From Hyphomicrobiales bacterium (GTDB lineage Bacteria; Pseudomonadota; Alphaproteobacteria; Rhizobiales; Beijerinckiaceae), in the NCBI GenBank assembly GCA_930633495.1, contig CAKNFJ010000001.1, positions 806,001-870,000 of the forward strand: 64,000 nt of DNA, in the 5' to 3' direction. The position numbers were made by a program, and so were the translations under genes. The notes beneath the pieces were generated by a model. The model searched no databases. It was given only the letters and a program-made list of their open reading frames with translations, and had not been told where the DNA came from. The first letter of the stretch is position 1. Each line of letters opens with the position of its first letter. This document shows, in pieces, positions 1 through 64,000 of this stretch.

Positions 1-1406
1 CGGAGGATGTCCGCCTCGCCATCGAGCCGCTGGTCGAACTCGCGATCGGCCTGATCAGCGCCTTCGTCACCGCCGCGACCTTCGCGGCGATCCTGTGGCA
101 GGTCGCCGGCTCGGCCGAGATCGCGCTTGGCTCCACCACCATCGTCATCCCGAGCTATATGGCGGTCGCCGCGGTGGTCTATGCCGCGGTCGCCTCGCTC
201 GCGGCCTATCTCGCGGGCCGCCCGCTCGTTGCGCGCGTCGCCAACAAGAACGAGATGGAGGCTCAGTTCCGGGCCGAGATGACGCGGCTGCGCGAAAATG
301 CCGAAAGCATCGCGCTGATCCGGGGCGACGCCGATGAGCGCAGTTCCGTTGGCGAGAGCTATGGGCGCGTGGTGGCGGCCTGGCTGCGCATCGTTCGGCA
401 GCAAGGCGTCATCGCGCTGGTGCTGAACACGAACGGAGCGCTGTTTCCGATCGTGCCGCTGCTGCTGATCGCCCCGAAATTCCTCACCGGCTCCGTCTCC
501 CTCGGCGCGGTCGTGCAGGTTGTCGCCGCGTTCAGCGCCGTGCAGGCCGCGCTGATCTGGTTCGTCGACAATTTCGTCAGGCTGGCCGAATGGTTCGCCT
601 CCGTCACCCGCGTCGACGAGCTGGTCGAGGAGCTTGAGGCGCTGGATATCGGCACGATCATGGAGAAGGAGACGCAGATCGTGCTGGGCGAAAGCGATGA
701 CGGCGCGATCCATCTCGACAACCTGTCCATCGCCCACAGCAATGGCCGCGTCGTCGTGGCGGATGCCACCGTCACCATCGAGCGGGGCGCGAAAGTCCTG
801 ATCGGCGGCGAGAGCGGCTCGGGGAAGAGCACGTTGATCCGCGCCCTCGCCGGGCTCTGGCCCTGGGGCTCGGGCTCGATCCGGGTTCCGGCCGGCCAGT
901 CGATCGCCTTCGTCCCGCAGAAGCCCTATCTGCCACGCGGGACCTTGCGCTCGATCCTGCTCTACCCCGATTCAGACCGCCCCGTCGCGGAGGAGGTGAT
1001 CGTCGAGGCGCTGCAACGCTGCGGCCTCGGCTATCTGGCGCGACGGCTCGACGAGGAGGAGGAAGACTGGGACCGCGTCCTGTCAGGTGGCGAGCGCCAG
1101 CGCGTCGCCTTTGTCCGGCTCCTGATCCAGCATCCCGACATCATCGTCATGGACGAGGCGACCTCGGCGCTCGACGAGGGGAGCCAGGCCTCGCTGCTGA
1201 ACCTGTTCGACAGCGAACTTGCCGAGGCCACGCTGATCAGCGTCGGCCATCGGCCGGGGCTCGAGGACTATCACGACCAGAAGATCACGCTCGAGCGGCG
1301 CCCGGCCGGCGCCCATGTGACCTCGCAGCGGTTGCGCAAATCGCTCTGGCGGCTGTTTCGGAACCGCAGCGCGGCCAATGAGGACAATCGCCAGGATGCG
1401 GGATGA
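1..1406 (+). CDS. SbmA/YddA-type ABC transporter, fused permease/ATPase, 5'-truncated by the window
   Basis: The frame is open from base 3 upstream of the first Met at 159, so the gene begins outside the window. The visible part reads as the end of a membrane domain, with hydrophobic helices in the first 180 residues, followed by an ABC ATPase. The ATPase has Walker A GESGSGKST, the family-typical segment VPQKPYLPRGTLR, signature LSGGERQRVAF and Walker B IIVMDEATSALD. The Walker A context (RALAGLWPWGSG) and the PQKPYLP stretch are hallmarks of the ABCD/SbmA-BacA-YddA half-transporter family, which moves peptides or fatty-acyl compounds across the inner membrane. The substrate cannot be read from sequence. 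The next gene is convergent. Confidence 0.85.
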   Translation, partial: EDVRLAIEPLVELAIGLISAFVTAATFAAILWQVAGSAEIALGSTTIVIPSYMAVAAVVYAAVASLAAYLAGRPLVARVANKNEMEAQFRAEMTRLRENAESIALIRGDADERSSVGESYGRVVAAWLRIVRQQGVIALVLNTNGALFPIVPLLLIAPKFLTGSVSLGAVVQVVAAFSAVQAALIWFVDNFVRLAEWFASVTRVDELVEELEALDIGTIMEKETQIVLGESDDGAIHLDNLSIAHSNGRVVVADATVTIERGAKVLIGGESGSGKSTLIRALAGLWPWGSGSIRVPAGQSIAFVPQKPYLPRGTLRSILLYPDSDRPVAEEVIVEALQRCGLGYLARRLDEEEEDWDRVLSGGERQRVAFVRLLIQHPDIIVMDEATSALDEGSQASLLNLFDSELAEATLISVGHRPGLEDYHDQKITLERRPAGAHVTSQRLRKSLWRLFRNRSAANEDNRQDAG

Positions 1407-1458
1407 CGACCAGCGCAATGATGCGGCGGCGCTTCGTAGCGAGCGCCGCCGGCCCGCC

Positions 1459-2289
1459 TCACTTCTTGGCCCGAGCGACGATCTGCGTCGGATTGACGAA
1501 GCGCAGCGCGATGATCAGCCAGATCAGCGTCGTGACCATGTAGATCACCGCCATGGCGTCGATCGACTGCACCGCGCGCACGCCGGCGGCGAAGACCGCA
1601 TAGTAGAGCGCGACGACGAGCGTCTGGCTGGTCGGGCCGGCCGTCAGGAAGGTCAGCTCGAACATGGCGAGCGTGCGCACCAGCACCAGCAGCAGTGCTG
1701 CGAGGATGCCGGGCATCAGCAAGGGCAATAACACATGCACGAAGAGCTTGAAGGTGTTGGCGCCGAAGACGCGTGCCGCCGACTCGATCTTGGTGTCGAT
1801 CTGCTCGATGAAGGGGATCATCACCAGGATGACGAAGGGCACGGTCGGCACGAGATTGGCCAGCACCACGCCCGACATCGAGCCGGCGAAGCCGGTCTGG
1901 TAGAGAACCGTCGCCAGCGGGATGCCGAAGGTGATCGGCGGCACCAGCAACGGCAGCAGGAACAGCAGCATCACGAGCTTCTTGCCCGGGAAGTCGCGGC
2001 GGGCCAGCGCATAGGCCGCCGGCACGCCGATCAGGCCGGAGAGCGCCACCACCAGGAAGACGATCTGGAAGGTGACGAGCAGCACGTCGTGGAGCTGGAA
2101 CTCCGACCAGGCGGCCGAATACCAGCGGGTCGTCCAGCCGGCCGGCAGCCAGGTGCCGAGCCAGCGCGTCGAGAAGGACGAGGTCACCACCGTCGCGATC
2201 ATCGCGAAGAGGTTGAGGATGAAGAAGCCGATCAGCGTCCAGTTGGCGGCCGCCCAGAGCTTCGTCGAGAGACGGGTATCCTTGACCAT
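1459..2289 (-). CDS. ABC transporter permease, PotC-like
   Basis: This is a 276-residue inner-membrane permease (MetI fold) with about six hydrophobic segments and an EAA-type loop (GANTFKLFVHVLLPLLMPG) that docks on the ATPase. I chose the ATG at 2289 over the longer frame to 2352 because AGGAG lies 10 bases upstream and the extra 21 residues would be encoded by the inverted-repeat element. It is the last gene of a minus-strand operon of binding protein, ATPase, permease A and permease B, and is separated from permease A by a 267-bp palindromic element. The family takes up polyamines, iron or other small organics; the substrate here is unknown. Confidence 0.85.
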   Translation of the reverse strand: MVKDTRLSTKLWAAANWTLIGFFILNLFAMIATVVTSSFSTRWLGTWLPAGWTTRWYSAAWSEFQLHDVLLVTFQIVFLVVALSGLIGVPAAYALARRDFPGKKLVMLLFLLPLLVPPITFGIPLATVLYQTGFAGSMSGVVLANLVPTVPFVILVMIPFIEQIDTKIESAARVFGANTFKLFVHVLLPLLMPGILAALLLVLVRTLAMFELTFLTAGPTSQTLVVALYYAVFAAGVRAVQSIDAMAVIYMVTTLIWLIIALRFVNPTQIVARAKK

Positions 2290-2294
2290 CGGAA

Positions 2295-2561
2295 AAGAGC
2301 TCCTAGTGGGTCTCGGCATGGCCGCGACGCCGGCAATTCGTTCGCTCCGCAAGGAGCAGTGTGCAGCCGATACCTACGGTATCGGCAAATGCTGCGACGC
2401 TGCGGGCGGACGAATTCCCGGCGCCGAAGGTGGACTTTGGAGAGCCGCCTGCGGCGTCGACCCTGCTCGCCGATACCTATGGGTATCGGCTGCGCGTCTC
2501 TCCTGGCATTCGTCTTCTCCAAAGCCCATCGCGGCCATGCCGAGACCCACTAGGAGCTCTT
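2295..2561. repeat. 267-bp element with perfect 33-bp terminal inverted repeats
   Basis: Bases 2295-2327 and 2529-2561 are exact reverse complements (33 bp). Inside lie two near-identical small palindromes, 2366-2386 and 2469-2490, each with arms GCCGATACC and GGTATCGGC. TCTCCAAAG and its complement also recur inside. The element fills the whole gap between the two permease genes. Its right arm overlaps the TAA of permease A, and its left arm supplies the AGGAG ribosome-binding site of permease B. No transposase is encoded. It could be a MITE/BIME-like insertion, a large RNA hairpin, or an invertible segment; the sequence does not decide. Confidence 0.85.
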
Positions 2562-3450
2562 AGCCCTTTCCGCCGCCGGCAGGCCCGCGATAGAGCAGGC
2601 CCCGCGCTGCGAGTACCACGACGACAATGGCGAGCTGCACGAGCCCCATGATCATCGCGACGGCCGAAGCCATGGAATAATCGTATTCCTCGAAGGCCGC
2701 CTGATAGGCCGCGATCGATATGACGCGGGTCGGCCCCGAGGGCGCGCCGAGCAGCACCGCCGAGGGGAAGACCGAGAAGGCCTGCACGAAGCTCAGGCAG
2801 AAGGTGATCGCGAGCCCCGGCAGCAGCAGCGGCAGCAGGATGTGCTTGAAGCGTTCCCAGGGACCGGCGCCGAGCGTCGCGCCGGCCTGCTCCAGTGCCG
2901 GGTCGATGCCGGAGAGATAGGACAGCGTCAGCAGGAAGGTGAAGGGGAAGCCGGTGATGACCAGCGAGAGCATCACGCCCCAGTAGTTGTGGAGCAGCTT
3001 CACCGGCGTCGAGATGATGCCCGCCGTCATCAGCACGCGGTTGAACCAGCCCTGAGGGCCGAGATAGTTCAACAACCCTTGAGCGACCAGCACGGTGCCG
3101 AGCGTGATCGGGATCACCAGGATCGTGGTCAGCAGGCGCTGGTTCTGCATCAGCCGGACGCGGAAGGCGATCGGGATCGCCAGCAGCAGCGTCGCGATGG
3201 TGACTGGCAGCGCAAGCCAGAGCGTCGTCGCGATCGTTCCATAGAGGAAGCGATCGGAGAAGAAGCGCTGGTAATTGGCGAACATGCCGCCCTGCTTCGG
3301 CTCGAAGGAGAGCACGAGCCCGTAGAGGAACGGGTAGATGAACAGGGCCAGCAGGAACAGGATCGCCGGGACGACGAGCAGCGTCAGCCCGTCGAAACCG
3401 CGCGCCGCCAGCCGCTGCTTCAGCGGAATGGAGGAGAGGTCGGTGCTCAC
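2560..3450 (-). CDS. ABC transporter permease, PotB-like
   Basis: This is a 296-residue inner-membrane permease of the binding-protein-dependent type. It has an N-terminal hydrophobic segment (about residues 20-45), further membrane helices and an EAA loop (GAGPWERFKHILLPLLLPG). The start is GTG at 3450 and overlaps the TGA of the upstream ATPase gene as GTGA, so the two are probably translationally coupled. It should form the heteromeric channel with the permease at 1459-2289. The FEPKQGG periplasmic region after the first helix and the overall layout match PotB/YdcU-type proteins. Substrate unknown. Confidence 0.87.
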   Translation of the reverse strand: MSTDLSSIPLKQRLAARGFDGLTLLVVPAILFLLALFIYPFLYGLVLSFEPKQGGMFANYQRFFSDRFLYGTIATTLWLALPVTIATLLLAIPIAFRVRLMQNQRLLTTILVIPITLGTVLVAQGLLNYLGPQGWFNRVLMTAGIISTPVKLLHNYWGVMLSLVITGFPFTFLLTLSYLSGIDPALEQAGATLGAGPWERFKHILLPLLLPGLAITFCLSFVQAFSVFPSAVLLGAPSGPTRVISIAAYQAAFEEYDYSMASAVAMIMGLVQLAIVVVVLAARGLLYRGPAGGGKG

Positions 3451-4520
3451 GCCGCCCCTCCATAGACGAGGACGCGATCAGGATCGGCGGCGAGCGTCAC
3501 CGCCTCGCCCGGCGACAGCTTGTCATGGGCAAGGAAGGACAGGTCGGTGCCATCGGCCATCCGGGCGAAGCCGACGAATTCGCGGCCACGGAACTCGGTG
3601 GAGACGACCTGCGCCTTGAGGCCGGGCTGGCCGGTCGCGACCGGATGCAGATCCTCGGGGCGGATCGCCAGACAGCCCTCGGCTCCGGCGGAAACGGCGT
3701 TGCGGGCGCGGCCGGAAAGCTGCGCGTCGCCCACGGCGACCGCCGCCCTGCCCTCGGCCGTGGACACGACCTTGCCCTTCACCTTGTTGCGGAAGCCCAT
3801 GAACTCGGCGACGTCGAGATGGTCCGGCCGCATGAACAGGTCCTCCGGCGTGCCGACCTGACGAACCTGGCCGTCACGCAGCACGACGATGCGGTCGGCG
3901 AGCGAGAGCGCCTCTTCCTGATCGTGGGTGACGTAGATCGTGGTGGCGCCGAGCGTGTTGTGGATGCGGCGGATCTCGGCCCGCATCTCAAGGCGCAGCT
4001 TGGCGTCGAGGTTGGAGAGCGGCTCGTCCATCAGCACGAGCGGCGGCTCGACGACGATGGCGCGCGCGATGGCGACGCGCTGCTGCTGACCGCCCGAAAG
4101 CTGGCCGGGGAGCTTCTCCGTCTGGCCCTGCAGGCGCACCAGCGCCGCAGCCTCCGCGACGCGCTTGTCGATCTCCGGCTTGGGCACGCCGCGCATCTTC
4201 AGGCCGAAGCCGATATTCCTGTTCACGCTCATATGCGGAAACAGGGCGTAGTTCTGGAAGACCATGCCGAAGCCGCGCTCTTCGGGCCGCAACGGGTCGA
4301 TGCGCTTGTCGTCGAGCCAGATGCCGCCGCCGGTCGCGGGCAGCAGCCCCGCGATCAGATTGAGCGTCGTCGACTTGCCGCAGCCCGAAGGGCCGAGCAG
4401 AGCGATGAACTCGCCCTTGCCGATCGTCAGCGAGACGTCCTTGAGCGCATTATGGGTGCCGAAGTCACGGCTCAGGCGATCGAGCCGAAGCTCGCGGAAC
4501 GAAGCTGCGTTGATGGTCAT
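3447..4520 (-). CDS. ABC transporter ATP-binding protein, PotA/UgpC-like
   Basis: This is a 357-residue ATPase. It shows Walker A GPSGCGKST near residue 40, Q-loop VFQNYALFPHM, signature LSGGQQQRVAIARA, Walker B PLVLMDEPLSNLD and H-loop THDQEEAL, followed by a C-terminal TOBE-type regulatory region of about 110 residues. The ATG at 4520 is preferred because the family begins just before the FRELRLDRLSRDFG strand; the longer frame to 4598 has an unfamily-like Pro/Arg-rich start. Its end overlaps the next permease start by four bases. It powers the uptake system encoded by the flanking genes. Confidence 0.88.
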   Translation of the reverse strand: MTINAASFRELRLDRLSRDFGTHNALKDVSLTIGKGEFIALLGPSGCGKSTTLNLIAGLLPATGGGIWLDDKRIDPLRPEERGFGMVFQNYALFPHMSVNRNIGFGLKMRGVPKPEIDKRVAEAAALVRLQGQTEKLPGQLSGGQQQRVAIARAIVVEPPLVLMDEPLSNLDAKLRLEMRAEIRRIHNTLGATTIYVTHDQEEALSLADRIVVLRDGQVRQVGTPEDLFMRPDHLDVAEFMGFRNKVKGKVVSTAEGRAAVAVGDAQLSGRARNAVSAGAEGCLAIRPEDLHPVATGQPGLKAQVVSTEFRGREFVGFARMADGTDLSFLAHDKLSPGEAVTLAADPDRVLVYGGAA

Positions 4521-4558
4521 GGCGTCCGGATGGTCTGAGAACGGGGTCGAAATGCCAG

Positions 4559-4593
4559 GCGGCCGGCCCCGCAGCGATGCCGGGGCCGGCCGC
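4559..4593 (-). other. Strong intergenic hairpin after the binding-protein gene
   Basis: A perfect 13-bp stem (4559-4571 with 4581-4593) and a 9-base loop lie between the binding-protein stop and the ATPase start on the minus strand. There is no T-run, so it is not a classical terminator. Such hairpins often protect the 3' end of binding-protein messages and raise their level relative to the membrane components; that role is inference. Confidence 0.6.
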
Positions 4594-4604
4594 AGCAACC
4601 GATC

Positions 4605-5795
4605 TTACTTCTTCTTGGCGCCGCCGACCTGCTCGTCCCAGATGCGGAAGGCGATCACCATCTTGTCCGGATTGAGCGGGGTCTCCATCGGGTTGTCGGC
4701 GATCAGCTTCTCGTATTCGGGGCGGCCGAACTCGGCGATGGCCTTCTGGCTGGAAGCCGGTGCCATCGAGAGCGGCACGTCCTTCACCGCCGGGCCCGGA
4801 TAGAAATAGCCCTCGTCATAGGTGAAGGCCTGCTGCGCGGGCGTCAGCATGTGGCGGACGAGATCGAGCAGCACGGCGAGCTTCTCGTCGGAGACGCCCT
4901 TCGGGATCATCATGTACTGGGCGTCGGTGACCCAGTGGAAGCCCTTCAGCGCCTGGACCTTGGCCTCCTTCGGCACGATGCCGAGCACGCGCGGGTTGAT
5001 GTCCCAGCCCGTGGTGCTGACGATGATGTCGCGCGTGCCGTCGCCGAGCTCCTTCATCGTCGCGCCGGTGCCGCCCGGATAGTATTCGATGTTCTCGCCG
5101 AGCTCCTTGAGATAGGCCCAGGTCTTGTCCCAGCCCTTCTCCGGATCCTTCGGGTCCTTGTCGCCCAGGATGTAGGGCAGGCCCATGATCCAGGTGCGGC
5201 CGGGGCCGGAATTGGCCGGGCGGGCGTAGAGGAAGCGGTTCTTGTTCTGCTTGGTCCAGGCCAGCAGTTCCTCGGCCGTGGTCGGCACCTGTTTGACCTT
5301 GTCCGGCATGTATTCGAGCAGCGGGCCGGACGGGTAGTAGACCATCGCCATGGCCTGGCCCTGCCCGAGATTGTGCATGGCCAGTGCCGGCTTGAGTAGA
5401 ATATCGTCGGGCTTCGGCAGTTCGGCAGCGAAGCGCGGGAACAGCTCGATCCACAGCTTCTGGTCGATGCCGGCCGACAGCACGTCGAGGCCGCCGATGA
5501 CGAAGTCGATGTCGGAGCGGCCGGCGTTCTGCTGGGCTTTCAGCTTGGCCGGCAGCTCGGGCGCCGGGGCCTTGGTGAAGACCATCCGCGAAACGGCCTT
5601 CGGGTTTGCCTTGGCGTAGTTCTCCAGCGGCGTCTGGACCAGCGCGAGCGCGCCGCCGACGTCGATGATGCTGATCGTGAGCGGCGAGGCCGGCAGCTTG
5701 AGCTGCTGCGCGAAAACGCCCGGCGCATGCGCCGCGACGCCGAGACCGGCGACGCCGCCGATAAAATGACGCCGGTTGATGCTGTCGTGAGCCAT
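4605..5795 (-). CDS. Periplasmic substrate-binding protein of the PotABCD-like system, Tat-exported
   Basis: This is a 396-residue binding protein. The N-terminus MAHDSINRRHFIGGVAGLG carries a twin-arginine motif followed by a hydrophobic stretch and a likely AxA-type cleavage near VFAQQ, so it is predicted to be exported folded. The body matches the PotD/iron type-2 periplasmic binding fold. The start at 5795 has an excellent GGAGGAG six to eight bases upstream. It is the first gene of the operon and divergent from the GntR regulator. The substrate is unknown; the nearby mannonate dehydratase hints at a link with sugar-acid metabolism, but that is only context. Confidence 0.85.
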   Translation of the reverse strand: MAHDSINRRHFIGGVAGLGVAAHAPGVFAQQLKLPASPLTISIIDVGGALALVQTPLENYAKANPKAVSRMVFTKAPAPELPAKLKAQQNAGRSDIDFVIGGLDVLSAGIDQKLWIELFPRFAAELPKPDDILLKPALAMHNLGQGQAMAMVYYPSGPLLEYMPDKVKQVPTTAEELLAWTKQNKNRFLYARPANSGPGRTWIMGLPYILGDKDPKDPEKGWDKTWAYLKELGENIEYYPGGTGATMKELGDGTRDIIVSTTGWDINPRVLGIVPKEAKVQALKGFHWVTDAQYMMIPKGVSDEKLAVLLDLVRHMLTPAQQAFTYDEGYFYPGPAVKDVPLSMAPASSQKAIAEFGRPEYEKLIADNPMETPLNPDKMVIAFRIWDEQVGGAKKK

Positions 5796-5901
5796 GATAT
5801 CTCCTCCCGATGCGGATGCCCGCTTCCTCAGCTTTTTTATCTTCCGACGGTCCGGCCGCCGCCATCCGGAACCCGCCCCTCGATCCGGAGAAGCTGCCAA
5901 G

Positions 5902-5941
5902 TTGACGCAGCCCCCGGTTGATCGGTATCCTAGTATACTAG
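5902..5941. promoter_or_regulatory. Divergent promoter region with a GntR/FCD-type operator
   Basis: CTAGTATACTAG at 5930-5941 is a perfect 12-bp palindrome and fits the TnGTATACnA pattern common for FCD-subfamily GntR regulators. It lies 17 bases before the GntR start. On the plus strand a possible -35 (TTGACG, 5902-5907) and -10 (TATCCT, 5926-5931) with an 18-bp spacer overlap it, so binding would block transcription of the regulator and possibly of the divergent ABC operon. The assignment is by pattern only. Confidence 0.6.
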
Positions 5942-5958
5942 TCGTCGAGAGCTTGGCA

Positions 5959-6654
5959 ATGGCCCACCCTGCAGCCCGTCACAGCACGGATCAGATCTAC
6001 AGCGCGCTACGCAGCGACGTGATCAGTGGCGCACTCAAACCGCGCGAATCGATGTCGGAAGCGCGGATGGCGCTGCGCTTCGGCGTCAGCCGTACCCCGG
6101 TGCGGGAGGCGTTCAAGCGGCTGGTCGACGAGGGCTTCCTGGTCGCCGTGCCGCAGGTCGGCACCTTCGTCGCGCCGATCGACCTCGCCGCAGTCCATGA
6201 CAGCCAGTTCGTGCGCGAGACACTGGAATGCCGCACCGTGGTGCTCGCCGCGCAGCGCATCGGCGATGCCGATTGCCGCCGGCTCGCAGCCCTGGTCGAG
6301 GAACAGGCGCAGGCCGTGCGGCGGCAGGACCGAACCGAGATCTTCCGCCTCGACGAGGTATTCCATGCCGAAATCTCGCGCATCGCCGGGCACCGGGCCG
6401 TCTGGAGCATGATAGAAGGCGTGAAGGCGCAGATGGACCGTGTGCGCTGCCTCTCGCTCGAAACGCCGTCCTGGTCCGAGGTGATCCTGAACGAGCACAG
6501 GATCATCGCGGCCTGCATCATGAAGCATGATACCAAAGGCGCGGAGGCTGCGATGCGCGCGCATCTGCGCACCGTCTTCGCCACGATCGACACGATCGCG
6601 AAGGACCATGCGGACGCCTTCGACGATTCCCGCCTCGCCCACGAAGCCCCCTGA
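5959..6654 (+). CDS. GntR-family transcriptional regulator, FCD subfamily
   Basis: This is a 231-residue regulator. An N-terminal winged helix (about residues 8-75) includes ESMSEARMALRFGVSRTPVREAFKRL, the typical GntR recognition region. A helical FCD ligand domain follows with conserved His/Asp metal ligands (FHAEISRIAGH, NEHRIIAAC). The ATG at 5959 is chosen because the longer frame to 5794 runs through the promoter and operator. It is followed 45 bases later by uxuA and is divergent from the ABC operon, so it probably controls one or both in response to a sugar acid or similar metabolite. Confidence 0.88.
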   Translation: MAHPAARHSTDQIYSALRSDVISGALKPRESMSEARMALRFGVSRTPVREAFKRLVDEGFLVAVPQVGTFVAPIDLAAVHDSQFVRETLECRTVVLAAQRIGDADCRRLAALVEEQAQAVRRQDRTEIFRLDEVFHAEISRIAGHRAVWSMIEGVKAQMDRVRCLSLETPSWSEVILNEHRIIAACIMKHDTKGAEAAMRAHLRTVFATIDTIAKDHADAFDDSRLAHEAP

Positions 6655-6699
6655 CGCCCGCTCTTCCGCACAGCGACATTTTTCAAAGGAAATAAGACC

Positions 6700-7896
6700 A
6701 TGGAACAATGCTGGCGCTGGTTCGGGCCGGACGACGTCGTGACTCTGGCACAGGCCAGGCAGGCCGGGGCGACCGGCATCGTCAACTCGCTGCACCAGAT
6801 TCCCTATGGCGTGGTCTGGAGCGTCGAGGAGATCGAGAAGCGTCAGGCGATCATCCGCTCCGACAAGAGCTTCGGCCTGGAGTGGCGGGTGGTCGAGAGC
6901 CTGCCGATCCATGAGAGCGTCAAGATCGGCGAAGGCGATCTCGAACCCATCTTCGAGAACTACCGCCAGTCGATGCGCAACCTCGCCGCCTGCGGCCTGC
7001 AGGTGATCTGCTACAATTTCATGCCGGTGCTGGACTGGACCCGCACCGAGCTCGCGCACAAGCTGCCGGGCGGCGGCACGGCGCTGCGCTTCAACCTGCA
7101 CGAATATGTCGCGCTCGATCACTTCATGCTGAAGCGCAAGGGCGCCGACGAAGGCCATTCGGCCGAGATGATGGACAAGGCCAAGGCCTGGTTCGACGGG
7201 TCGACGCAGGCCGACCGCGACCGTTTGCTCTCCAGCGTCATGGCCGGGCTGCCCGGCGCCTTCGATCGCTACGACCTGCCCGGCCTCGCCCGCATCCTCG
7301 AGCGCTATGCCGGCATGACCCACGACAAGCTCAGGGCCAACCTCAAGCGCTTCCTCGAAGCGATCATCCCGACCGCCGAGGAAGTCGGCATCCGGATGTG
7401 CATCCATCCGGACGACCCGCCGCGCCCGCTCTTCGGCCTGCCGCGCATCTGCTCGGACGAGGAGGACATCGCCTTCATCCTCGACTCCGTCCCCTCCCCC
7501 GCGAACGGGCTGACGCTGTGCTCGGGCTCGCTCGGCGCCAATCCGAAGAACGACGTGCCCAAGATCGCGCGCCGCTTCGCCGACAAGATCTGGTTCGCGC
7601 ATCTGCGCAACGTCGCCAAGGACCCGGACGGCTCCTTCATGGAGGCCGAGCATCTCGGTGGCGACACCGACATGGTGGCGCTGGTCGACGCGCTGATGGC
7701 CGAGGAGCAGCGCCGGAAGGCTGCAGGCCACCCGCATTGGCGGATTCCGATGCGGCCCGACCATGGCCACGAATTGCTCGACGATGTCGGCAAGGGCAGC
7801 TTCCCGGGCTATCCGGCGGTCGGGCGCCTGCGGGGCCTCGCGGAACTCCGCGGCGTGATGACCGCGCTGGCGCAGGTCAAGGGCTACGCGGCCTGA
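6700..7896 (+). CDS. uxuA: Mannonate dehydratase
   Basis: This is a 398-residue protein that dehydrates D-mannonate to 2-keto-3-deoxygluconate in the glucuronate branch of hexuronate breakdown. The start MEQCWRWFGPDDVVTLAQARQ, the segment GVVWSVEEIEKRQ and the metal-binding region around RMCIHPDDPP are characteristic of UxuA, and the length matches the family. A ribosome-binding site (AAAGGAAA) precedes the ATG. It follows the GntR gene in the same direction and probably forms an operon with it. No other hexuronate gene (uxaC, uxuB, kdgK) is present in the window. Confidence 0.93.
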   Translation: MEQCWRWFGPDDVVTLAQARQAGATGIVNSLHQIPYGVVWSVEEIEKRQAIIRSDKSFGLEWRVVESLPIHESVKIGEGDLEPIFENYRQSMRNLAACGLQVICYNFMPVLDWTRTELAHKLPGGGTALRFNLHEYVALDHFMLKRKGADEGHSAEMMDKAKAWFDGSTQADRDRLLSSVMAGLPGAFDRYDLPGLARILERYAGMTHDKLRANLKRFLEAIIPTAEEVGIRMCIHPDDPPRPLFGLPRICSDEEDIAFILDSVPSPANGLTLCSGSLGANPKNDVPKIARRFADKIWFAHLRNVAKDPDGSFMEAEHLGGDTDMVALVDALMAEEQRRKAAGHPHWRIPMRPDHGHELLDDVGKGSFPGYPAVGRLRGLAELRGVMTALAQVKGYAA

Positions 7897-7950
7897 AACG
7901 CGAAAGGCGGGCTGAAACCCCGCCTCAAACGCATATTCTTAGACGAAAGA

Positions 7951-8117
7951 GCGCGGGATCCCCTCTCCTGTAAGGAGAGGGGGTAGGGGTGAGGTGTCGG
8001 CCGCTGGGCCAGTGAAAGACGGCCTCACCGCCGCAGCGACCACCTCACGGCAGATTCGGTGAGCGGCCTACCCCTCACCCTGCCCTCTCCCTATGGGAGA
8101 GGGTTCCCCGCGCTAAC
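7951..8117. repeat. Long paired-arm intergenic repeat, copy A
   Basis: The left part (GCGCGGG... CCCTCTCCTGTAAGGAGAGGG then GGTAGGGGTGAGGTG) and the right part (CCTACCCCTCACCCTGCC then CTCTCCCTATGGGAGAGGG) are inverted relative to each other, and each contains its own small hairpin. A second copy lies at 57106-57275 with the same organisation and the same ends, including GGTTCCCCGCGCTAAC. It sits between convergent uxuA and ureE, where it could act as a bidirectional terminator. Confidence 0.85.
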
Positions 8118-8137
8118 CGAGCCTGCTGGCCCTGGCC

Positions 8138-8806
8138 TCAGTGATCGTGGGAATGGCCCTTGTGGCCATGCGCGGCGCCATGCCCGTGGCCATGGTCGTG
8201 ATGATCGTGATCATGGCCGCAGCCGCAACCCTCGCCATGGGCGTGGTGATGCTCGTGCTTGTGCTCATGCGCATGATCGTGACCATGGTGCTGATGATCG
8301 TGGTCATGACCATGGTCATGACCATGGTCGTGGTGATGATGGGCGTGCCCGCAGCCGCAATCGTCGCCATGAGCGTGGTGGTGGACCTCCGGCTCGGGCT
8401 GGAACGGGCGCTCGACCGCCGTCATCGCACAGCCCTGCCCGCGCACCAGCTCGGCAAGAGCGGGATCGTTGGGCACATAGAGCGCCTCGGGCGTCATTTC
8501 CGCCGGAACGTGATGGCCGCCGAGGTGCCAGGCAAGGCGCACCAGCCGCAGCGGGTTTTCGGCACGGACTTCCAGCAGGCTTTCCGGCGCGGCCTTGACC
8601 TGCACAAGTCGCCCGTCCTCCAGCTTCAGCGCGTCGCCGTCGTTCAGCGCCGCCGGCTTGTCGAGGGCGATCGCGAATTCCAGGCCGCCCATGGCCGTCA
8701 CAGTGACGCCGTCGATCCCGCGCTCACGATGGCCGAGGCTCAGCGTATCGACAACGCGCTCGGCACGGACGGCGGCCTTGCGAAGGACGGAAGTGGCGCG
8801 AAGCAT
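8138..8806 (-). CDS. ureE: Urease accessory nickel chaperone UreE with long His-rich tail
   Basis: UreE is a cytoplasmic nickel metallochaperone for urease maturation. The first 140 residues match UreE (an RGIDGV-type turn, the beta-rich N-domain, then the AWHLGGHHVPAE metal-site strand). The last 81 residues are about 38 His with many Asp and Gly and two CGCG motifs, far longer than the usual His tail. The start may be ATG 8806 or 8821, since neither has a strong ribosome-binding site. No other urease gene is in the window, so it is separated from any ure operon here. The repetitive CATGATCATGG-type codons make this tail prone to length change. Confidence 0.9.
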   Translation of the reverse strand: MLRATSVLRKAAVRAERVVDTLSLGHRERGIDGVTVTAMGGLEFAIALDKPAALNDGDALKLEDGRLVQVKAAPESLLEVRAENPLRLVRLAWHLGGHHVPAEMTPEALYVPNDPALAELVRGQGCAMTAVERPFQPEPEVHHHAHGDDCGCGHAHHHHDHGHDHGHDHDHQHHGHDHAHEHKHEHHHAHGEGCGCGHDHDHHDHGHGHGAAHGHKGHSHDH

Positions 8807-8916
8807 ATCTGGCGATCCCATGGCTGAGGCCGGAGCACGGAGCTCCGGGCCCGGATCGCAGCTTAGTAGCATAAACCGGAGGCCGCGCTACCAAGCTCTC
8901 GGCATCGTGGCCAGCC

Positions 8917-9954
8917 TCAGCGCGGCAGCGCCTTGACCTCCGTGTCGAACTTCTTGAGCAGGCGCGAACGCTCGGCCGGCGAGCCCCAGCGCGGGGTGTC
9001 ATAGTCGATCAGCTTCATTTCGGCGAATTTCGGCGCGTCCGGCGAGAGCAGCGAATTCTTGTTCGACGGGATCGAGTTGATCTTCAGCTTCGCGTTGATG
9101 TTCTGGGCATCGGGCGAGAGCGTGAAATCGACGAATTTGCGCGCGGCTTCGGGGTTCTTGCCGCCCTTGATGACCGAGACCGAGCCCGTCTCGTAGCCGG
9201 TTCCCTCGCAGGGAGCGACCGTCTCGATCGGGGCGCCCTGCAGCTTCTGCGTCAGCATGTCGTGGATGAAGGCGATGCCGACCGCCGTCTCGCCCAGCGC
9301 CGTCGCCTTCACCGGCGCGATGCCGGACTTGGTGTACTGGCTGATGTTCTTGTGCAGGCTCTTGAGGAATTCGAAGCCCTTCTCCTCGCCGAGGCGCTGC
9401 ACGGTGGTCGCCAGGAAGACATAGGCCGTTCCCGAGGAGCTGGGATCGGCGATCTGAACCTCGTCGCGCAGCTTCGGATCGAGCAGGTCGGCCCAGCATT
9501 TTGGCGCGGCGATGCCCTTCTTCTTCAGGACTTCGGTGTTGTAGCCGATGCCGAGCGCGCCGAGATAGATGCCGTTGGTGCGGAACTTGGACTGCTCGGC
9601 ATGGCGCTGCGCCCAGTCATGCAGCTCCGGCAGCTTCGGCGACTTGTACTCGTCGAGCAGGCCTTCATCGGCCGCCTGGAGATGCGGCTCGCCCGGCCCG
9701 CCCCACCAGACGTCGCCGCGCGGATTGCTCGCCTCGGCCTTGACCTGGGCATAGACCTCGCCGGTGCTCTTGCGCACCATCGAGACCTTGATGCCGGTCG
9801 CCTTCTCGAACATCGCCGCGCCCTCGCGGCACTGCTCCTCGAGGATCGAGCAATAGACCGTGACCTGGCCCTGGGCGCGAGCCGGCACGGCAGCCCCCGA
9901 AAGCATGAGGCCGGCAACCAGCGCGCCGGCCGGCGCGAAACGCCAAGCAACCAT
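8917..9954 (-). CDS. Iron(III)-type ABC transporter periplasmic binding protein
   Basis: This is a 345-residue exported protein. A hydrophobic signal peptide ends near PARAQGQ, then comes VTVYCSILEEQCREGAAMFEKATGIKV, the start typical of the FutA/AfuA/FbpA type-2 binding fold. The ATG at 9954 is preferred over 9960 because GGGAGG sits six bases before 9954 but directly abuts 9960. No permease or ATPase accompanies it, so its membrane partner must be encoded elsewhere. Ferric iron or a small organic anion is likely; the ligand residues are not obvious enough to decide. Confidence 0.82.
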   Translation of the reverse strand: MVAWRFAPAGALVAGLMLSGAAVPARAQGQVTVYCSILEEQCREGAAMFEKATGIKVSMVRKSTGEVYAQVKAEASNPRGDVWWGGPGEPHLQAADEGLLDEYKSPKLPELHDWAQRHAEQSKFRTNGIYLGALGIGYNTEVLKKKGIAAPKCWADLLDPKLRDEVQIADPSSSGTAYVFLATTVQRLGEEKGFEFLKSLHKNISQYTKSGIAPVKATALGETAVGIAFIHDMLTQKLQGAPIETVAPCEGTGYETGSVSVIKGGKNPEAARKFVDFTLSPDAQNINAKLKINSIPSNKNSLLSPDAPKFAEMKLIDYDTPRWGSPAERSRLLKKFDTEVKALPR

Positions 9955-10100
9955 CGTCATCCTCCCGAACGGATTCGTTTGCCGACGAAGAAACCGGCGG
10001 GAGGGAGGGGAGTCAAGCGAAGGGCGCGGGCACCGGCCTATCGGCGCGGTTGTGAGCAACAGAGCGCGGCTCTGATGCGCCACGCTTCACAGAAACGCGC

Positions 10101-10189
10101 GTCATCCCGGACGCAGCGAAGCGGAGATCCGGGATCCATCGTAGAGCGCAGCGCCCTTCGATGGATCCCGGGCCGAGCCCGGGATGACG
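10101..10189. repeat. REP-like palindromic repeat (GTCATCCCGG variant)
   Basis: GTCATCCCGG at 10101 pairs with CCGGGATGAC at 10179-10188, with a nested palindrome GGGATCCATCG / CGATGGATCCC inside. It belongs to the same class of two-hairpin intergenic repeats found at 14705, 20099, 51552 and 55526. It lies between two minus-strand genes and overlaps no coding region. Confidence 0.8.
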
Positions 10190-10216
10190 GCGTGGTTCCA
10201 CAGACAATTAAGGGGC

Positions 10217-11104
10217 CTAATTCTCACCTTCCGGCTTCTCAGGCGAAGGAGCCGCCAGCGCCTCGGCCGGCTTCGCGCGCTTCTTCTTGGCCGCCGGTTT
10301 CTTGCGGCGCTTCGGCCGCGCCTTCGGCAATTGCGCTTCCTGCAGCATTTCGAGCTGGACCTGCTGGATCTCGGCGAGGCGCTGCCATTGCCGGGTGACG
10401 AGATGGTCCATCTTTTCGTGCAGATGCCGGATTTCGAGCTCGGCCTTGAGATTGACCTGGTAATCGTTGAGCGAACGCAGCCGATCTTTCGATTCCTGCC
10501 GCTTCTGGCTCATCATGATGATCGGCGCCTGCACGGCGGCGAGGCAGGACAGCACGAGGTTCAGCAGGATGAAGGGATAGGGATCGAAGGCCTTCATGTC
10601 GCCCAAGACGGCGTTGATCGCCATCCAGACCAGCAGCACAACCCCGAAACTGATCAGGAAGGCCCAGGAGCCGCCGAAACTGGCGAGATTGTCCGAGAAG
10701 CGCTCGCCTAGCGTGCGATGCTCTTCGAAATCGTCCTCGGTGTTCTCGGCGATGGTTTCCTGCCGGGCGATGCTTTCGGCGACCTCGCGGTCGAGATCGG
10801 AATATTCGCCGTGCTCCTCGCGCAGGATCTCCTCGACATAGCGCGTGCGGTAGCGCGCCAGTTCCTTCAGGCTGATCAGCGCGTGGTCCGGCAAATCGGG
10901 AAAGTCGGCGCGAATATGGTCGACGAGAGCCGGACGCAACGTGCCGATCTCGATCAGATTCCGGCGCGCCATCTCCTGCCCGCTGATGGCGCAGACGCCG
11001 CGCTTCTTGCCGGCCGAGCCGGCGACGTTCGCCTTATCGGCCAGGGTCGCGAGAGAGGCCGACGGCGCCTCCGCGACCCGATCCTCATCCTGTTCCTGTG
11101 TCAT
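10217..11104 (-). CDS. DUF1003 membrane protein
   Basis: This is a 295-residue protein of unknown function. Two hydrophobic helices in the middle (SWAFLISFGVVLLVWMAINAV and PYPFILLNLVLSCLAAVQAP) with the motif IIMMSQKRQ directly after are diagnostic of DUF1003. The N-terminal half holds a CxxSG-type segment (CAISGQEM) and charged helices. The C-terminus is very Lys/Arg/Pro/Ala-rich (about residues 255-285). The ATG at 11104 is preferred, since upstream codons to 11266 are not family-like. It stands alone between repeat-bearing intergenic regions. Confidence 0.82.
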   Translation of the reverse strand: MTQEQDEDRVAEAPSASLATLADKANVAGSAGKKRGVCAISGQEMARRNLIEIGTLRPALVDHIRADFPDLPDHALISLKELARYRTRYVEEILREEHGEYSDLDREVAESIARQETIAENTEDDFEEHRTLGERFSDNLASFGGSWAFLISFGVVLLVWMAINAVLGDMKAFDPYPFILLNLVLSCLAAVQAPIIMMSQKRQESKDRLRSLNDYQVNLKAELEIRHLHEKMDHLVTRQWQRLAEIQQVQLEMLQEAQLPKARPKRRKKPAAKKKRAKPAEALAAPSPEKPEGEN

Positions 11105-11287
11105 TCCCTGCCCATCATAGCGTCCGGTGTCTTCCGCAGATTGCACCTGATCCCGGTGCGGATACCAGCACCCGAAAAAGCCGGGCCAATGGCAACCGCC
11201 ATCAAAACGAGAGTGCCCGGCGAGGCAGCTTGCCTCTCCGGGCTCATGGTCGTCGCAAGGCCGCAAGCGGCCTCCCGAGGCGAGACT

Positions 11288-11611
11288 TCAGGCCTTCAGC
11301 TTCTCGTCGTCGTCTTCACCTTCCTCGTCATCCTCCGCGGATTCCGCGTCCGCGTCGTCATCCTCGTCTTCGTCCTCTTCCTCGGCATCGAGGTCGAGAT
11401 ATTCGTAGCCGAAGACGATCTCGCCGGTTTCAGGATCGAAGGCGCTGACCGAGGAATCCTCGAAGGCCTGGATCAGCATTTCGGCTTCGTCCGGCCCATC
11501 GACGTCGAAACGGCGCGACGCTTCCTCGCCATCGGCCTTGACCACGAGCTCGATCGACCAGCCCCGCCCCGTGGTATCGTAGATGCATTTCAGGCCCTGG
11601 ATCGCCAGCAT
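11288..11611 (-). CDS. Hypothetical small protein with acidic tail
   Basis: This is a 107-residue protein I do not recognise. The first 70 residues look like a compact beta-rich domain (IQGLKCIYDTTGRGWSIELVV) ending in a GEIVFGYEYLDLD segment. The last 35 are almost wholly Asp and Glu. AGGAGAG seven bases before the ATG at 11611 supports this start. It is 183 bases from the DUF1003 gene in the same direction. The acidic tail suggests interaction with basic partners or metal, but no function is claimed. Confidence 0.6.
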   Translation of the reverse strand: MLAIQGLKCIYDTTGRGWSIELVVKADGEEASRRFDVDGPDEAEMLIQAFEDSSVSAFDPETGEIVFGYEYLDLDAEEEDEDEDDDADAESAEDDEEGEDDDEKLKA

Positions 11612-11738
11612 GGTGCTCTCTCCTGAGGTTGATCCGCGCGCCAATGCGCGCCGGGTCAGATGCCCGAGCCGCATGACGGCTGCGCGACGCCGGGGGCCGG
11701 AACTCGTGAGCACAGCTCCCGCGCCTCGCGTTCAAGCG

Positions 11739-11765
11739 ATTCTCGGGTCAAGCCCGAGAATGACG
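11739..11765. repeat. Short REP-like palindrome
   Basis: ATTCTCGGG-TCAAG-CCCGAGAAT followed by GACG is a single hairpin unit of the family found doubled at 14705 and 55526. It lies between the small acidic protein and the PfkB kinase gene. Confidence 0.75.
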
Positions 11766-11788
11766 CAGGGTCGTGCTTGCGGAGGGAA

Positions 11789-12685
11789 CTAGCTTCCGGC
11801 CTCAGCCAGAAACCGCTCGACTTCGTCGCGCCGCGGAGCGCCGCTGCGGCCGCCGAAACGGGTGCATTTGATCGCCGCCGCCGCCGAGGCAAAGCGTATC
11901 GCAGCTTCCTCGCCCTGCCCCTCAGCCAGCGCCAGCGCAAAAGCACCATGCCAGACATCGCCGGCGCCGAGCGTATCCACGGTCTCGACGGCGAAGGCTG
12001 GGCTATGACGGACCTCCCCCTCGCGCACGAAGAGCACGCCATCCTTGCCGAGCGTCACCGCCAGCCAGGTCGGCACGCCGGCCGCCACCTTGGCGAGCCC
12101 CATCCACGCATCGTCCTCGCCGGAGATCTCGCGCAGGGCCTGCTGGCTGAAGGCGACGTGGCTCGCGGTTCCGACGAGATCCGGGTGCGGCGGCTTGCGA
12201 TCGCCGTCGAGCACTCCGGGCACGCCGGCGGCGCGGGCGAGCTTCAGCGCTGCCAGCGCGCCCTCCCCCCAGCGCGTATCGGCGAGGACCGCACCCGCTC
12301 CTTCCGGCAAGCGCGTGGGGAGCCAGCCGGCATCCTCCGGCATCGCCGGATCGGAGTGCGAGATCACCATGCGCTCACCCTCGGCATCGACCAGGATGGC
12401 CGAGACCGGAGAGGTCAGGCCGGCGACGCGCCGGGCGAAGCCGGTATCGACGCCTTCAGCCTTCAGCCCGGCGACGATCTGGTCGCCGGTCAGGTCGTCG
12501 GCGAGGCGGGTCGCCAGCCAGCAGGCGCCACCCAGACGCGCGATCGCGACCGAGGCATTGCCGGCGCAACCGCCACCGACCACGGCAAGCCCGCGCGAGC
12601 GATATTTCTCGCCGCGCGTCGGCATGGTCTCGACGCTGTAGACATAGTCGAGCGTGGCGATGCCGAGGCAGAAGACGCCGGCCAA
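11789..12685 (-). CDS. PfkB-family carbohydrate kinase
   Basis: This is a 298-residue sugar kinase of the ribokinase fold. It shows the N-terminal glycine motif VGGGCAGNASVAIARLG (about residues 36-52) and the C-terminal catalytic signature DTLGAGDVWHGAFA, with the catalytic Asp near residue 250. These are the two PfkB signatures. The substrate cannot be named; ketohexose, ribose or a sugar acid are all possible. It starts four bases after gloA stops, so the two are almost certainly co-transcribed. Confidence 0.88.
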   Translation of the reverse strand: MAGVFCLGIATLDYVYSVETMPTRGEKYRSRGLAVVGGGCAGNASVAIARLGGACWLATRLADDLTGDQIVAGLKAEGVDTGFARRVAGLTSPVSAILVDAEGERMVISHSDPAMPEDAGWLPTRLPEGAGAVLADTRWGEGALAALKLARAAGVPGVLDGDRKPPHPDLVGTASHVAFSQQALREISGEDDAWMGLAKVAAGVPTWLAVTLGKDGVLFVREGEVRHSPAFAVETVDTLGAGDVWHGAFALALAEGQGEEAAIRFASAAAAIKCTRFGGRSGAPRRDEVERFLAEAGS

Positions 12686-12689
12686 AGCC

Positions 12690-13139
12690 TCACCAGCTCC
12701 CGGTGTTCGGCATGCTCGCCCACGGCTCGGCCGGGGGCTTCGGATCGCCCTTCTGAAGCAATTCGATCGAGATGTTGTCGGGCGAGCGGATGAAGGCCAT
12801 GTTGCCGTCGCGCGGTGGACGGTTGATGGTGACGCCGGCCTTCATCAGCTTGTCGCAGGTCGCGTAGATATCGTCGACCTCATAGGCGAGATGACCGAAA
12901 TTGCGACCGCCAGTATAGGTTTCCGGGTCCCAGTTATAGGTCAGCTCCAGCGTCGGCCTTCCGCGCGAGGCGCCGGCCTTCGCCTCGGCCAGGTCGTCGG
13001 TCGCAGCGAGGAAGACCAGCGTGAAGCGGCCCTTCTCGTTCTCGATGCGACGGGTTTCGACCATGCCGAACTTGTTGACGTAGAAATCCAGCGCCTGATC
13101 CAGATCGGTCACGCGCACCATGGTGTGGAGATAACGCAT
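12690..13139 (-). CDS. gloA: Glyoxalase I (lactoylglutathione lyase)
   Basis: This is a 149-residue enzyme that converts the methylglyoxal-glutathione hemithioacetal to S-lactoylglutathione. It begins [20 protein letters not shown] with the metal-binding His near residue 5, and has the paired glyoxalase motifs [13 protein letters not shown] and ISIELLQKG with the metal Glu. GAGGAAAG precedes the ATG. It lies immediately upstream of the PfkB kinase and is divergent from the CDF transporter. The roughly 15-residue C-terminal extension beyond LLQKG is slightly longer than in the E. coli enzyme. Confidence 0.92.
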
Positions 13140-13244
13140 CGTCTTTCCTCGTTGAGGGGCGGCAGGGTTGATCCATTCGCCAAATCAGGCAAGAGCATCG
13201 ACGCTCCAGACGAACTCGCCAAGACACCGCGACCAGGACGAGCC

Positions 13245-14690
13245 ATGACCACAACGCAAGACGGGCCGGCAACGGCGCCGCCGGAGCGCGCCACCCCAGC
13301 CCAGATTGCGCAGATCAAGCAACGCGCCGCCATCCTCTCGGTGATGGCGACCATCCTGCTCACTGCGGCAAAAATCGTCGGCGCCATCATCTCCGGCTCG
13401 CTCGCTTTGCTCACGGATGCGCTGCAGGGGCTGGTCGATGTCGGCTCGACGCTGTTCACCTGGTTCGCCGTGCGCGCGTCGGACAAGCCGGCCGACGAGG
13501 AGCACCATTACGGCCATGGCAAGGTCGAGGCACTCGCCGCGCTGGTCGAGACCGCGATCCTGTTCACGCTGGCCGGCGCGATCCTGTGGGAGGCCGGCAA
13601 CCGGCTGTGGACCAACGTCATCGAGCATGTCCAGGTCACGCCGCTCGTCATCGGCGTGCTGGTGCTCTCGATGATCGTCGACGCCATCCGCTGGCGCTCG
13701 CTGACGAAGGTCGCCAAGGAGACCGGCAGCGAGGCGCTGGCCGGTGAAGCCACGCATTTTTCGGCCGACTTCATCGGCTCGACGCTGGTGCTCGTCGGCC
13801 TCGTCGGAGTCTGGTACGGCTTCGAGCGGGCCGACACCGCCGCCGCCTTCGCCATCGCGGCCTATACCGCGTTCTCGGCTTACCGGCTGGCCCGCCGCGT
13901 CCTCGACACGCTGATGGACACCGCTCCCGAGGGTGTCGGCGAGAGACTGCGCGAGGCGGCGCGGCGCGTGCCGGGCGTGGTCGGCATCAACTGGCTCAGG
14001 GTCCGGCCGGCGGGCGGGCGCGTCCATGGCGAGATCGGCATCAGCGTCTCGCGCACGCTGCCGCTCGAACGCGTCACCGCGATTAAGGCCGAGCTCGGCG
14101 AGGCCCTGCGGAGGATCGAGCCGGATTCCGAGATCACGATCACCGCCGATCCGGTGCAGGTCGACGACGAGACGGTGCTGGAACGCGTGCTGCTGATCGC
14201 GCTCAAGCTCAGGATTCCGGTGCATCACGTCACCGTCCACAGCATCGGCGAGAAGCTTTCGGTCAGCCTCGACATGGAAGTCGACGCCGAACTGCCCCTC
14301 GGCGAGGCCCATGAAATCGCAACCCGGCTCGAAAACGCGATCCGGGCTGAGTTCGGCGGCCAGACCGAGGTCGAGACCCATATCGAGCCGATGGAGACAG
14401 GCCAGCCCGCCGGTCACAACGCCGCCTGGGAGACGGTCGAGGACATCGGCAAGGCGCTCGCCGGCGAAGCCGCGACGCTGGCCGGGCCGATCCACGACAT
14501 CCACAGCGTGCGCGTGCGCCAGACGGCCAAGGGGCTCGTGGTCAACTATCACTGCCGCGTCGACCCGACGCTCGACGTCGCGGCCGTCCACGACGCGGTC
14601 GATGCGATCGAGCGGGCGGTCCGTATCGCACGCCCGCAGGTCTGCCGGCTGGTGAGCCATGCGGAACCGGCGGTTTCGGCGGGGAACTGA
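13245..14690 (+). CDS. CDF-family divalent cation exporter with duplicated cytoplasmic domain
   Basis: This is a 481-residue cation diffusion facilitator (FieF/MamM type). Six membrane helices span about residues 25-230, with metal-site signatures HHYGHGK near residue 88 and HFSADFIGS (HxxxD). A normal CDF ends about 300 residues in; this one has a further 180 residues that read as a second ferredoxin-like cation-binding domain (VHHVTVHSIGEKLSVSLDMEVD and HDIHSVRVRQTAKG). The ATG at 13245 is used because the upstream frame, to 12654, is antisense to gloA. Substrate likely zinc, iron or manganese. Confidence 0.88.
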   Translation: MTTTQDGPATAPPERATPAQIAQIKQRAAILSVMATILLTAAKIVGAIISGSLALLTDALQGLVDVGSTLFTWFAVRASDKPADEEHHYGHGKVEALAALVETAILFTLAGAILWEAGNRLWTNVIEHVQVTPLVIGVLVLSMIVDAIRWRSLTKVAKETGSEALAGEATHFSADFIGSTLVLVGLVGVWYGFERADTAAAFAIAAYTAFSAYRLARRVLDTLMDTAPEGVGERLREAARRVPGVVGINWLRVRPAGGRVHGEIGISVSRTLPLERVTAIKAELGEALRRIEPDSEITITADPVQVDDETVLERVLLIALKLRIPVHHVTVHSIGEKLSVSLDMEVDAELPLGEAHEIATRLENAIRAEFGGQTEVETHIEPMETGQPAGHNAAWETVEDIGKALAGEAATLAGPIHDIHSVRVRQTAKGLVVNYHCRVDPTLDVAAVHDAVDAIERAVRIARPQVCRLVSHAEPAVSAGN

Positions 14691-14704
14691 CGCGATCCTG
14701 GTCA

Positions 14705-14806
14705 TCATTCTCGGGCGGAGCGAAGCGCAGACCCGAGAATCTCTTTCCGAAGGGGGGCTCTGAGCCTCCTTGTCATGAGATGCTCGGGTCAAGCCCGAGC
14801 ATGACG
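14705..14806. repeat. REP-like double-hairpin repeat
   Basis: A left hairpin (TCATTCTCGGG ... CCCGAGAAT) and a right hairpin (ATGCTCGGG-TCAAG-CCCGAGCAT-GACGG) sit about 50 bases apart. The same arrangement recurs almost unchanged at 55526-55629. It lies between the CDF gene and pepN and contains no gene. Confidence 0.82.
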
Positions 14807-14889
14807 GCCGCTTTGCATCATGGCGCTTGTTTCCATACCGCGCCGGCATGCTCTAGAAACACCCCCTGACCTTCGCCATCAGGGATTCC

Positions 14890-17535
14890 ATGCGTAACGA
14901 CGACGCTCCGCTGATCCGCCTTGAGGATTACCGTCCCAGCGACTGGCTGATCGACACCGTCGATCTCGACATCGACCTGCATCCGCAGAAGACGCGCGTG
15001 CGCGCCCTGCTGGCGCTGCGTCCCAATCCGGACGGACAGCCCGGCGCCCCGCTCAGGCTCGACGGCGACGAGTTGACGCTGAAGTCGCTCGCCCTCGACG
15101 GCAAGCCGCTCGACACCAGCGCCTATACGGCGACGCCGCAGGCGCTGACGCTTCCCGCGCCGCCGCCGCATGATTTCACCCTGACGATCGAGACGGAGAT
15201 CGACCCCTCCGCCAACACCAAGCTGATGGGGCTCTATCGCTCGTCCAGGGTCTATTGCACGCAATGCGAAGCGGACGGGTTCCGCCGCATCAGCTATTTC
15301 CTCGACCGGCCGGATGTGATGAGCGTCTACACGGTCAGGCTCGAAGCGGCGAAGGCCGAGGCGCCTGTACTGCTCTCCAACGGCAATCTCGTCGCGGCCG
15401 CGGAGCTCCCCGGTGGCGAACGGCATTTCGCGGTCTGGCACGACCCCCACCCCAAGCCGGCCTATCTCTTCGCGCTGGTCGGTGGCGCGCTCGACCATGT
15501 CCGGCAGGACTACGTCACCGCCGACGGCCACAAGGTCGAACTCGCCGTCTATGTCGAGCCCGGCAAGGCCGACCGCGCCGGCTGGGCGCTGGATTCGCTG
15601 GTGCGCTGCATGCGCTGGGACGAGCAGGTCTTCGGCCGCAACTACGATCTCGACGTGTTCAACGTCGTCGCCGTGTCGGACTTCAACATGGGCGCGATGG
15701 AGAACAAGGGCCTCAACATCTTCAACGACAAATACGTCCTGGCCGATCCGCAGACCGCGACCGATGGCGACTATGCCTCGATCGAGGCGATCATCGCGCA
15801 TGAGTACTTCCATAACTGGACTGGCAACCGCATCACCTGCCGCGACTGGTTCCAGCTCTGCCTGAAGGAAGGGCTCACCGTCTTCCGCGACCAGGAATTC
15901 TCCTCCGACGAACGTTCGCGCCCGGTGAAGCGCATCGCCGATGTCCGCACCCTGCGCTCGACCCAGTTCTCGGAGGATGCCGGCCCTCTCGCCCATCCGG
16001 TGCGGCCACGCGCCTACAAGGAAATCAACAACTTCTACACGCCGACTGTCTACGAGAAGGGCGCGGAGGTCATCCGCATGCTCAAGGTTCTGATCGGCGA
16101 CGACGCCTTCAAACGCGGCATGGATCTCTATTTCGAGCGCTGCGACGGCACGGCCGCGACGATCGAGGAGTTCCTTGCCTGCTTCGCCGAAAGCTCGGGC
16201 AAGGATTTGAGCCATTTCGCGCGCTGGTACGAGCAGGCCGGCACGCCGACCATCACCGCCACGGGCCGCTACGACGCGGCCGCCCGGCGCTATACGCTCG
16301 ACCTCCGGCAGAACACCCCGCCGACGCCCGGTCAGGCCGAGAAGGCGCCCGTCGTGCTGCCGGTCAAGCTCGGCCTCGTCGGCAAGCAGGGCGACCTGCC
16401 GCTGAAGAGCAGCTCGAATGCCTATGCCGGCGACGGGCTCGTCGTGCTCGACGATGCCTCCCTCTCGATCGCCTTCGAGGACGTCACCGAGGCGCCGATC
16501 CCCTCGCTGATGCGCGGCTTCTCGGCGCCCGCACGGCTGGAGCTGGATCTTTCGGATGCCGAGCTGCTGCGGCTGTTCTCGGCCGACAGCGACGCCTTCA
16601 ATCGCTGGCAGGCCCTGCAGAGCGTCGCCACCCGTGCGCTCGTCGCAGCCGGCAAGCCCGGCGCCGACCGCGGCGCGCTGGCCGCGACCGCCACTGAACT
16701 CGGCCGCGAGCTCGATGGCTTCCTTCGGAGCGAGGCGCTTGCCGATCCGGCCTTTGCCGCGCAGGTGCTGCGCCTGCCGGCGCCGGCCGATATCGCGCGC
16801 GAGATCGGCCGCGACGTCGAGCCCGATGCGATCTTCTCCGCGCATCGCAGCCTGTCGACCTCGATCGGCAAGAGCCTGCTCGGCAACCTCGCCGACATGC
16901 GCGCCTCGCTGACGACGACCGGCACCTACCGGCCCGACGCAGCCTCCGCAGGACGTCGCGCCTTGCGCAACGAACTGCTCGGTCTCGCCGCCCTCGCCAG
17001 CCCGGCCGAGGGGGCGAGCCTTTGCGAGGAGCAATTCGCCACGGCCGACAATCTGACCGACCGGCTGGCGGCGCTCGCGGCGATGACCCTGATCCCGGGC
17101 GAGCGGCGCGAGACGCTGATCGCCCGCTTCGCCGAGACCTATGCCCGCGAGCCGCTCGTCCTCGACAAATGGTTGATGGCCCAGGCGCTGATCGCCGAGG
17201 CGGACACGCTGGACCGGGTCAAGCGGCTGATGCAGCACCCCGCCTTCTCGCTCGGGAACCCCAACCGGGTGCGCGCGCTGATCGGCGGCTTCGCGGCCAA
17301 TCTCACCCAGTTCAACCGGGCCGATGGCGAAGGCTACGGCTTCGTCAGCGACATCGTCATCGCGCTCGACAAGACGAACCCGCAGGTCGCCTCGCGCCTG
17401 CTCGGCTCGTTCAAAAGCTGGCGGATGCTGGAGCCCGGCCGCAAGCGGCTGGCGCAGGAGGCCTTGAACACCGTCGCACGGACGCCGAACCTCTCGCGGG
17501 ACGTCGCCGACATCGCCGAAAGAGCGCTGGCCTGA
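14890..17535 (+). CDS. pepN: Aminopeptidase N
   Basis: This is an 881-residue cytoplasmic M1 zinc aminopeptidase that removes N-terminal residues from peptides. The exopeptidase motif GAMEN is at residues 268-272, and the zinc motif HEYFH at 304-308 is followed by NWTGNR and the downstream Glu in LKEGLTVFRDQEF. The length and C-terminal helical superhelix match the bacterial PepN subfamily. The start ATG at 14890 begins MRNDDAPLIRLEDYRPSDW, the expected N-terminus. The gene is followed by a 235-base gap and a histidine kinase in the same direction. Confidence 0.96.
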   Translation: MRNDDAPLIRLEDYRPSDWLIDTVDLDIDLHPQKTRVRALLALRPNPDGQPGAPLRLDGDELTLKSLALDGKPLDTSAYTATPQALTLPAPPPHDFTLTIETEIDPSANTKLMGLYRSSRVYCTQCEADGFRRISYFLDRPDVMSVYTVRLEAAKAEAPVLLSNGNLVAAAELPGGERHFAVWHDPHPKPAYLFALVGGALDHVRQDYVTADGHKVELAVYVEPGKADRAGWALDSLVRCMRWDEQVFGRNYDLDVFNVVAVSDFNMGAMENKGLNIFNDKYVLADPQTATDGDYASIEAIIAHEYFHNWTGNRITCRDWFQLCLKEGLTVFRDQEFSSDERSRPVKRIADVRTLRSTQFSEDAGPLAHPVRPRAYKEINNFYTPTVYEKGAEVIRMLKVLIGDDAFKRGMDLYFERCDGTAATIEEFLACFAESSGKDLSHFARWYEQAGTPTITATGRYDAAARRYTLDLRQNTPPTPGQAEKAPVVLPVKLGLVGKQGDLPLKSSSNAYAGDGLVVLDDASLSIAFEDVTEAPIPSLMRGFSAPARLELDLSDAELLRLFSADSDAFNRWQALQSVATRALVAAGKPGADRGALAATATELGRELDGFLRSEALADPAFAAQVLRLPAPADIAREIGRDVEPDAIFSAHRSLSTSIGKSLLGNLADMRASLTTTGTYRPDAASAGRRALRNELLGLAALASPAEGASLCEEQFATADNLTDRLAALAAMTLIPGERRETLIARFAETYAREPLVLDKWLMAQALIAEADTLDRVKRLMQHPAFSLGNPNRVRALIGGFAANLTQFNRADGEGYGFVSDIVIALDKTNPQVASRLLGSFKSWRMLEPGRKRLAQEALNTVARTPNLSRDVADIAERALA

Positions 17536-17585
17536 GGCGCTTCCCGCGCCTCTTCACGAAGGTTAACGCCGACCTGTCCAAAACG

Positions 17586-17600
17586 TTAACGTTTCATTAC
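17586..17600. promoter_or_regulatory. CtrA-like box upstream of the PAS histidine kinase
   Basis: TTAA-N7-TTAC at 17586-17600 matches the alphaproteobacterial CtrA consensus TTAA-N7-TTAA at seven of eight positions. It overlaps a perfect AACGTTAACGTT palindrome. It lies about 170 bases upstream of a PleC-like kinase gene. A single near-match in 235 bases could be chance. Confidence 0.35.
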
Positions 17601-17770
17601 CCGCGCAGGATTCATTCGATAAACGCCACAACCTGAGGGCGAATTTTATAGTATTAACTCAACTCAGGGCTAGACAAACCGGAGTCCCCGGATTCAACTG
17701 ACAGTGATTCGCGGGGATGCGGCACGTCTCCCGATCTTACTGACGGTAAAGTTCCGAAGGGGGACCGGGC

Positions 17771-20068
17771 ATGTCGCGTGCCAACGCGGACTGCGCACCT
17801 GTGCGCGCCGACACGATTCTGGGTGTAGCAAGGTCGCTGACCCACCCGCTGTATCAGCGCTTCGCGAACGTCGAGCCCGCCTTCCGCACGGCCATCCCCG
17901 TGCTCGTCGGAATCTTCCTCGTGATCCTCGGCGCGGGCGCCTTCATCCAGACCTCGGCGATGCGCGACGACGCCCTCGCCGACGCGACCGGCGACATGGA
18001 TCTCGTCTCCGCCCTGGTCGCCCGCGAACTTGACAACGCGACGCTCGCCGGCAGGGAGCCCGCCACCATCCTGGCCGCGCTGACCGCCCGCCACCTTGCC
18101 GCCCATGGCCGCATCGTCCATGTCAGCGGCGCCGATGGCCGGGTCATCGCCAGCGAGCCGGTCATCGGCCAGACGCAGCGCACCCTCACCGACTTCCTCG
18201 GCCCGACCCAGCCGCTCACCGTCTTCGGCGACCGCGCCGGCGTGATGCGCATCACCCTGCCGAACGGCAGCGACGTCCTCGCCAGCGTCCGCAACCTCGC
18301 CGCCCCCCTCGGCCAGGTCGCGGTGCTGCAACCGGTCTCGCGGGCCCTGTCCGTCTGGCAATTGCGCCGCTCCGGCCTTGCCATTCTGTTCGGCGCAGCC
18401 GGGCTCGTCCTCGGCGTCATCACGCTGGCTTTCCTGCTCCAGTCGAAACGCGCCAGCGCGGCCGACGAGGATTGCGACTGCGTTCGCGAGCGCATCGACA
18501 CCGCGCTGAACCGCGGCCATTGCGGGCTGTGGGACTGGGACCTCGCGCGCGGCCGGATCTACTGGTCGGATTCGATGTATGCGCTGCTCGGCTATGACCG
18601 CACCGGCGAATACATGTCCTTCGGCGAGGTCTCGAGCTTCATCCATCATGAGGATGTCGACCTCTATGGGCTGGCCGATGCGGTGAGCCGCGGCGAGGCG
18701 AGCCATCTCGACCAGGAATTCCGGGTCCGGGCCGCATCCGGCGAATGGATCTGGCTCAAGGCCCGCGCCGAACTGGTCATCGACCGCCGCACCCGCTCGC
18801 GCCATCTCGTCGGCATCGTCGTGGACATCTCCGAGCAACGCCGCATGGCCGAGCGCACCGCCACCGCCGACGCCCGCCTGCGCGACGCGGTCGAGGCGAT
18901 CTCGGAAGCCTTCGTGCTCTGGGATGCCGACAACCGGCTGATCCTCTGCAACGCCAAATACCAGCAGCTCCACCAGCTCCCGGCCGACGCCCTGCAATCC
19001 GGCATGAGCTACGACGAGATCATGGCGCGCTCGGCCCAGCCGCAGATCGATCAGGAGCCGATGCGCGTCCAGCGCGGCGCCGCCGGCGCCACCTCCTACG
19101 AAGCGCGCCTTTCGGACGGGCGCTGGCTGCAGATCAACGGCCGCCGCACCAAGGACGGGGGCTCGGTCTCGGTCGGCACCGACATCACCAAGCTCAAGCA
19201 GCAGGAAGAGCGGCTGACCCAGTCCGAACATCAGCTCCTGATGCACGTCACCGACCTCAAGGCCTCGCGCCAGAAGCTCGAAGCCCAGGCCCAGCAGCTC
19301 GCCGACCTCGCCGAGCGCTATCTCGAACAGAAGGCCGCGGCCGAGAGCGCCAACCGCGCCAAGTCGGAATTCCTCGCCAATATGAGCCATGAGCTGCGCA
19401 CGCCGCTCAACGCGATCATCGGCTTCTCCGAGATCATGGAGAACAACATGTTCGGCCCGCTCGGCGAGAAATACACCGACTATGTCCGCGACATCCGCTC
19501 CAGCGGCGGCTACCTGCTCGGCATCATCGACGACATCCTCGACATGTCGCGCCTGGAATCCGGCAAGATCCGGCTCGAGAAGAGCGAGATCGCCATCGGC
19601 CCGGTGCTGGACCAGGCCCTGCTCAAGGTGCAGCCGGAAATCGAGCGCAAGCAGCTCGTCCTCAACCTCGAAGGTCCGTTCGACACCCGCCTCGAAGCCG
19701 ATCCGCGCGCGCTCTACCAGATCCTCGGCAATCTGCTCGACAACGCCGCCAAGTTCACGCCGGAGGGCGGGCGGATCGCGGTGCGCACGCGCCACGTTCC
19801 CGGTGCGCTCAACCTCTTCATCGAGGATACCGGCATCGGCATCCCGAAGGAGAAGCTCGACCGCGTCGGCCGCCCGTTCGAGCAGGTCGAAGGCGATCTG
19901 GTGCGCAGTTACAAGGGCTCGGGCCTCGGCCTCGCCATCGCCCGCTCGCTGGCCGAACTGCATGGCGGTTCGCTCAGGCTGCGCTCCGCCATGGGCGCCG
20001 GAACCATCGTCATGGTCCACCTGCCGCTCGACGGCGGCGCCGACCGGGTCACCGCGCAGGCGGCGTAA
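17771..20068 (+). CDS. PAS-domain sensor histidine kinase, PleC/PdhS-like
   Basis: This is a 765-residue membrane sensor kinase. Hydrophobic segments near residues 38-58 and 200-225 flank a periplasmic sensor region. Two PAS regions follow (about 255-360, with the LWDWDLARGRIYWSDSMYALLGYD start, and 375-480), then a short coiled coil. The kinase core has its phospho-accepting His at residue 540 in SHELRTPLN and ATPase boxes NAAKFT, DTGIGI and GSGLGLAI. The segment GFSEIMENNMFGPLG after the H-box is very close to PleC/DivJ-type cell-cycle kinases. AAGGGGGA lies upstream of the ATG. No partner regulator adjoins it. Confidence 0.87.
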   Translation: MSRANADCAPVRADTILGVARSLTHPLYQRFANVEPAFRTAIPVLVGIFLVILGAGAFIQTSAMRDDALADATGDMDLVSALVARELDNATLAGREPATILAALTARHLAAHGRIVHVSGADGRVIASEPVIGQTQRTLTDFLGPTQPLTVFGDRAGVMRITLPNGSDVLASVRNLAAPLGQVAVLQPVSRALSVWQLRRSGLAILFGAAGLVLGVITLAFLLQSKRASAADEDCDCVRERIDTALNRGHCGLWDWDLARGRIYWSDSMYALLGYDRTGEYMSFGEVSSFIHHEDVDLYGLADAVSRGEASHLDQEFRVRAASGEWIWLKARAELVIDRRTRSRHLVGIVVDISEQRRMAERTATADARLRDAVEAISEAFVLWDADNRLILCNAKYQQLHQLPADALQSGMSYDEIMARSAQPQIDQEPMRVQRGAAGATSYEARLSDGRWLQINGRRTKDGGSVSVGTDITKLKQQEERLTQSEHQLLMHVTDLKASRQKLEAQAQQLADLAERYLEQKAAAESANRAKSEFLANMSHELRTPLNAIIGFSEIMENNMFGPLGEKYTDYVRDIRSSGGYLLGIIDDILDMSRLESGKIRLEKSEIAIGPVLDQALLKVQPEIERKQLVLNLEGPFDTRLEADPRALYQILGNLLDNAAKFTPEGGRIAVRTRHVPGALNLFIEDTGIGIPKEKLDRVGRPFEQVEGDLVRSYKGSGLGLAIARSLAELHGGSLRLRSAMGAGTIVMVHLPLDGGADRVTAQAA

Positions 20069-20098
20069 GGCTCAGGCAGGTCCAGCCTCAGCCGCCTC

Positions 20099-20188
20099 GT
20101 CATGTTCGGGCTTGACCCGAGCATCTCCTCCCGGAAAAGGCCCCGTGCCTTCTCCTCATGAGCTTCTCGGCTCGAGCCCGAGAACGAC
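20099..20188. repeat. REP-like double-hairpin repeat
   Basis: GTCATGTTCGGGCTTGACCCGAGCATCTC forms one hairpin in two halves (GCTCGGG-type arms) and GCTTCTCGGCTCGAGCCCGAGAACGAC forms the second, about 40 bases on. It lies between the convergent PAS kinase and leuA genes. It has the two-hairpin organisation of the other family members. Confidence 0.78.
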
Positions 20189-20201
20189 AGCAGGGCGGCT
20201 C

Positions 20202-21779
20202 TTACTCCGCAGCCTGCGCGTGCAGGCGCCCGCCCCGCGCGATCAGCTTGTTCAGCGCGGCGAGATAGGCCTTCGCCGAGGCGACCAGCGTATCCGGATC
20301 GGCGCCGCGCCCGCTGACGGACGAGCCGTCGCGCGAGAGCCTGACCGTCACCTCGGCCTGCGCGTCGGTGCCCTCGGTCACGGCATGGACGTCGTAGAGT
20401 TCCAGCCCCGCCTCATGCGGCACGATCGCCTTGATCGCATTGAACACCGCATCGATCGGCCCGTTGCCCTCGGCCTCCTCGGTGACGAGGCGGCCGTCGA
20501 CATTCAGCTTCATCGTTGCCCGCTGCGGGCCGCGCGTGCCGGCGATCACCGTCAGCGATTCCAGCTTGATGCGGTCATGGGCGGTCGCGATGTTCTCGTC
20601 GACCAGCGCCTCGATATCCTCGTCATAGACATGCTTCTTGCGGTCGGCCAGAGCCTTGAAGCGGGTGAAGGCGTCTTCCAGCTGGTTGTCGCCCAGGTCG
20701 TAGCCCATCTCCTTCAGCTTGGAGCGGAAGGCGGCGCGGCCGGAATGCTTGCCCATCACCAGCGAAGTCTTGGTCACGCCGACCGATTCCGGCGTCATGA
20801 TCTCGTAGGTGGTGTTGTTCTTCAGCATGCCGTCCTGATGGATGCCGCTTTCATGGGCGAAGGCGTTCCGCCCGACGATCGCCTTGTTGTACTGCACCGG
20901 GAAGGAGCAGGCGGTCGACACCGCCTTCGAGACGCGCATCAGGTGGGAGGCATCGATGCCGGTCTCGTAGGGCAGCACGTCGCCACGCACCTTCAGCGCC
21001 ATGACGATCTCCTCCAGCGAGGCATTGCCGGCGCGTTCGCCGATGCCGTTGATCGTGCATTCGACCTGCCGCGCACCGCCCTCGATGCCGGCCAGCGAAT
21101 TGGCGACGGCCAGGCCCAGATCGTTGTGACAATGCACCGAGAAGATCGCCTTGTCGGCGTTCGGCACGCGCTCGCGGATCGACCTAAACATGAAGCGATG
21201 CTCGTCCGGCGTCGTGTAGCCGACGGTATCGGGCAGGTTGATCGTCGTCGCGCCGGCCTTGATCGCCGCCTCCACCGCCCGGCAGAGATAGTCGATCGGC
21301 GTGCGGGTGGCGTCCATCGCCGACCACTCGACATCCTCGACCAGATTGCGCGCTTGCGTCACGGTCGCGGTGATGATCTCCAGCACGTCCTCCTGGCTCT
21401 TGCGCATCTGGTGCTCCAGATGGATCGGCGAGGTCGAGACGAAGGTGTGGATGCGCGGCTTCACGGCATGGCGGACGGCCTCGCCGGCCCGCGCGATGTC
21501 GATGCTGACGGCGCGGGCGAGGCCGGCGATCGTTGCGCGTCTGGTACGGCGCGCGATCTCCGAGACCGCCTCGAAATCGCCGTCCGAGGCGATCGGGAAG
21601 CCAGCCTCGATGATGTCGACGCCCATTTCGTCGAGCGCTTCGGCGATCTCCAGCTTCTCCTCGAAGGTCATGGTGGCGCCGGGGCATTGCTCGCCATCGC
21701 GCAGGGTGGTGTCGAAGATCAGGATGCGGTCTTTGCCCGCAGAATTCTGGGCTACGCCGTTCTGGGTCGGATTGGTCAT
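20202..21779 (-). CDS. leuA: 2-isopropylmalate synthase
   Basis: This is a 525-residue enzyme that condenses acetyl-CoA with 2-oxoisovalerate in the first committed step of leucine synthesis. It has the [15 protein letters not shown] catalytic/metal motif near residue 24, the metal-binding HCHNDLG near residue 215 and a C-terminal LeuA dimer (allosteric) domain from about residue 390 that normally senses leucine. Length and motifs fit the type I LeuA family. It is preceded on the same strand by a leucine-rich leader peptide and hairpin (21855-22006), suggesting attenuation in addition to feedback inhibition. Confidence 0.96.
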
Positions 21780-21854
21780 GGTCTGCTTCCGGTGTCGGTG
21801 CGCCGCGGAATCGGAAAAGCGGGCGCGGTTTTGCTGTCGGCGGTTCTCGTCACT

Positions 21855-21896
21855 CCCCTGAGCGCCCAGGCAGCATGCCCGGCCGGCCCTCAGGGG
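21855..21896 (-). promoter_or_regulatory. leuA leader hairpin (putative attenuator)
   Basis: On the minus strand CCCCTGAG (21896-21889) pairs with CTCAGGGG (21862-21855). The leader-peptide stop codon TGA lies inside the 5' arm, so a ribosome that reaches the stop would block the hairpin and one stalled at the leucine codons would not. No T-run follows, so the mechanism may be Rho-dependent or translational rather than a classical intrinsic terminator. Confidence 0.55.
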
Positions 21897-22006
21897 CAGC
21901 TAAGGAGAAGAAGGCCAGAAAGCGAGAGCGGAGCGCGGGCGCACATGCCGACGATCTGCGCGGCGGCGCAGTCCTTCGTCAGGTCATGGCGGGCGGTCGA
22001 AACCAC
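21890..22006 (-). CDS. leuL: Leucine-rich leader peptide of leuA
   Basis: This short frame is too small for ordinary gene calling. From GTG at 22006, with GAGGAG five bases upstream, it encodes 38 codons ending ...RAPLSLSGLLLLSCP; an internal ATG at 21946 would give an 18-residue version. The last 14 codons contain six leucines, including four in a row. The stop codon falls in the first arm of a hairpin, 110 bases before leuA. Leucine-rich leaders controlling leu genes by ribosome stalling are established in bacteria; this assignment rests on sequence architecture only. Confidence 0.7.
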   Translation of the reverse strand: MVSTARHDLTKDCAAAQIVGMCARAPLSLSGLLLLSCP

Positions 22007-22214
22007 AGGCGCTCCTCAAATCGACGGGGCAGGATGTAACCGAAAGCACGGGCGAAGCGCAAGCATATGTCTCGTGCGAGCGCGTCATCATCGCCGGCAG
22101 CTTTGCTGAACTATGATGCGCCAGCGCGATTCGGCCGGGAATCGCGCCGCGCTGGAGCCGGCCTCGATCATCGCGCGTCCGATCGGACGCGGTCACGATG
22201 ATCAATCCGATGCT

Positions 22215-22880
22215 ATGGATCGCCGGAGCGCCACGCCGATGATGCGTTACGATCGCCCCGCCATGGGGCTCGCCTTCTGCCTCTCCGGCCTCGCCGGCTT
22301 CGTCGACGCGCTCGGCTTCCTCAGCCTCGGCGGCTTCTTCGTCTCCTTCATGACCGGCAACACGACGCGGCTCGGCATCGAGCTGGCCGGGCGGCATGCG
22401 GGCGGGATCGCGCTGGCCGCCTTGATCGTCGTCCTCTTCATCCTCGGCGTCGTCAGCGGTTCGCTCGCCGGCCATGTCGGCAGGCGCCAGCGCAAGGCGG
22501 CGGTGCTTGCCTTCGTCACGCTGGTGCTGATCGTCGCAGCCGGGCTCGACACGCTCGGACTGGGCACGGCCGCTGCCGGCATGCTTGCCCTGGCGATGGG
22601 AGCCGAGAATGCGGTCTTCCAGCGCGACGGCGAGGTCACCATCGGCCTGACCTACATGACCGGAACGCTGGTGAAGATGGGGCAGCGCCTTGCCGGCGCC
22701 CTGCTCGGCGGACCGAAACTCGCCTTTCTGCGCCATCTCGCGCTCTGGCTCGGCCTGCTCAGCGGAGCCGTCATCGGCGCTGTCGCACATAGCCGGATAG
22801 GCCTCGACGCGATCTGGCTGGCGGCCGGGGCGGCAGGCTTCTTTGCGATTATCGCCTTCTTCATGCCGGACCCGAGCTAG
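22215..22880 (+). CDS. YoaK/DUF1275 family membrane protein
   Basis: This is a protein of about 221 residues with six hydrophobic helices. The segment GFVDALGFLSLGGFFVSFMTGNTTRLG is the hallmark of DUF1275 (YoaK), and VTIGLTYMTGTLVKMGQ is its second conserved block. The function is unknown. The start is uncertain: ATG 22215 or 22239 are both close to the conserved domain, and the longer frame to 22113 has no ribosome-binding site. It is divergent from the leuA leader. Confidence 0.82.
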   Translation: MDRRSATPMMRYDRPAMGLAFCLSGLAGFVDALGFLSLGGFFVSFMTGNTTRLGIELAGRHAGGIALAALIVVLFILGVVSGSLAGHVGRRQRKAAVLAFVTLVLIVAAGLDTLGLGTAAAGMLALAMGAENAVFQRDGEVTIGLTYMTGTLVKMGQRLAGALLGGPKLAFLRHLALWLGLLSGAVIGAVAHSRIGLDAIWLAAGAAGFFAIIAFFMPDPS

Positions 22881-23025
22881 CGATCGCCGCGTCGCGTTCC
22901 TGGTTCTTTCCCTGACATGAGAGGAATGATAAACATTCCCTTACGTCAACTTCTCGCAATGACGACCAACTGCTCGAACGGGTCGGTGCAGCGGAAGCGG
23001 CTGCACGAGAGGTCAGGGGGCAATC

Positions 23026-23532
23026 ATGCAGCAGGCGATTTTCGGCGCGCTCGTCGTCATCGGCCTTTCGGTCCCCGCGGCGCTCACGGCGCAAACCGCA
23101 CCGTCGCAAGAGAAGCTGCGCCGCGGCGAGTATCTCGCGACCATCATGGATTGCGCCGGCTGTCATACCCCAGGCATCTTTCTCGGCAAGCCTGACATGG
23201 AGCGGCGGCTCGCAGGGTCGGATGTCGGCTTCCAGATTCCCGGCCTCGGCACCTTCTTCCCGCCCAATCTCACGCCGGACCGGGAGACCGGACTAGGCTC
23301 TTGGTCGGAGGCCGACATCGTCAAGGCAGTCCGCCGGGGCACCCGGCCCGACGGCCGCGTCCTCGCACCCGCCATGCCCTACATGAGCTACGGCAAGCTG
23401 ACCGATGCCGATGCATCGGCGCTGGCCGCCTATCTCAAGAGCCTCAAGCCGATCGCCAACCGCGTCCCGGCCATCGTCGGCCCCAATGAGAAGGCGACCG
23501 CGCCTTATCTGTCCGTCGTCATGCCGCAATAG
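23026..23532 (+). CDS. Exported c-type cytochrome
   Basis: This is a 168-residue monohaem cytochrome c. The signal peptide covers residues 1-23 (cleavage near LTAQT), the haem motif CAGCH lies near residue 43 and the likely Met axial ligand is in PAMPYMSYGKLTD, near residue 113. The PAMPYMSY segment resembles the cytochrome subunits of alcohol and aldehyde dehydrogenases and diheme cytochromes. GGGGG precedes the ATG. No dehydrogenase gene adjoins it. Its haem would be attached by the Ccm machinery encoded at 30868-34945. Confidence 0.86.
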   Translation: MQQAIFGALVVIGLSVPAALTAQTAPSQEKLRRGEYLATIMDCAGCHTPGIFLGKPDMERRLAGSDVGFQIPGLGTFFPPNLTPDRETGLGSWSEADIVKAVRRGTRPDGRVLAPAMPYMSYGKLTDADASALAAYLKSLKPIANRVPAIVGPNEKATAPYLSVVMPQ

Positions 23533-23614
23533 CAGCGGCAGGAGCGACGGCGCGATTTCGCGGGCAGCGAGAATCAGACATCGTCGCATCGTCCTGCATT
23601 CGCGGAGCTTTCCG

Positions 23615-23953
23615 ATGCGTCACCTGCCCATCCTCGTACTCTCCGCCTTCCTGCTTTCGGCCTGCCAGACTCAGACGGCCAGCACGCCCCCGGCCCCGCC
23701 GCCGGAACAGGCCGCGCCGGGCGTGACGCCGAGCACCTTCCGCATGCCGACCGGCAGCGGCTGTTCGGGAGAGGTCGAGCGCTTCCAGGCGGTGATCGAC
23801 AACGACCTCGCCACCGGCCACACCACCAAGGGCGTGCACGACCGGGTCAGCGGCGAGATCTCGCGCGCCCGTTCGACCTGCGCGGCCGGCAACGACTCCG
23901 GCGCGATCGGCCAGATCCGTGCGACCAAGGCGCGGTTCGGCTATCCGGGCTAA
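23615..23953 (+). CDS. Small lipoprotein of unknown function
   Basis: This is a 112-residue protein with a lipobox signal (LSAFLLSAC, lipidated Cys near residue 17). A Pro/Ala-rich linker (residues 20-38) follows, then a compact domain with two further Cys (SGCSGEVERF and STCAAG) that could form a disulfide. GGAG lies upstream of the ATG. The segment VIDNDLATGHTTKGVHDRV is distinctive, but I do not assign a family. It follows the cytochrome gene by 82 bases in the same direction and may share its transcript. Confidence 0.7.
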   Translation: MRHLPILVLSAFLLSACQTQTASTPPAPPPEQAAPGVTPSTFRMPTGSGCSGEVERFQAVIDNDLATGHTTKGVHDRVSGEISRARSTCAAGNDSGAIGQIRATKARFGYPG

Positions 23954-23963
23954 GCGGTAGCCA

Positions 23964-24050
23964 TCATGCCCGGGACTTGTCCCGGGCATCTCGAAAACCA
24001 GTCTCTTCTCGTCACGAGGTTCTCGGGCCTGCGCCTCGCTTCGCCCGCAA
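23964..24050. repeat. Degenerate REP-like repeat
   Basis: TCATGCCCGGGACTTGTCCCGGGCATCTC is one hairpin. The second unit (GGTTCTCGGGCCTGCGCCTCGCTTCGCCCG) has lost its clean right arm. The spacer text CTCTTCTCGTC is shared with the copy at 51552. Confidence 0.7.
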
Positions 24051-24059
24051 GGTCGACAT

Positions 24060-24120
24060 CTGGAGCAGTTCCCTGTTTCATCGCATTTCCGCGATTCGGA
24101 GAAACGCGGAAATGCTCTAG
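24060..24120. repeat. GAGCATTT-type palindromic element overlapping the glnE stop
   Basis: Read on the minus strand, the element starts CTAGAGCATTTCCGCG and contains a hairpin with GCATTTCCGCG / CGCGGAAATGC arms. The TAG stop codon of glnE (24119-24117) is its first part. A related element at 48079-48202 overlaps the capsid stop. Elements with this sequence are widespread in Rhizobiales genomes as far as I recall. Confidence 0.7.
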
Positions 24121-27074
24121 TTCCCCTTCCGCGCTTCTCCCAACACGCGCGTGAAGATCGCCCGCACGCCGGCGCGAACCTCGTCGAGCTCCGCCTTCAG
24201 CACCTTGGCATCGGGCCGCCCGACGGCCGTCGCGATGCGGCGCAGCACGCGCGGCGGCACCGCCTTGGGATCGAAGGCCTCCTCGACCGTGAAGCGCTGC
24301 CAGAGCTGGACGTCGCCGATCAGGCGATGTGCCTCCAGCAAGGCCGCGGCATCCCCGTCCGAGAGCAGCCCGGCGGCCCGCGCGGCAGCGAAGACCGAGG
24401 CGGTGTCGTTGACGATCAGGCCGGGATGCTCGCTGGCATAAGCCAGCAGCAGGAACTGGGCGAGGAAGTCGAGATCGGTCAGGCCGCCGGCTGCGAGCTT
24501 CAGGTCCCAGGCATCCTTCTCGCCCTTCTCCTTGGCGATCAGCGCCCGCATCTCGGCGACGGCGGTCGCGACCTTGGCGGGCACGCGCTTGCGGGAGAGG
24601 ATCGCACGGATCGAGGCTTCCGCCCGCCGCGCCAGACCGGCATCGCCGGCGACGACGCGGGCGCGGGTCAGCGCCATCTCCTCCCAGATCTCCGCTTCGC
24701 CCGCATGATAGGCCTCGAAGCCGGCGAATTGGGTCGCGGCCGGGCTCTTGTTGCCGGTCGGGCGCAGGCGCATGTCGACCTGATAGAGCGTGCCCCGCCG
24801 CGTCGGCACCGTCAGAGCCGCGACCAGCCGCTGGGTGAAGCGGACATGCCAGGTGACAGGATCGAGGCTCCTGGCGCCGTCGCTCGGGCCGGCATCCTCG
24901 GGCCGGTCGTAGAGCAGAATCAGGTCGAGATCGGAGGACGGCGTCAATTCGCCAGCGCCGAGCCGCCCGAGCCCAAGCACGACCGTCTCCGCCCCCGCGA
25001 TGACGCCATGGTCTTCCGCGAAGGACCTGCGGGTATCGGCGAAGGCGACGCGCAGGCAGGCTTCGGCCACCGCGCAATAGGCCTGCCCCGCCCCTTGGGC
25101 CGGATAGACGCCTGAGAGCAGCCGGGCACCGACGAGGAAATTCTCCTGCCGGGCGGCATCGCGCAGACGGTCGAGCCCGTCCTCGACGCTGGGCGGCGGC
25201 GAGCCGACATAGCTGCGGATGCGGCGCTCCAGCGCGTCGACATCGAGCGCGGCCTGCCCGAAAGCGGGGTCGATGACGCCGTCGAGCACATGCGGATGCA
25301 GCGCCGCGACCTTGGCGAGGCGCGGCGCGCTGCCGAGGATCTCGGCGAAGAGCGTCAGCAGGGAATCATGCGAGCGCAGCAGCGTCAGCAATTCGACCGC
25401 CGCCGGCATGCGCACGAAGGCGTTGTCGAGATGGGCGAGCGCGCCGTCGGGATCGGCCGTGCGGCCGAGCGCGACCAGGAGCGCCGGGGTCAGCTCCGTC
25501 AGGACCTCGCGGGCGCGGGCGCTGGTAACGGCGGCGCGGCGGCCGAAATGCCAGCCGCGCACCGTCTCCGCCGCCGTCATGCCGTCGCGGAAGCCGAGCT
25601 TGCCCAGCGTCTCGACCGTTTCGGGATCGGTTTCCGAGCCGGTGAAGCTCAGCGTCCCGGCTTCCGAAGCGAGGCTTGGCCCCTCCTCGAACAGCAGCGC
25701 ATAATGGCCCTCGACCCGCCGCGTATGGGCCGTCAGCGCCTTGCCGAAGGCGGCGGTATTGGCATAGCCGCAGAAGCGGGCGAAGGCCTCCAGCTCGCCG
25801 GCCGGCTTGGGCAGGGTCTGCGTCTGCTCGTCGTCGCGCATTTGCAGGCGGTGCTCGACCGTGCGCAGCCAGCGATAGGATTCGGAGAGTTCGTCGCGCG
25901 CCTGCGGCGTGATCCAGCCCTCGTTCGTCAGCTCCTTGAGCATGTCGAGCGTGCGCGGCCCGCGCAGGGCCGGGCGCCGGCCGCCGAAGACGAGCTGCTG
26001 CGTCTGGACGAAGAACTCGATCTCACGGATGCCGCCACGGCCGAGCTTCACGTTATGGCCGGCGACCGCAATGGTCTCGTGGCCCTTCACCGTCTGGATC
26101 TGGCGCTTCATCGCATGGATGTCGGCGATGGTCGCGAAGTCGAAATATTTGCGCCAGATGAAGGGGGCGAGATCCTTGATGAAGCGCCAGCCGAGCTCGG
26201 CATCGCCCGCGATGGGCCGCGCCTTGATCATGGCGGCGCGTTCCCAGTTCTGGCCGACGGTCTCGTAATAGGAATAGGCGCTGGGCAGCGCGATCGCGAC
26301 ATGGGTGGAAGCCGGATCGGGACGCAGCCGCAAATCGACCCGGAAGACGTAGCCGTCCGGCGTGCGCTCCTGGATGATGCGCGCGATCTGCTGGGTGAGC
26401 TTGACGAAAAAGCTGGAAGGCTCGCCGACGCCGGCTGCCTCCGCCGCTTCCGGATCGAAGAAGACGACGATGTCGATGTCGGAGGAGTAGTTGAGTTCCT
26501 TCGCCCCGTGCTTGCCGAGCGCCAGCACGACGAGCCCCGAACTAGGTCCGGGATCGGCCGGGTCGGCCAGGTTGATCTTTCCGAGATCGGCGGCCTGCCG
26601 CAGCACATGGTTGGTCGCGAGCCGCGCGGCCATGTCGGCGGTGGCGGTCAGGGCCGCCGTGACGGTCTCGACATCCCAGACGCCGCCGATATCGGCGAGC
26701 GCGATCAACAGTGCCATGGCGCGGCGGAAACGGCGCAGTTCGCGCATCAGGTCCGGCGTCTCGCAGCCGGCCTGCGCGAAGGCTTCGATCCCGGCCAGCA
26801 ACGCGTCGCGCCGCTCCTCCGGGGACTGGGTCAGGCAGGCGAGCAGGCCCTCCGGATCGAAGCGCATCACCTGGGTGAGGAACGGCGAATGCGCGAGCAC
26901 GCCGGCCACCAGCGCGGCGCTGCGCGGCTGCCCGGCCAGATGCGCCTTCAGCGCCTCGGCCGCCGCCTCGTCATACAGCCGCTCGATCAGCTCGCGCGCC
27001 AGCAGCGCCTCGGGCTTGGCACGCGCCGGCAAGACCGGCGCCGCATCCAGCCTGTCACAAAGCCGCTCAGCCAT
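24117..27074 (-). CDS. glnE: Bifunctional glutamine synthetase adenylyltransferase/deadenylase
   Basis: This is a 985-residue enzyme that adds and removes AMP on glutamine synthetase in response to PII and glutamine. It contains two nucleotidyltransferase domains: the N-terminal one has NYSSDIDIVVFFD (deadenylylase) and the C-terminal one has TPSSDLDLILLYD (adenylylase). Each is followed by a helical domain. The length is typical. The start ATG at 27074 has GAGGAGG about ten bases upstream. It is the last gene of a minus-strand run after the histidine kinase, 15 bases downstream of it. Confidence 0.96.
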   Translation of the reverse strand: MAERLCDRLDAAPVLPARAKPEALLARELIERLYDEAAAEALKAHLAGQPRSAALVAGVLAHSPFLTQVMRFDPEGLLACLTQSPEERRDALLAGIEAFAQAGCETPDLMRELRRFRRAMALLIALADIGGVWDVETVTAALTATADMAARLATNHVLRQAADLGKINLADPADPGPSSGLVVLALGKHGAKELNYSSDIDIVVFFDPEAAEAAGVGEPSSFFVKLTQQIARIIQERTPDGYVFRVDLRLRPDPASTHVAIALPSAYSYYETVGQNWERAAMIKARPIAGDAELGWRFIKDLAPFIWRKYFDFATIADIHAMKRQIQTVKGHETIAVAGHNVKLGRGGIREIEFFVQTQQLVFGGRRPALRGPRTLDMLKELTNEGWITPQARDELSESYRWLRTVEHRLQMRDDEQTQTLPKPAGELEAFARFCGYANTAAFGKALTAHTRRVEGHYALLFEEGPSLASEAGTLSFTGSETDPETVETLGKLGFRDGMTAAETVRGWHFGRRAAVTSARAREVLTELTPALLVALGRTADPDGALAHLDNAFVRMPAAVELLTLLRSHDSLLTLFAEILGSAPRLAKVAALHPHVLDGVIDPAFGQAALDVDALERRIRSYVGSPPPSVEDGLDRLRDAARQENFLVGARLLSGVYPAQGAGQAYCAVAEACLRVAFADTRRSFAEDHGVIAGAETVVLGLGRLGAGELTPSSDLDLILLYDRPEDAGPSDGARSLDPVTWHVRFTQRLVAALTVPTRRGTLYQVDMRLRPTGNKSPAATQFAGFEAYHAGEAEIWEEMALTRARVVAGDAGLARRAEASIRAILSRKRVPAKVATAVAEMRALIAKEKGEKDAWDLKLAAGGLTDLDFLAQFLLLAYASEHPGLIVNDTASVFAAARAAGLLSDGDAAALLEAHRLIGDVQLWQRFTVEEAFDPKAVPPRVLRRIATAVGRPDAKVLKAELDEVRAGVRAIFTRVLGEARKGN

Positions 27075-27089
27075 CGCGCATCGTCCTCC

Positions 27090-28598
27090 TCAGGAGGTCG
27101 GCACGCCAGCAGGGTTTGCGACGGCTGTCGAGCTTTGAAGGGCGGAACCCGCCTGCGTTTCCACAGGCTTGGGCGCCGCCACCGGCAGGGCGATGACGAC
27201 GCGCAGGCCGGGAGCGTTGTCCTCCAGGCGAAGCTGGCCGCCATGCAGGCGCACCACGCCCGAGGCCAGCGACAGGCCGAGGCCGAAGCCGGGCTGGCTG
27301 CGGCTGGCGTCGAGCCGGACGAAACGATCGAGCACGCGCGCCCTGTCGGCTTCCGGGATGCCGGGGCCGCGATCGGCCACCGCAAGCTCGATCTGCGTCC
27401 CGCTCCGCTTCGCCGAGACCGTCACGGTGCCGTCGCCGCCCTGTTCGGGCCGGCCGTATTTCAGGGCGTTGTCGATGAGGTTGGCCAGGGCTTGCCCGAT
27501 CAGCTCGCGATTGCCGAAGACCCACAAGTCCGGCTCGACCTCGCCGACGAGCGAGAGCTCCGCCTCCTCGGCCAGCGGCTCGTAGAGCTCGGCCATGCCG
27601 GAGACGATCTCCGAAAGATCGAGCTCCGCCATGTTCTCGCTGATCCGGCCGGCTTCAAGCCGCGCGATCATCAACAGGGCGTTGAAGACGCGGATCAGAT
27701 TGTCGGCCTCCTCGATCGCGCCGTCGAGCGCGGCGCGCAGCTCATCCGGCGAACGGGCGCTGCGCAGGGCCTCCTCGGCCCGGTTGCGCAGGCGCGTCAG
27801 CGGCGTCTTGAGATCGTGGGCGATATTGTCGGTGACCTGCTGCATGCCGGTCATCAGTTCACCGATACGGTCGAGCATCGCATTCAGGTTGAGCGCGAGC
27901 CGGTCGAGCTCGTCATCGGTGCCCGCGATGGCGAGGCGGCCCTTCAGGTCGCCCGCCATGATACCGTGCGCGGTCTCGCTCATGCCGTCGATGCGCTTCA
28001 GCACGCGGCGCGCCACGAACCAGCCCGCGAAGCAGCCGAGGATGAAGACCAGCGCGGCGGACCAGCCAGCGGCGCGGCGGATGACGGCGCCGAGCCGCTC
28101 GCGTTCCTCCAGGTCTCGGCCGACGAGGAGGCGAAAACCGGCCGGCAGCATGAAGACGCGCACGAGCGCGCGGCTCGGCGTGTCGACCGTCTCGCTGGAA
28201 CGGGCGTATTCGATCTCGCTTTCGCCTGTGCGGTCGAGCGTGCCGGGCGGTATCGCCTCGACATTGCCGGCGATGCGCTCACCCACCGGCGTCGTCACCA
28301 GATAGAGCGAGGCGCCCGGGCCCCGCGAGCGGCGCTCGACGATGTTCACCAGCCGCCGGATGCCGCCCTGGCGCTGCTGCTCGGCCAGCCCCTGGATTTC
28401 CGCGTCGATCGTCGAGCGGATCTGGTCGGTCAGCAGGCGCTGGGCGTTCCAGGCGACATAGCCCAGGGAAAAAGCCGCGAAGAGAGCGAAGATGACGAGA
28501 TAGGCCGCCGTCAGCTTGAAGGCCGTCGTGCGGAACAGGGTGGGCAGGAGCCTCTGGCGCTTATGCGCGGGCGCCGGTGCGTCAGCGGGCGACGTCAC
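27090..28598 (-). CDS. Sensor histidine kinase of an OmpR-type system
   Basis: This is a 502-residue membrane kinase with membrane helices near residues 28-50 and 178-198 around a periplasmic domain and a HAMP domain at about 199-250. The phospho-accepting His261 sits in NIAHDLKTPLTRLR, followed by ATPase boxes NALKYG, DRGPGIP and GFGLGLSL. It starts at GTG 28598, overlapping the regulator gene by 17 bases, so translational coupling is likely. It lies between that regulator and glnE, downstream of degP; this arrangement hints at an envelope-stress sensor, which is inference. Confidence 0.9.
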   Translation of the reverse strand: MTSPADAPAPAHKRQRLLPTLFRTTAFKLTAAYLVIFALFAAFSLGYVAWNAQRLLTDQIRSTIDAEIQGLAEQQRQGGIRRLVNIVERRSRGPGASLYLVTTPVGERIAGNVEAIPPGTLDRTGESEIEYARSSETVDTPSRALVRVFMLPAGFRLLVGRDLEERERLGAVIRRAAGWSAALVFILGCFAGWFVARRVLKRIDGMSETAHGIMAGDLKGRLAIAGTDDELDRLALNLNAMLDRIGELMTGMQQVTDNIAHDLKTPLTRLRNRAEEALRSARSPDELRAALDGAIEEADNLIRVFNALLMIARLEAGRISENMAELDLSEIVSGMAELYEPLAEEAELSLVGEVEPDLWVFGNRELIGQALANLIDNALKYGRPEQGGDGTVTVSAKRSGTQIELAVADRGPGIPEADRARVLDRFVRLDASRSQPGFGLGLSLASGVVRLHGGQLRLEDNAPGLRVVIALPVAAPKPVETQAGSALQSSTAVANPAGVPTS

Positions 28599-29265
28599 GG
28601 ACCATGTACCCCGCGCCGCGGATCGTATGGATCATCGGCTGCTCGAAACCCTTGTCGACCTTGGCGCGCAGGCGGCTGACATGCACGTCGATGACATTGG
28701 TCTGGGGATCGAAATGATAATCCCAGACGTTCTCGAGCAGCATGGTGCGCGTCACCACCTGCCCGGCATGCTTCATCAGATATTCGAGCAGGCGGAACTC
28801 GCGCGGCTGAAGGACGATCTCCTGCCCTTCGCGGGTGACGCGATGCGCCAACCGGTCGAGCACCAGTTCGCCGACGCGATAGGTGGTCGGTTCGGAGGAG
28901 GGAGCGCCGCGGCGGCGCGCCAGCACCTCGACACGAGCCAGAAGCTCGGAAAAGGCGTAGGGCTTGGGCAGGTAGTCGTCACCACCGGCGCGCAGGCCCT
29001 TCACCCGGTCGTCGACCTGGGCCAGTGCGGAGAGGATCAGCGCCGGCGTCTCGTCCTTCTGTTCGCGCAGGGAGCGGATCAGCGACAGGCCGTCGAGGCG
29101 CGGCAGCATGCGGTCGACGACCAGCACGTCGTAGCCGCCGCCCTCGGCCATGGCATAGCCCTGCAGCCCGTCCGGAGCATGGTCGGCAACATGGCCGACC
29201 TCGCGGAAAGCCTTGGTCAGATAGGCCGCAGCCTCGGCATCATCTTCGACGATCAGGAGTCGCAT
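28582..29265 (-). CDS. OmpR-family response regulator
   Basis: This is a 227-residue regulator. The receiver domain has acidic residues ED at 7-8, phospho-acceptor Asp51 in VLVVDRMLPRLDG and Lys in YLPKPYAFSELLARV. The C-terminal winged helix (about 130-225) contains REFRLLEYLMKHAGQVVTRTMLLENVW and VHVSRLRAKVD. Its cognate kinase overlaps it immediately downstream. It follows degP after a 290-base gap with two hairpins, so it probably has its own promoter there. Confidence 0.92.
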   Translation of the reverse strand: MRLLIVEDDAEAAAYLTKAFREVGHVADHAPDGLQGYAMAEGGGYDVLVVDRMLPRLDGLSLIRSLREQKDETPALILSALAQVDDRVKGLRAGGDDYLPKPYAFSELLARVEVLARRRGAPSSEPTTYRVGELVLDRLAHRVTREGQEIVLQPREFRLLEYLMKHAGQVVTRTMLLENVWDYHFDPQTNVIDVHVSRLRAKVDKGFEQPMIHTIRGAGYMVRDVAR

Positions 29266-29390
29266 GGTGAGAACCTAGCTCAGAGCAAAGGCCGCTCCAA
29301 ACGGACCGGCCCTTATTCCATCTGCCTACCTATCGCGTTTCTGGACGAGGCGGCGTCCGCCGCTCCTGAAAACGCTCCGAAACAAATAAC

Positions 29391-29421
29391 GGCAGGCCGG
29401 AAGATACGCATCCGGCCTGCC
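29391..29421 (-). terminator. Intrinsic-terminator-like hairpin downstream of degP
   Basis: An 11-bp perfect stem (29391-29401 with 29411-29421) and a 9-base loop, followed on the minus strand by the T-rich GTTATTTGTTT, fit a terminator for the ccm-degP transcript. It lies 135 bases past the degP stop and before the response regulator. Confidence 0.6.
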
Positions 29422-29521
29422 GCCGCAACGGCCAGCCCCTCGGCTGGGGCGACAGGAACACCTGAGGGCTGACCTGCTTCGCTGGAGGACGCCTCCTCCA
29501 TAACTTTTTGAGGCGGATTCA

Positions 29522-29548
29522 CCGGACGGGTCGAAACGACCCGTCCGG
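29522..29548 (-). terminator. Perfect 12-bp hairpin immediately after degP
   Basis: CCGGACGGGTCG (29522-29533) and CGACCCGTCCGG (29537-29548) pair across a three-base loop, starting seven bases past the degP stop. No T-run follows within ten bases, so it may stabilise the message or slow polymerase rather than terminate alone. Confidence 0.5.
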
Positions 29549-29555
29549 ATCCGGC

Positions 29556-30743
29556 TCAGGCCGCCGGCTGGCGGCCGACCTCGAAGGTCACGTCCCGCGA
29601 CTTGCCTTCGCGGAACAGCGTGATCGTGGTCTTGGTGCCGGGCGCGAAGGTCGCGATCTTGCGCGACAGGTCGCGCGCGTCCTTGATCGCCTCGCCGTTC
29701 ACCGCGGTGATGGTGTCGCCGCGGCGGATGCCCGCCTTGGCGGCCGGGCCGTTGCCCTGCGCCTCGGCGACGAGCGCGCCCTTGGGCTCCTTCAGGCCGA
29801 TCGCGTCGGCCATCTCGCCGGTGACCGGCTGGATCTGCACGCCGATGAAGCCGCGCGCCACCGAGCCGTCCTTCTTCAGCGCATCCACGACCTGCTTGAC
29901 CGTGGAGGCCGGGATCGCGAAGGCGATGCCGACATTGCCGCCGGAGGGCGAGAAGATCGCCGTGTTGACGCCGACGACCTCGCCCTTCTGGTTGAAGGTC
30001 GGGCCACCCGAGTTGCCGCGGTTGATCGGCGCGTCGATCTGGATGAAGTCGTCATAGGGACCCGAGCCGATGTCGCGGCCCTGGGCCGAGACGATGCCGG
30101 CCGTGACCGTGCCGCCAAGGCCGAACGGGTTGCCGATCGCCAGGACCCAGTCACCAATGCGCGCCTTGCCCTCGGCGAGCTGCACGAAGGGGAAGTCGCC
30201 GCCGTCCTTGACCTTGAGCAGAGCCAGATCGGTGCGCGGATCCGTGCCGACGACCTTGGCGTCGAGCGTCTTGCCGGAGTCGGTGACGAGCTGGACCTCG
30301 GCGGCGTTCTCGACGACGTGATTGTTGGTCACGACATAGCCGTCCTGGCTGACGAAGAAGCCGGAGCCCTGGGCCATGCCCTGGCGCGGCTGCTGCTGCG
30401 GCTGCTGCGGCTTGTTCGGGCGGGCGTTCTCGCCGAACTCGCGGAAGAAGCGGCGCAGCTGAGGCGGCAGATCGTCGAGGCTCTGCTCGCCGTTCTCGCC
30501 AGCGGCCTGCGTCTTGACGCGGACCGAGACAACGGCGGGCTTCACCTTCTCGACGAGATCGGCGAAGGAAGGCAGCGAGCCCTGCGCGCCGGAAAGCTGG
30601 ATCGGCTGCGCGACGGCGCTGTGATTCTGCATCAGGGCGCTATCGGCGATGCCGGCGACCAGGCCGATGCCGAGAATGGCGGTGCCGGCGAGAAGGGCGC
30701 CGCGCTTCAGGATGGACTTACGGGTCTCGTTCTGTGTCGTCAT
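29556..30743 (-). CDS. degP: Do-like periplasmic serine protease (one PDZ domain)
   Basis: This is a 395-residue HtrA-family protease for misfolded envelope proteins. An N-terminal signal/anchor segment lies at about residues 14-34. The catalytic triad is His142 (TNNHVVE), Asp172 (RTDLALLKV) and Ser245 (GNSGGP). A Gln/Pro-rich loop (112-122) sits where the LA loop lies in DegP. Only one PDZ domain follows (about 295-390), whereas typical Rhizobiales DegP proteins have two and about 500 residues. The ATG at 30743 gives the signal sequence; the longer frame lacks one. It lies downstream of ccmH. Confidence 0.92.
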   Translation of the reverse strand: MTTQNETRKSILKRGALLAGTAILGIGLVAGIADSALMQNHSAVAQPIQLSGAQGSLPSFADLVEKVKPAVVSVRVKTQAAGENGEQSLDDLPPQLRRFFREFGENARPNKPQQPQQQPRQGMAQGSGFFVSQDGYVVTNNHVVENAAEVQLVTDSGKTLDAKVVGTDPRTDLALLKVKDGGDFPFVQLAEGKARIGDWVLAIGNPFGLGGTVTAGIVSAQGRDIGSGPYDDFIQIDAPINRGNSGGPTFNQKGEVVGVNTAIFSPSGGNVGIAFAIPASTVKQVVDALKKDGSVARGFIGVQIQPVTGEMADAIGLKEPKGALVAEAQGNGPAAKAGIRRGDTITAVNGEAIKDARDLSRKIATFAPGTKTTITLFREGKSRDVTFEVGRQPAA

Positions 30744-30867
30744 GGTTTGAACCTCGTGAGCGTCAGGGGTTCTCCCTGCTCGTGACGAGGACCATGAAGC
30801 CCGCCGCCTTACGCGGCTTTGGCCTGAAGATGACGGTTTCGTAAGGTTGCAGCGGACAGACGGCGGC

Positions 30868-31338
30868 TCAGCCGCGCTCGTCCCGCAGGAGCTGATCGAC
30901 GCGGCTGCGTTCTTCATCCGTCAGCGGTGAGACGGGAGCCTGCTCCTCCACCCTCGCCCGCCGGCTGCGCCGCCAAACGAAGGCTGCGCCGGTGAGGAGC
31001 ACCAGGAAAGGCGCCGCCCAAAGCAGAATGGTGTGGGCGTTCACCGGCGGCCGCAACAGCACGAAATCGCCGTAGCGCGCGACGACGAAATCGACAACGG
31101 CCTTGTCGCTGTCGCCGGCGACGAGCCTCTCGCGCACGAGCAGGCGCAGGTCGCGCGCCAGCGGTGCATCGGAATCGTCGATCGACTGGTTCTGGCAGAC
31201 GAGACAGCGCAGGCCGCCGGAAATGGCGCGCGCCCGTTGCTCCAGCGCCGGATTCTTCAGAACTTCGTCAGGCTGCACGGCCTGCGCGCCGGCCGCCATC
31301 AGCAGGGCGATGCCAGATGCGAGGAGAAGACGACGCAT
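30868..31338 (-). CDS. ccmH: Cytochrome c maturation protein CcmH
   Basis: This is a 156-residue periplasmic thiol oxidoreductase, membrane-anchored, that reduces apocytochrome CXXCH cysteines for haem ligation. It has a signal peptide (1-20), the redox motif [11 protein letters not shown] (CxxC near residues 45-48) and a transmembrane helix near 104-122. It is the last gene of the ccmI-E-F-H (cycHJKL) series, four bases after ccmF. degP follows. Confidence 0.95.
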
Positions 31339-31342
31339 CGGC

Positions 31343-33322
31343 CTATTCCGCCGGTTGCGGCGTCGCCGCGACGGGCGCCGCGCGCTTCGGCGCGGCCAGC
31401 CGGAAGCGCCTGTCCGTCAGCGAAAGCGCGCCGCCGATCGCCATGATGATCGCGCCGATCCAGATCAGCAGGATCAGCGGCTTGTCGTAGAGCCGGACCG
31501 CGACGCCGCCGTCCTGCGCCTCGCCGAGGCTGACATAGGCCTGGCTGAAGCCGTCGGTGCGGATTCCGGCCTCGGTCGTCGGCATGCCGCGCGCCGTATA
31601 GATGCGCTTCGACGCCTCGACCGGCGCCAACTCCCGGTCTCCCGAGAAGAGCTGGAAACGAGCGACCTCGGCGCGGAAATTCGGGCCAGTGCGGGGCGTG
31701 ACGCTTTCCAGCACGATCGTATAGCGCCCGCTGGTCAGGCGCTCGCCCGGCTTGATGACGGCGATCGTCTCGCTGCTCCAGGCCGCAGCCGCAATCCCGA
31801 TGATGCTGACGCCGATGCCGGCATGGGCCAGCGCCGTGCCCCAGGCCGAGCGCGGCAGCCCCCTGGCACGCGAGAGCATCGCCCGCCAGCCGCTGGCCCG
31901 CGCGACGATGCGTTCGCCGAGATCCACCCCCGCGCCGAGAACGAGGAAGACACCGAGCCCGACGCCGACAGGCGCCATCACCGGCCCGCCATGGGTGAAG
32001 GCGATGAGGGCGAGCGCCGTCAGCACCGCCAACCCGAAGGCGGCGGCGTTGCGCTGCGCGGCGCCGAGCAGGTCGCCGCGCTTCCAGGCGAGCGACTGGC
32101 CGATCGGCATGAACAGCAGCAGCGGCACCATCACGGGAATGAAGGTCGCGTTGTAGAAGGGCGCCCCGACCGAAATCTTGTCCCCGGTCAGCAATTCCAG
32201 CACCAGCGGATAGAGCGTGCCGACGAAGACGGTGGCGCAGGCCGTGGCCAGGAAGATGTTGTTGACGACCAGCGCCCCCTCCCGGGAGATCGGCGCGAAC
32301 AGCCCGCCCTGCCGCAGCAACGGCGCGCGCCAGGCGAAGAGCGCCAGCGAGCCGCCCACGAAGAAGACGAGGATGAGCAGGATGAAGAGGCCGCGCGCCG
32401 GGTCGCTGGCGAAGGAATGCACCGAGGTCAGCACGCCGGAGCGGACGATGAAGGTGCCGAGCAGCGACAGCGAGAAGGTCAGGATCGCGAGCAGGATCGT
32501 CCAGACCTTGAGCGCGTCGCGCTTCTCCATCACCACGGTCGAGTGGATTAGGGCCGTGCCGGCGAGCCAGGGCATGAACGAGGCGTTCTCGACCGGGTCC
32601 CAGAACCACCAGCCGCCCCAGCCGAGTTCGTAATAGGCCCAGTACGAGCCCATCGCGATGCCCAGCGTCAGGAAGGTCCAGGCCAGGAGGGTCCAGGGCC
32701 GAACGGCGCGCGCCCACATCGCGTCGATGCGCCCGTCGATCAGCGCGGCGACGGCAAAGGCGTAGGTGATCGAAAAGCCGACATAGCCGACATAGAGCAG
32801 CGGCGGATGGATCGCGAGGCCGAGATCCTGCAGGATCGGGTTGAGATCCTGTCCTTCGGCCGGCGCCGGTGAAAGGCGCTGGAACGGGTTCGAGGTCAGC
32901 AGCGTGAAGGCGAGGAAGGCGACGGCCACAAGTCCCTGCGCGGCGAGCGTCCCCGCGCGCAGCCGTGGCGGCAGCGAATTGCGCGACAGCGCCACCAGTG
33001 CCCCGAACAGGGTCAGGATCAGGACCCAGAGCAGCATGGAGCCCTCGTGGTTGCCCCAGACCGAGGTGAACCGGTAGATCAGCGGCTGCGTCGAATGAGA
33101 ATTGCCGACGACGTTCGCCACCGAGAAATCCGAGCGGACATAGGACGCGACCAGCGCCGCGAAGGACAGCGCGACCAGCGCGAAGCTGACCAGCGCCGCG
33201 CTGCTGCCGACCGAGGCCAGCGCCCGGTCCTGGCGGACGACACCCCAGAACGGCACCAAGGCCTGGATGACCGAGACGCCGAGCGCGAGGGCGAGCGCGT
33301 AGTGACCGATCTCGACGATCAT
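31343..33322 (-). CDS. ccmF: Cytochrome c haem lyase subunit CcmF
   Basis: This is a 659-residue polytopic inner-membrane protein that, with CcmH and CcmI, attaches haem to apocytochrome c. The tryptophan-rich WWD motif [17 protein letters not shown] lies near residue 235, with conserved His residues in the neighbouring membrane loops. It has about fifteen hydrophobic segments. It starts eight bases after ccmE and ends four bases before ccmH, consistent with one operon. Confidence 0.96.
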
Positions 33323-33329
33323 GGCCGGC

Positions 33330-33845
33330 TCACGGCTTGGCCGCCGGCGCGGCGGGAGCGCCGGTGCCGCCCGGCTGCCAGTGCCCCTGCTTCTTCAGAG
33401 TGTCGGCAACCTCGCGCGGCATGTAGGTTTCGTCGTGCTTGGCCAGCACCGAATCCGCCTTGAACCGCCCGGCCCCTTCGAACACGCCTTCGGTCACCAC
33501 GCCCTGCCCTTCCCGGAACAGATCGGGCAGCAGCCCGTCATAGCTGACCTTCATCGAGCTTCGGCCATCGGTGACGGCGAAGGCGACGCGCTGTCCCGGT
33601 CCGCGCTGGACGGAGCCGGCCTCGACGAGACCACCGAGCCGCATGCGGGTGCCGGGCGCCACGCCCTTCTCGACGATTTCCGTCGGGCCGTAGAAGAAGA
33701 CGATCGTGTCCCGCATCGCGAAAAGCACGAGTCCGGCGGCGAAGCACAACACCGCGCCGGCCGCCGCGATCAGCACGAGGCGGCGTTGCTTGCGGGTGAA
33801 GCGACGCTTGGCGGGCAGCGGACGAGCCGGCTGGACGACAGTCAC
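33330..33845 (-). CDS. ccmE: Haem chaperone CcmE
   Basis: This is a 171-residue periplasmic haem chaperone with an N-terminal membrane anchor (about residues 22-45), a beta-barrel domain and the haem-binding His in the conserved [10 protein letters not shown] segment near residue 138. The Gly/Pro/Ala tail is usual. The ATG at 33845 overlaps the ccmI stop (ATGA), indicating coupling. It hands haem to CcmF. Confidence 0.95.
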
Positions 33846-34945
33846 GGCGAGGCCTCCTTCAGAGCCAATTCATCGGCCAGGGCGTCGATGGCCGCAAGGG
33901 CCGCCGCATCTTGCGACAACCGCTCGCGCGCCGTCTTCACGGCCTGCACGGCCGCCGCGCGATCGCCCAGAACCGCACGGGCCCGGATCAGGCGGGTCCA
34001 TTCCGGCAAGGTCCCGCCACCGGCGGCCAACCGCTCGGCCAGGCCATCGACCATACCCCTGATCGCCTGCTGGCGCTCCGCCTCGGGCAAGGTGGCGATC
34101 GTCCGGCGTCCGGCATCGGCCTGCATCTGCTCGATGCGGGCGCGCACGGCGCCGGCCCATTCCGCCTGCGGAGGCGCATCGGCGAGAAGCTGCTGCAGCG
34201 CCGCGAGCGCGCCTTCTCCATTGCCATCCTGTTCCTTGGCAACAGCGAGATAGTAACGCGCCCGCGCATTCTGCGGATCGAGCTTCACCGCCTCGGCCAG
34301 CGCTTCGCGCGCCGCAGCCGTCACGACACCGCCGGCTTCGAGGATGCGGGCCTCTCCGAGCGCGGCGAGCAGCTCGGTATCCGGCTTTCCGTAGCGCACC
34401 GTCGCGGCGAAGGCCTTGGCCGCTTCATCATAGCGGCCCTGCCGTAGATAGATCGGCGCGATCAGGGACCAGCCCTTCGCATCGGTTGGATTGGCCGCGA
34501 GGTGAGCCTCCATCCGTGCCAGAACAACGGCGAAATCCTGCTGTGGCCCCGCCTTCGCAAGCCGCTCGGCCAGAGGCTGATCGGAAAAGCCGGGTGCGCC
34601 GTAAAGCCCATAGACCAGCAGGGCCAGAAGCGGCACCAGCGAGAGCATCAGAGCAGAGCTGGCGCGGCGGCGCCGCAACGAGGGTTCCGTCTCGCCCTCC
34701 GGTCCCGGCTCGTCATTGGCGGCGCGCAACAGGCGGCGGCCCGCCTCGGCCCGGGCCGCTTCCGCCTCCGCCGGCGCGATCAGGCTGCGGGCAAGGTCGC
34801 GCTCGATCTCCTTGAGCTGGGCGCGATACAGGCTCTTGGCATCCGCTATGTCGGCAAAATCCCGCGCCCGGCCGTGACTCAACGGCCAGAGCAAGGCGAA
34901 GATCGCCGCTCCCGTCATGGCCGCAAAGATCGTCCAGATCATCAT
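33842..34945 (-). CDS. ccmI: Cytochrome c maturation protein CcmI
   Basis: This is a 367-residue inner-membrane apocytochrome chaperone. Two membrane helices (about residues 3-20 and 95-115) flank a cytoplasmic loop with coiled-coil character ([19 protein letters not shown]), and a periplasmic TPR domain with repeats such as [20 protein letters not shown] follows. It opens the ccmI-E-F-H operon. A 67-base gap separates it from the upstream kinase gene. Confidence 0.93.
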
Positions 34946-35012
34946 GGGGCGTTCTTAGCCAATCAGGCTGCCGAGTTCATGGTGACAAAGGGTCACGCGG
35001 CTTCGATTTGAT

Positions 35013-36389
35013 CTAGATCGAAGGCAGCGCGAGGCGCGCGCGCAAGCCACCGAGCGGCGAGCGCTGCAGCGTCAGCCCGCCACCGTAGAGCTTGGCGAGA
35101 TCGACGACGATCGAAAGCCCGAGCCCGGAGCCGGGCGTCGCCTCGTCGAGCCGGCGCCCGCGCTTCAGCACTTCCGCCATCGCGCTTTCGGGAAGGCCCG
35201 GGCCATCGTCGTCGATCGACAGCGTGAAGCGCTCGTCCTCGCCGAGGCTTTCGCCTTCAAGCGAGACCTCGACCCTGGAATCCGCCCATTTGAAGGCGTT
35301 ATCCAGCAGGTTTCCGAGCATTTCCTCGAAATCCTGCTTCTCGCCGCGAAAACGCAGCCGGGACGGGACGGAATGCGAGCCCGCAATCTCCCTGTCCGGA
35401 GAGATCTTCATGAAGGTGCGCAGCAGGGCGTCGAGCGACGGCACGACCTCGGTGACGCCGCCGAGCGCGCCCGACAGGGCCGCCGCGCGGGCACGGTCGA
35501 GATAGTACTGGACCTGATCGCGCATGATCGCGGTCTGGTTGCGGACGGTCTGCGGCAACTGGCCTTCGCCGGAGCCCGCCTCGTTCATCATCACGCTGAG
35601 CGGCGTCTTCAGCGCATGGGCGAGATTGCCGACCTGCGTGCGGGCACGGTCGAGGATTTCGTGGTTGGCGTCGATCAGCTGATTGAGCTCGCTGGCAAGC
35701 GGAGCGAGGTCCGGCGGGTAGCGGCCGGCGATGCGCGGGCTCTCGCCCGTTCGGACCGAGCCGACCGCGGCACGCAGCCGGACAAGCGGCCTCAGGCCGA
35801 AGCGAACCTGCACGAGCGTCGAGGCCACGAGTGCGAGGCCGAGCAGCAGGAAGGTCATCGCCAGAGCGAAGCGGAAATCCTGGATATCGCCCTCGATCTC
35901 GTCGGCGGGTGCTGCGACCGCGACCGTGAAGCGGCCGTCCTCGCCCACGTCGATCTCGCGCTCCAGAATGCGCAGGAGGCGGTCGTCGGGGCCGGAGACA
36001 TAGCTTTCCCGCAAACCGCGGCTGTTCGGCGCGATCGACTGGTCGAGCAGTTTGGGCAGCTGGCCGCCGACGAGCGAGCGGGACGAGCGCACATTGGGCC
36101 GCTCGCCATCGAGGCGCGTGATCTGCCAGTACCACCCGGTCAGCGGCAGGTCGAAACGCGGCTCGCCAAGATCGCCGATCGTCTGGCGCTCGGTTTCGGG
36201 CGGCGCGGCGAGGTCCGCGACCAGTTGCTTGATGTAGACCGAGAGCCGCTCGTCGAAGCCACGCTCGGCCGAGCGGCGATAGAAGGTGGTGAGTCCAACG
36301 CCCGCAAGCACCAGAATCAGGACGCAGCAGAACGCCGCCGAGAGAAACAGTCGCGCTCCCAGCGAATAGCGATGGGATTTGAGAACCAT
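35013..36389 (-). CDS. Sensor histidine kinase, PhoQ/FeuQ-like
   Basis: This is a 458-residue membrane kinase with membrane helices at about 13-35 and 172-192 around a periplasmic sensor of about 140 residues. The H-box is GNLAHALKTPLSVM with His258; its HxLKTPL form is that of PhoQ/FeuQ rather than the EnvZ type. ATPase boxes are NAFKWA, DDGPGLP and GSGLGLSI. It follows the response regulator by eight bases and precedes ccmI. In rhizobia FeuPQ controls envelope and osmotic responses; equivalence here is inferred. Confidence 0.88.
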   Translation of the reverse strand: MVLKSHRYSLGARLFLSAAFCCVLILVLAGVGLTTFYRRSAERGFDERLSVYIKQLVADLAAPPETERQTIGDLGEPRFDLPLTGWYWQITRLDGERPNVRSSRSLVGGQLPKLLDQSIAPNSRGLRESYVSGPDDRLLRILEREIDVGEDGRFTVAVAAPADEIEGDIQDFRFALAMTFLLLGLALVASTLVQVRFGLRPLVRLRAAVGSVRTGESPRIAGRYPPDLAPLASELNQLIDANHEILDRARTQVGNLAHALKTPLSVMMNEAGSGEGQLPQTVRNQTAIMRDQVQYYLDRARAAALSGALGGVTEVVPSLDALLRTFMKISPDREIAGSHSVPSRLRFRGEKQDFEEMLGNLLDNAFKWADSRVEVSLEGESLGEDERFTLSIDDDGPGLPESAMAEVLKRGRRLDEATPGSGLGLSIVVDLAKLYGGGLTLQRSPLGGLRARLALPSI

Positions 36390-36397
36390 TTCCCCGA

Positions 36398-37066
36398 TCA
36401 GACCTTTTCCGGGGCGGCGGCGATATAGCCGAGGCCCCGGACGGTCTCGATGACATCGACCCCGAGCTTCTTGCGCAGGCGGCCGACGAAGACCTCGATC
36501 GTATTGGAATCGCGGTCGAAATCCTGATCGTAGAGATGCTCGACCAGCTCGGTGCGGGAGACGACGCGCCCCTGATGATGCATCAGATAGGAGAGCAGCC
36601 GGTATTCGTGCGAGGTCAGCTTCACCGGATTGCCGTCGACCACCACGCGGCTCGCCCGCGTGTCGAGCCGGACCGGCCCGCAGACGAGCTCCGATGTGGC
36701 ATGGCCGGCCGCGCGACGCAGCAGGGCGCGGACGCGCGCGAGCAGCTCCTCGACATGGAACGGCTTGACGACATAGTCGTCGGCGCCGGCATCGAAGCCG
36801 CCAACCTTGTCGCTCCAGCGGTCGCGCGCGGTCAGAATCAGCACGGGCATGGTCTTGCCGGCCCTGCGCCAGGCCTGCAGCACCGCGACGCCGTCGACCT
36901 TGGGCAGGCCGAGGTCGAGGATGACGGCGTCATAGGGCTCGGTCTCGCCGAGATAGAGGCCCTCCTCGCCGTCGAAGGCCTTGTCGACGGCATAGCCTGC
37001 GTTCTCCAGAGCGGTCACGATCTGGCGGTTGAGGTCCTTGTCGTCCTCGACGACGAGCAGTCTCAC
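36398..37066 (-). CDS. OmpR-family response regulator, PhoP/FeuP-like
   Basis: This is a 222-residue regulator with receiver Asp51 in AVILDLGLPKVDG and Lys in DDYVVKPFHVEELLARV. The winged helix contains LTSHEYRLLSYLMHHQGRVVSRTELVEHLYDQDFDRDSNTIEVFVGRLRKK, a pattern characteristic of PhoP-type regulators. It lies between a PepSY-protein gene (41 bases upstream) and its cognate kinase, so the three genes probably form one unit. Confidence 0.92.
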   Translation of the reverse strand: MRLLVVEDDKDLNRQIVTALENAGYAVDKAFDGEEGLYLGETEPYDAVILDLGLPKVDGVAVLQAWRRAGKTMPVLILTARDRWSDKVGGFDAGADDYVVKPFHVEELLARVRALLRRAAGHATSELVCGPVRLDTRASRVVVDGNPVKLTSHEYRLLSYLMHHQGRVVSRTELVEHLYDQDFDRDSNTIEVFVGRLRKKLGVDVIETVRGLGYIAAAPEKV

Positions 37067-37106
37067 GGTCGGTTCGCTCCAGTTTGTGCAAAAGCCGGCA
37101 AGGCGA

Positions 37107-37430
37107 TCAGCGGATGGTGGCGATCTTGCCGGATTGTCCTTCCAGCGTCACGCGGGCGACGCGGCCGTCGCGCTTCAGCGTGGTGACGACATAGACGAAA
37201 TCGTCGCCCTGCCGGCACAACCTGATGCGGACGACCTCGCCCGGCGCCGCGTGGCGGGCATGGCGGGAGGCCTCGGCCGGCTGAATCACACGCCCCTCGG
37301 CCACGGCATCGCGCGTCTCGTCCGAGGAGAGGCAGGACATCGGCGTCGCATCGTCGACGCGGATGATCGGCATCGGCGCAGACGTCATGAGCGCGAAAGC
37401 GAGGATCGGTTCGATCGGCATCATCGACAT
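37107..37430 (-). CDS. Small exported PepSY-like protein
   Basis: This is a 107-residue protein. Its first 22 residues are hydrophobic with Met/Pro (likely signal), then two Cys and a C-terminal strand pattern GDDFVYVVTTLKRDGRVARVTLEGQSGKI, which resembles the end of PepSY domains. PepSY proteins are often encoded beside PhoP/PhoQ-type systems and are thought to inhibit proteases or sense the envelope. It is the first gene of the regulator-kinase unit. The family call is tentative; the coding call is firmer. Confidence 0.65.
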   Translation of the reverse strand: MSMMPIEPILAFALMTSAPMPIIRVDDATPMSCLSSDETRDAVAEGRVIQPAEASRHARHAAPGEVVRIRLCRQGDDFVYVVTTLKRDGRVARVTLEGQSGKIATIR

Positions 37431-37494
37431 GGGCTAACCCCATCCGCGTGAATGCGCCATGAATGCACCACCCCGTCCACGGCCGGAGCCTAGA

Positions 37495-40400
37495 TCAAGC
37501 CACGGCGATCAGTCCATGCCATTCGCGCCCGCGTCCGACGGTGGCGCTGAGCTGCGCCAGCGACACGGTCAGCTCCTGCTGCGGGACGCCGAAACCATCG
37601 AGTTCCAGCCCGGCCGGATAGAGCCATTCCGGCACGTTCACGATTTCGGCATGAACGATCGATGCGCCGTTCCAGATGCGGATTTCGTAACGCTCTCCCT
37701 CTTCGCCGAGCGGGATTTCGACCAGATCCCACGAATCAGCGTCGATTCGCGCCCTGCGGATCCAGCTGAGACGGATCCCCGCCTCGCCTCGCCATGCCTT
37801 CGGCCGCACCGGCGACGGCGGGCGCAGCGCCTCTCCCGTCACCACGCGCTCGAACTCGACCATCGTGGCCTCGCCGACATCGTGACGGGCGGGGCCGACC
37901 CGGTAGCGACGCGTGCGGCCGATATCGGACAGCTCGGTCGTCAGGGCGAGCGCCGCTCCATCCAGGACGACCACGCGGGCCCCGGCCGGCAGATCGCGGG
38001 CGGCCGCCGCTTCCGAGCCGCCGATCCCGCGCACGAAACCCGACAGCCGAAAGCTTCGGGGACCGATGAGTGCGACCTCGGCCGCCGTGACGATCTCGAT
38101 CTCGCCGTCCTCGCCGAGAAGGGCAAGGGCGTTCGCCCCGGCCAGGGCCGCCTCCGGCGATACGGAGGAAAGCACCCCGCCCCGCAGCCTGACATCGAGC
38201 AGGTTCCGGCGGTCGGTGCGCCAGACCGGCCCCGGCCCGAACGCGCTCAAGGTCTCCCCCACGACCGAGGGCATCTCGACGAAGGCTTCGACGTCGAACT
38301 GTCCAAGGGCATCGGCCGCCCAGACCGCCAGCGGGCCGGGCCATGGCGATGCGAAAGCTGCCAGCGACAGCAGCGCGGGCGGCCCGGCCATCGCGATCGG
38401 CAGCGCCAACGGCACGGCGAGCGGCCGGCCGGGCAAGGCCGGCGGCGTTCGCGGCGGGCGCGTTGCGCTCCGTGCCCCGGCGCCGATGTAGATGGCCGGC
38501 TCGACGGCACGCGCGCTGATCTGCCGGGTGGGGCCATCGGCGATGCGCGTGATGCGAAACAGCCTGCGATCGCCATCGACCGGCAACGAGACCACGTCTC
38601 CCGCTTCGAGATCGAGGCAGCGGGGCGAGAGCGTGCATTCGAGCGTTTCCCGCGCGGCCCAGGCCTCCTGCAGGCGCTGATCGGCGAGGCGCTGCCCCTC
38701 GGCGCCGCGGGTGACGATCGCCGTTTCCACCGCCACCTCGCGCCGTGCAGCGCCGCCAAGGCGGCGCGAGCGTGCGGCGGCATTGCGATAGTCGCTCTCG
38801 CTGTCGCTGAAGCCGAGGCGCAGTTCGAGCGGAAGCTCGGTCTCCTGACTGCGCCGCAGCGCGAAGGGCTCGCCATCCCGATCGGGGACGAGATCGTCCT
38901 GGTCGAGGAGCCGGGACACCTTTCCGCTTCGCCCTTCGAAGCGCAGCCGGCCCGCGCTCATCACCGCGTCGAAGCCGAAGGTTTGCGCGAGCGGCTCGAG
39001 CGCCTGGCGCGCCGAGAGCGGGCGGTCGAGGACATAGCCGTCGACGAAGCCGTCGATGGCGATGCGGTCGGCGGCGGGCAGGCCGAAATCGGCGAGAACC
39101 CTGGCGACGAGGCGATCGACCGGCGTACCCTCCAGCCGGCCGTTCAGCCAATGCCCGGTCTCGAAATTGGCGCCGTCCGCCCAGATGCCGCCGAGATCGG
39201 GAAAGGCCGGGAACGGCCGGGCATCCCAGTTCCAGACGACGATGCGTGCCGGATCCACCATCCGGATGCCGCTGACGGGATGGACCGGATTGCGCGCATC
39301 CTCGAATCCCGGCCGAGACGGATCGAAGCCGGAGAGGATCGCCTCCAGCCCGCGCGCCTGCACCAGATCGTCGCGGGCGCCGCTGGAGAAGGGCGGGAAG
39401 CTCCCCTCCGCCGAACGGTTATCGGGAAAGACGTGCGGGGCATTGGCGCCCTTGTCGACGGCCGGCACGCCGATCTCGGTCAGCCAGATCGGCTTGGCGC
39501 CGGGCACGAAGGACGTGGCGCCGGTCTCGACGCCGCCCGCGCGCCGGATATGCGGATTACTCCACCAGCCATGCAGGTCCTTCGGCCGGAACAGCCAGAG
39601 CTTGCCATAGGCCCCGTCCGTTATCGGCAGTCTTGCCTGCGCGGCGCGCCCGGCATCGTCGGCATAGTACCAGTCGAAGGCCTCGCCGGAGGTCAGCCGG
39701 CCGCGCAGATAGGCGAGATCGGCCGGGCCTTGCGCGATCGCGGCGTCCGCATGGCCGGCGCCGTCGCGCCAGTCGGAGAGCGGCGGGTAGAAGTCGATGC
39801 CGATCGCGCCGATGGCCGGTGAGGCCCAGAGCGCGTCCAGCGGAAAGTCGATATCCTCCCCACCGTCGCGGACATCGGCGCCATACTCCGTCCAGTCGGC
39901 GGCATAGGTCAGGGTCGTCGCGGGCAGGATGGTCTTGACCTCCTGCGCTATGGCGGCGAGGTGATCGGCCATCGGATATCCGGCCGCGCCGCGCAGGTGC
40001 GTCAGCCCGACCATCTCCGAACCGACGACGAAACCTTCCACGCCGCCGGCGGCCTGCGCCAGCATGGCGCAATGCATGACGAGCCGGCGATAGGACCATT
40101 CACCGGGCTTGGCGCAGGAAACGGCTCCGCCGGCGAGCGACATGTCGGCCGGCTCGACCGTCCCGACGAACGCGGCGATCTGGGCGGCAGCGCTGGCGGT
40201 CCCTTCCGCGCTGCCCGGACGACCGGGCGCAGGGTCGCAGGTGATCCGGCCGCGCCAGGGATAGTGCGGCTGGCCGGCGCCTCCCGACCACGGGTCCGGC
40301 AGAGCGTTTCCCGCGGGGATATCCATCATCAGGAAGGGGTAGAGCACGACTTCGAGGCCGTAATCGACGCGCAGGCGCCGGATCAGCGCGACGACGCTCT

Positions 40401-41412
40401 CGTCGGACGGCGTGCCGCCGAAGGCCGGGCGCCCGTCGATCTCGCTGACGGTCCGGGCGATGGCGCGCGTCAGCCCAGCGACGGCCCATTCCGCCCCTAC
40501 CGTCGGCTTATGCGGAATCTCGACGCGCGGCGCCACGGTGCAGGATCCGGCGCGCAGATCGTCGCCGAACCAGGACACGACGAGCGACACGGTCCGCAGA
40601 TCGGGACAGAGCGCGACGAGATGGCCAATCGCGGTATCGACGTCGGAACCGCCATAGAGCTGGTGGCGGGTCAGGCTCTCGCTGACGCCGGGCTCGGGCT
40701 CGTGGCTCACGGAGCTCGTATCGTAGACGAACTCGCCCGCCCCCGGAATCAGCGAAACGGCGCGGATCATCCCGCCGAGCCCATCGACCGCCCGCACGAC
40801 CTCGAAATCGAACTGCGGCACGCGGTTGCCGTAATCAGCCAGCGCAAAACCTTCGAAGACGACATAGGCGAGGCCGCGATAGGCCGGCGCGTCGCCGCCC
40901 TCCTTCGCGACGATCAGCGGGTCCGGCTCCTGGGTCTCGTGGCCATGATGCAGGCGCATCGTGACGGTGGCGGTATCGAGCTCGCGGCCATCGACCCAGA
41001 TGCGCCGCACGAAGGCGATCGGCCCCTCGCAGAGGCCGATCGCGAGATTGGCGTGGTAGCTGTAAGTCGTCTCGTAGGTCTTCTTGGCGCGCCCGCCCTT
41101 GCCGCCGCTCTTGCTGCGCGTGATCGAGACGGCAATCTGCTCCTCGATGCGCGTCGCCCAGATCAGCTGCCCGCCGAGCCGCGCCCGGCCGTAGACGCGC
41201 GGGATCGCCGCGCCTTCCGTCGCCACGAGGCCGTTCACCTCCTTGAGGCGTGGCCCTTCGACGACCTTGTTGCCGCCGGAGCCGCCGAGCCAGCTCTGAT
41301 CGAGCGTCGCACCGGCGAGGCCGCCGAGCGCCTGGCCGATCGCGCCGCCGAGCGGCCCGCCCAGCATCGAGCCCAGCGCCGCACCGGCCACCTGGAACAG
41401 AAGCGTCGCCAT
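37495..41412 (-). CDS. GTA baseplate/tail-fibre hub protein (ORFg15, megatron-like)
   Basis: This is a 1305-residue protein at the distal end of the GTA cluster. The N-terminus is Gly/Ala-rich and hydrophobic (GSMLGGPLGGAIGQALGG). A central TIM-barrel, glycosidase-like domain (about residues 390-700, with TYAADWTEYG and GAIGIDFYPPLSDW) and a phage-tail-type beta C-terminal part follow, matching the GTA-TIM family. In Rhodobacter GTA the homologue forms the baseplate that contacts the recipient. The ATG at 41412 overlaps the NlpC gene stop (ATGA), so the gene is coupled to it. Confidence 0.93.
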   Translation of the reverse strand: MATLLFQVAGAALGSMLGGPLGGAIGQALGGLAGATLDQSWLGGSGGNKVVEGPRLKEVNGLVATEGAAIPRVYGRARLGGQLIWATRIEEQIAVSITRSKSGGKGGRAKKTYETTYSYHANLAIGLCEGPIAFVRRIWVDGRELDTATVTMRLHHGHETQEPDPLIVAKEGGDAPAYRGLAYVVFEGFALADYGNRVPQFDFEVVRAVDGLGGMIRAVSLIPGAGEFVYDTSSVSHEPEPGVSESLTRHQLYGGSDVDTAIGHLVALCPDLRTVSLVVSWFGDDLRAGSCTVAPRVEIPHKPTVGAEWAVAGLTRAIARTVSEIDGRPAFGGTPSDESVVALIRRLRVDYGLEVVLYPFLMMDIPAGNALPDPWSGGAGQPHYPWRGRITCDPAPGRPGSAEGTASAAAQIAAFVGTVEPADMSLAGGAVSCAKPGEWSYRRLVMHCAMLAQAAGGVEGFVVGSEMVGLTHLRGAAGYPMADHLAAIAQEVKTILPATTLTYAADWTEYGADVRDGGEDIDFPLDALWASPAIGAIGIDFYPPLSDWRDGAGHADAAIAQGPADLAYLRGRLTSGEAFDWYYADDAGRAAQARLPITDGAYGKLWLFRPKDLHGWWSNPHIRRAGGVETGATSFVPGAKPIWLTEIGVPAVDKGANAPHVFPDNRSAEGSFPPFSSGARDDLVQARGLEAILSGFDPSRPGFEDARNPVHPVSGIRMVDPARIVVWNWDARPFPAFPDLGGIWADGANFETGHWLNGRLEGTPVDRLVARVLADFGLPAADRIAIDGFVDGYVLDRPLSARQALEPLAQTFGFDAVMSAGRLRFEGRSGKVSRLLDQDDLVPDRDGEPFALRRSQETELPLELRLGFSDSESDYRNAAARSRRLGGAARREVAVETAIVTRGAEGQRLADQRLQEAWAARETLECTLSPRCLDLEAGDVVSLPVDGDRRLFRITRIADGPTRQISARAVEPAIYIGAGARSATRPPRTPPALPGRPLAVPLALPIAMAGPPALLSLAAFASPWPGPLAVWAADALGQFDVEAFVEMPSVVGETLSAFGPGPVWRTDRRNLLDVRLRGGVLSSVSPEAALAGANALALLGEDGEIEIVTAAEVALIGPRSFRLSGFVRGIGGSEAAAARDLPAGARVVVLDGAALALTTELSDIGRTRRYRVGPARHDVGEATMVEFERVVTGEALRPPSPVRPKAWRGEAGIRLSWIRRARIDADSWDLVEIPLGEEGERYEIRIWNGASIVHAEIVNVPEWLYPAGLELDGFGVPQQELTVSLAQLSATVGRGREWHGLIAVA

Positions 41413-41843
41413 CAGTCGGTCACTCCCGGAAAGGAAAAGGCATGGCTGAGGTGGCGCCGCCACCAGGGCGTCAGGGCCACCTCGGTGACGGCTGCCCCGT
41501 CATGGGCATGGATGATGCGGCCGAGCTCGCTCAGGATGGCGCAGTGCTTGGCCGGCAGATGCTCGCGCCAGCGGAAGAGCAGCACGTCGCCCGGCCGCTC
41601 GGCCCCGATCACGACCGGAACGAGATGGCGCATCGCCGCATCCGCCAGCGTTTCCCGCAGCAGGCTCTCGGCCCAATAGGGCGTGTAGGGCGGCGGTGCC
41701 TCGGGCTCCGGCCCGAGCAGGTCGCGCCAGACGCCCCGGACGAGACCGAGGCAGTCGCAACCCACTCCACGCAGCGAGGCCTGGTGATGATAGGGTGTAC
41801 CCAGCCAAAACCGGGCCGCCTCGACGATCTCGCCGCGCTTCAT
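41412..41843 (-). CDS. GTA NlpC/P60 peptidoglycan peptidase (ORFg14)
   Basis: This is a 143-residue cysteine peptidase expected to cut peptidoglycan during DNA entry. The catalytic Cys31 is in GCDCLGLVRGVW, and the His is in KHCAILSELG. The ATG at 41843 overlaps the upstream gene by ATGA, and its own stop overlaps the megatron start. The length and position equal ORFg14 of other GTAs. Confidence 0.93.
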   Translation of the reverse strand: MKRGEIVEAARFWLGTPYHHQASLRGVGCDCLGLVRGVWRDLLGPEPEAPPPYTPYWAESLLRETLADAAMRHLVPVVIGAERPGDVLLFRWREHLPAKHCAILSELGRIIHAHDGAAVTEVALTPWWRRHLSHAFSFPGVTD

Positions 41844-42721
41844 CGGAACAGGCTCCCGCCATCGAGCCGGCCGTCGCCGGGGCGGACGCCGCCGATGATG
41901 AAATCCATCGTCGGCATATGCGGGAAGCCGCGAAAATTGGCGCCGTTTCCGAACTTCGCCCGGCAGGTCGCGAAGCTCTTGTCGCAGCCGGGCGTGACGC
42001 TGAAGCCGTCGCCTGGCTGAATCGTCGCGGCCGGCGCCTGCCAGAGCTGGAAGATCGCCCGATCTCCCTCGCTGCCGTGGCGTTTCACCTCGGTCGCGAA
42101 GCCGGCATTGGGGCCGCTGGTGAAGACGAGACGCCCGCAGGTGAAATGCCCGTCCGGGTGGGAAGAGAGCCCGGATGCAGACAGGCTGAGGCGGCCGTCG
42201 CTGGCCTCGACATGCGAGGCGGCGGCAACGAGTGCGACAGTGCACCGGGCATCGCCGAGATCGGCCGAGCAGGAGCGCAGATAGAGCCGGCCCCGCTCTT
42301 CGTCGAAGGATCTGGCGAGGCTGCGGACCTCGGCGGTGAAGCCGAGTTCGCCGCGCCTGACTTCACCGATGAAGCCCTCCTCCAGCAGCAGCCTCTGCTC
42401 GGGAGCGGCCCAGTTGACCAGCCAGACGCGCACGCGCGCATCGTCGTAGAGGCCCCGCACGAGATCGGTTTCGTTGAGCCCGGAAGCGGCGAAGGCGCCG
42501 GCGACATCGCCGCCGCCGACGGCGAAGCCGAGTTCGGTCGTCATCTCCGCCGCCTCCAGCCCCGTCGCCGCCGCGCAGGTCAGGCCGTCGAAGGTGAGCG
42601 TTCGGTCGTGGTCGGTGAAGCCGAGCACCAGCCCGTCGCGGCGCGTCAGGCTCCAGCAATGGCACAGCGTCGTCGCACCGCCCTCGATATGGGCGGCAAG
42701 AGCGGCAGGGATATCGCGCAT
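41840..42721 (-). CDS. GTA distal tail protein, DUF2163/BR0599 family (ORFg13)
   Basis: This is a 293-residue phage-derived tail hub protein. The N-terminal TTLCHCWSLTRRDGLVLGFTDHDR segment and the C-terminal GCDKSFATCRAKFGNGANFRGFPHMP with its paired Cys are hallmarks of this family, in which the Cys cluster binds an iron-sulfur centre in the Rhodobacter structure. It follows ORFg12 by eight bases and overlaps ORFg14. Confidence 0.93.
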   Translation of the reverse strand: MRDIPAALAAHIEGGATTLCHCWSLTRRDGLVLGFTDHDRTLTFDGLTCAAATGLEAAEMTTELGFAVGGGDVAGAFAASGLNETDLVRGLYDDARVRVWLVNWAAPEQRLLLEEGFIGEVRRGELGFTAEVRSLARSFDEERGRLYLRSCSADLGDARCTVALVAAASHVEASDGRLSLSASGLSSHPDGHFTCGRLVFTSGPNAGFATEVKRHGSEGDRAIFQLWQAPAATIQPGDGFSVTPGCDKSFATCRAKFGNGANFRGFPHMPTMDFIIGGVRPGDGRLDGGSLFR

Positions 42722-42729
42722 GGCAGGCC

Positions 42730-43368
42730 TCAGGGAACGATCTCGACGACGGGAATGCGCGGGATCTCGCCAGCCTCGAAGGCGGAGAGATCGACCTCGA
42801 TCGCGTCGATGTCGAAGCGGACAGGCACGTCGAAGGCGAAGCCCGCCGTCACCGCGGCGCCCGGCGGCGGAATGGCGCCCGGGGCGAAGGTGACGAGCCC
42901 CGACGCCGGGTCGCAGGTGAAGTCCGCCTCGACCTGCTCGACCCCGCCGACGGCGATCCGGACCGTGCCCTCGCAGGGCTTGGCGATGGTTCTGCTATAG
43001 GCTGCGCCTCCGGAACCATAGGTCTTGCGGAGCTGGTAGACGGCAGTGATGCCGTCACCGGTGCCGATCGCCTGGTCCAGCGCCGTCGGCGTGCCGGAGG
43101 GCGCACAGCTCTTCCAGTCGAGCTGGTCGCGCCAGCGGAAACCGTAGAGCTTGCCGCGGCGCTCCTCGAAGAAGCTCACCACCACGGCCAGCGCATCGAA
43201 GCTGCGCACGCCGAGCCCGGCATCGTAGCGCCGCCGCGAATGGGCCCAGCGGCTATTGCGGACCTCGCGGCCGGAAGCGAGCGTGACGATCTGGGTCTGG
43301 CGCTCCGGACCGCCGCGCGCGCCCCGCGCCACATCGAGCGGAAAGCGCACCTCGTGGAAATCGGTCAT
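42730..43368 (-). CDS. GTA distal tail protein, DUF2460 family (ORFg12)
   Basis: This is a 212-residue distal tail protein. It begins FHEVRFPLDVARGARGGPERQTQIVTLASGREVRNSRWA and has FEERRGKLYGFRWRDQLDWKS, the conserved core of DUF2460/TIGR02217. It lies between the tape measure and ORFg13 with 8-11-base spacing, as in all RcGTA-type clusters. Confidence 0.94.
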   Translation of the reverse strand: MTDFHEVRFPLDVARGARGGPERQTQIVTLASGREVRNSRWAHSRRRYDAGLGVRSFDALAVVVSFFEERRGKLYGFRWRDQLDWKSCAPSGTPTALDQAIGTGDGITAVYQLRKTYGSGGAAYSRTIAKPCEGTVRIAVGGVEQVEADFTCDPASGLVTFAPGAIPPPGAAVTAGFAFDVPVRFDIDAIEVDLSAFEAGEIPRIPVVEIVP

Positions 43369-43379
43369 GGCGACCTCGC

Positions 43380-43973
43380 TCAGAGCGCGCGACCGCCGCG
43401 CGCCACGGCACGGGCGATTGCGGCGGAGACCTGCGCCTCGGAACGGCGGAAGCTGTCGGCATCGGGCGTCGAGACCTGGACGACGACGCTCAGCGGCCGC
43501 GCCGAGCCCCCGGCTGCACGCACGCCGAGCTTGCCGTCCGGCCCGCGCGACAGCGGCATGATCGCCTCCGCGCCGCGCTCCCCCATCAGGCCGAGGCCAC
43601 GCCCCGTCGGGAAATAGGAGGGCGAGGCGACGATGCCGCCTTCGGCGAAGGGCGCGACCGGCATGCTTGCCCCGAACGAACCGAACCCGCCGCCGGTGAA
43701 CAATCCGGTCAGCCCCTTCACGCCCGTCCCGATGAGGTCCGACAGCCCGGTCTGGAGCGGTTTCAGCGCCGTCTTCAACAGGCTGCTGGTCATCGAGCGG
43801 CCGACGCTCTGCAGCGTTTCCTCGAAGCGCTTGCCTTCGACGATACCGCGCGAGAAGGCGTTTACGATCGATTTACCGAAGTTTTCAGATGATTTGTTCA
43901 GAGATTGAGTCAGCGAATCCATCGTCCGCAGATCGGACAGGCGGACGGAATCGATCGGCTCGTCGCTAGCCAT
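43380..43973 (-). CDS. GTA tail tape measure protein (ORFg11)
   Basis: This is a 197-residue protein; the short length agrees with a short GTA tail. The N-terminal half is helical (SLTQSLNKSSENFGKSIVNAF), followed by Gly/Phe-rich GGGFGSFGASMPVAPFAEGG and the tail-protein motif FPTGRGLGLMGERGAEAIMPLSRG. It sits between the tail chaperone and ORFg12. Confidence 0.9.
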   Translation of the reverse strand: MASDEPIDSVRLSDLRTMDSLTQSLNKSSENFGKSIVNAFSRGIVEGKRFEETLQSVGRSMTSSLLKTALKPLQTGLSDLIGTGVKGLTGLFTGGGFGSFGASMPVAPFAEGGIVASPSYFPTGRGLGLMGERGAEAIMPLSRGPDGKLGVRAAGGSARPLSVVVQVSTPDADSFRRSEAQVSAAIARAVARGGRAL

Positions 43974-44009
43974 GGTGGCCCTCTTGAGAGATTGCTTGAA
44001 GACTCTGCA

Positions 44010-44207
44010 TCAGGCGTCGGGATAGGCGGCCATCAGCGCATCCAGGGCAGCGCGGTCGACGGCGATGCCGCGCGCTCCGCGATGCGCCTGCAGCGCCGCG
44101 GCGATCTCGCGCGGCGTCGCCGCCCAGAACTGCTCCGGCGGCCAGGCCAGCCGCCCGAGCCCGAAGGCCATCACATCGTTCCAGGGGAAAGCCGCCGGAG
44201 CTTTCAG
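44010..44207 (-). CDS. GTA tail assembly chaperone (ORFg10.1), probable CTG start
   Basis: This is a 65-residue frame, too short for routine calling. The only ATG (44171) would leave 53 residues beginning MAFGLGRLAW, but the conserved family start FPWNDVM-GLG extends upstream. In frame, the codons for KAPAAFPWNDV lead back to CTG at 44207, which overlaps the ORFg10 stop as CTGA. GTG at 44174 is the alternative. The body GLGRLAWPPEQFWAATPREIAAAL is diagnostic of the rcc01693/TIGR02216 chaperone family. Confidence 0.82.
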   Translation of the reverse strand: MKAPAAFPWNDVMAFGLGRLAWPPEQFWAATPREIAAALQAHRGARGIAVDRAALDALMAAYPDA

Positions 44208-44551
44208 CTTTCCGGCGGCTGCGGAGGGCGGTTGCCGCCGCCCTCCCCGAACGTGGCCTCGAGCAGAGCGATCGCGGCCTTGATCGCGCCGTTCAGCCCG
44301 CCGTCGAAGGAAAGGTCCGCCACCTCCTCGTCGCGGATCGCCCTGCCCGCCCCGCGCAGGCCGGCCGCGATGATCCGGACGATGTCGCGGGCCGAAAGCC
44401 GGCCGTCGACGAAGCGCTCGCCAAGCGCCGGCAGGCTGTCGACGGCGAAAGCCTGCTCCAACTCCGCCAGCGCCCCCAGCGTCAGCCGCATCGGCAGCGC
44501 CTCGCCCGCGACCATGAGAGCGGTCTCGCCACGGTGATGATTGACCATCAT
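44204..44551 (-). CDS. GTA protein ORFg10
   Basis: This is a 115-residue protein of the GTA gp10 family. It begins MMVNHHRGETALMVAGEALPMRLTLGALAELEQAF and has SARDIVRIIAAGLRGAGR. GAAGAGG lies just upstream; the second ATG at 44548 has the better spacing. It follows the major tail gene by seven bases and its TGA overlaps the CTG of the tail chaperone. In phages this pair forms a tail assembly chaperone couple. Confidence 0.88.
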   Translation of the reverse strand: MMVNHHRGETALMVAGEALPMRLTLGALAELEQAFAVDSLPALGERFVDGRLSARDIVRIIAAGLRGAGRAIRDEEVADLSFDGGLNGAIKAAIALLEATFGEGGGNRPPQPPES

Positions 44552-44558
44552 TGCCTCT

Positions 44559-44969
44559 TCAAAGCGCCGTGAAAGCGAGCAGGCCGGCCGATTCCAGCGA
44601 CAGGTCGAAGGTGACCTCGCCGGCATGGTCGCCGCGATATTCGAGGCTCGCGAGCTGGAAGGGCCCGGCGATCGTGCCGAATCCAGGCACGACGATCTGC
44701 CAATCCCGGATCGCGCCATCGAAAAAGAGCTGGCGCACCAACTCGTCCGACGCCTCATCCTTGAACACGCCCGAACCGCTGATCGCGGCGCGGCGCACAC
44801 CGGCCCCGGCCAGCAGTTCGCGCCAGCGCCCGGCCGATTCCGCGTGCGTCACATCGACCGTTTCGGCGTTGAAGGCGATCTGACGAGCCCGCAGGCCCGC
44901 CACGGTCACGAACGCGCCGGCACCATCCGCCGCCTTGAGCAGCAGATCCTTGCCCTTCTGTGCCGCCAT
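44559..44969 (-). CDS. GTA major tail tube protein (ORFg9)
   Basis: This is a 136-residue TP901-1-type major tail protein. It begins AAQKGKDLLLKAADGAGAFVTVAGLRARQIAFNAETVDVT and continues with WRELLAGAGVRRAAISGSGVF, the conserved core. It stacks as hexamers to form the tail tube. It lies 18 bases after ORFg8. Confidence 0.93.
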   Translation of the reverse strand: MAAQKGKDLLLKAADGAGAFVTVAGLRARQIAFNAETVDVTHAESAGRWRELLAGAGVRRAAISGSGVFKDEASDELVRQLFFDGAIRDWQIVVPGFGTIAGPFQLASLEYRGDHAGEVTFDLSLESAGLLAFTAL

Positions 44970-44987
44970 GCGGCGTCTCCTTTTCTG

Positions 44988-45398
44988 TCAGAGTGCTTCC
45001 GTGACGGCCCGGAATCGGAGCGTCACATGGCCGATTCCGCTGCGGGGCTCGCGGGCCAGCCGGCTGGACAGCCAGCGCAGATTGACGAGCGCGTGGCCCT
45101 CCAAGGCGAGTTCAGACTCGTCGAGCGCGGCGACGATCAACCCCGCGGCCGCGAGAGCCTGTCGCGACGAATTGCTCTGCCCCGCCCAGACGACCAGGCC
45201 GAATTCCTGCTCGCAGCCACGGTCGCTGCCGGTCGACCAGTCGCGCGCCTCGACCTCGCCATGGACGACGTAGAGCCCGCGCCCCGCGCGCGGCGCCTCG
45301 TCATGGATATGGCCGGGGCCGATCAGGTCCGTCAGCGCGGCATCTTCTTCCAGGCGAGCCTGAATCGCCGCCCGCAAGGCCAGGACTGCGCCGCTCAT
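44988..45398 (-). CDS. GTA tail terminator, DUF3168 family (ORFg8)
   Basis: This is a 136-residue protein. Features are ALRAAIQARLEEDAALTDLIG at the start, PYLVVHGEVEARDWST-like core (here LYVVHGEVEARDWSTGSDRG) and a C-terminal LRFRAVTEAL. DUF3168 proteins cap the tail tube at the head-tail junction. Its ATG overlaps the ORFg7 stop by ATGA. Confidence 0.92.
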   Translation of the reverse strand: MSGAVLALRAAIQARLEEDAALTDLIGPGHIHDEAPRAGRGLYVVHGEVEARDWSTGSDRGCEQEFGLVVWAGQSNSSRQALAAAGLIVAALDESELALEGHALVNLRWLSSRLAREPRSGIGHVTLRFRAVTEAL

Positions 45399-45733
45399 GG
45401 CTTCACCTCCTCGACCAGGCAGACGAGGCGGCGACGCGAGCCGTCCGGATCGGCAACGCTGCGAATATCGAAGATGCGCGCGCCGTCACGCAGCCGCCTG
45501 CCGGCGTCGAGATCGGCACGCCAGCGCAACGTCACGCGGCAGGAGCCGGTCTGTTCCGGGCGTCCCTGGCGCCATTGTTCGGTGCCGGAGAGCCATTCGA
45601 CCTGCGCCCAGAAGGCCGCGACCGTCTCGAATGTCTGGATCGCGCCGCCCAGACCGTCCGGGACGGAGACAGGCGCCTCCAGCACGAGCCGGCGCCTCAA
45701 CCTGCCGATGGCCGGAAAGGTTACCTCCGCCAT
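45395..45733 (-). CDS. GTA head-tail adaptor/closure protein (ORFg7)
   Basis: This is a 112-residue phage head-closure protein (SPP1 gp16 / rcc01689 type) with IGRLRRRLVLEAPVSVPDGLGG at the N-terminus, AFWAQVEWLSGTEQWRQGRPE in the middle and FDIRSVADPDGSRRRLVCLVEE at the end. Three bases separate it from ORFg6, and it overlaps ORFg8. Confidence 0.92.
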   Translation of the reverse strand: MAEVTFPAIGRLRRRLVLEAPVSVPDGLGGAIQTFETVAAFWAQVEWLSGTEQWRQGRPEQTGSCRVTLRWRADLDAGRRLRDGARIFDIRSVADPDGSRRRLVCLVEEVKP

Positions 45734-45736
45734 CGC

Positions 45737-46306
45737 TCACAGCCTTCCGCGGCGGAACGGCGCCACGAGCGCCGCGATGGCAGCGGGCAACGCCCGCGCA
45801 TCACGGCTGGCGACATCGCCACGCTCCTCGAACCAGCGTGCCGCCAGCCTCAAAACGGCCTGACGCAGCGGAGCGGGCACGGCCGCGGCCGTCGCTCCGT
45901 AACCGGCCGTCACGTCGATTTCGATCGCGCCGTGATCGCGGCCGATCTCGGGAACTTCCCCGCGCAGGCGGATCAGGGGTGGATCGGCGCCCCTGTCCAG
46001 CGCCAGCGCCGCCTCCGCCACTGGTTGCGGCTCGCCGAGCAGGTCATAGACCCGGGCCTCGTCGATCCGCGCGACCGGCGACAGCGGCAGCCTGATCTCG
46101 CCATTGGCCGGCCAGCGATCGAGCACGATCCGCCAGGGCTGTTCGATCAGGCAGCGCCCCGCCGCAGCTTCGATCATCAGCCGCGCGGCGGTGATCAGCG
46201 TGGCGAGCAATTCGTCCTCGTCATTCTGGTCGAGGCGCAGGAATTGCCGGGCCTCGGCGAGCGAGACCGGTTCCGCCATCGGCGGAGCCAGGGCGAGCGG
46301 CGTCAT
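45737..46306 (-). CDS. GTA head-tail connector (ORFg6)
   Basis: This is a 189-residue phage gp6/HK97-connector-like protein. The N-terminal PVSLAEARQFLRLDQNDEDELLATLITAARLMIEAAAGRCL is the family signature, and a C-terminal helical region ends with APLRQAVLRLAARWFEER. GGAAGGGG lies upstream of the ATG at 46306. Normally the capsid gene (ORFg5) would be directly upstream; here two plus-strand protease genes intervene. Confidence 0.92.
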   Translation of the reverse strand: MTPLALAPPMAEPVSLAEARQFLRLDQNDEDELLATLITAARLMIEAAAGRCLIEQPWRIVLDRWPANGEIRLPLSPVARIDEARVYDLLGEPQPVAEAALALDRGADPPLIRLRGEVPEIGRDHGAIEIDVTAGYGATAAAVPAPLRQAVLRLAARWFEERGDVASRDARALPAAIAALVAPFRRGRL

Positions 46307-46366
46307 ATTCGTCCCCTTCCAAGGATCAGATGCGGGTTCATTTGCGCAGCGCGGCGCGCTATCAGC

Positions 46367-46382
46367 CTCCTTCGGAAAGGAG
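46367..46382 (+). promoter_or_regulatory. Hairpin sequestering the ribosome-binding site of protease 1
   Basis: CTCCTT-CGGA-AAGGAG forms a perfect 6-bp stem whose 3' arm is the Shine-Dalgarno sequence of the protease gene, six bases before its ATG at 46389. Such a stem could limit translation. Chance self-complementarity to an AAGGAG is possible. Confidence 0.4.
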
Positions 46383-46388
46383 CGCCCG

Positions 46389-47165
46389 ATGCGCATCGCC
46401 AACTGGATCGTCGTCGCCGCGCTCGGCGGCATGGCCTGCCCGCTCGCTGCGCCGCCCGCACAAGCGGTCGTCGGCGGCAGCGAGGGCGGACCGTCCGCCA
46501 ATTCGACTTTGATGGTGCTCAACGCCCGCGGCGGGGTCTGCAGCGGGATCGTGCTTTCGGCGCGGGCCATCCTCACCGCGGCTCATTGCGCCGCCGGCGG
46601 AACGGAACTGCGCATCCATTGGCGCGAGCAGGGCGAACCCGTCCTGATCGCGCCGGCTTCGGTCAGCCTGCATCCGGAATTCGATGCGGGAGCGATCCGC
46701 AGCCGCCGGCGCTCGATCGACCTCGCACTGATCCGGCTCGCGGAGCCCCTGCCCGGCCGCTTCACCCCTGCAGCCCTGATCGACGGGCCGCTGCCGCGCG
46801 CGGGAAGCTCCGTCACCCTCGCCGGTTACGGGGTCGCCCGCGAAAGCGACGCACGGAGCACGGGCACCTACCGATCCGCCACGCTGACGGCGGTCGAACC
46901 CTATGGTCCGGGCCGCATCCTGCTCTGGGCGGCCGATCCGGCCGGCGGCGGCAAGCAGCCCGGCGCCAGCGCCTGCCAGGGCGATTCCGGCGGGCCGATC
47001 TTCGGCGATGGCGGCGTCAGCGCCGTGACCAGCTGGTCGACCGGGCCCAAGGGCAAGAGCTGCGGCCTGCTGACCCAGGGCATCCTGGTGGCGCCGCAAC
47101 GAGGATGGGTCGATACGACGCTGTCTCAGTGGGGCGAGGCGGCGCGCTGGTCGCAGGGCCGGTGA
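46389..47165 (+). CDS. Secreted trypsin-like (S1) serine protease 1, inside the GTA cluster
   Basis: This is a 258-residue exported protease. The signal peptide (1-26) ends at AQA, and the mature chain starts VVGGSEGG, like the VVGG activation site of trypsins. The triad is His66 (LTAAHC), Asp111 (SIDLALIRL) and Ser200 (GDSGGP); Cys pairs suit periplasmic or extracellular folding. A ribosome-binding site AAGGAG is present within a hairpin. It is on the strand opposite to the GTA genes, between ORFg6 and ORFg5, and is followed by a related protease gene 59 bases later. It is not a known GTA structural component. Confidence 0.9.
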   Translation: MRIANWIVVAALGGMACPLAAPPAQAVVGGSEGGPSANSTLMVLNARGGVCSGIVLSARAILTAAHCAAGGTELRIHWREQGEPVLIAPASVSLHPEFDAGAIRSRRRSIDLALIRLAEPLPGRFTPAALIDGPLPRAGSSVTLAGYGVARESDARSTGTYRSATLTAVEPYGPGRILLWAADPAGGGKQPGASACQGDSGGPIFGDGGVSAVTSWSTGPKGKSCGLLTQGILVAPQRGWVDTTLSQWGEAARWSQGR

Positions 47166-47224
47166 AAACACTGGACTGTGCCTCGCCACCCCATAGATTG
47201 ATCAGCCGTCCATCGGTTCACGTC

Positions 47225-48070
47225 ATGATCCTGCGCTCGCTCTCTGCTCTTGCATTCACGTTCCTCGCCGCCGTCGCGGCACAGCCCGCCCGTGCCGTCG
47301 TCGGCGGCACCGACTCGCGCGACGCTCATGGCGCCCGTGCCTGGACCGTTCGGGTCGAGACCAGCCGCGGCGAGCTCTGCTCGGGCGCGGTGATCGCGCC
47401 CGAGATCGTGCTGACGGCGGCGCATTGCCTGATGGGCGGCGGCTCGATCAGCGTCGTCAGCCTCGACACCCGTTTCCGGGCGCGCCGGCAGCTGGTCGTC
47501 GCGGTGCTGCCGCATCCGAGCTTCGTGCCCGGCACGACGCCACGCACCCAGCCAGGCACCGATCTCGCACTGCTGCGCCTGGCGCAGCCGTTGCCGGGCG
47601 ACATCGAGCTGCTGACTCTTGGCGGCGGCCTCTGGCAGGGCGAGACCGTCACCATGGCGGGCTTCGGCCTCTCCGCCGAGAACAACAAGAGCACCGCCCG
47701 GCGCCTGCGCGAGACCCCGCTGCTCAATGCCGGCAATTACACGACCCAGAACACGGTCAAGGTCGCCGTCGACATCGCGGCGCGTGGCGAGGCACCGGGC
47801 GCCGGCGCCTGCCGGGGCGATTCCGGCGGGCCGGTGCTGCGCGGCTCGCCGCGCTCGCGAGACCTCGTCGGCATCGTGAGCTGGTCGAGCGGGCCGCTCA
47901 ATACGCGGGCACGGCGCATCTGCGGTGGCTTCACCGCGATCACGCCGGTCAGCGAGCACCGGAGCTGGATCTCCGAAGGCAGCACGCGGCTGCTGACGTT
48001 CGGTAGCGAAGCGCCGCCGGACGAAACGGCCCAGCCGCGAGCCGCCTTCAGCTGGTGGTTTTCGCGCTGA
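47225..48070 (+). CDS. Secreted trypsin-like (S1) serine protease 2, inside the GTA cluster
   Basis: This is a 281-residue exported protease. The signal peptide (1-24) ends near ARA, and the mature start is VVGGTDS. The triad is His67 (LTAAHC), Asp113 (GTDLALLRL) and Ser200 (GDSGGP). It aligns along its length with protease 1, and both active-site Ser fall at the same residue number, so the pair probably arose by duplication. It carries an extra Pro/Ala-rich tail of about 25 residues. No clear ribosome-binding site precedes the ATG at 47225. It converges on the capsid gene. Confidence 0.88.
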   Translation: MILRSLSALAFTFLAAVAAQPARAVVGGTDSRDAHGARAWTVRVETSRGELCSGAVIAPEIVLTAAHCLMGGGSISVVSLDTRFRARRQLVVAVLPHPSFVPGTTPRTQPGTDLALLRLAQPLPGDIELLTLGGGLWQGETVTMAGFGLSAENNKSTARRLRETPLLNAGNYTTQNTVKVAVDIAARGEAPGAGACRGDSGGPVLRGSPRSRDLVGIVSWSSGPLNTRARRICGGFTAITPVSEHRSWISEGSTRLLTFGSEAPPDETAQPRAAFSWWFSR

Positions 48071-48078
48071 TGAGACCT

Positions 48079-48202
48079 GGAGCATTTCCATGGTTCTCCG
48101 AACCGCGAAAATGCTCCAGATCCTTATTTTATGGCATGTTCGCTGGCGCGGACCTTCGGTTCTTCACGCGAACCGGTGTCCACTTCGCTTGAAAATGCCT
48201 CA
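48079..48202. repeat. GAGCATTT-type composite repeat at the capsid gene end
   Basis: GGAGCATTTCC ... AAAATGCTCC (48079-48118) is a hairpin related to the element at 24060-24120. It is followed by CACGCGAACCGGTGTCCACTTCGC and TTGAAAATGCC, a sequence type common in Rhizobiales intergenic repeats. It occupies the space between protease 2 and the expected capsid stop codon at 48200-48202, and the annotated capsid frame runs through it. Confidence 0.7.
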
Positions 48203-49448
48203 GACCGCGAATTTCAGCCCCTTTGATCGCGGCGAAGTCCTGAACGCCGCCGCCGACGCGCTTGGTCGTGTAGAACAGGACATAGGGCTTGGCGGAGTAG
48301 GGATCGCGCAGGATGCGCACGCCGGCACGGTCGACGACGAGATAGCCGCGCCGGAAATCGCCGAACGCGATCGAGACCGCGTTGTTGGCGATGTTGGGCA
48401 TGTCTTCCGCCTCGACCAGCGGGAAGCCGAGCAAGGTCGCCGGCGCACCGGCGGAGGCCGGGGGCTGCCAGAGATAATGCCCCGTGCTGTCCTTGAACTT
48501 GCGGATTGCGGCCTGGGTCTTCCGGTTCATGACGAAGGAGGCGTTCTGGCGATAGCCGGCCTTCAGCGCATAGACGAGATCGACCAGGATATCCGAAGGG
48601 TTGGAGCCAGCGAAGGCGCCGGCGACGCCGGTGTTGAGCACGCCGATATTGCCCCAGCTCCAGCTGGCATCCGCAACGGTCGGATAGGCGAGGAAGCCCT
48701 TGGGCTTGTCGACGCCGTCGCCGGTGACGAAGGCCGCCCCCTCCTGCTCCGCGAAGGCGCTCTCGACCTCCTCGGCGATCCACTGATCGATGTTGACGAT
48801 CGCATCGTCCAGCAAGGTCTGCGTGGCGGCCGGCATGGCGTAGAGTTCCATGGCGGGGAAGGACAACTCCGTCAGAACGGGCGAGCCGGTCTGCGGCCGC
48901 GCCGCCGCCTCGGCCACCCAGCCGGAGGCCGGCCCCGTCGCCGAGAATGCCTTCTTGTAGGTGCCGGACGAGATCGTCCTCACGGTCGCGAGCGAGCGAA
49001 TCGGCGAGACATTGGCGAGCCGGCGCAGAATCTCGCCCTCGACCGTCGACGGCGCCAGATAGCCGCCGTCCGGGCCGGAGCCGGCCGACAGCGCCTTGGC
49101 TTCGAGCCGCTTCAACCCGCCGGCTTCGCCGGTGCGGACATAGGCCGCGAAGGCGGCCTTGTGCTCCGCGACGAGCGGATCGCGGGCGGGAGCGTCCTGA
49201 CCGAGCGCCGGACGGCTGCGTTCCAGCGTGATCCGGTCGATGCGGCGCATGGTGTCGTCGAGCGCGGCATCGATCCGGGTGAGCTTCTCCTCGGTGAGGG
49301 GATCGGTGCCGCTGCGAGCCTCGATCTCGGTGAGGCGCTCGTCATTGGCCGAGCGGTAGCTTTCCAGCGTATAGCGCAGATCCTCGAAGGCGAGCGCGAG
49401 ATCGGCGCCCGCGGCCTTGGTCTCCGGAACGGCATGAGAGTGGTTCAT
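48129..49448 (-). CDS. GTA HK97-type major capsid protein (ORFg5), C-terminus frameshifted
   Basis: The open frame is 439 residues. A helical scaffold-like delta region (about 1-110) precedes the HK97 fold (KALSAGSGPDGGYLAPSTVEGEILRRL onward; GFPLVEAEDMPNI; VLFYTTKRVGGGVQDFAAIK). The family ends soon after QDFxAIK with a short KxLKFA-type tail. Here a one-base shift at the AAAGGGG run (48218-48224) would give AIKGLKFAV and stop at 48200; the actual frame reads on for 24 unrelated residues through a repeat element. It is the shell protein that packages host DNA. Confidence 0.9.
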   Translation of the reverse strand: MNHSHAVPETKAAGADLALAFEDLRYTLESYRSANDERLTEIEARSGTDPLTEEKLTRIDAALDDTMRRIDRITLERSRPALGQDAPARDPLVAEHKAAFAAYVRTGEAGGLKRLEAKALSAGSGPDGGYLAPSTVEGEILRRLANVSPIRSLATVRTISSGTYKKAFSATGPASGWVAEAAARPQTGSPVLTELSFPAMELYAMPAATQTLLDDAIVNIDQWIAEEVESAFAEQEGAAFVTGDGVDKPKGFLAYPTVADASWSWGNIGVLNTGVAGAFAGSNPSDILVDLVYALKAGYRQNASFVMNRKTQAAIRKFKDSTGHYLWQPPASAGAPATLLGFPLVEAEDMPNIANNAVSIAFGDFRRGYLVVDRAGVRILRDPYSAKPYVLFYTTKRVGGGVQDFAAIKGAEIRGLRHFQAKWTPVRVKNRRSAPANMP

Positions 49449-49468
49449 GGCTTCTCCTCTGGGTGGTT

Positions 49469-49975
49469 TCAGACGAATGCGGGCGCGCGGCAGGCCGCCT
49501 TGACGGCGCTGATCCGGGCCTGCGGCAGCATCGGGAAGGTCACGACCGACACTTCCCAGAGGTCGACGCGCTCGAGCCGGCGCAGGCCCGTGCGCGGCTC
49601 GGTCCGCGCCCTTTGGGGGCGGAAGCCGATCGACAGGCCGTCGATGGCGCCCTCCCGCATCAGCGCGTGGATTTCGCGGGCCCGCGCGACGGCGAGCGCC
49701 AGCCGGCCACGGACGAAGAGGCCGCGGCTGTCCTCGACCAGGCTGAGCCAGCGGCCGAGCGGCTCGGCCGGATCATGCTGCCAGAGCAGCTTGACGCCGG
49801 AGGGGCCGCGCCGGGCCAGGGTGTCGCGAAAGGCGCCGGGCTCGACCACATCCTTGCCGAGGTCGGGGACGCGAAAGAGGCTGGCATAGCCTTCGAACAC
49901 CCCGTCGGGCGCGATGCGCGAAGGCTGCAGCGGCAGAAGCTTGGCCTCCAGCGGCGGGCGCGATGCGGCCCTCAT
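49469..49975 (-). CDS. GTA HK97-type prohead protease (ORFg4)
   Basis: This is a 168-residue S78-type serine protease that trims the capsid delta domain. The catalytic His is in KLLWQHDPAEPLG and the Ser in IDGLSIGF. The N-terminus SRIAPDGVFEGYASLFRVPDLGKDVVEPGAF is the family signature. The ATG at 49975 has GGGGAGGG upstream and overlaps the stop of the small upstream gene (ATGA). The capsid gene follows after 20 bases. Confidence 0.93.
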   Translation of the reverse strand: MRAASRPPLEAKLLPLQPSRIAPDGVFEGYASLFRVPDLGKDVVEPGAFRDTLARRGPSGVKLLWQHDPAEPLGRWLSLVEDSRGLFVRGRLALAVARAREIHALMREGAIDGLSIGFRPQRARTEPRTGLRRLERVDLWEVSVVTFPMLPQARISAVKAACRAPAFV

Positions 49976-50151
49976 CGGCCACCCTCCCCGTCCTTGCCGC
50001 CTTGCGGCGGCCCGCTCTCCAGCCTCGCCAGATTGCGGACGAACCGGCTGAACGTGTCCGGCTTCAGGTGGCCGGGCCGGGCCTTGGCCGGCTGAGACCG
50101 GCCGGCACCCGGCCGGTTCGACGGAGGCTTCGCCTCGCGACTGCCCTTCAT
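49972..50151 (-). CDS. Small basic protein encoded between GTA portal and protease genes
   Basis: This is a 59-residue frame below the usual calling cutoff. It starts at ATG 50151 with GAGGGGG upstream, overlapping the stop of the 66-residue gene, and its own TGA overlaps the prohead protease ATG. The chain is Pro/Arg/Gly-rich with one amphipathic segment, DTFSRFVRNLARLESG. Tight coupling on both sides argues that it is real. I recognise no family. Confidence 0.68.
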   Translation of the reverse strand: MKGSREAKPPSNRPGAGRSQPAKARPGHLKPDTFSRFVRNLARLESGPPQGGKDGEGGR

Positions 50152-50348
50152 GGTTGGTCCCCCTCATGGCGTGCGTTGAAACGGTTGAGCTCGCGGACGA
50201 AGTCGTCGAAGCGGCGATTGGCCTCGGTAAGCTCGCGCAGGACGAGCCAGGCGAGCACGGATGCGCTCGCCGCCCAGAGCAACAGGCCGAGATGGCCGAC
50301 ATCGGCGCGGCCGACGAAGGCCGCGACGATCTGATCGAGCATGTTCAT
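50148..50348 (-). CDS. Small single-helix membrane protein (ORFg3.5 position)
   Basis: This is a 66-residue protein, MNMLDQIVAAFVGRADVGH then a transmembrane helix LGLLLWAASASVLAWLVL and a charged tail with NRRFDDFVRELNRFNARHE. AAGGAG lies six bases before ATG 50348. It overlaps the portal gene (ATGA) and the following small gene. The position matches ORFg3.5 of RcGTA. The role is unknown. Confidence 0.75.
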   Translation of the reverse strand: MNMLDQIVAAFVGRADVGHLGLLLWAASASVLAWLVLRELTEANRRFDDFVRELNRFNARHEGDQP

Positions 50349-51526
50349 GGCCGCTCCTTTCCGGAGGCGCGCCGGCCATAGCCGACCGCCTCGCGCTTCT
50401 CGTCGGGATCGAGGAAATCCGCCGCGCCGAGGCGCCGCCAGAGCGACTCGCGCTCCTCGGCCAGCGCCTCGACCGCATCGAGATCGGGCTCGAGTGTGAG
50501 GTCGTCGCCGAAGGCGGGGCCGAGCCATTGCGCCAGCGATTGCGCCGTGCGCTTCACCAGCGGGATCACGGCCTGGCGCCAGAGCGCGCGATTGGCCTCG
50601 GCGAAATTGGCATGGGTATTGTCGCCGGGCAGGCCGAGCAGCAGCGGCGGCACGCCGAAGGCGAGCGCGATCTCGCGCGCCGCGACGCCCTTGGCGGCAA
50701 CGAAATCGAGCTCGGCCGGCGTCAGGGACAGGGGTTTCCAATCCAGTCCGCCTTCGAGCAGCAGCGGCCGGCCGGCATTGCGGGCGCCCTGGAAGGAATC
50801 CTCCAGCTCCTGCTTCAGCCGCTCGAACTGCGCCTCGGTCAGCGTCGCGCCTTCCGGCCCGTCATAGACCAGCGCGCCGGAGGGGCGCGCGGCATTGTCG
50901 AGCAGGGCCTTGTGCCAGCCGCTCGCAGCGTTGTGGATGTCGAGCGCGGCAGCCGCCGCCTCGATCGGCGACAGGCCGTAATGGTCGTCGACCGGATGGA
51001 ACAGCGTCAGATGCAGGATCGGCGGCACCTCGCCCTCATCCTGCCGGAAACGCACCGTGTCGCCCCCGACGGTATAGTCATAGGCTTCCGGCCAGCCCTC
51101 GCGCCCCGGCACGACGCGCATCCGGTCGGGCCGCAGCGCATAGAGTTCGCGCGGCTCGCGGCCGGTGCTCACCGCCTCGACATAGGCGTTGCCGGCCACG
51201 AGCAGATGGCCGAACAGCATCTCGCGGAAGGCGATGCCGCCCTGGCGCGGATTGGGCCGCTCGATCAGCGCCAGCGCAGGATGCTCCGGCACCTCGCGGG
51301 CGGCGGTTTTCGCAACCAACGGCAGCTGGGCCGCCGCCTCGGCGATCAGGCGCACGCAGCGATGCACGACCGGGTTGCGTTCATAGCCCTCTCGCGACAG
51401 GGCGACATAGTCGCGCGGCGTCCAGACGGCCCTGCCGGTTTCATGCAGGGCGATAAGCGGCCCGACGCGCGAGCGCTTCTGGTCCGGCGCGGCTGGGCCG
51501 CGCAGGTTGCGAAGGAAATCGAACAT
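50345..51526 (-). CDS. GTA portal protein (ORFg3)
   Basis: This is a 393-residue HK97/lambda-type portal that forms the DNA channel of the head. Conserved segments are YERNPVVHRCVRLIAEAAAQLP, HLLVAGNAYVEAV, LYALRPDRMRVVPG and VPPLLLGLPGDNTHANFAEANRALWR. The ATG at 51526 is chosen from the family start MFDFLRNL. A REP-like repeat (51552-51643) separates it from the terminase, unusual inside a GTA cluster. Confidence 0.94.
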   Translation of the reverse strand: MFDFLRNLRGPAAPDQKRSRVGPLIALHETGRAVWTPRDYVALSREGYERNPVVHRCVRLIAEAAAQLPLVAKTAAREVPEHPALALIERPNPRQGGIAFREMLFGHLLVAGNAYVEAVSTGREPRELYALRPDRMRVVPGREGWPEAYDYTVGGDTVRFRQDEGEVPPILHLTLFHPVDDHYGLSPIEAAAAALDIHNAASGWHKALLDNAARPSGALVYDGPEGATLTEAQFERLKQELEDSFQGARNAGRPLLLEGGLDWKPLSLTPAELDFVAAKGVAAREIALAFGVPPLLLGLPGDNTHANFAEANRALWRQAVIPLVKRTAQSLAQWLGPAFGDDLTLEPDLDAVEALAEERESLWRRLGAADFLDPDEKREAVGYGRRASGKERP

Positions 51527-51551
51527 GGAGGTCTCGCTTTTCTGACCAACC

Positions 51552-51643
51552 GTCATGCTCGGGCTTGACCCGAGCATCTCGGAAACCAGTGTCTTCTCGT
51601 CCAGGAATTCTCGGGTCGAAGCTTCGCCTCGCCCGAGAATGAC
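51552..51643. repeat. REP-like double-hairpin repeat inside the GTA cluster
   Basis: GTCATGCTCGGGCTTGACCCGAGCATCTC and a second hairpin TTCTCGGGTCGAAG-CTTCGCCTCGCCCGAGAA-TGACG, same family as at 20099 and 55526. It lies between the large terminase stop and the portal start, where it could reduce read-through. Confidence 0.82.
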
Positions 51644-51656
51644 GCGCTCGGAGCCG

Positions 51657-53033
51657 CTACATCCCCCGCACCCGCGGCCTGCCCCGGGCTGCGAGCATCA
51701 GATGAGTCAGCGCCCAGACGAGAGCATCGAGCCGGTCGGGCGAGCGGCCGCCTTCGAGGCCCCCGGGGCCGAACGAACACATCTCGTCTTCCAGCGCTGG
51801 GAAGGTGCCGGCATGGCGCACGCGGTTCTGGGCGTAGAGCGCGGCCACCGGCTCGGCGCGAAGATACTTGCCGCGCGTCGCTCGGACGGACACGACCGGG
51901 ACGCCGCCATCGACCTCGCGGATGATGCTTTCCACCATCTCCCCGCCCTGGTTGACCTCGACGACCAACGCATCTGCCTCATGGCGGCGATAGAGCGCGA
52001 CGGCCATCTGCGCCCATTCCTGCGGCCGCGCGCCGGCGAGCGTCGCGTCCTCCAGCACATGGCCGATGCCGTCGCGGTCGATACCAGCGGCAACGAGGCC
52101 GCAGCGGTCGGCCCGCTGCGATGACGAGGCCGGCGGATCGACGGCGACGACAATGCGTGCAAGCGGCGGAGCCTGCCGCTCGCGGGACGCTTCGATCATC
52201 GCCCGCGTCCAGAGCGCGTCCGGGCTCTCCTCGACGATCTCGCCGTCGAGTTCCTGCCGGCCGAGCCGCGTCCCGCCATAGGTTTCGGTGACGGTGCGAA
52301 CGAACTCCGCGGCGAGGTTGAAGCGGTTGTCCCGCGTCTTCGCCCGGCTGACCGCGACATGCGGCTCGACCAGCAGGCGCTTCACCAGCGGCACCGGACG
52401 CGGCGTCGTCGTGACGATCTGGCGGGGATGATCGCCCAAGCGCAGGCCGAATTGCAGCATGTCCCAGCACTCCTGAAGATTGGGCCATTTCGCCAGCTCG
52501 TCGGACCAGGCGGCGCCGAATTGCGGGCCGCGCAATCCTTCCGGGTCTTCGGCGGAGAAGACCTGCGCGATCGCGCCGTTCGGCCATTGCAGGCGGCGTA
52601 ACGAAGGCTGCCATGTCGGGCGCTCCCAACGCGTATGGATCGCGAGCAGCCCGGAGACGCCTTCGATCATCACGTCGCGCACCTGTCCCTGCGTCTCGCC
52701 GATGAGGGCGATCCGCCCGGTCCCAGCGTCAGCGAAGGGCGGATGGCCCAGCGCCATGCCCTTCACCCATTCGGCGCCGGTGCGGGTCTTGCCGGCGCCG
52801 CGCCCGCCGAGGACGAGCCAGATCGGTTTTGCAGGCTCGGAGGGCAGCTGGTCGGGCCTCGCCCAGACCGTCCACTCGGCGAAGACGGTCTCGACAATCT
52901 CAGGCGGCGCCGTCTCCGCCAGCTTCCTGAGCACCCTCACCCGCTTCTTCGGCGGCAAGCGCCTCAAGGCGTCGAGCAAGCTCCTGACGGAGTTGTGCAA
53001 CATGTCGCAGACCGTCAGCGGCGGAAAGTTCAT
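51657..53033 (-). CDS. GTA large terminase (ORFg2)
   Basis: This is a packaging motor of about 458 residues. Walker A is in WLVLGGRGAGKTRTGAEWV, Walker B in AAWSDELAKW, and the coupling motif in IVTTTPRPV. The nuclease acids are in VVAVDPPASS, LVVEVNQGG and SPDRLDALVWALTHL. The start is uncertain: ATG 53033 or 53003 (MLHNSVRSLL) or a GTG near 52940. Any of these overlaps the small terminase gene, by 134 bases for 53033. None has a strong ribosome-binding site. Confidence 0.9.
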   Translation of the reverse strand: MNFPPLTVCDMLHNSVRSLLDALRRLPPKKRVRVLRKLAETAPPEIVETVFAEWTVWARPDQLPSEPAKPIWLVLGGRGAGKTRTGAEWVKGMALGHPPFADAGTGRIALIGETQGQVRDVMIEGVSGLLAIHTRWERPTWQPSLRRLQWPNGAIAQVFSAEDPEGLRGPQFGAAWSDELAKWPNLQECWDMLQFGLRLGDHPRQIVTTTPRPVPLVKRLLVEPHVAVSRAKTRDNRFNLAAEFVRTVTETYGGTRLGRQELDGEIVEESPDALWTRAMIEASRERQAPPLARIVVAVDPPASSSQRADRCGLVAAGIDRDGIGHVLEDATLAGARPQEWAQMAVALYRRHEADALVVEVNQGGEMVESIIREVDGGVPVVSVRATRGKYLRAEPVAALYAQNRVRHAGTFPALEDEMCSFGPGGLEGGRSPDRLDALVWALTHLMLAARGRPRVRGM

Positions 53034-53301
53034 CGGTCTGCTTGTCCCTCTTCCCGGCTTGCGGCTCCTCGATCGCGACCAGTTCGCGCACCGTCCGGGC
53101 CAGCGTCGCCAGCGCCTTCGCGTCGGCCTCGCTCGCCGTCGAGCCCTTCGGCAGGTCGGCCAGATGGTCCTCATGCGCGTCGAGCTGGCGCTTGGCGGCG
53201 CGCCAGAGCTGCCCCACCACCGCCTTGCGCGAGACGGCGGGCCGCTTCGGCTTCTGCGCCGCGGGCACAATCTCCGGTGGTTCGCTGTGATCCTCGGCCA
53301 T
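52900..53301 (-). CDS. GTA small-terminase-like protein (ORFg1)
   Basis: This is a 133-residue, highly charged, helical protein. The central part (TASEADAKALATLARTVRELVAIEE) and the C-terminal helix (LRHVAQLRQELARRLEALAAEE) fit the small terminase/ORFg1 type found at the head of GTA clusters. The ATG at 53301 has GAGAAGG upstream. It is the first GTA gene. Its ends are basic/Pro-rich and acidic. The family assignment rests mainly on position and the helix pattern. Confidence 0.75.
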   Translation of the reverse strand: MAEDHSEPPEIVPAAQKPKRPAVSRKAVVGQLWRAAKRQLDAHEDHLADLPKGSTASEADAKALATLARTVRELVAIEEPQAGKRDKQTDELSAADGLRHVAQLRQELARRLEALAAEEAGEGAQEAGGDGAA

Positions 53302-53327
53302 GCACCTTCTCCGATGCGGGCACGAAA

Positions 53328-53356
53328 AAGCCGCCGGCTGGGGAGCGCGGCGGCTT
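53328..53356 (-). terminator. Intrinsic-terminator-like hairpin in the GTA leader
   Basis: On the minus strand AAGCCGCCG and CGGCGGCTT pair (9 bp) around an 11-base loop, and the 3' arm runs into TTTTT. It lies 27 bases before the ORFg1 ATG. It could end the LOG-gene transcript, but a promoter candidate lies between that gene and this hairpin, so GTA transcripts would also have to pass it. Confidence 0.7.
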
Positions 53357-53386
53357 CGTTCGGGCAGATTTCGTGAGCGTTCCCGA

Positions 53387-53415
53387 TCTCTAGCGGATCA
53401 GCGTCACGATGTCAA
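53387..53415 (-). promoter_or_regulatory. Candidate GTA promoter
   Basis: Reading the minus strand, TTGACA (53415-53410) is a perfect -35 followed after 17 bases by TAGAGA (53392-53387), a weak -10. The -35 overlaps the inverted repeat TGTC-TT-GACA. A transcript would start near 53380 and carry a leader of about 79 bases with the terminator-like hairpin. Confidence 0.5.
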
Positions 53416-53457
53416 GACAATATTCCTACAACCTGAAGGCGCAATCCCGAGGATAAG

Positions 53458-54039
53458 TCAGGCCTGTTCCTTTTCGATCCATTTGTAGGTCGCGGCCGGG
53501 ACGTAATTCTCCATCCGGTCGAGCAGCGTGGCGGGTTCGGTATCGGTCATCGCCATGGCGCGGTGGCTCTGCTTGAGGAAACCTGCCTCGACGGTCCGGT
53601 CGAGGAAGGTCGCCAGCGGGTCGTAGAAGCCCGCCACATTGAGCAACCCGAGCGGCTTGGCATGGATGCCGAGCTGGCCCCAGGTCCAGATCTCGAAGAG
53701 CTCCTCGAAGGTACCGATGCCGCCCGGCATGGCGATGAAGCCATTCGACAGCTCCGCCATCCGCGCCTTGCGCGTGTGCATGGTGTCGACGATTTCGAGC
53801 CGGGTCAGCCCGATATGGCCGACCTCCTTGTCGCGCAGGGCCTTGGGAATCACGCCATGGACCTCACCGCCGGCCTCCAGCGCCGCATTGGCGACGATGC
53901 CCATCAGGCCGACGGCGCCACCGCCATAGACCAGCGTCAGGCCACGGCGCGCGATTTCGGCGCCCATGGCGCGGGCGCCGGACGCATAGACCGGGTCATT
54001 GCCCGGATTCGAACCACAGAAGACGCAAACAGATCTCAT
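53458..54039 (-). CDS. LOG-family nucleoside monophosphate phosphoribohydrolase
   Basis: This is a 193-residue protein of the LONELY GUY/YvdD family, which cleaves N-glycosidic bonds of (cytokinin-like) nucleotide monophosphates. It has [10 protein letters not shown] at the start, [12 protein letters not shown] and the catalytic [16 protein letters not shown]. It was once misnamed lysine decarboxylase. The ATG at 54039 overlaps the dipeptidase stop (ATGA), so both genes form one operon. Confidence 0.93.
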
Positions 54040-55418
54040 GAACCGAGAGCCTGCAAGATTCGGGCCCAGGAGCGTTGGCCCTTGTGGAAGGAGGACAGGT
54101 CGTATTTCTCGTTGGGCGAGTGGACCCGGTCGTCGTCGAGGCCGAAGCCGACGAACAGCGTATCGAGGCCGAGCGTGCGCTTGAAGTCGCCGCCGACGGG
54201 GATCGAACCGCCGCTGCCGATCGAAACGACGCGCCCGCCCCACTCGTCGGCGAGAGCCTTGCGCGCCTTCTGGAGCACGGGCGAGTCCATCGGGACGGCG
54301 AGCGCGGGCGAGCCCGAATGGCCGATGAATTCGGCGGAGACATCCTCCGGGAGCCGATCGCGAACGAATTGGCGGAACGCGGCGGCGATCTTTGCCGGAT
54401 CCTGGTCGCCGACGAGGCGGAAGGAGACCTTGGCCGAAGCCTGGCCCGGGATGACGGTCTTGCTGCCCTCCCCCGTATAGCCGCCCCAGATGCCGTTGAC
54501 GTCGCAGGTCGGGCGCGACTGGATCTGTTCGATCAGCATGCGCCCCTTCTCGCCGATGGAATGCTTCAGACCGACCTGACCGAGGAATTCCTTCTCCGTC
54601 AGGTTGAGATCGGCCCACTCGGCTTTCTGGGCGTTGGTCGGCTCGTGCACGCCCTCATAGAAGCCAGGAACGGTGATGCGACCGTTCTCGTCATGCAGCT
54701 CGCCGAGGATCTTCGTCAGCACATGGATCGGGTTGCAGGCCGCGCCGCCGAACAGGCCCGAATGCAGGTCGCGATCGGCCGCCGTCAGCGTCACCTCCTG
54801 ATAGACCATGCCACGCAGCGTCGAGGTGATCAGCGGCGTCTCGCGATCCCACATGCCGGTATCGCAGACCAGGGCGTAATCGGCCTTCAGCTCGGCGGCA
54901 TTCGCCTTGATGTAGCCCGGCAGGTTGACCGAGCCGGATTCCTCCTCGCCCTCGACGAGGATCGTCAGGCCGATCGGCAGGTCGCCGGTCTCGGCCAGCG
55001 TCGCGCGCACGGCTTCGACGAAGGTCATCACCTGCCCCTTGTCGTCGCAGGCGCCACGGGCCGAGATCACCTTTCGGCCCGGCTCCAGTTCGCGGACGAC
55101 GGGCTTGAAGGGATCCGTATCCCACAGGTTGACCGGATCGACCGGCTGCACATCGTAATGGCCGTAGAACAGCGCATGCGGCGCGCCGGGCTTCGGCCGA
55201 TGCGCCAGCACGACGGGATGGCCGCCGGTTTCGCTCAGCTCCGCCTTGAAGCCGAGCGCCTCGAGATCGGCCCTCAGCCATTCCGCTGCGGCACGCGTCT
55301 GCGCATTGAATGCCGGATCGGTGCCGATCGAGGGGATTTCGAGCCAGGAAGACAGGCGCGCGACGGAAGCGTCGAGATCGGCGTCGAGACGAGCGAGAAC
55401 GGCGGGAAGCTTGGTCAT
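54036..55418 (-). CDS. M20-family dipeptidase
   Basis: This is a 460-residue zinc peptidase of the ArgE/DapE/carnosinase family. Metal and catalytic motifs are [21 protein letters not shown] and [10 protein letters not shown], with a dimerisation (lid) domain in the middle. ATG 55418 (MTKLPAV) is preferred; 55427 is an alternative and neither has a strong ribosome-binding site. Cytoplasmic, with likely activity on dipeptides. Co-transcribed with the LOG gene. Confidence 0.9.
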
Positions 55419-55525
55419 GACAGCCATCGGAAGCGATTCAGGTGACATCATCATGGCAAGCGCCCGGGCGGGCGTCAGCCCATATTCGCGCATAGCGCCC
55501 CGGTTCGTCTGTCCTAAAACGAGCC

Positions 55526-55629
55526 GTCATTCTCGGGCGGAGCGAAGCTCAGACCCGAGAATCTCGCGCCGGGAGGAGCGCTGAAGCCTTTTCCGGCGTG
55601 AGATGCTCGGGTCAAGCCCGAGCATGACG
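55526..55629. repeat. REP-like double-hairpin repeat
   Basis: GTCATTCTCGGG...CCCGAGAATCTCG and ATGCTCGGGTCAAGCCCGAGCATGACG form two hairpins. It is nearly the same sequence as 14705-14806. It lies between the divergent dipeptidase and mntH genes and ends about 30 bases before the mntH -35. Confidence 0.83.
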
Positions 55630-55637
55630 CGGAACTT

Positions 55638-55689
55638 ATTGATAACGCTTCGCAACTGCATTGACAGGCGAGATTTCGACAGATACTCC
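55638..55689 (+). promoter_or_regulatory. mntH promoter with a possible Fur/Mur-type operator
   Basis: TTGACA (55661-55666), a 17-base spacer and TACTCC (55684-55689) form a candidate promoter. Just upstream, ATTGATAACGCTTCGCAACTGCA (from 55639) is AT-rich against its surroundings and contains spaced TTGATAAC and TTGCGAAG (complement) half-sites that resemble metal-regulator boxes. The operator call is weak. Confidence 0.4.
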
Positions 55690-55721
55690 TTATTGCAAGC
55701 GAGTCGCAGCAAAGCCGCATT

Positions 55722-57065
55722 ATGTCGCAAAGCGCCCCCGAATCCTCGTCGATCTGGCTTCGATCGCGGGGCGAGCCGTCTCTGACGGATGTGTTCCGAA
55801 CCGTCGCGGTTACGCCGACCTCCTCGACATGGCGCAAGTTCCTCGCCTTCTTCGGGCCGGGTTATCTGGTGGCCGTCGGCTACATGGACCCCGGCAACTG
55901 GGCGACCTCGCTCGCCGGCGGCGCCCAGTATGGCTACACGCTGCTCGTCGTGGCGCTGGTCTCGAACATGATGGCGATCATCCTGCAGTCGCTGTGCGCG
56001 CGGCTCGCCATCGCCACCGGCCGGGACCTCGCCCAGGCCTGCCGCGACGCCTACCCGCCCTATATGGCCTGGCCGCTCTGGCTGCTGGCGGAGCTGGCGA
56101 TCTGCGCGACAGATCTCGCCGAGGTGATCGGCACCGCGATCGGCCTCAACCTGCTGTTCGGCGTCCCGCTCGAAATCGGCGTGCTGATCACGGCCTTCGA
56201 CGTCTTCCTGATCCTGTGGCTGCAGACCCGCGGCTTCCGCTGGATCGAGGCCTTCATCATCACACTGCTCGGCGTCATCGCGCTGTGTTTCAGCATCCAG
56301 ATCGCCCTTGCGGACCCGAATTGGGGCGAGGTCATCCGCGGCTTCGCGCCGACGACGGAGATCGTGACCAATCCGAACATGCTCTACATCGCGCTCGGCA
56401 TCATCGGCGCGACGGTGATGCCTCATAACCTCTACCTGCACTCCGGCATCGTGCAGACCCGCGCCTATGGCGAAACGCTGCCGGAGAAGCGGGAGGCCCT
56501 GAAATTCGCGACGATCGACTCCACCGTCGCGCTCTGCTTCGCGCTGCTGATCAACGCCTCGATCCTGATCCTCGCCGCCGCGACCTTCCACAAAGCCGGC
56601 CATACCGACGTCGCCGAACTCGGCAGGGCGCAGGAACTGCTACAGCCCCTGCTCGGCGCCTCGATCGCACCCTCGCTCTTCGCCATCGCCCTGCTCTGCT
56701 GCGGCTTGAATTCGACCGTCACCGCGACGATGGCCGGACAGATCGTGATGGAGGGCTTCCTGCACATCCGCCTGCCGGCCTGGATGCGCCGGCTAGTGAC
56801 CCGCCTCGTCGCCATCGTGCCGGCGATCGCGGTCACCCTGATCTATGGCGAGAGCCAGACGGCGAAGCTGCTCATCCTGAGCCAGGTCATCCTCAGCCTG
56901 CAATTGCCCTTCGCGGTGGTGCCGCTGGTGATGTTCACCGCCTCGAAGGACAAGATGGGCGCGCTCGTCGCCCCGCGCTGGCTCAGCCTGACCGCGGGCT
57001 TCATCGCCGCCGTCATCATCGTGCTGAACCTGAAGCTGCTCTACGATTTCGCCACGGGCGCGTGA
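55722..57065 (+). CDS. mntH: Nramp-family manganese/iron transporter
   Basis: This is a 447-residue proton-coupled divalent metal importer with about 11 membrane helices. The metal-site motifs are [11 protein letters not shown] (DPGN, helix 1) and [13 protein letters not shown] (MPHN, helix 6), both intact. The length is close to MntH plus a 40-residue N-terminal extension. The start ATG at 55722 has no strong ribosome-binding site. It is divergent from the dipeptidase gene. Confidence 0.94.
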
Positions 57066-57105
57066 TTGCGGAACAGGTCCAGCATCCGCCGTGCGGTGAT
57101 GAAAC

Positions 57106-57275
57106 GCGCGGGGAACCCCTCTCCTGTAAGGAGAGGGGCAGGGGTGAGGTGTAGGCCCCTGGAGCAGCAAAGCTGCCGGTCCCACGGCGGTGAACGGCCA
57201 GGTCACGGCCACCACGTCAAACAGCCTACCCCTCACCCTGCCCTCTCCCTCCGGGAGAGGGTTCCCCGCGCTAAC
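57106..57275. repeat. Long paired-arm intergenic repeat, copy B
   Basis: Same organisation as copy A at 7951-8117: a CTCTCCTGTAAGGAGAG hairpin, GGGGTGAGGTGTAGGC, a variable centre, then CCTACCCCTCACCC and CTCCCTCCGGGAG, ending TTCCCCGCGCTAAC. It lies between convergent mntH and the DUF853 gene. Confidence 0.87.
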
Positions 57276-57288
57276 ACCGCCTCATTGT

Positions 57289-58827
57289 TTATCGCTTTCC
57301 CGACATCGAACCGAGAATGCCGCGCAGGATGGCGTTGCCGACCTGGCGGCCGATCGAGGTTGCGGCCGAACGCGCGGCCGAGGTGATGACCTTCTCGGCC
57401 ATGCTCTGCGGCAGCGGGCCGCCACGCGAGCCCGGACCGGTCTTCGGACGCGGCTTGGGAGTGCCGCCCCCGAGCCAATCGCTGATCGTGTCGAGAATGC
57501 CGCCTTCCCCGCCGGTCGACGCCTCGACCGGCGTGCCATCGGCATTGAGGTTCTTGCGCTTCATCAGCTCTTCATAGGCCGACTCGCGATCGACCATCGT
57601 GTCGTACTTGCCCTTTTCGGGCGAGTTGGCGATCGCCTGCTGGCGCTGCTGCGGCGAACAGGGACCGACCTGCGCCATCGGCGGGGCAATCAGGGCGCGC
57701 TCGACCATTTCCGGCGAGCCCTTGCCTTCCAGCATCGAGATCAGCGCCTCGCCGACCGCGAGCTGGCTGATCGCCTCCTCCGTCTTGATCTTCGGATTCT
57801 GGCGGAAGGTTTCGGCTGCGGCGCGCACCGCCTTCTGGTCGCGCGGGGTGAAGGCGCGCAGCGCGTGCTGGACGCGATTGCCGAGCTGAGCCAGCACGGT
57901 ATCGGGGATATCGAGCGGGTTCTGGGTGACGAAATAGACGCCGACGCCCTTCGAGCGGATCAGGCGCACGACCTGCTCGACAGCCGTCAGCAGGGCCTTG
58001 GGCGCGCCATTGAACAGCAGATGGGCCTCGTCGAAGAAGAAGACGAGCTTCGGCTTGTCGAGGTCGCCGACCTCCGGCAGTTGCTCGAACAGCTCCGAGA
58101 GCAGCCAGAGCAGGAAGGTCGCGTAAAGCCGCGGGTTGTTCATCAGCTTGTCGGCGGCGAGGATGTTGACGATGCCGCGGCCGTCGCGATCCGTCTTCAT
58201 CAGGTCGTTGATGTCGAGCGCCGGCTCGCCGAAGAAGAGATCGCCCTTCTGGTTTTCGAGCACGAGCAGCGCGCGCTGGATGGTGCCGACCGTCGCAGAA
58301 CTGACATTGCCGTATTTGGTGGTCAGCTCCTGCGCATTCTCGGCGATGAAGGCGAGGATCGCGCGCAGGTCCTTGAGGTCGAGCAGCAGCAGCTTCTGCT
58401 CGTCGGCGATGCGGAAGGCGATGTTGAGCACGCCTTCCTGCACATCGTTGAGGTCGAGCAGGCGCGCCAGCAGCAGCGGCCCCATCTCCGAGATGGTCGC
58501 GCGGACGGGATGGCCCTGCTCGCCGAACACGTCCCAGAAGACGGTGGTGAACTGGTCCGGCTGGTATTTGAGGCCGAGTTCCTTCGCCCGGCTGACGAAG
58601 GCCGGCTTGGAATCGCCCGGCGCGACGATGCCGGAGAGGTCGCCCTTGATGTCGGCGGCAAAGACCGGGACGCCGTTGCGGGCGAAGCCCTCGGCCATGA
58701 CCTGCAGCGTCACCGTCTTGCCGGTGCCGGTCGCGCCGGTCACGAGGCCATGGCGATTGGCGAGCTTGAGCAGCAGGTTTTCCGGCTTGCCGCTCTTGCC
58801 GATCAGAATCGCGCCGTTATCCGCCAT
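57289..58827 (-). CDS. HerA-like ATPase, DUF853 (YjgR) family
   Basis: This is a 512-residue FtsK/HerA-type P-loop ATPase. It has Walker [13 protein letters not shown] near residue 31, Walker [13 protein letters not shown] and an arginine-finger-like [30 protein letters not shown] stretch. The N-terminus [25 protein letters not shown] and the C-terminal Pro/Gly-rich linker with a helical end are typical of YjgR. The cellular role is unknown, possibly DNA or protein remodelling. It is divergent from the next gene. Confidence 0.92.
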
Positions 58828-58984
58828 CGCATCCGTCCATCAGATTCCCGAAAATCTCGGGGAAGGGTGTAACCAAACGATGCAGAAGGCGGAAGCCCAA
58901 TGGCCGTTTGAATTCAGATCGTAAACATGTAAACTATTTTTCGAAGGCTTCGCGACGAAGCCGTTTGGCGAGGGGTTTAAGTCC

Positions 58985-59371
58985 ATGGAAGAATTGCTTT
59001 CGCGCGTGGCAGCGGCTGCCGGCATCAACGAAGAGCTGGCCCGCAAGGGCGTCGGCATCATCCTCGCCTTCCTGCAGAAGGAGGGGCCGTCCGCCGAGAT
59101 CGGCCAGCTGATGGCGGCGCTGCCGGGCGCGCAGGAACTCGCCGATGCCGAAGGTGGCGCCAAGGGCGGCATGCTCGGCGCGATCGGCGGGCTGATGGGC
59201 GGCGGTGGCGGCGTGATGGCGCTCGGCGGCCAGCTGATGAGCGCCGGCCTCTCGATGGGCCAGATCCAGAGCGTCTCGAAGGAAATGTTCGCCGTCGGCC
59301 GCGAGAAGGCCGGCGAGGATGCGATGGGCGCGATCGTGGGCGCCATTCCGGGCCTCGGCCAGTTCGTCTGA
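58985..59371 (+). CDS. Small Gly/Met-rich helical protein, DUF2780/DUF2267-like
   Basis: This is a 128-residue protein. The N-terminal half is helical (EELLSRVAAAAGINEELARKGVGIILAFLQKEG). The middle is Gly-rich (GGLMGGGGGVMALGGQLMSAG), and the end carries KEMFAVGREKAGEDAMGAIVGAIPGL. This pattern resembles the DUF2780/DUF2267 type, all of unknown function. GAGGGG precedes the ATG. It is followed by a strong intrinsic terminator, so it is a single-gene unit. Confidence 0.75.
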   Translation: MEELLSRVAAAAGINEELARKGVGIILAFLQKEGPSAEIGQLMAALPGAQELADAEGGAKGGMLGAIGGLMGGGGGVMALGGQLMSAGLSMGQIQSVSKEMFAVGREKAGEDAMGAIVGAIPGLGQFV

Positions 59372-59390
59372 TCTCATCGGCAGTCTTTGC

Positions 59391-59433
59391 GCCGCTGCAG
59401 CACCGTCTCCGGACGGCGCTGCAGCGGCGTTTT
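59391..59433 (+). terminator. Strong intrinsic terminator
   Basis: GCCGCTGCAGC (59391-59401) pairs with GCTGCAGCGGC (59418-59428). An inner CCGTC/GACGG stem continues the helix, and GTTTTCGTGTTTTT follows. It lies 19 bases after the stop of the gene at 58985-59371. Confidence 0.85.
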
Positions 59434-59542
59434 CGTGTTTTTGCACCCGTCCTGCGACGAAGTAGGGATGGCGGTGCGCGCGCGCCCATGGCAATCAGCG
59501 CTCCACCGCTGCACACTATGCAGAAGAGGAGCACCAGCGCGC

Positions 59543-61516
59543 ATGACCTTGTCGGCCCGATCCGATCTTCCGTATCTCGACGCCTTCCCGGCTCCGTCGC
59601 GTGAGGCGTGGCGCGGTGCGGTTGAGAAGGTGCTGAGGGGTGCGGATTTTGAGAAGCGGCTTGTGGGCCGCAGCGCCGACGGCATCCGCATCGAGCCGCT
59701 CTATCCGGCCGCCGCGCCTGCCGCGCGGGCCTTGCGTGCCGAAGCCGGGCGCTGGCATGTCGCGGCCCGGCTCGACCATCCGCAGCCGCGGGAAGCGCAG
59801 GCACTGGCGCTGGCCGATCTGGAAGGCGGCGCCGACACGCTGACGATCAGCTTCGCGGGCGCGCCGGCGGCCCGCGGCCATGGCCTCGTCGCCGCGGATG
59901 TCGCGGCGCTCGATGCGGCGCTCGACGGCGTGATGCTCGATCTCATCCGGCTGCGGCTCGATCCGGCGCCGCAAGGCCGCATCGACGCCCTGCTGCTGGC
60001 AGCGCTGATCGAGAAGCGCGGCCATGCGCCGGCCGAGCTGTCGGTGGCGTTCGGCCTCGATCCGATCGGCGTCTTCGCCGGGGGCGGCTCGCTGGCCGTG
60101 CCCTGGCCCGAGATCGGACGCAAGCTCGCCCAGACCATCCGCGCCCTGAAGGAGCGGGGCTTTTCCGGCCCGTTCGTCACCATCGACAGCCGTCCTTATC
60201 ACGAGGCCGGCGCCAGCGAGGCGCAGGAACTCGGCGCGGCGCTGGCCACGGCCGTCGCCTATCTGCGCGCGCTCGAAGCGCAGGGCATGACTCTGGCCGA
60301 GGCGCGCGACGCGCTGGCCTTCACGCTGGTCGCGGATACCGACGAGTTCCTGACGGTGGCGAAGTTCCGGGCCGCAAGGCTGCTGTGGAACCGCATCCAG
60401 CAGGCCTGCGGGCTGACGCCGGCACCGGCCCGGATCCATGCGGAGACGGCGTGGCGCTCGCTGACCCGGCGCGACCCGCATGTCAATCTGCTGCGCGGCA
60501 CCATCGCGGCCTTCTCGGCCGGCATCGGCGGCACCGATTCGCTCACGGTCCAGCCCTTCACCGCCGCGCTCGGCCTGCCCGATGCCTTCGCGCGCCGGGT
60601 CGCCCGCAACACCCAGCTCATCCTGCTCGAAGAGAGCAATCTCTGGCGCGTCGCCGACCCGGCCGCAGGCGCCGGCGGCTTCGAGGCCCTGACGCAGGCG
60701 CTCTGCGAACAGGGCTGGCAGGCCTTCCAGGAGATCGAACGGCAGCGCAGCGGCGATCTCGGCGGCATTCTCGCCGCGCTCGCCGGCGGCCACATCCAGA
60801 AGACGCTGGCCGAACAACGGACCAGCCGCGCCAGGGCGGTGGCAAGCCGCCGCGAACCGATCACCGGCACCAGCGAGTTCCCCAATCTCCGCGAGGATGC
60901 CGTCGCCGTGCTGGAGATCGCGCCGGTCGCGCGCGCCGAGCGACGCCCCGCCGGCAGCCTTGCCGAGCAGAACCAGAGCGAGCTCATCCGCTCCTTCGTC
61001 GGTGGCGCCGGCCGGGCCGATGCCGCGATCGCGCCGGGCGCGGCTCTTCGCGCCGACGCCCTGCCCTCTTTCAGGCTGTCGGAGCCGTTCGAGGCGCTGC
61101 GCGACAAGGCCGACGCCCAGCCGCAGCGCCCGGTCGTCTTCCTGGCGACGCTCGGTTCCATCGCCGATTTCACCGCCCGCGCCGGCTTCGCCCGCAACCT
61201 GTTCGAGGCCGGCGGCCTCGCTGCGCCCAGCGGCGACGGCTTCGCCAGGGACGGCGTGACCGATCTCGGTGCCCTCACCGACGCCTTCCGCGCCTCGGGC
61301 GCGAAGCTCGCCTGCCTGTGCGGTTCGGATGCGGCCTATGCCGCCGAGGGCGCAGCCGCAGCAGAAGCGCTCGCCAAGGCCGGCGCGACGGTCTGGCTCG
61401 CCGGGCGCCCGGCCGAGACCGAGGCACTGAACAAGGCCGGCGTCGCCTCGTTCATCTTCATGGGCTGCGACGTGATCGAGACCCTCGAGCGCGCCCAGGC
61501 CATCGCCTGCGCCTGA
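59543..61516 (+). CDS. mutA: Methylmalonyl-CoA mutase small subunit
   Basis: This is a 657-residue beta subunit of the B12-dependent mutase that interconverts methylmalonyl-CoA and succinyl-CoA. It has a TIM-barrel part ([31 protein letters not shown] start; [38 protein letters not shown]) and a C-terminal flavodoxin-like domain without the cobalamin DxHxxG motif, as expected for the non-catalytic subunit. GAGGAG lies 12 bases upstream of the ATG. thiD and the large subunit follow. Confidence 0.93.
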
Positions 61517-61530
61517 CCGGAGATACGCGT

Positions 61531-62355
61531 TTGACTGCCATCGCCCTCACTATCGCCGGCTCGGATTCGAGCGGCGGCGCCGGCATCCAGGCGGATCTGA
61601 AGACCTTCGCGGCGCATCAGGTCTATGGCGCCAGCGTGATCGTGGCCCTGACCGCCCAGAACACCAAGGGCGTCAGCGCCATCCATGCCGTGCCGCGCGA
61701 TTTCGTCGCCCGGCAGATCGATGCGGTCTTCGAGGATCTCGGCGTCGGCGCGGTCAAGATCGGCATGCTGGCCACGGCCGAGTTGATCGAGACCGTCGCC
61801 GCCGGGCTCAAGCGCCACGGCGCGAAGAACATCGTGCTCGATCCCGTCATGATCGCCGCCTCCGGCGCGCGGCTTCTGGAGACCTCTGCCGTCGAGGCGA
61901 TCCGCACGCATCTCTTCCCGCTCGCGACATTGATCACCCCGAACCTGCCCGAGGCCGCCGCCCTGCTCGGATCGAGCATGGCCGAGACCGAGCAGGCCAT
62001 CGACGAGCAGGCCGCAAAGCTCGCGGCGCTCGGCGCCGCCAATGTCCTGATCAAGGGCGGCCATGGCAGCGGCGACACCAGCAGCGACCTTCTCCTGCTC
62101 GCCGGCGGCGCGCGCCAGCATTTCAACGCAGCGCGCCTTGCGACCCGCAACACGCATGGCACCGGCTGCACCCTGTCCTCCGCCATCGCCGCGAACCTCG
62201 CCAGGGGGCTGACGCTGCCGGAGGCGGTCGGCCGGGCCAAGAGCTACATCTCCGCCGCCATCGCCGCCGCCGATCAGGTCGCGGTTGGCCATGGCCACGG
62301 GCCGGTGCATCATTTCCACCACTGGTGGGACAAGACCGACGGGAACCAGCCATGA
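61531..62355 (+). CDS. thiD: Hydroxymethylpyrimidine/phosphomethylpyrimidine kinase
   Basis: This is a 274-residue kinase of the ribokinase fold that makes HMP-pyrophosphate for thiamine synthesis. It has [21 protein letters not shown] at the start, VKIGMLAT and the catalytic [18 protein letters not shown]. The start is TTG at 61531 with GGAG upstream; no suitable ATG fits the domain. The C-terminus ends in a His-rich [15 protein letters not shown]. It lies 14 bases after mutA, and its stop overlaps the large-subunit ATG (ATGA), an unusual place for a thiamine gene. Confidence 0.92.
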
Positions 62356-64000
62356 CCGCGATCCCGGATTTCACGACGCTCGCCTTTGCCGGTTCGACCC
62401 GGCCGACGCAGGCCGAACTGCCCACAGGCGAAGCCTGGCAGACGCCCGAGGATATCCCGGTCAAGCCGCTCTACACGGCCGCAGACCGTGACGGCCTGCC
62501 CTTCGTCGAGACCCTGCCCGGCATCGCGCCCTATCTGCGCGGCCCCTACCCGACGATGTATGTCAACCAGCCCTGGACGATCCGGCAATATGCCGGCTTC
62601 TCCACGGCCGAGGATTCCAACGCCTTCTACCGGCGCAACCTCGCCGCCGGGCAGAAGGGGCTCTCGGTCGCCTTCGACCTCGCCACCCATCGCGGCTATG
62701 ACAGCGACCATCCGCGCGTCGGCGGCGATGTCGGCATGGCCGGCGTCGCGATCGACTCGATCTACGACATGCGCACCCTGTTCTCCGGCATCCCGCTCGA
62801 CCAGATGAGCGTGTCGATGACGATGAACGGCGCCGTCCTGCCGGTGCTGGCGCTCTATATCGTGGCGGCCGAGGAACAGGGCGTGCCGCAGGCCAGGCTC
62901 TCGGGGACCATCCAGAACGACATCCTCAAGGAGTTCATGGTCCGCAACACCTATATCTACCCGCCCTCGCCCTCGATGCGGATCATCGGCGACATCTTCG
63001 CCTTCACCTCGGCGAACATGCCGAAGTTCAACTCGATCTCGATCTCCGGCTACCACATGCAGGAGGCAGGCGCGACGCAGGACCTCGAGCTCGGCTACAC
63101 GCTGGCCGACGGCGTCGAGTATATCCGTGCCGGCCAGCGCGCGGGCCTCGGCGTCGACGTCTTCGCGCCGCGCCTGTCCTTCTTCTGGGCGATCGGCATG
63201 AACTTCTTCATGGAAGTCGCCAAGATGCGCGCCGCCCGCCTGATCTGGGCCAAGCTCGTCAAGGATTTCGGCGCTGAGAACGAGAAGTCCCTGCCCTTGC
63301 GCACCCACAGCCAGACCTCCGGCTGGTCGCTGACGGCGCAGGACGTGTTCAACAACGTGCCGCGCACCATGATCGAGGCGATGGCGGCCACCCAAGGCCA
63401 CACCCAGTCGCTGCACACCAACGCGCTCGACGAGGCGCTGGCCCTGCCGACCGACTTCTCCGCCCGCATCGCCCGCAACACCCAGATCCTGCTGCAGCAG
63501 GAGAGCGGCACCACCCGGATCATCGACCCCTGGGGCGGCTCCTATTACGTCGAGCGGCTGACCGCCGCGCTCGCCGAGAAGGCCTGGGGCCATATCCGGG
63601 AGGTCGAGGCGCTCGGCGGCATGGCCAAGGCGATCGAGGCCGGCATCCCCAAGCTCCGGATCGAGGAAGCCGCGGCCAAGACGCAGGCGCGCATCGATGC
63701 CGGCCAGCAGGCGATCATCGGCGTCAACCGCTTCAAGCCGGAGAACGAGGCCTCGATCGAGGTGCTCAAGGTCGACAACGCCGCCGTGCGCGCCCAGCAG
63801 CTCGACAAGCTCAGGCGCCTCAAGGCCGAGCGCAGCGAGACCGAGGTCGAGGCGGCGCTGACCGCGCTCACCAACGGCGCCGCCGGCAACGGCAACCTGC
63901 TCGACCTCGCGGTCAAGGCCGCCCGCGCCAAGGCCACCGTCGGCGAGATCTCGCTGGCGATGGAGAAGGTCTTCGGGCGCCACAGGGCCGAGATCAAGGC
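62352..64000 (+). CDS. mutB: Methylmalonyl-CoA mutase large subunit, 3'-truncated by the window
   Basis: 549 of about 720 codons are visible. The substrate-binding TIM barrel is complete ([44 protein letters not shown]; the [16 protein letters not shown] and [13 protein letters not shown] segments; [16 protein letters not shown]). The C-terminal cobalamin domain with DxHxxG lies beyond the end. The ATG overlaps thiD by four bases. With MutA it forms the adenosylcobalamin enzyme used in propionate and ethylmalonyl-CoA metabolism. Confidence 0.95.

Follow-up and report, generated by a model that had tools for sequence, protein, structure and literature searches.

A conserved antisense insertion of predicted secreted S1A serine protease genes between the capsid and connector genes of RcGTA-like clusters

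The genes of a GTA cluster are, in most accounts, read in one direction as a single late operon. In the stretch of DNA analysed here (64,000 nucleotides from a Hyphomicrobiales bacterium, hereafter the window), two protease genes, P1 and P2, lie antisense between the capsid gene g5 and the connector gene g6 of an RcGTA-like cluster (Table 1). The best named protein matches of the window were to Bosea, hence the host is termed Bosea-like. The locus raises the question whether such proteases serve the GTA particle, act on incoming particles from the recipient side, or serve the cell. The initial annotation had taken them for a moron-type cargo pair and an accessory module of the GTA; our analysis of related loci indicates that they are most likely cell proteases and not particle parts.

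Gene order at the junction and properties of P1 and P2

The initial annotation had described two mutually related S1 proteases with intact triads and signal peptides on the plus strand between g5 and g6, which lie on the minus strand, and each of these points was upheld. P1 and P2 are separated by 59 bp. The names of g2 to g15 follow in part general usage, and the tail genes g8 to g15 are presumed to be such from their position. The order of head and tail genes is shared with RcGTA-like head-tail clusters as given in the available text of PMC10883770, whereas in the families studied here one or two protease genes stand antisense between g5 and g6. An inverted repeat of 23 nt lies in the P2-g5 gap (48074-48122), with CTTATTTTAT after it on the plus strand; this repeat was not among the calls of a terminator scan of the region. 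The 3' end of g5 (48129-48250, minus strand) runs on into interspersed-repeat-like sequence: pieces of capsid residues 401-438, and of that part alone, match four other places in the genome, and the capsid matches of relatives mostly stop near residue 410-415.

Table 1. Features of the GTA cluster and its flanks in the window
Feature	Coordinates	Strand	Details
Flank past g15: CcmF, CcmE, TPR/CcmI-like, histidine kinase, response regulator	31343..37066	-	
GTA tail part, g8 to g15	37495..45733	-	ORFs; order conserved in related loci
g6, head-tail connector	45737..46306	-	PF05135
g6-P1 head-to-head gap	46307..46388	.	82 bp between start codons
P1, predicted secreted S1A serine protease	46389..47165	+	258 aa; ATG 46389 to stop 47165
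P2, predicted second secreted S1A serine protease	47225..48070	+	281 aa; ATG 47225 to stop 48070
P2-g5 tail-to-tail gap	48071..48128	.	58 bp between stops
g5, major capsid protein	48129..49448	-	PF05065
g4, prohead protease	49469..50176	-	PF04586
g3, portal	50345..51577	-	PF04860
g2, large terminase	51657..53054	-	PF03237/PF17289
Flank past g1: LOG-family protein, M20 peptidase	53458..55493	-	

Both proteins matched the PF00089 Trypsin model (76.7 bits for P1 and 98.1 bits for P2, with a curated Pfam cut-off of 20.6). Their Pfam content was limited to this match and the overlapping PF13365, i.e., a single domain each. P1 and P2 share 34% identity over 215 aligned columns (E 3e-29), and both catalytic triads are intact (H66/D111/S200 in P1). 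In the alignment of the protease family, a set of 195 members that leaves out seven weak rows of family code f35 and contains two f20 paralogs, the triad His57-Asp102-Ser195 was found in this order in all members, and it was complete in 47 of the 47 members taken from GTA-less loci. Asp189 was present in none of the 195, the column placed by alignment to PDB trypsins and by the usual numbering being occupied by Gly (174), Ser (17), Ala (3) or Gln (1). By this mark they are not trypsins in the strict sense; their specificity would be chymotrypsin/elastase-like and not for Arg/Lys. The leaders, delimited by eye, have A-x-A ends (...PPAQA in P1 and ...PARA in P2) and are directly followed by VVGG, the residues that, by alignment, begin the mature chains of chymotrypsin-fold proteins; a propeptide is absent. 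Signal peptidase itself would thus create the active N-terminus, and so no zymogen step would be needed.

The double beta-barrel chymotrypsin fold of S1A peptidases was found; the AlphaFold2 model of P2 reached a pLDDT of 80.6 and a pTM of 0.80, with a low-confidence C-terminal tail. The MEROPS S1A/PF00089 family shares this fold, as in the structures of cathepsin G, chymase, elastase and kallikrein, but the P1/P2 family differs in that it lacks Asp189, has a leader abutting the mature N-terminus, is bacterial and is located in a GTA cluster. No bacterial chain occurred among the 50 matches given in the VIA structural list, which excludes nothing. Viral Foldseek matches were general S1-type folds and nothing more specific, and in NCBIfam neither protein matched an equivalog above its cut-off.

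Distribution of the insertion and its fate after GTA loss

Among the 149 genomes of the GTDB family sample, 113 matched P1 and 101 matched the capsid at E 1e-3. Stricter lists, typed by hand, leave out the weak protease matches in genomes G039 (7.8e-24) and G040 (3.7e-20), most second protease copies (two were kept), second capsids, and capsid rows weaker than about 1e-92; weaker second copies in the family sample are covered as far as they are among the matches listed. By these lists, 89 genomes had a GTA-type capsid and 80 of them also had the protease. Wherever both lay on one contig the protease was antisense to the capsid gene, at a distance of no more than 3.3 kb (79/79, median gap 208 bp), and in the eightieth genome the two were on different contigs. 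The nine capsid-bearing genomes without protease all belong to genus codes g17 and g42. Moreover, 31 of the 149 genomes had the protease without a GTA-type capsid and 29 had neither, so that 31 of 60 capsid-less genomes carry it (33 if the weak matches of G039 and G040 are included).

In a survey of g5-g6 junctions, as proposed in the initial annotation, the insertion was found well beyond the strain, and a strain-specific insertion is ruled out by the family-wide and multi-genus occurrence. Named carriers among the best 80 of 314 loci were Bosea, Chelatococcus, Pseudochelatococcus, Microvirga, Methylobacterium, Methylorubrum, Enterovirga, Alsobacter, Ancylobacter and others, and the insertion is also carried by family codes f20 and f36. 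In the order sample, the P1 profile matched 71 of 397 genomes at 1e-20 (f1, 19; f20, 12; f36, 18; f50, 5; f35, 17) and the capsid matched 263 of 397 at 1e-60; in the class sample, 4 of 289 genomes matched at 1e-25, all from f1. The f35 matches were weak, and where both places were listed (for example G182, G223, G287 and G376) protease and capsid were on separate contigs or hundreds of kb apart. That g5 and g6 are adjacent in other GTAs, as had been claimed, was confirmed in all 20 control clusters examined. Of these, 18 came from families that gave no P1 profile match and two from f35; in each, the two genes lie on the same strand with 101-528 bp between match ends. In the parts of the literature that were available, which hold few subscription journals, no account of a g5-g6 GTA protease was found, the available text of PMC9836097, PMC11409702 and PMC9765227 included.

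Some loci varied in their protease content and spacing. GTA clusters can be split by one antisense protease gene or by two, depending on the locus, and two f20 loci (L212 and L213) mark a third protease family member elsewhere, beyond the tandem pair. In four Methylobacterium loci (L112, L122, L123 and L124) the spacings are enlarged, and the capsid gene lies over 1 kb away from P2. Three f35 loci (L209, L210 and L214) carry two weakly related S1 protease genes near each other, with GTA genes absent within the fetched 20 kb; the inserted pair may derive from a relative of these.

The protease tree roughly tracks the named genera. Rows for the trees were thinned at 92% identity (202 of 239), and FastTree warned of long branches. 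A P1 tree of 136 rows, 101 with and 35 without GTA genes in the locus, requires 13 or more changes of GTA state, eight of which are forced by well-supported branches. For the protease state, three changes are required in the capsid tree (81 chosen rows), and two of them are forced in the same way. The clusters of g17 and g42 (L215-L222), with 84-172 bp between the g5 and g6 match ends, form one capsid clade nested among protease-bearing rows, i.e., a single clean loss of the protease with the GTA cluster kept. Taken together, the protease and capsid trees fit a gene acquired once or twice and passed on vertically thereafter. The g5-g6 insertion is real, old and conserved across genera.

What happens to the proteases when the GTA disappears is most clearly seen in Bosea psychrotolerans (L090) and Bosea OK403 (L092). 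In both, the whole GTA is gone on both sides and P1 and P2 remain, with the response regulator, kinase and Ccm genes on one side and the LOG and M20 genes on the other, i.e., between the outer flanks of the GTA in the window. The two strains are close relatives and probably represent one loss event. In a further locus (L106), P1 and P2 lie between the same outer flanks together with small scraps of g6 and g5. Because of such two-sided deletions loss is the likely direction of change, which the numbers of changes in the tree cannot by themselves separate from gain.

Among 41 GTA-less loci (defined by the lack of any GTA query match at 1e-10 in the DNA retrieved, which was short for some loci; six weak or paralogous loci left out and some genomes counted twice), a response regulator of at least 78% identity is located upstream of P1 in 26. 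It is not beside P1 in the other 15, two of which have less than 2 kb of upstream sequence, and the ancestral site is therefore not established for those 15. The two-component pair and the cytochrome c maturation genes (31343-37066, minus strand, in the window) adjoin P1 in many GTA-less genomes. Nineteen of the 31 genomes with protease only were fetched, and three of these retain some GTA genes; with G039 added, GTA genes were found in four of 20 loci (L067, L069, L071 and L078). Three loci, L078 (G080), L069 (G031) and L071 (G039), hold a decayed or incomplete GTA with tail genes beside the protease; of the capsid only scraps are left in G080, and no match was found in G031 and G039. In f36, 14 of 18 protease-bearing genomes had no capsid match at 1e-60, these being all 14 of genus code g78.

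Relaxation of selection after GTA loss was not clear. The GTA-less Bosea strains, a single close pair, gave dN/dS values of 0.16 for P1 and 0.13 for P2, compared with 0.09-0.30 and 0.12-0.31, respectively, in Bosea with GTA. For Methylobacterium P1 the values were 0.21-0.48 without and 0.22-0.45 with GTA.

Promoters and transcription across the junction

In Bosea, the g6-P1 gap contains a conserved promoter-like element directed toward P1 (GGGTTCA, 18 nt, CTATC; GGGTT...CGCGCTAT, read from alignments). The element is also present in GTA-less Bosea, where the similarity fades right after the g6 start codon. A general sigma-70 consensus scan around the P1-g6 gap found no promoter. Outside Bosea the gap is poorly conserved, in part owing to its shorter length there. 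The start codons of g6 and P1 are no more than 23-27 bp apart in seven Microvirga loci read by hand, and the gaps share a AGGATCCT- or AGGAATCCT-like stretch that could be a two-way ribosome-binding site. This distance is too short for a g6 promoter between the genes, so the g6 and P1 transcripts must either run over each other on the two strands or each begin within the other gene; the g6 promoter may lie inside P1. The gap alignment covered 8 of 11 loci for Bosea, 8 of 9 for Microvirga and 13 of 14 for Methylobacterium with GTA, the rest having failed the motif rule. Automatic g6-P1 start calls were noisy (16 negative values in a set of 56 loci; in a set of 96 loci, the smallest distances were motif mis-picks), and hand-read gaps alone were used for the distances.

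The junction presents the gene arrangement of a noncontiguous operon, an opposite-strand gene nested between operon genes. Examples are menE-menC-MW1733-ytkD-MW1731 and ith-1/tha-1 of phage 80alpha which, as far as the available text of the reports shows (PMC7154746, PMC11087260), likewise have one or more opposite-strand genes nested in an operon and an apparent promoter of their own. In the available account of 80alpha the product of the antisense gene inhibits an immune protein, whereas here predicted exported proteases are encoded. Since P1 and P2 lie on the opposite strand within a late operon, with the 5' end of P1 near that of g6, transcription toward g6-g15 from upstream should cross P2 and P1 antisense, to which the short Microvirga gaps lend indirect support, and with such a layout protease and GTA expression are expected to exclude each other. 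From this layout we infer mutual exclusion: in most cells the proteases would be on and the GTA off, and in the few particle-making cells the proteases would be silenced.

The genome to which the window belongs encodes a protein with DUF6456, the domain of GafA/GafY. According to the available text of PMC11150451, transcription of the Caulobacter GTA involves antitermination by GafZ, with read-through of terminators over a 14-kb cluster. This precedent, together with the DUF6456 protein, makes read-through across P2 and P1 plausible. The interval between the LOG gene and g1 (53325-53415, minus strand) holds TTGACA-N16-CTAGAG, directly followed by a G+C-rich hairpin with T5 (found by eye and with a simple pattern); the hairpin is also present in locus L085. 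The element resembles a promoter followed by a leader terminator, of the kind that goes with antitermination. A consensus scan upstream of g1 found neither promoter nor terminator.

Possible roles of the proteases

The reading that we prefer, and hold with moderate confidence, is that P1 and P2 are vertically inherited, exported, chymotrypsin/elastase-like cell proteases encoded antisense in the GTA operon, probably as a noncontiguous operon with mutually exclusive transcription. As exported single-domain S1A endopeptidases they would serve the cell, acting in the periplasm or outside on a GTA-independent substrate. The gene would have entered the g5-g6 junction in an ancestor of the carrier families, on one or two occasions, with vertical descent since. 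Within the family the protease is nevertheless associated with the GTA (80 of 89 genomes with capsid, compared with 31 of 60 without); such an association is expected if the function is partly GTA-linked, but shared ancestry alone can also yield it.

A possible alternative, to which we give less credence, is that a cell protease with its own promoter is simply lodged at the junction and g6-g15 are transcribed from a separate promoter, the two being uncoupled in both directions. Vertical inheritance and retention without the GTA account for the observed pattern with no need of coupling, and the promoter-like element toward P1 in Bosea, GTA-less strains included, is consistent with this. However, the gap in the seven Microvirga loci is too narrow to hold a g6 promoter, and the antisense place has been held through many genera, although the one clean loss shows that it can be vacated.

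The retention of the proteases after GTA loss would also suit a role in non-producers. They might be exported by such cells and act at the envelope, with arriving GTA or phage particles, or the receptors of these, as targets; in producers they would be silenced antisense, after the fashion of tha/ith in the staphylococcal prophage 80alpha. The layout resembles the noncontiguous operon that, in the available text of PMC11087260, couples immunity to the prophage state, and the association of protease and GTA in the family points the same way. Such a recipient or immunity factor is unlikely, however, as whole GTA-less groups in the sample keep the protease (the g78 genomes of f36) and matches to defence models are weak (LmuA, E 1.6e-5 for P2 and 0.0018 for P1), perhaps reflecting general S1 similarity. 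A more elaborate form, in our estimate quite improbable, makes the pair the protein arm of a producer/recipient switch: non-producers would export the proteases and so tune the envelope against or for GTA or phage particles, antisense read-through would silence them in producers, and GTA-less lineages would keep the recipient arm.

That the proteases form an accessory module of the GTA, aiding particle release, maturation or receptor processing in producers, now appears very doubtful. Their exact and long-kept place inside the structural cluster, seen in every one-contig case, speaks for such a module, as do the trypsin-like domains of LypA/LypC, which according to the available text of PMC13236601 are needed for GTA-mediated lysis in Caulobacter. 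On the other hand, P1 and P2 lie on the strand opposite to the GTA operon, at least eight GTA-state changes occurred among protease bearers with no clear relaxation of dN/dS, and one GTA-bearing clade (g17 and g42) is without the protease. An accessory gene should be lost or decay with the GTA; among the 60 capsid-less genomes, 31 keep the protease and 29 do not. The survival at the original site after two-sided GTA loss, the 13 GTA-state changes (eight forced), the intact catalytic residues and the lack of clear dN/dS relaxation thus leave the accessory module unsupported.

LypA and LypC, of the CARD-NLR-like LypABC system of Caulobacter, are likewise trypsin-like peptidases tied to an alphaproteobacterial GTA, and as described in the available text of PMC13236601 they are multi-domain proteins (CARD and ATPase-like; endonuclease) required for GTA lysis. 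In contrast, P1 and P2 consist of a leader and one domain, and they outlive the GTA. With 258 and 281 aa and no fused CARD, ATPase or endonuclease domain, they are not members of the LypA/LypC group. The word "periplasm" is absent from the main text of PMC13236601 on LypA/LypC, as far as that text was available.

Three further candidates were set aside. Moron-type cargo, as initially proposed, found no backing: a search of 50,697 phage records at E 1e-5 returned nothing for P1, and PHROGs gave no match for P1 and a weak "protease" match for P2 (E 0.00048). Membership in a defence system was rejected, the weak LmuA and Avs1b profile matches being read as general S1 similarity, and so was a role in releasing the RcGTA tailspike, for which the available text of PMC13420450 gave no proteolytic step.

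These loci carry the caution that a conserved position within a GTA is, on its own, no evidence of a GTA function. Whole families bear a non-particle gene antisense in the middle of the GTA operon, and this gene often outlives the GTA. The g5-g6 protease loci are thus a natural experiment on what goes and what stays when a GTA decays, and they offer a candidate case in which the making of GTA particles would be coupled, through antisense transcription, to an enzyme that is secreted or acts at the envelope.
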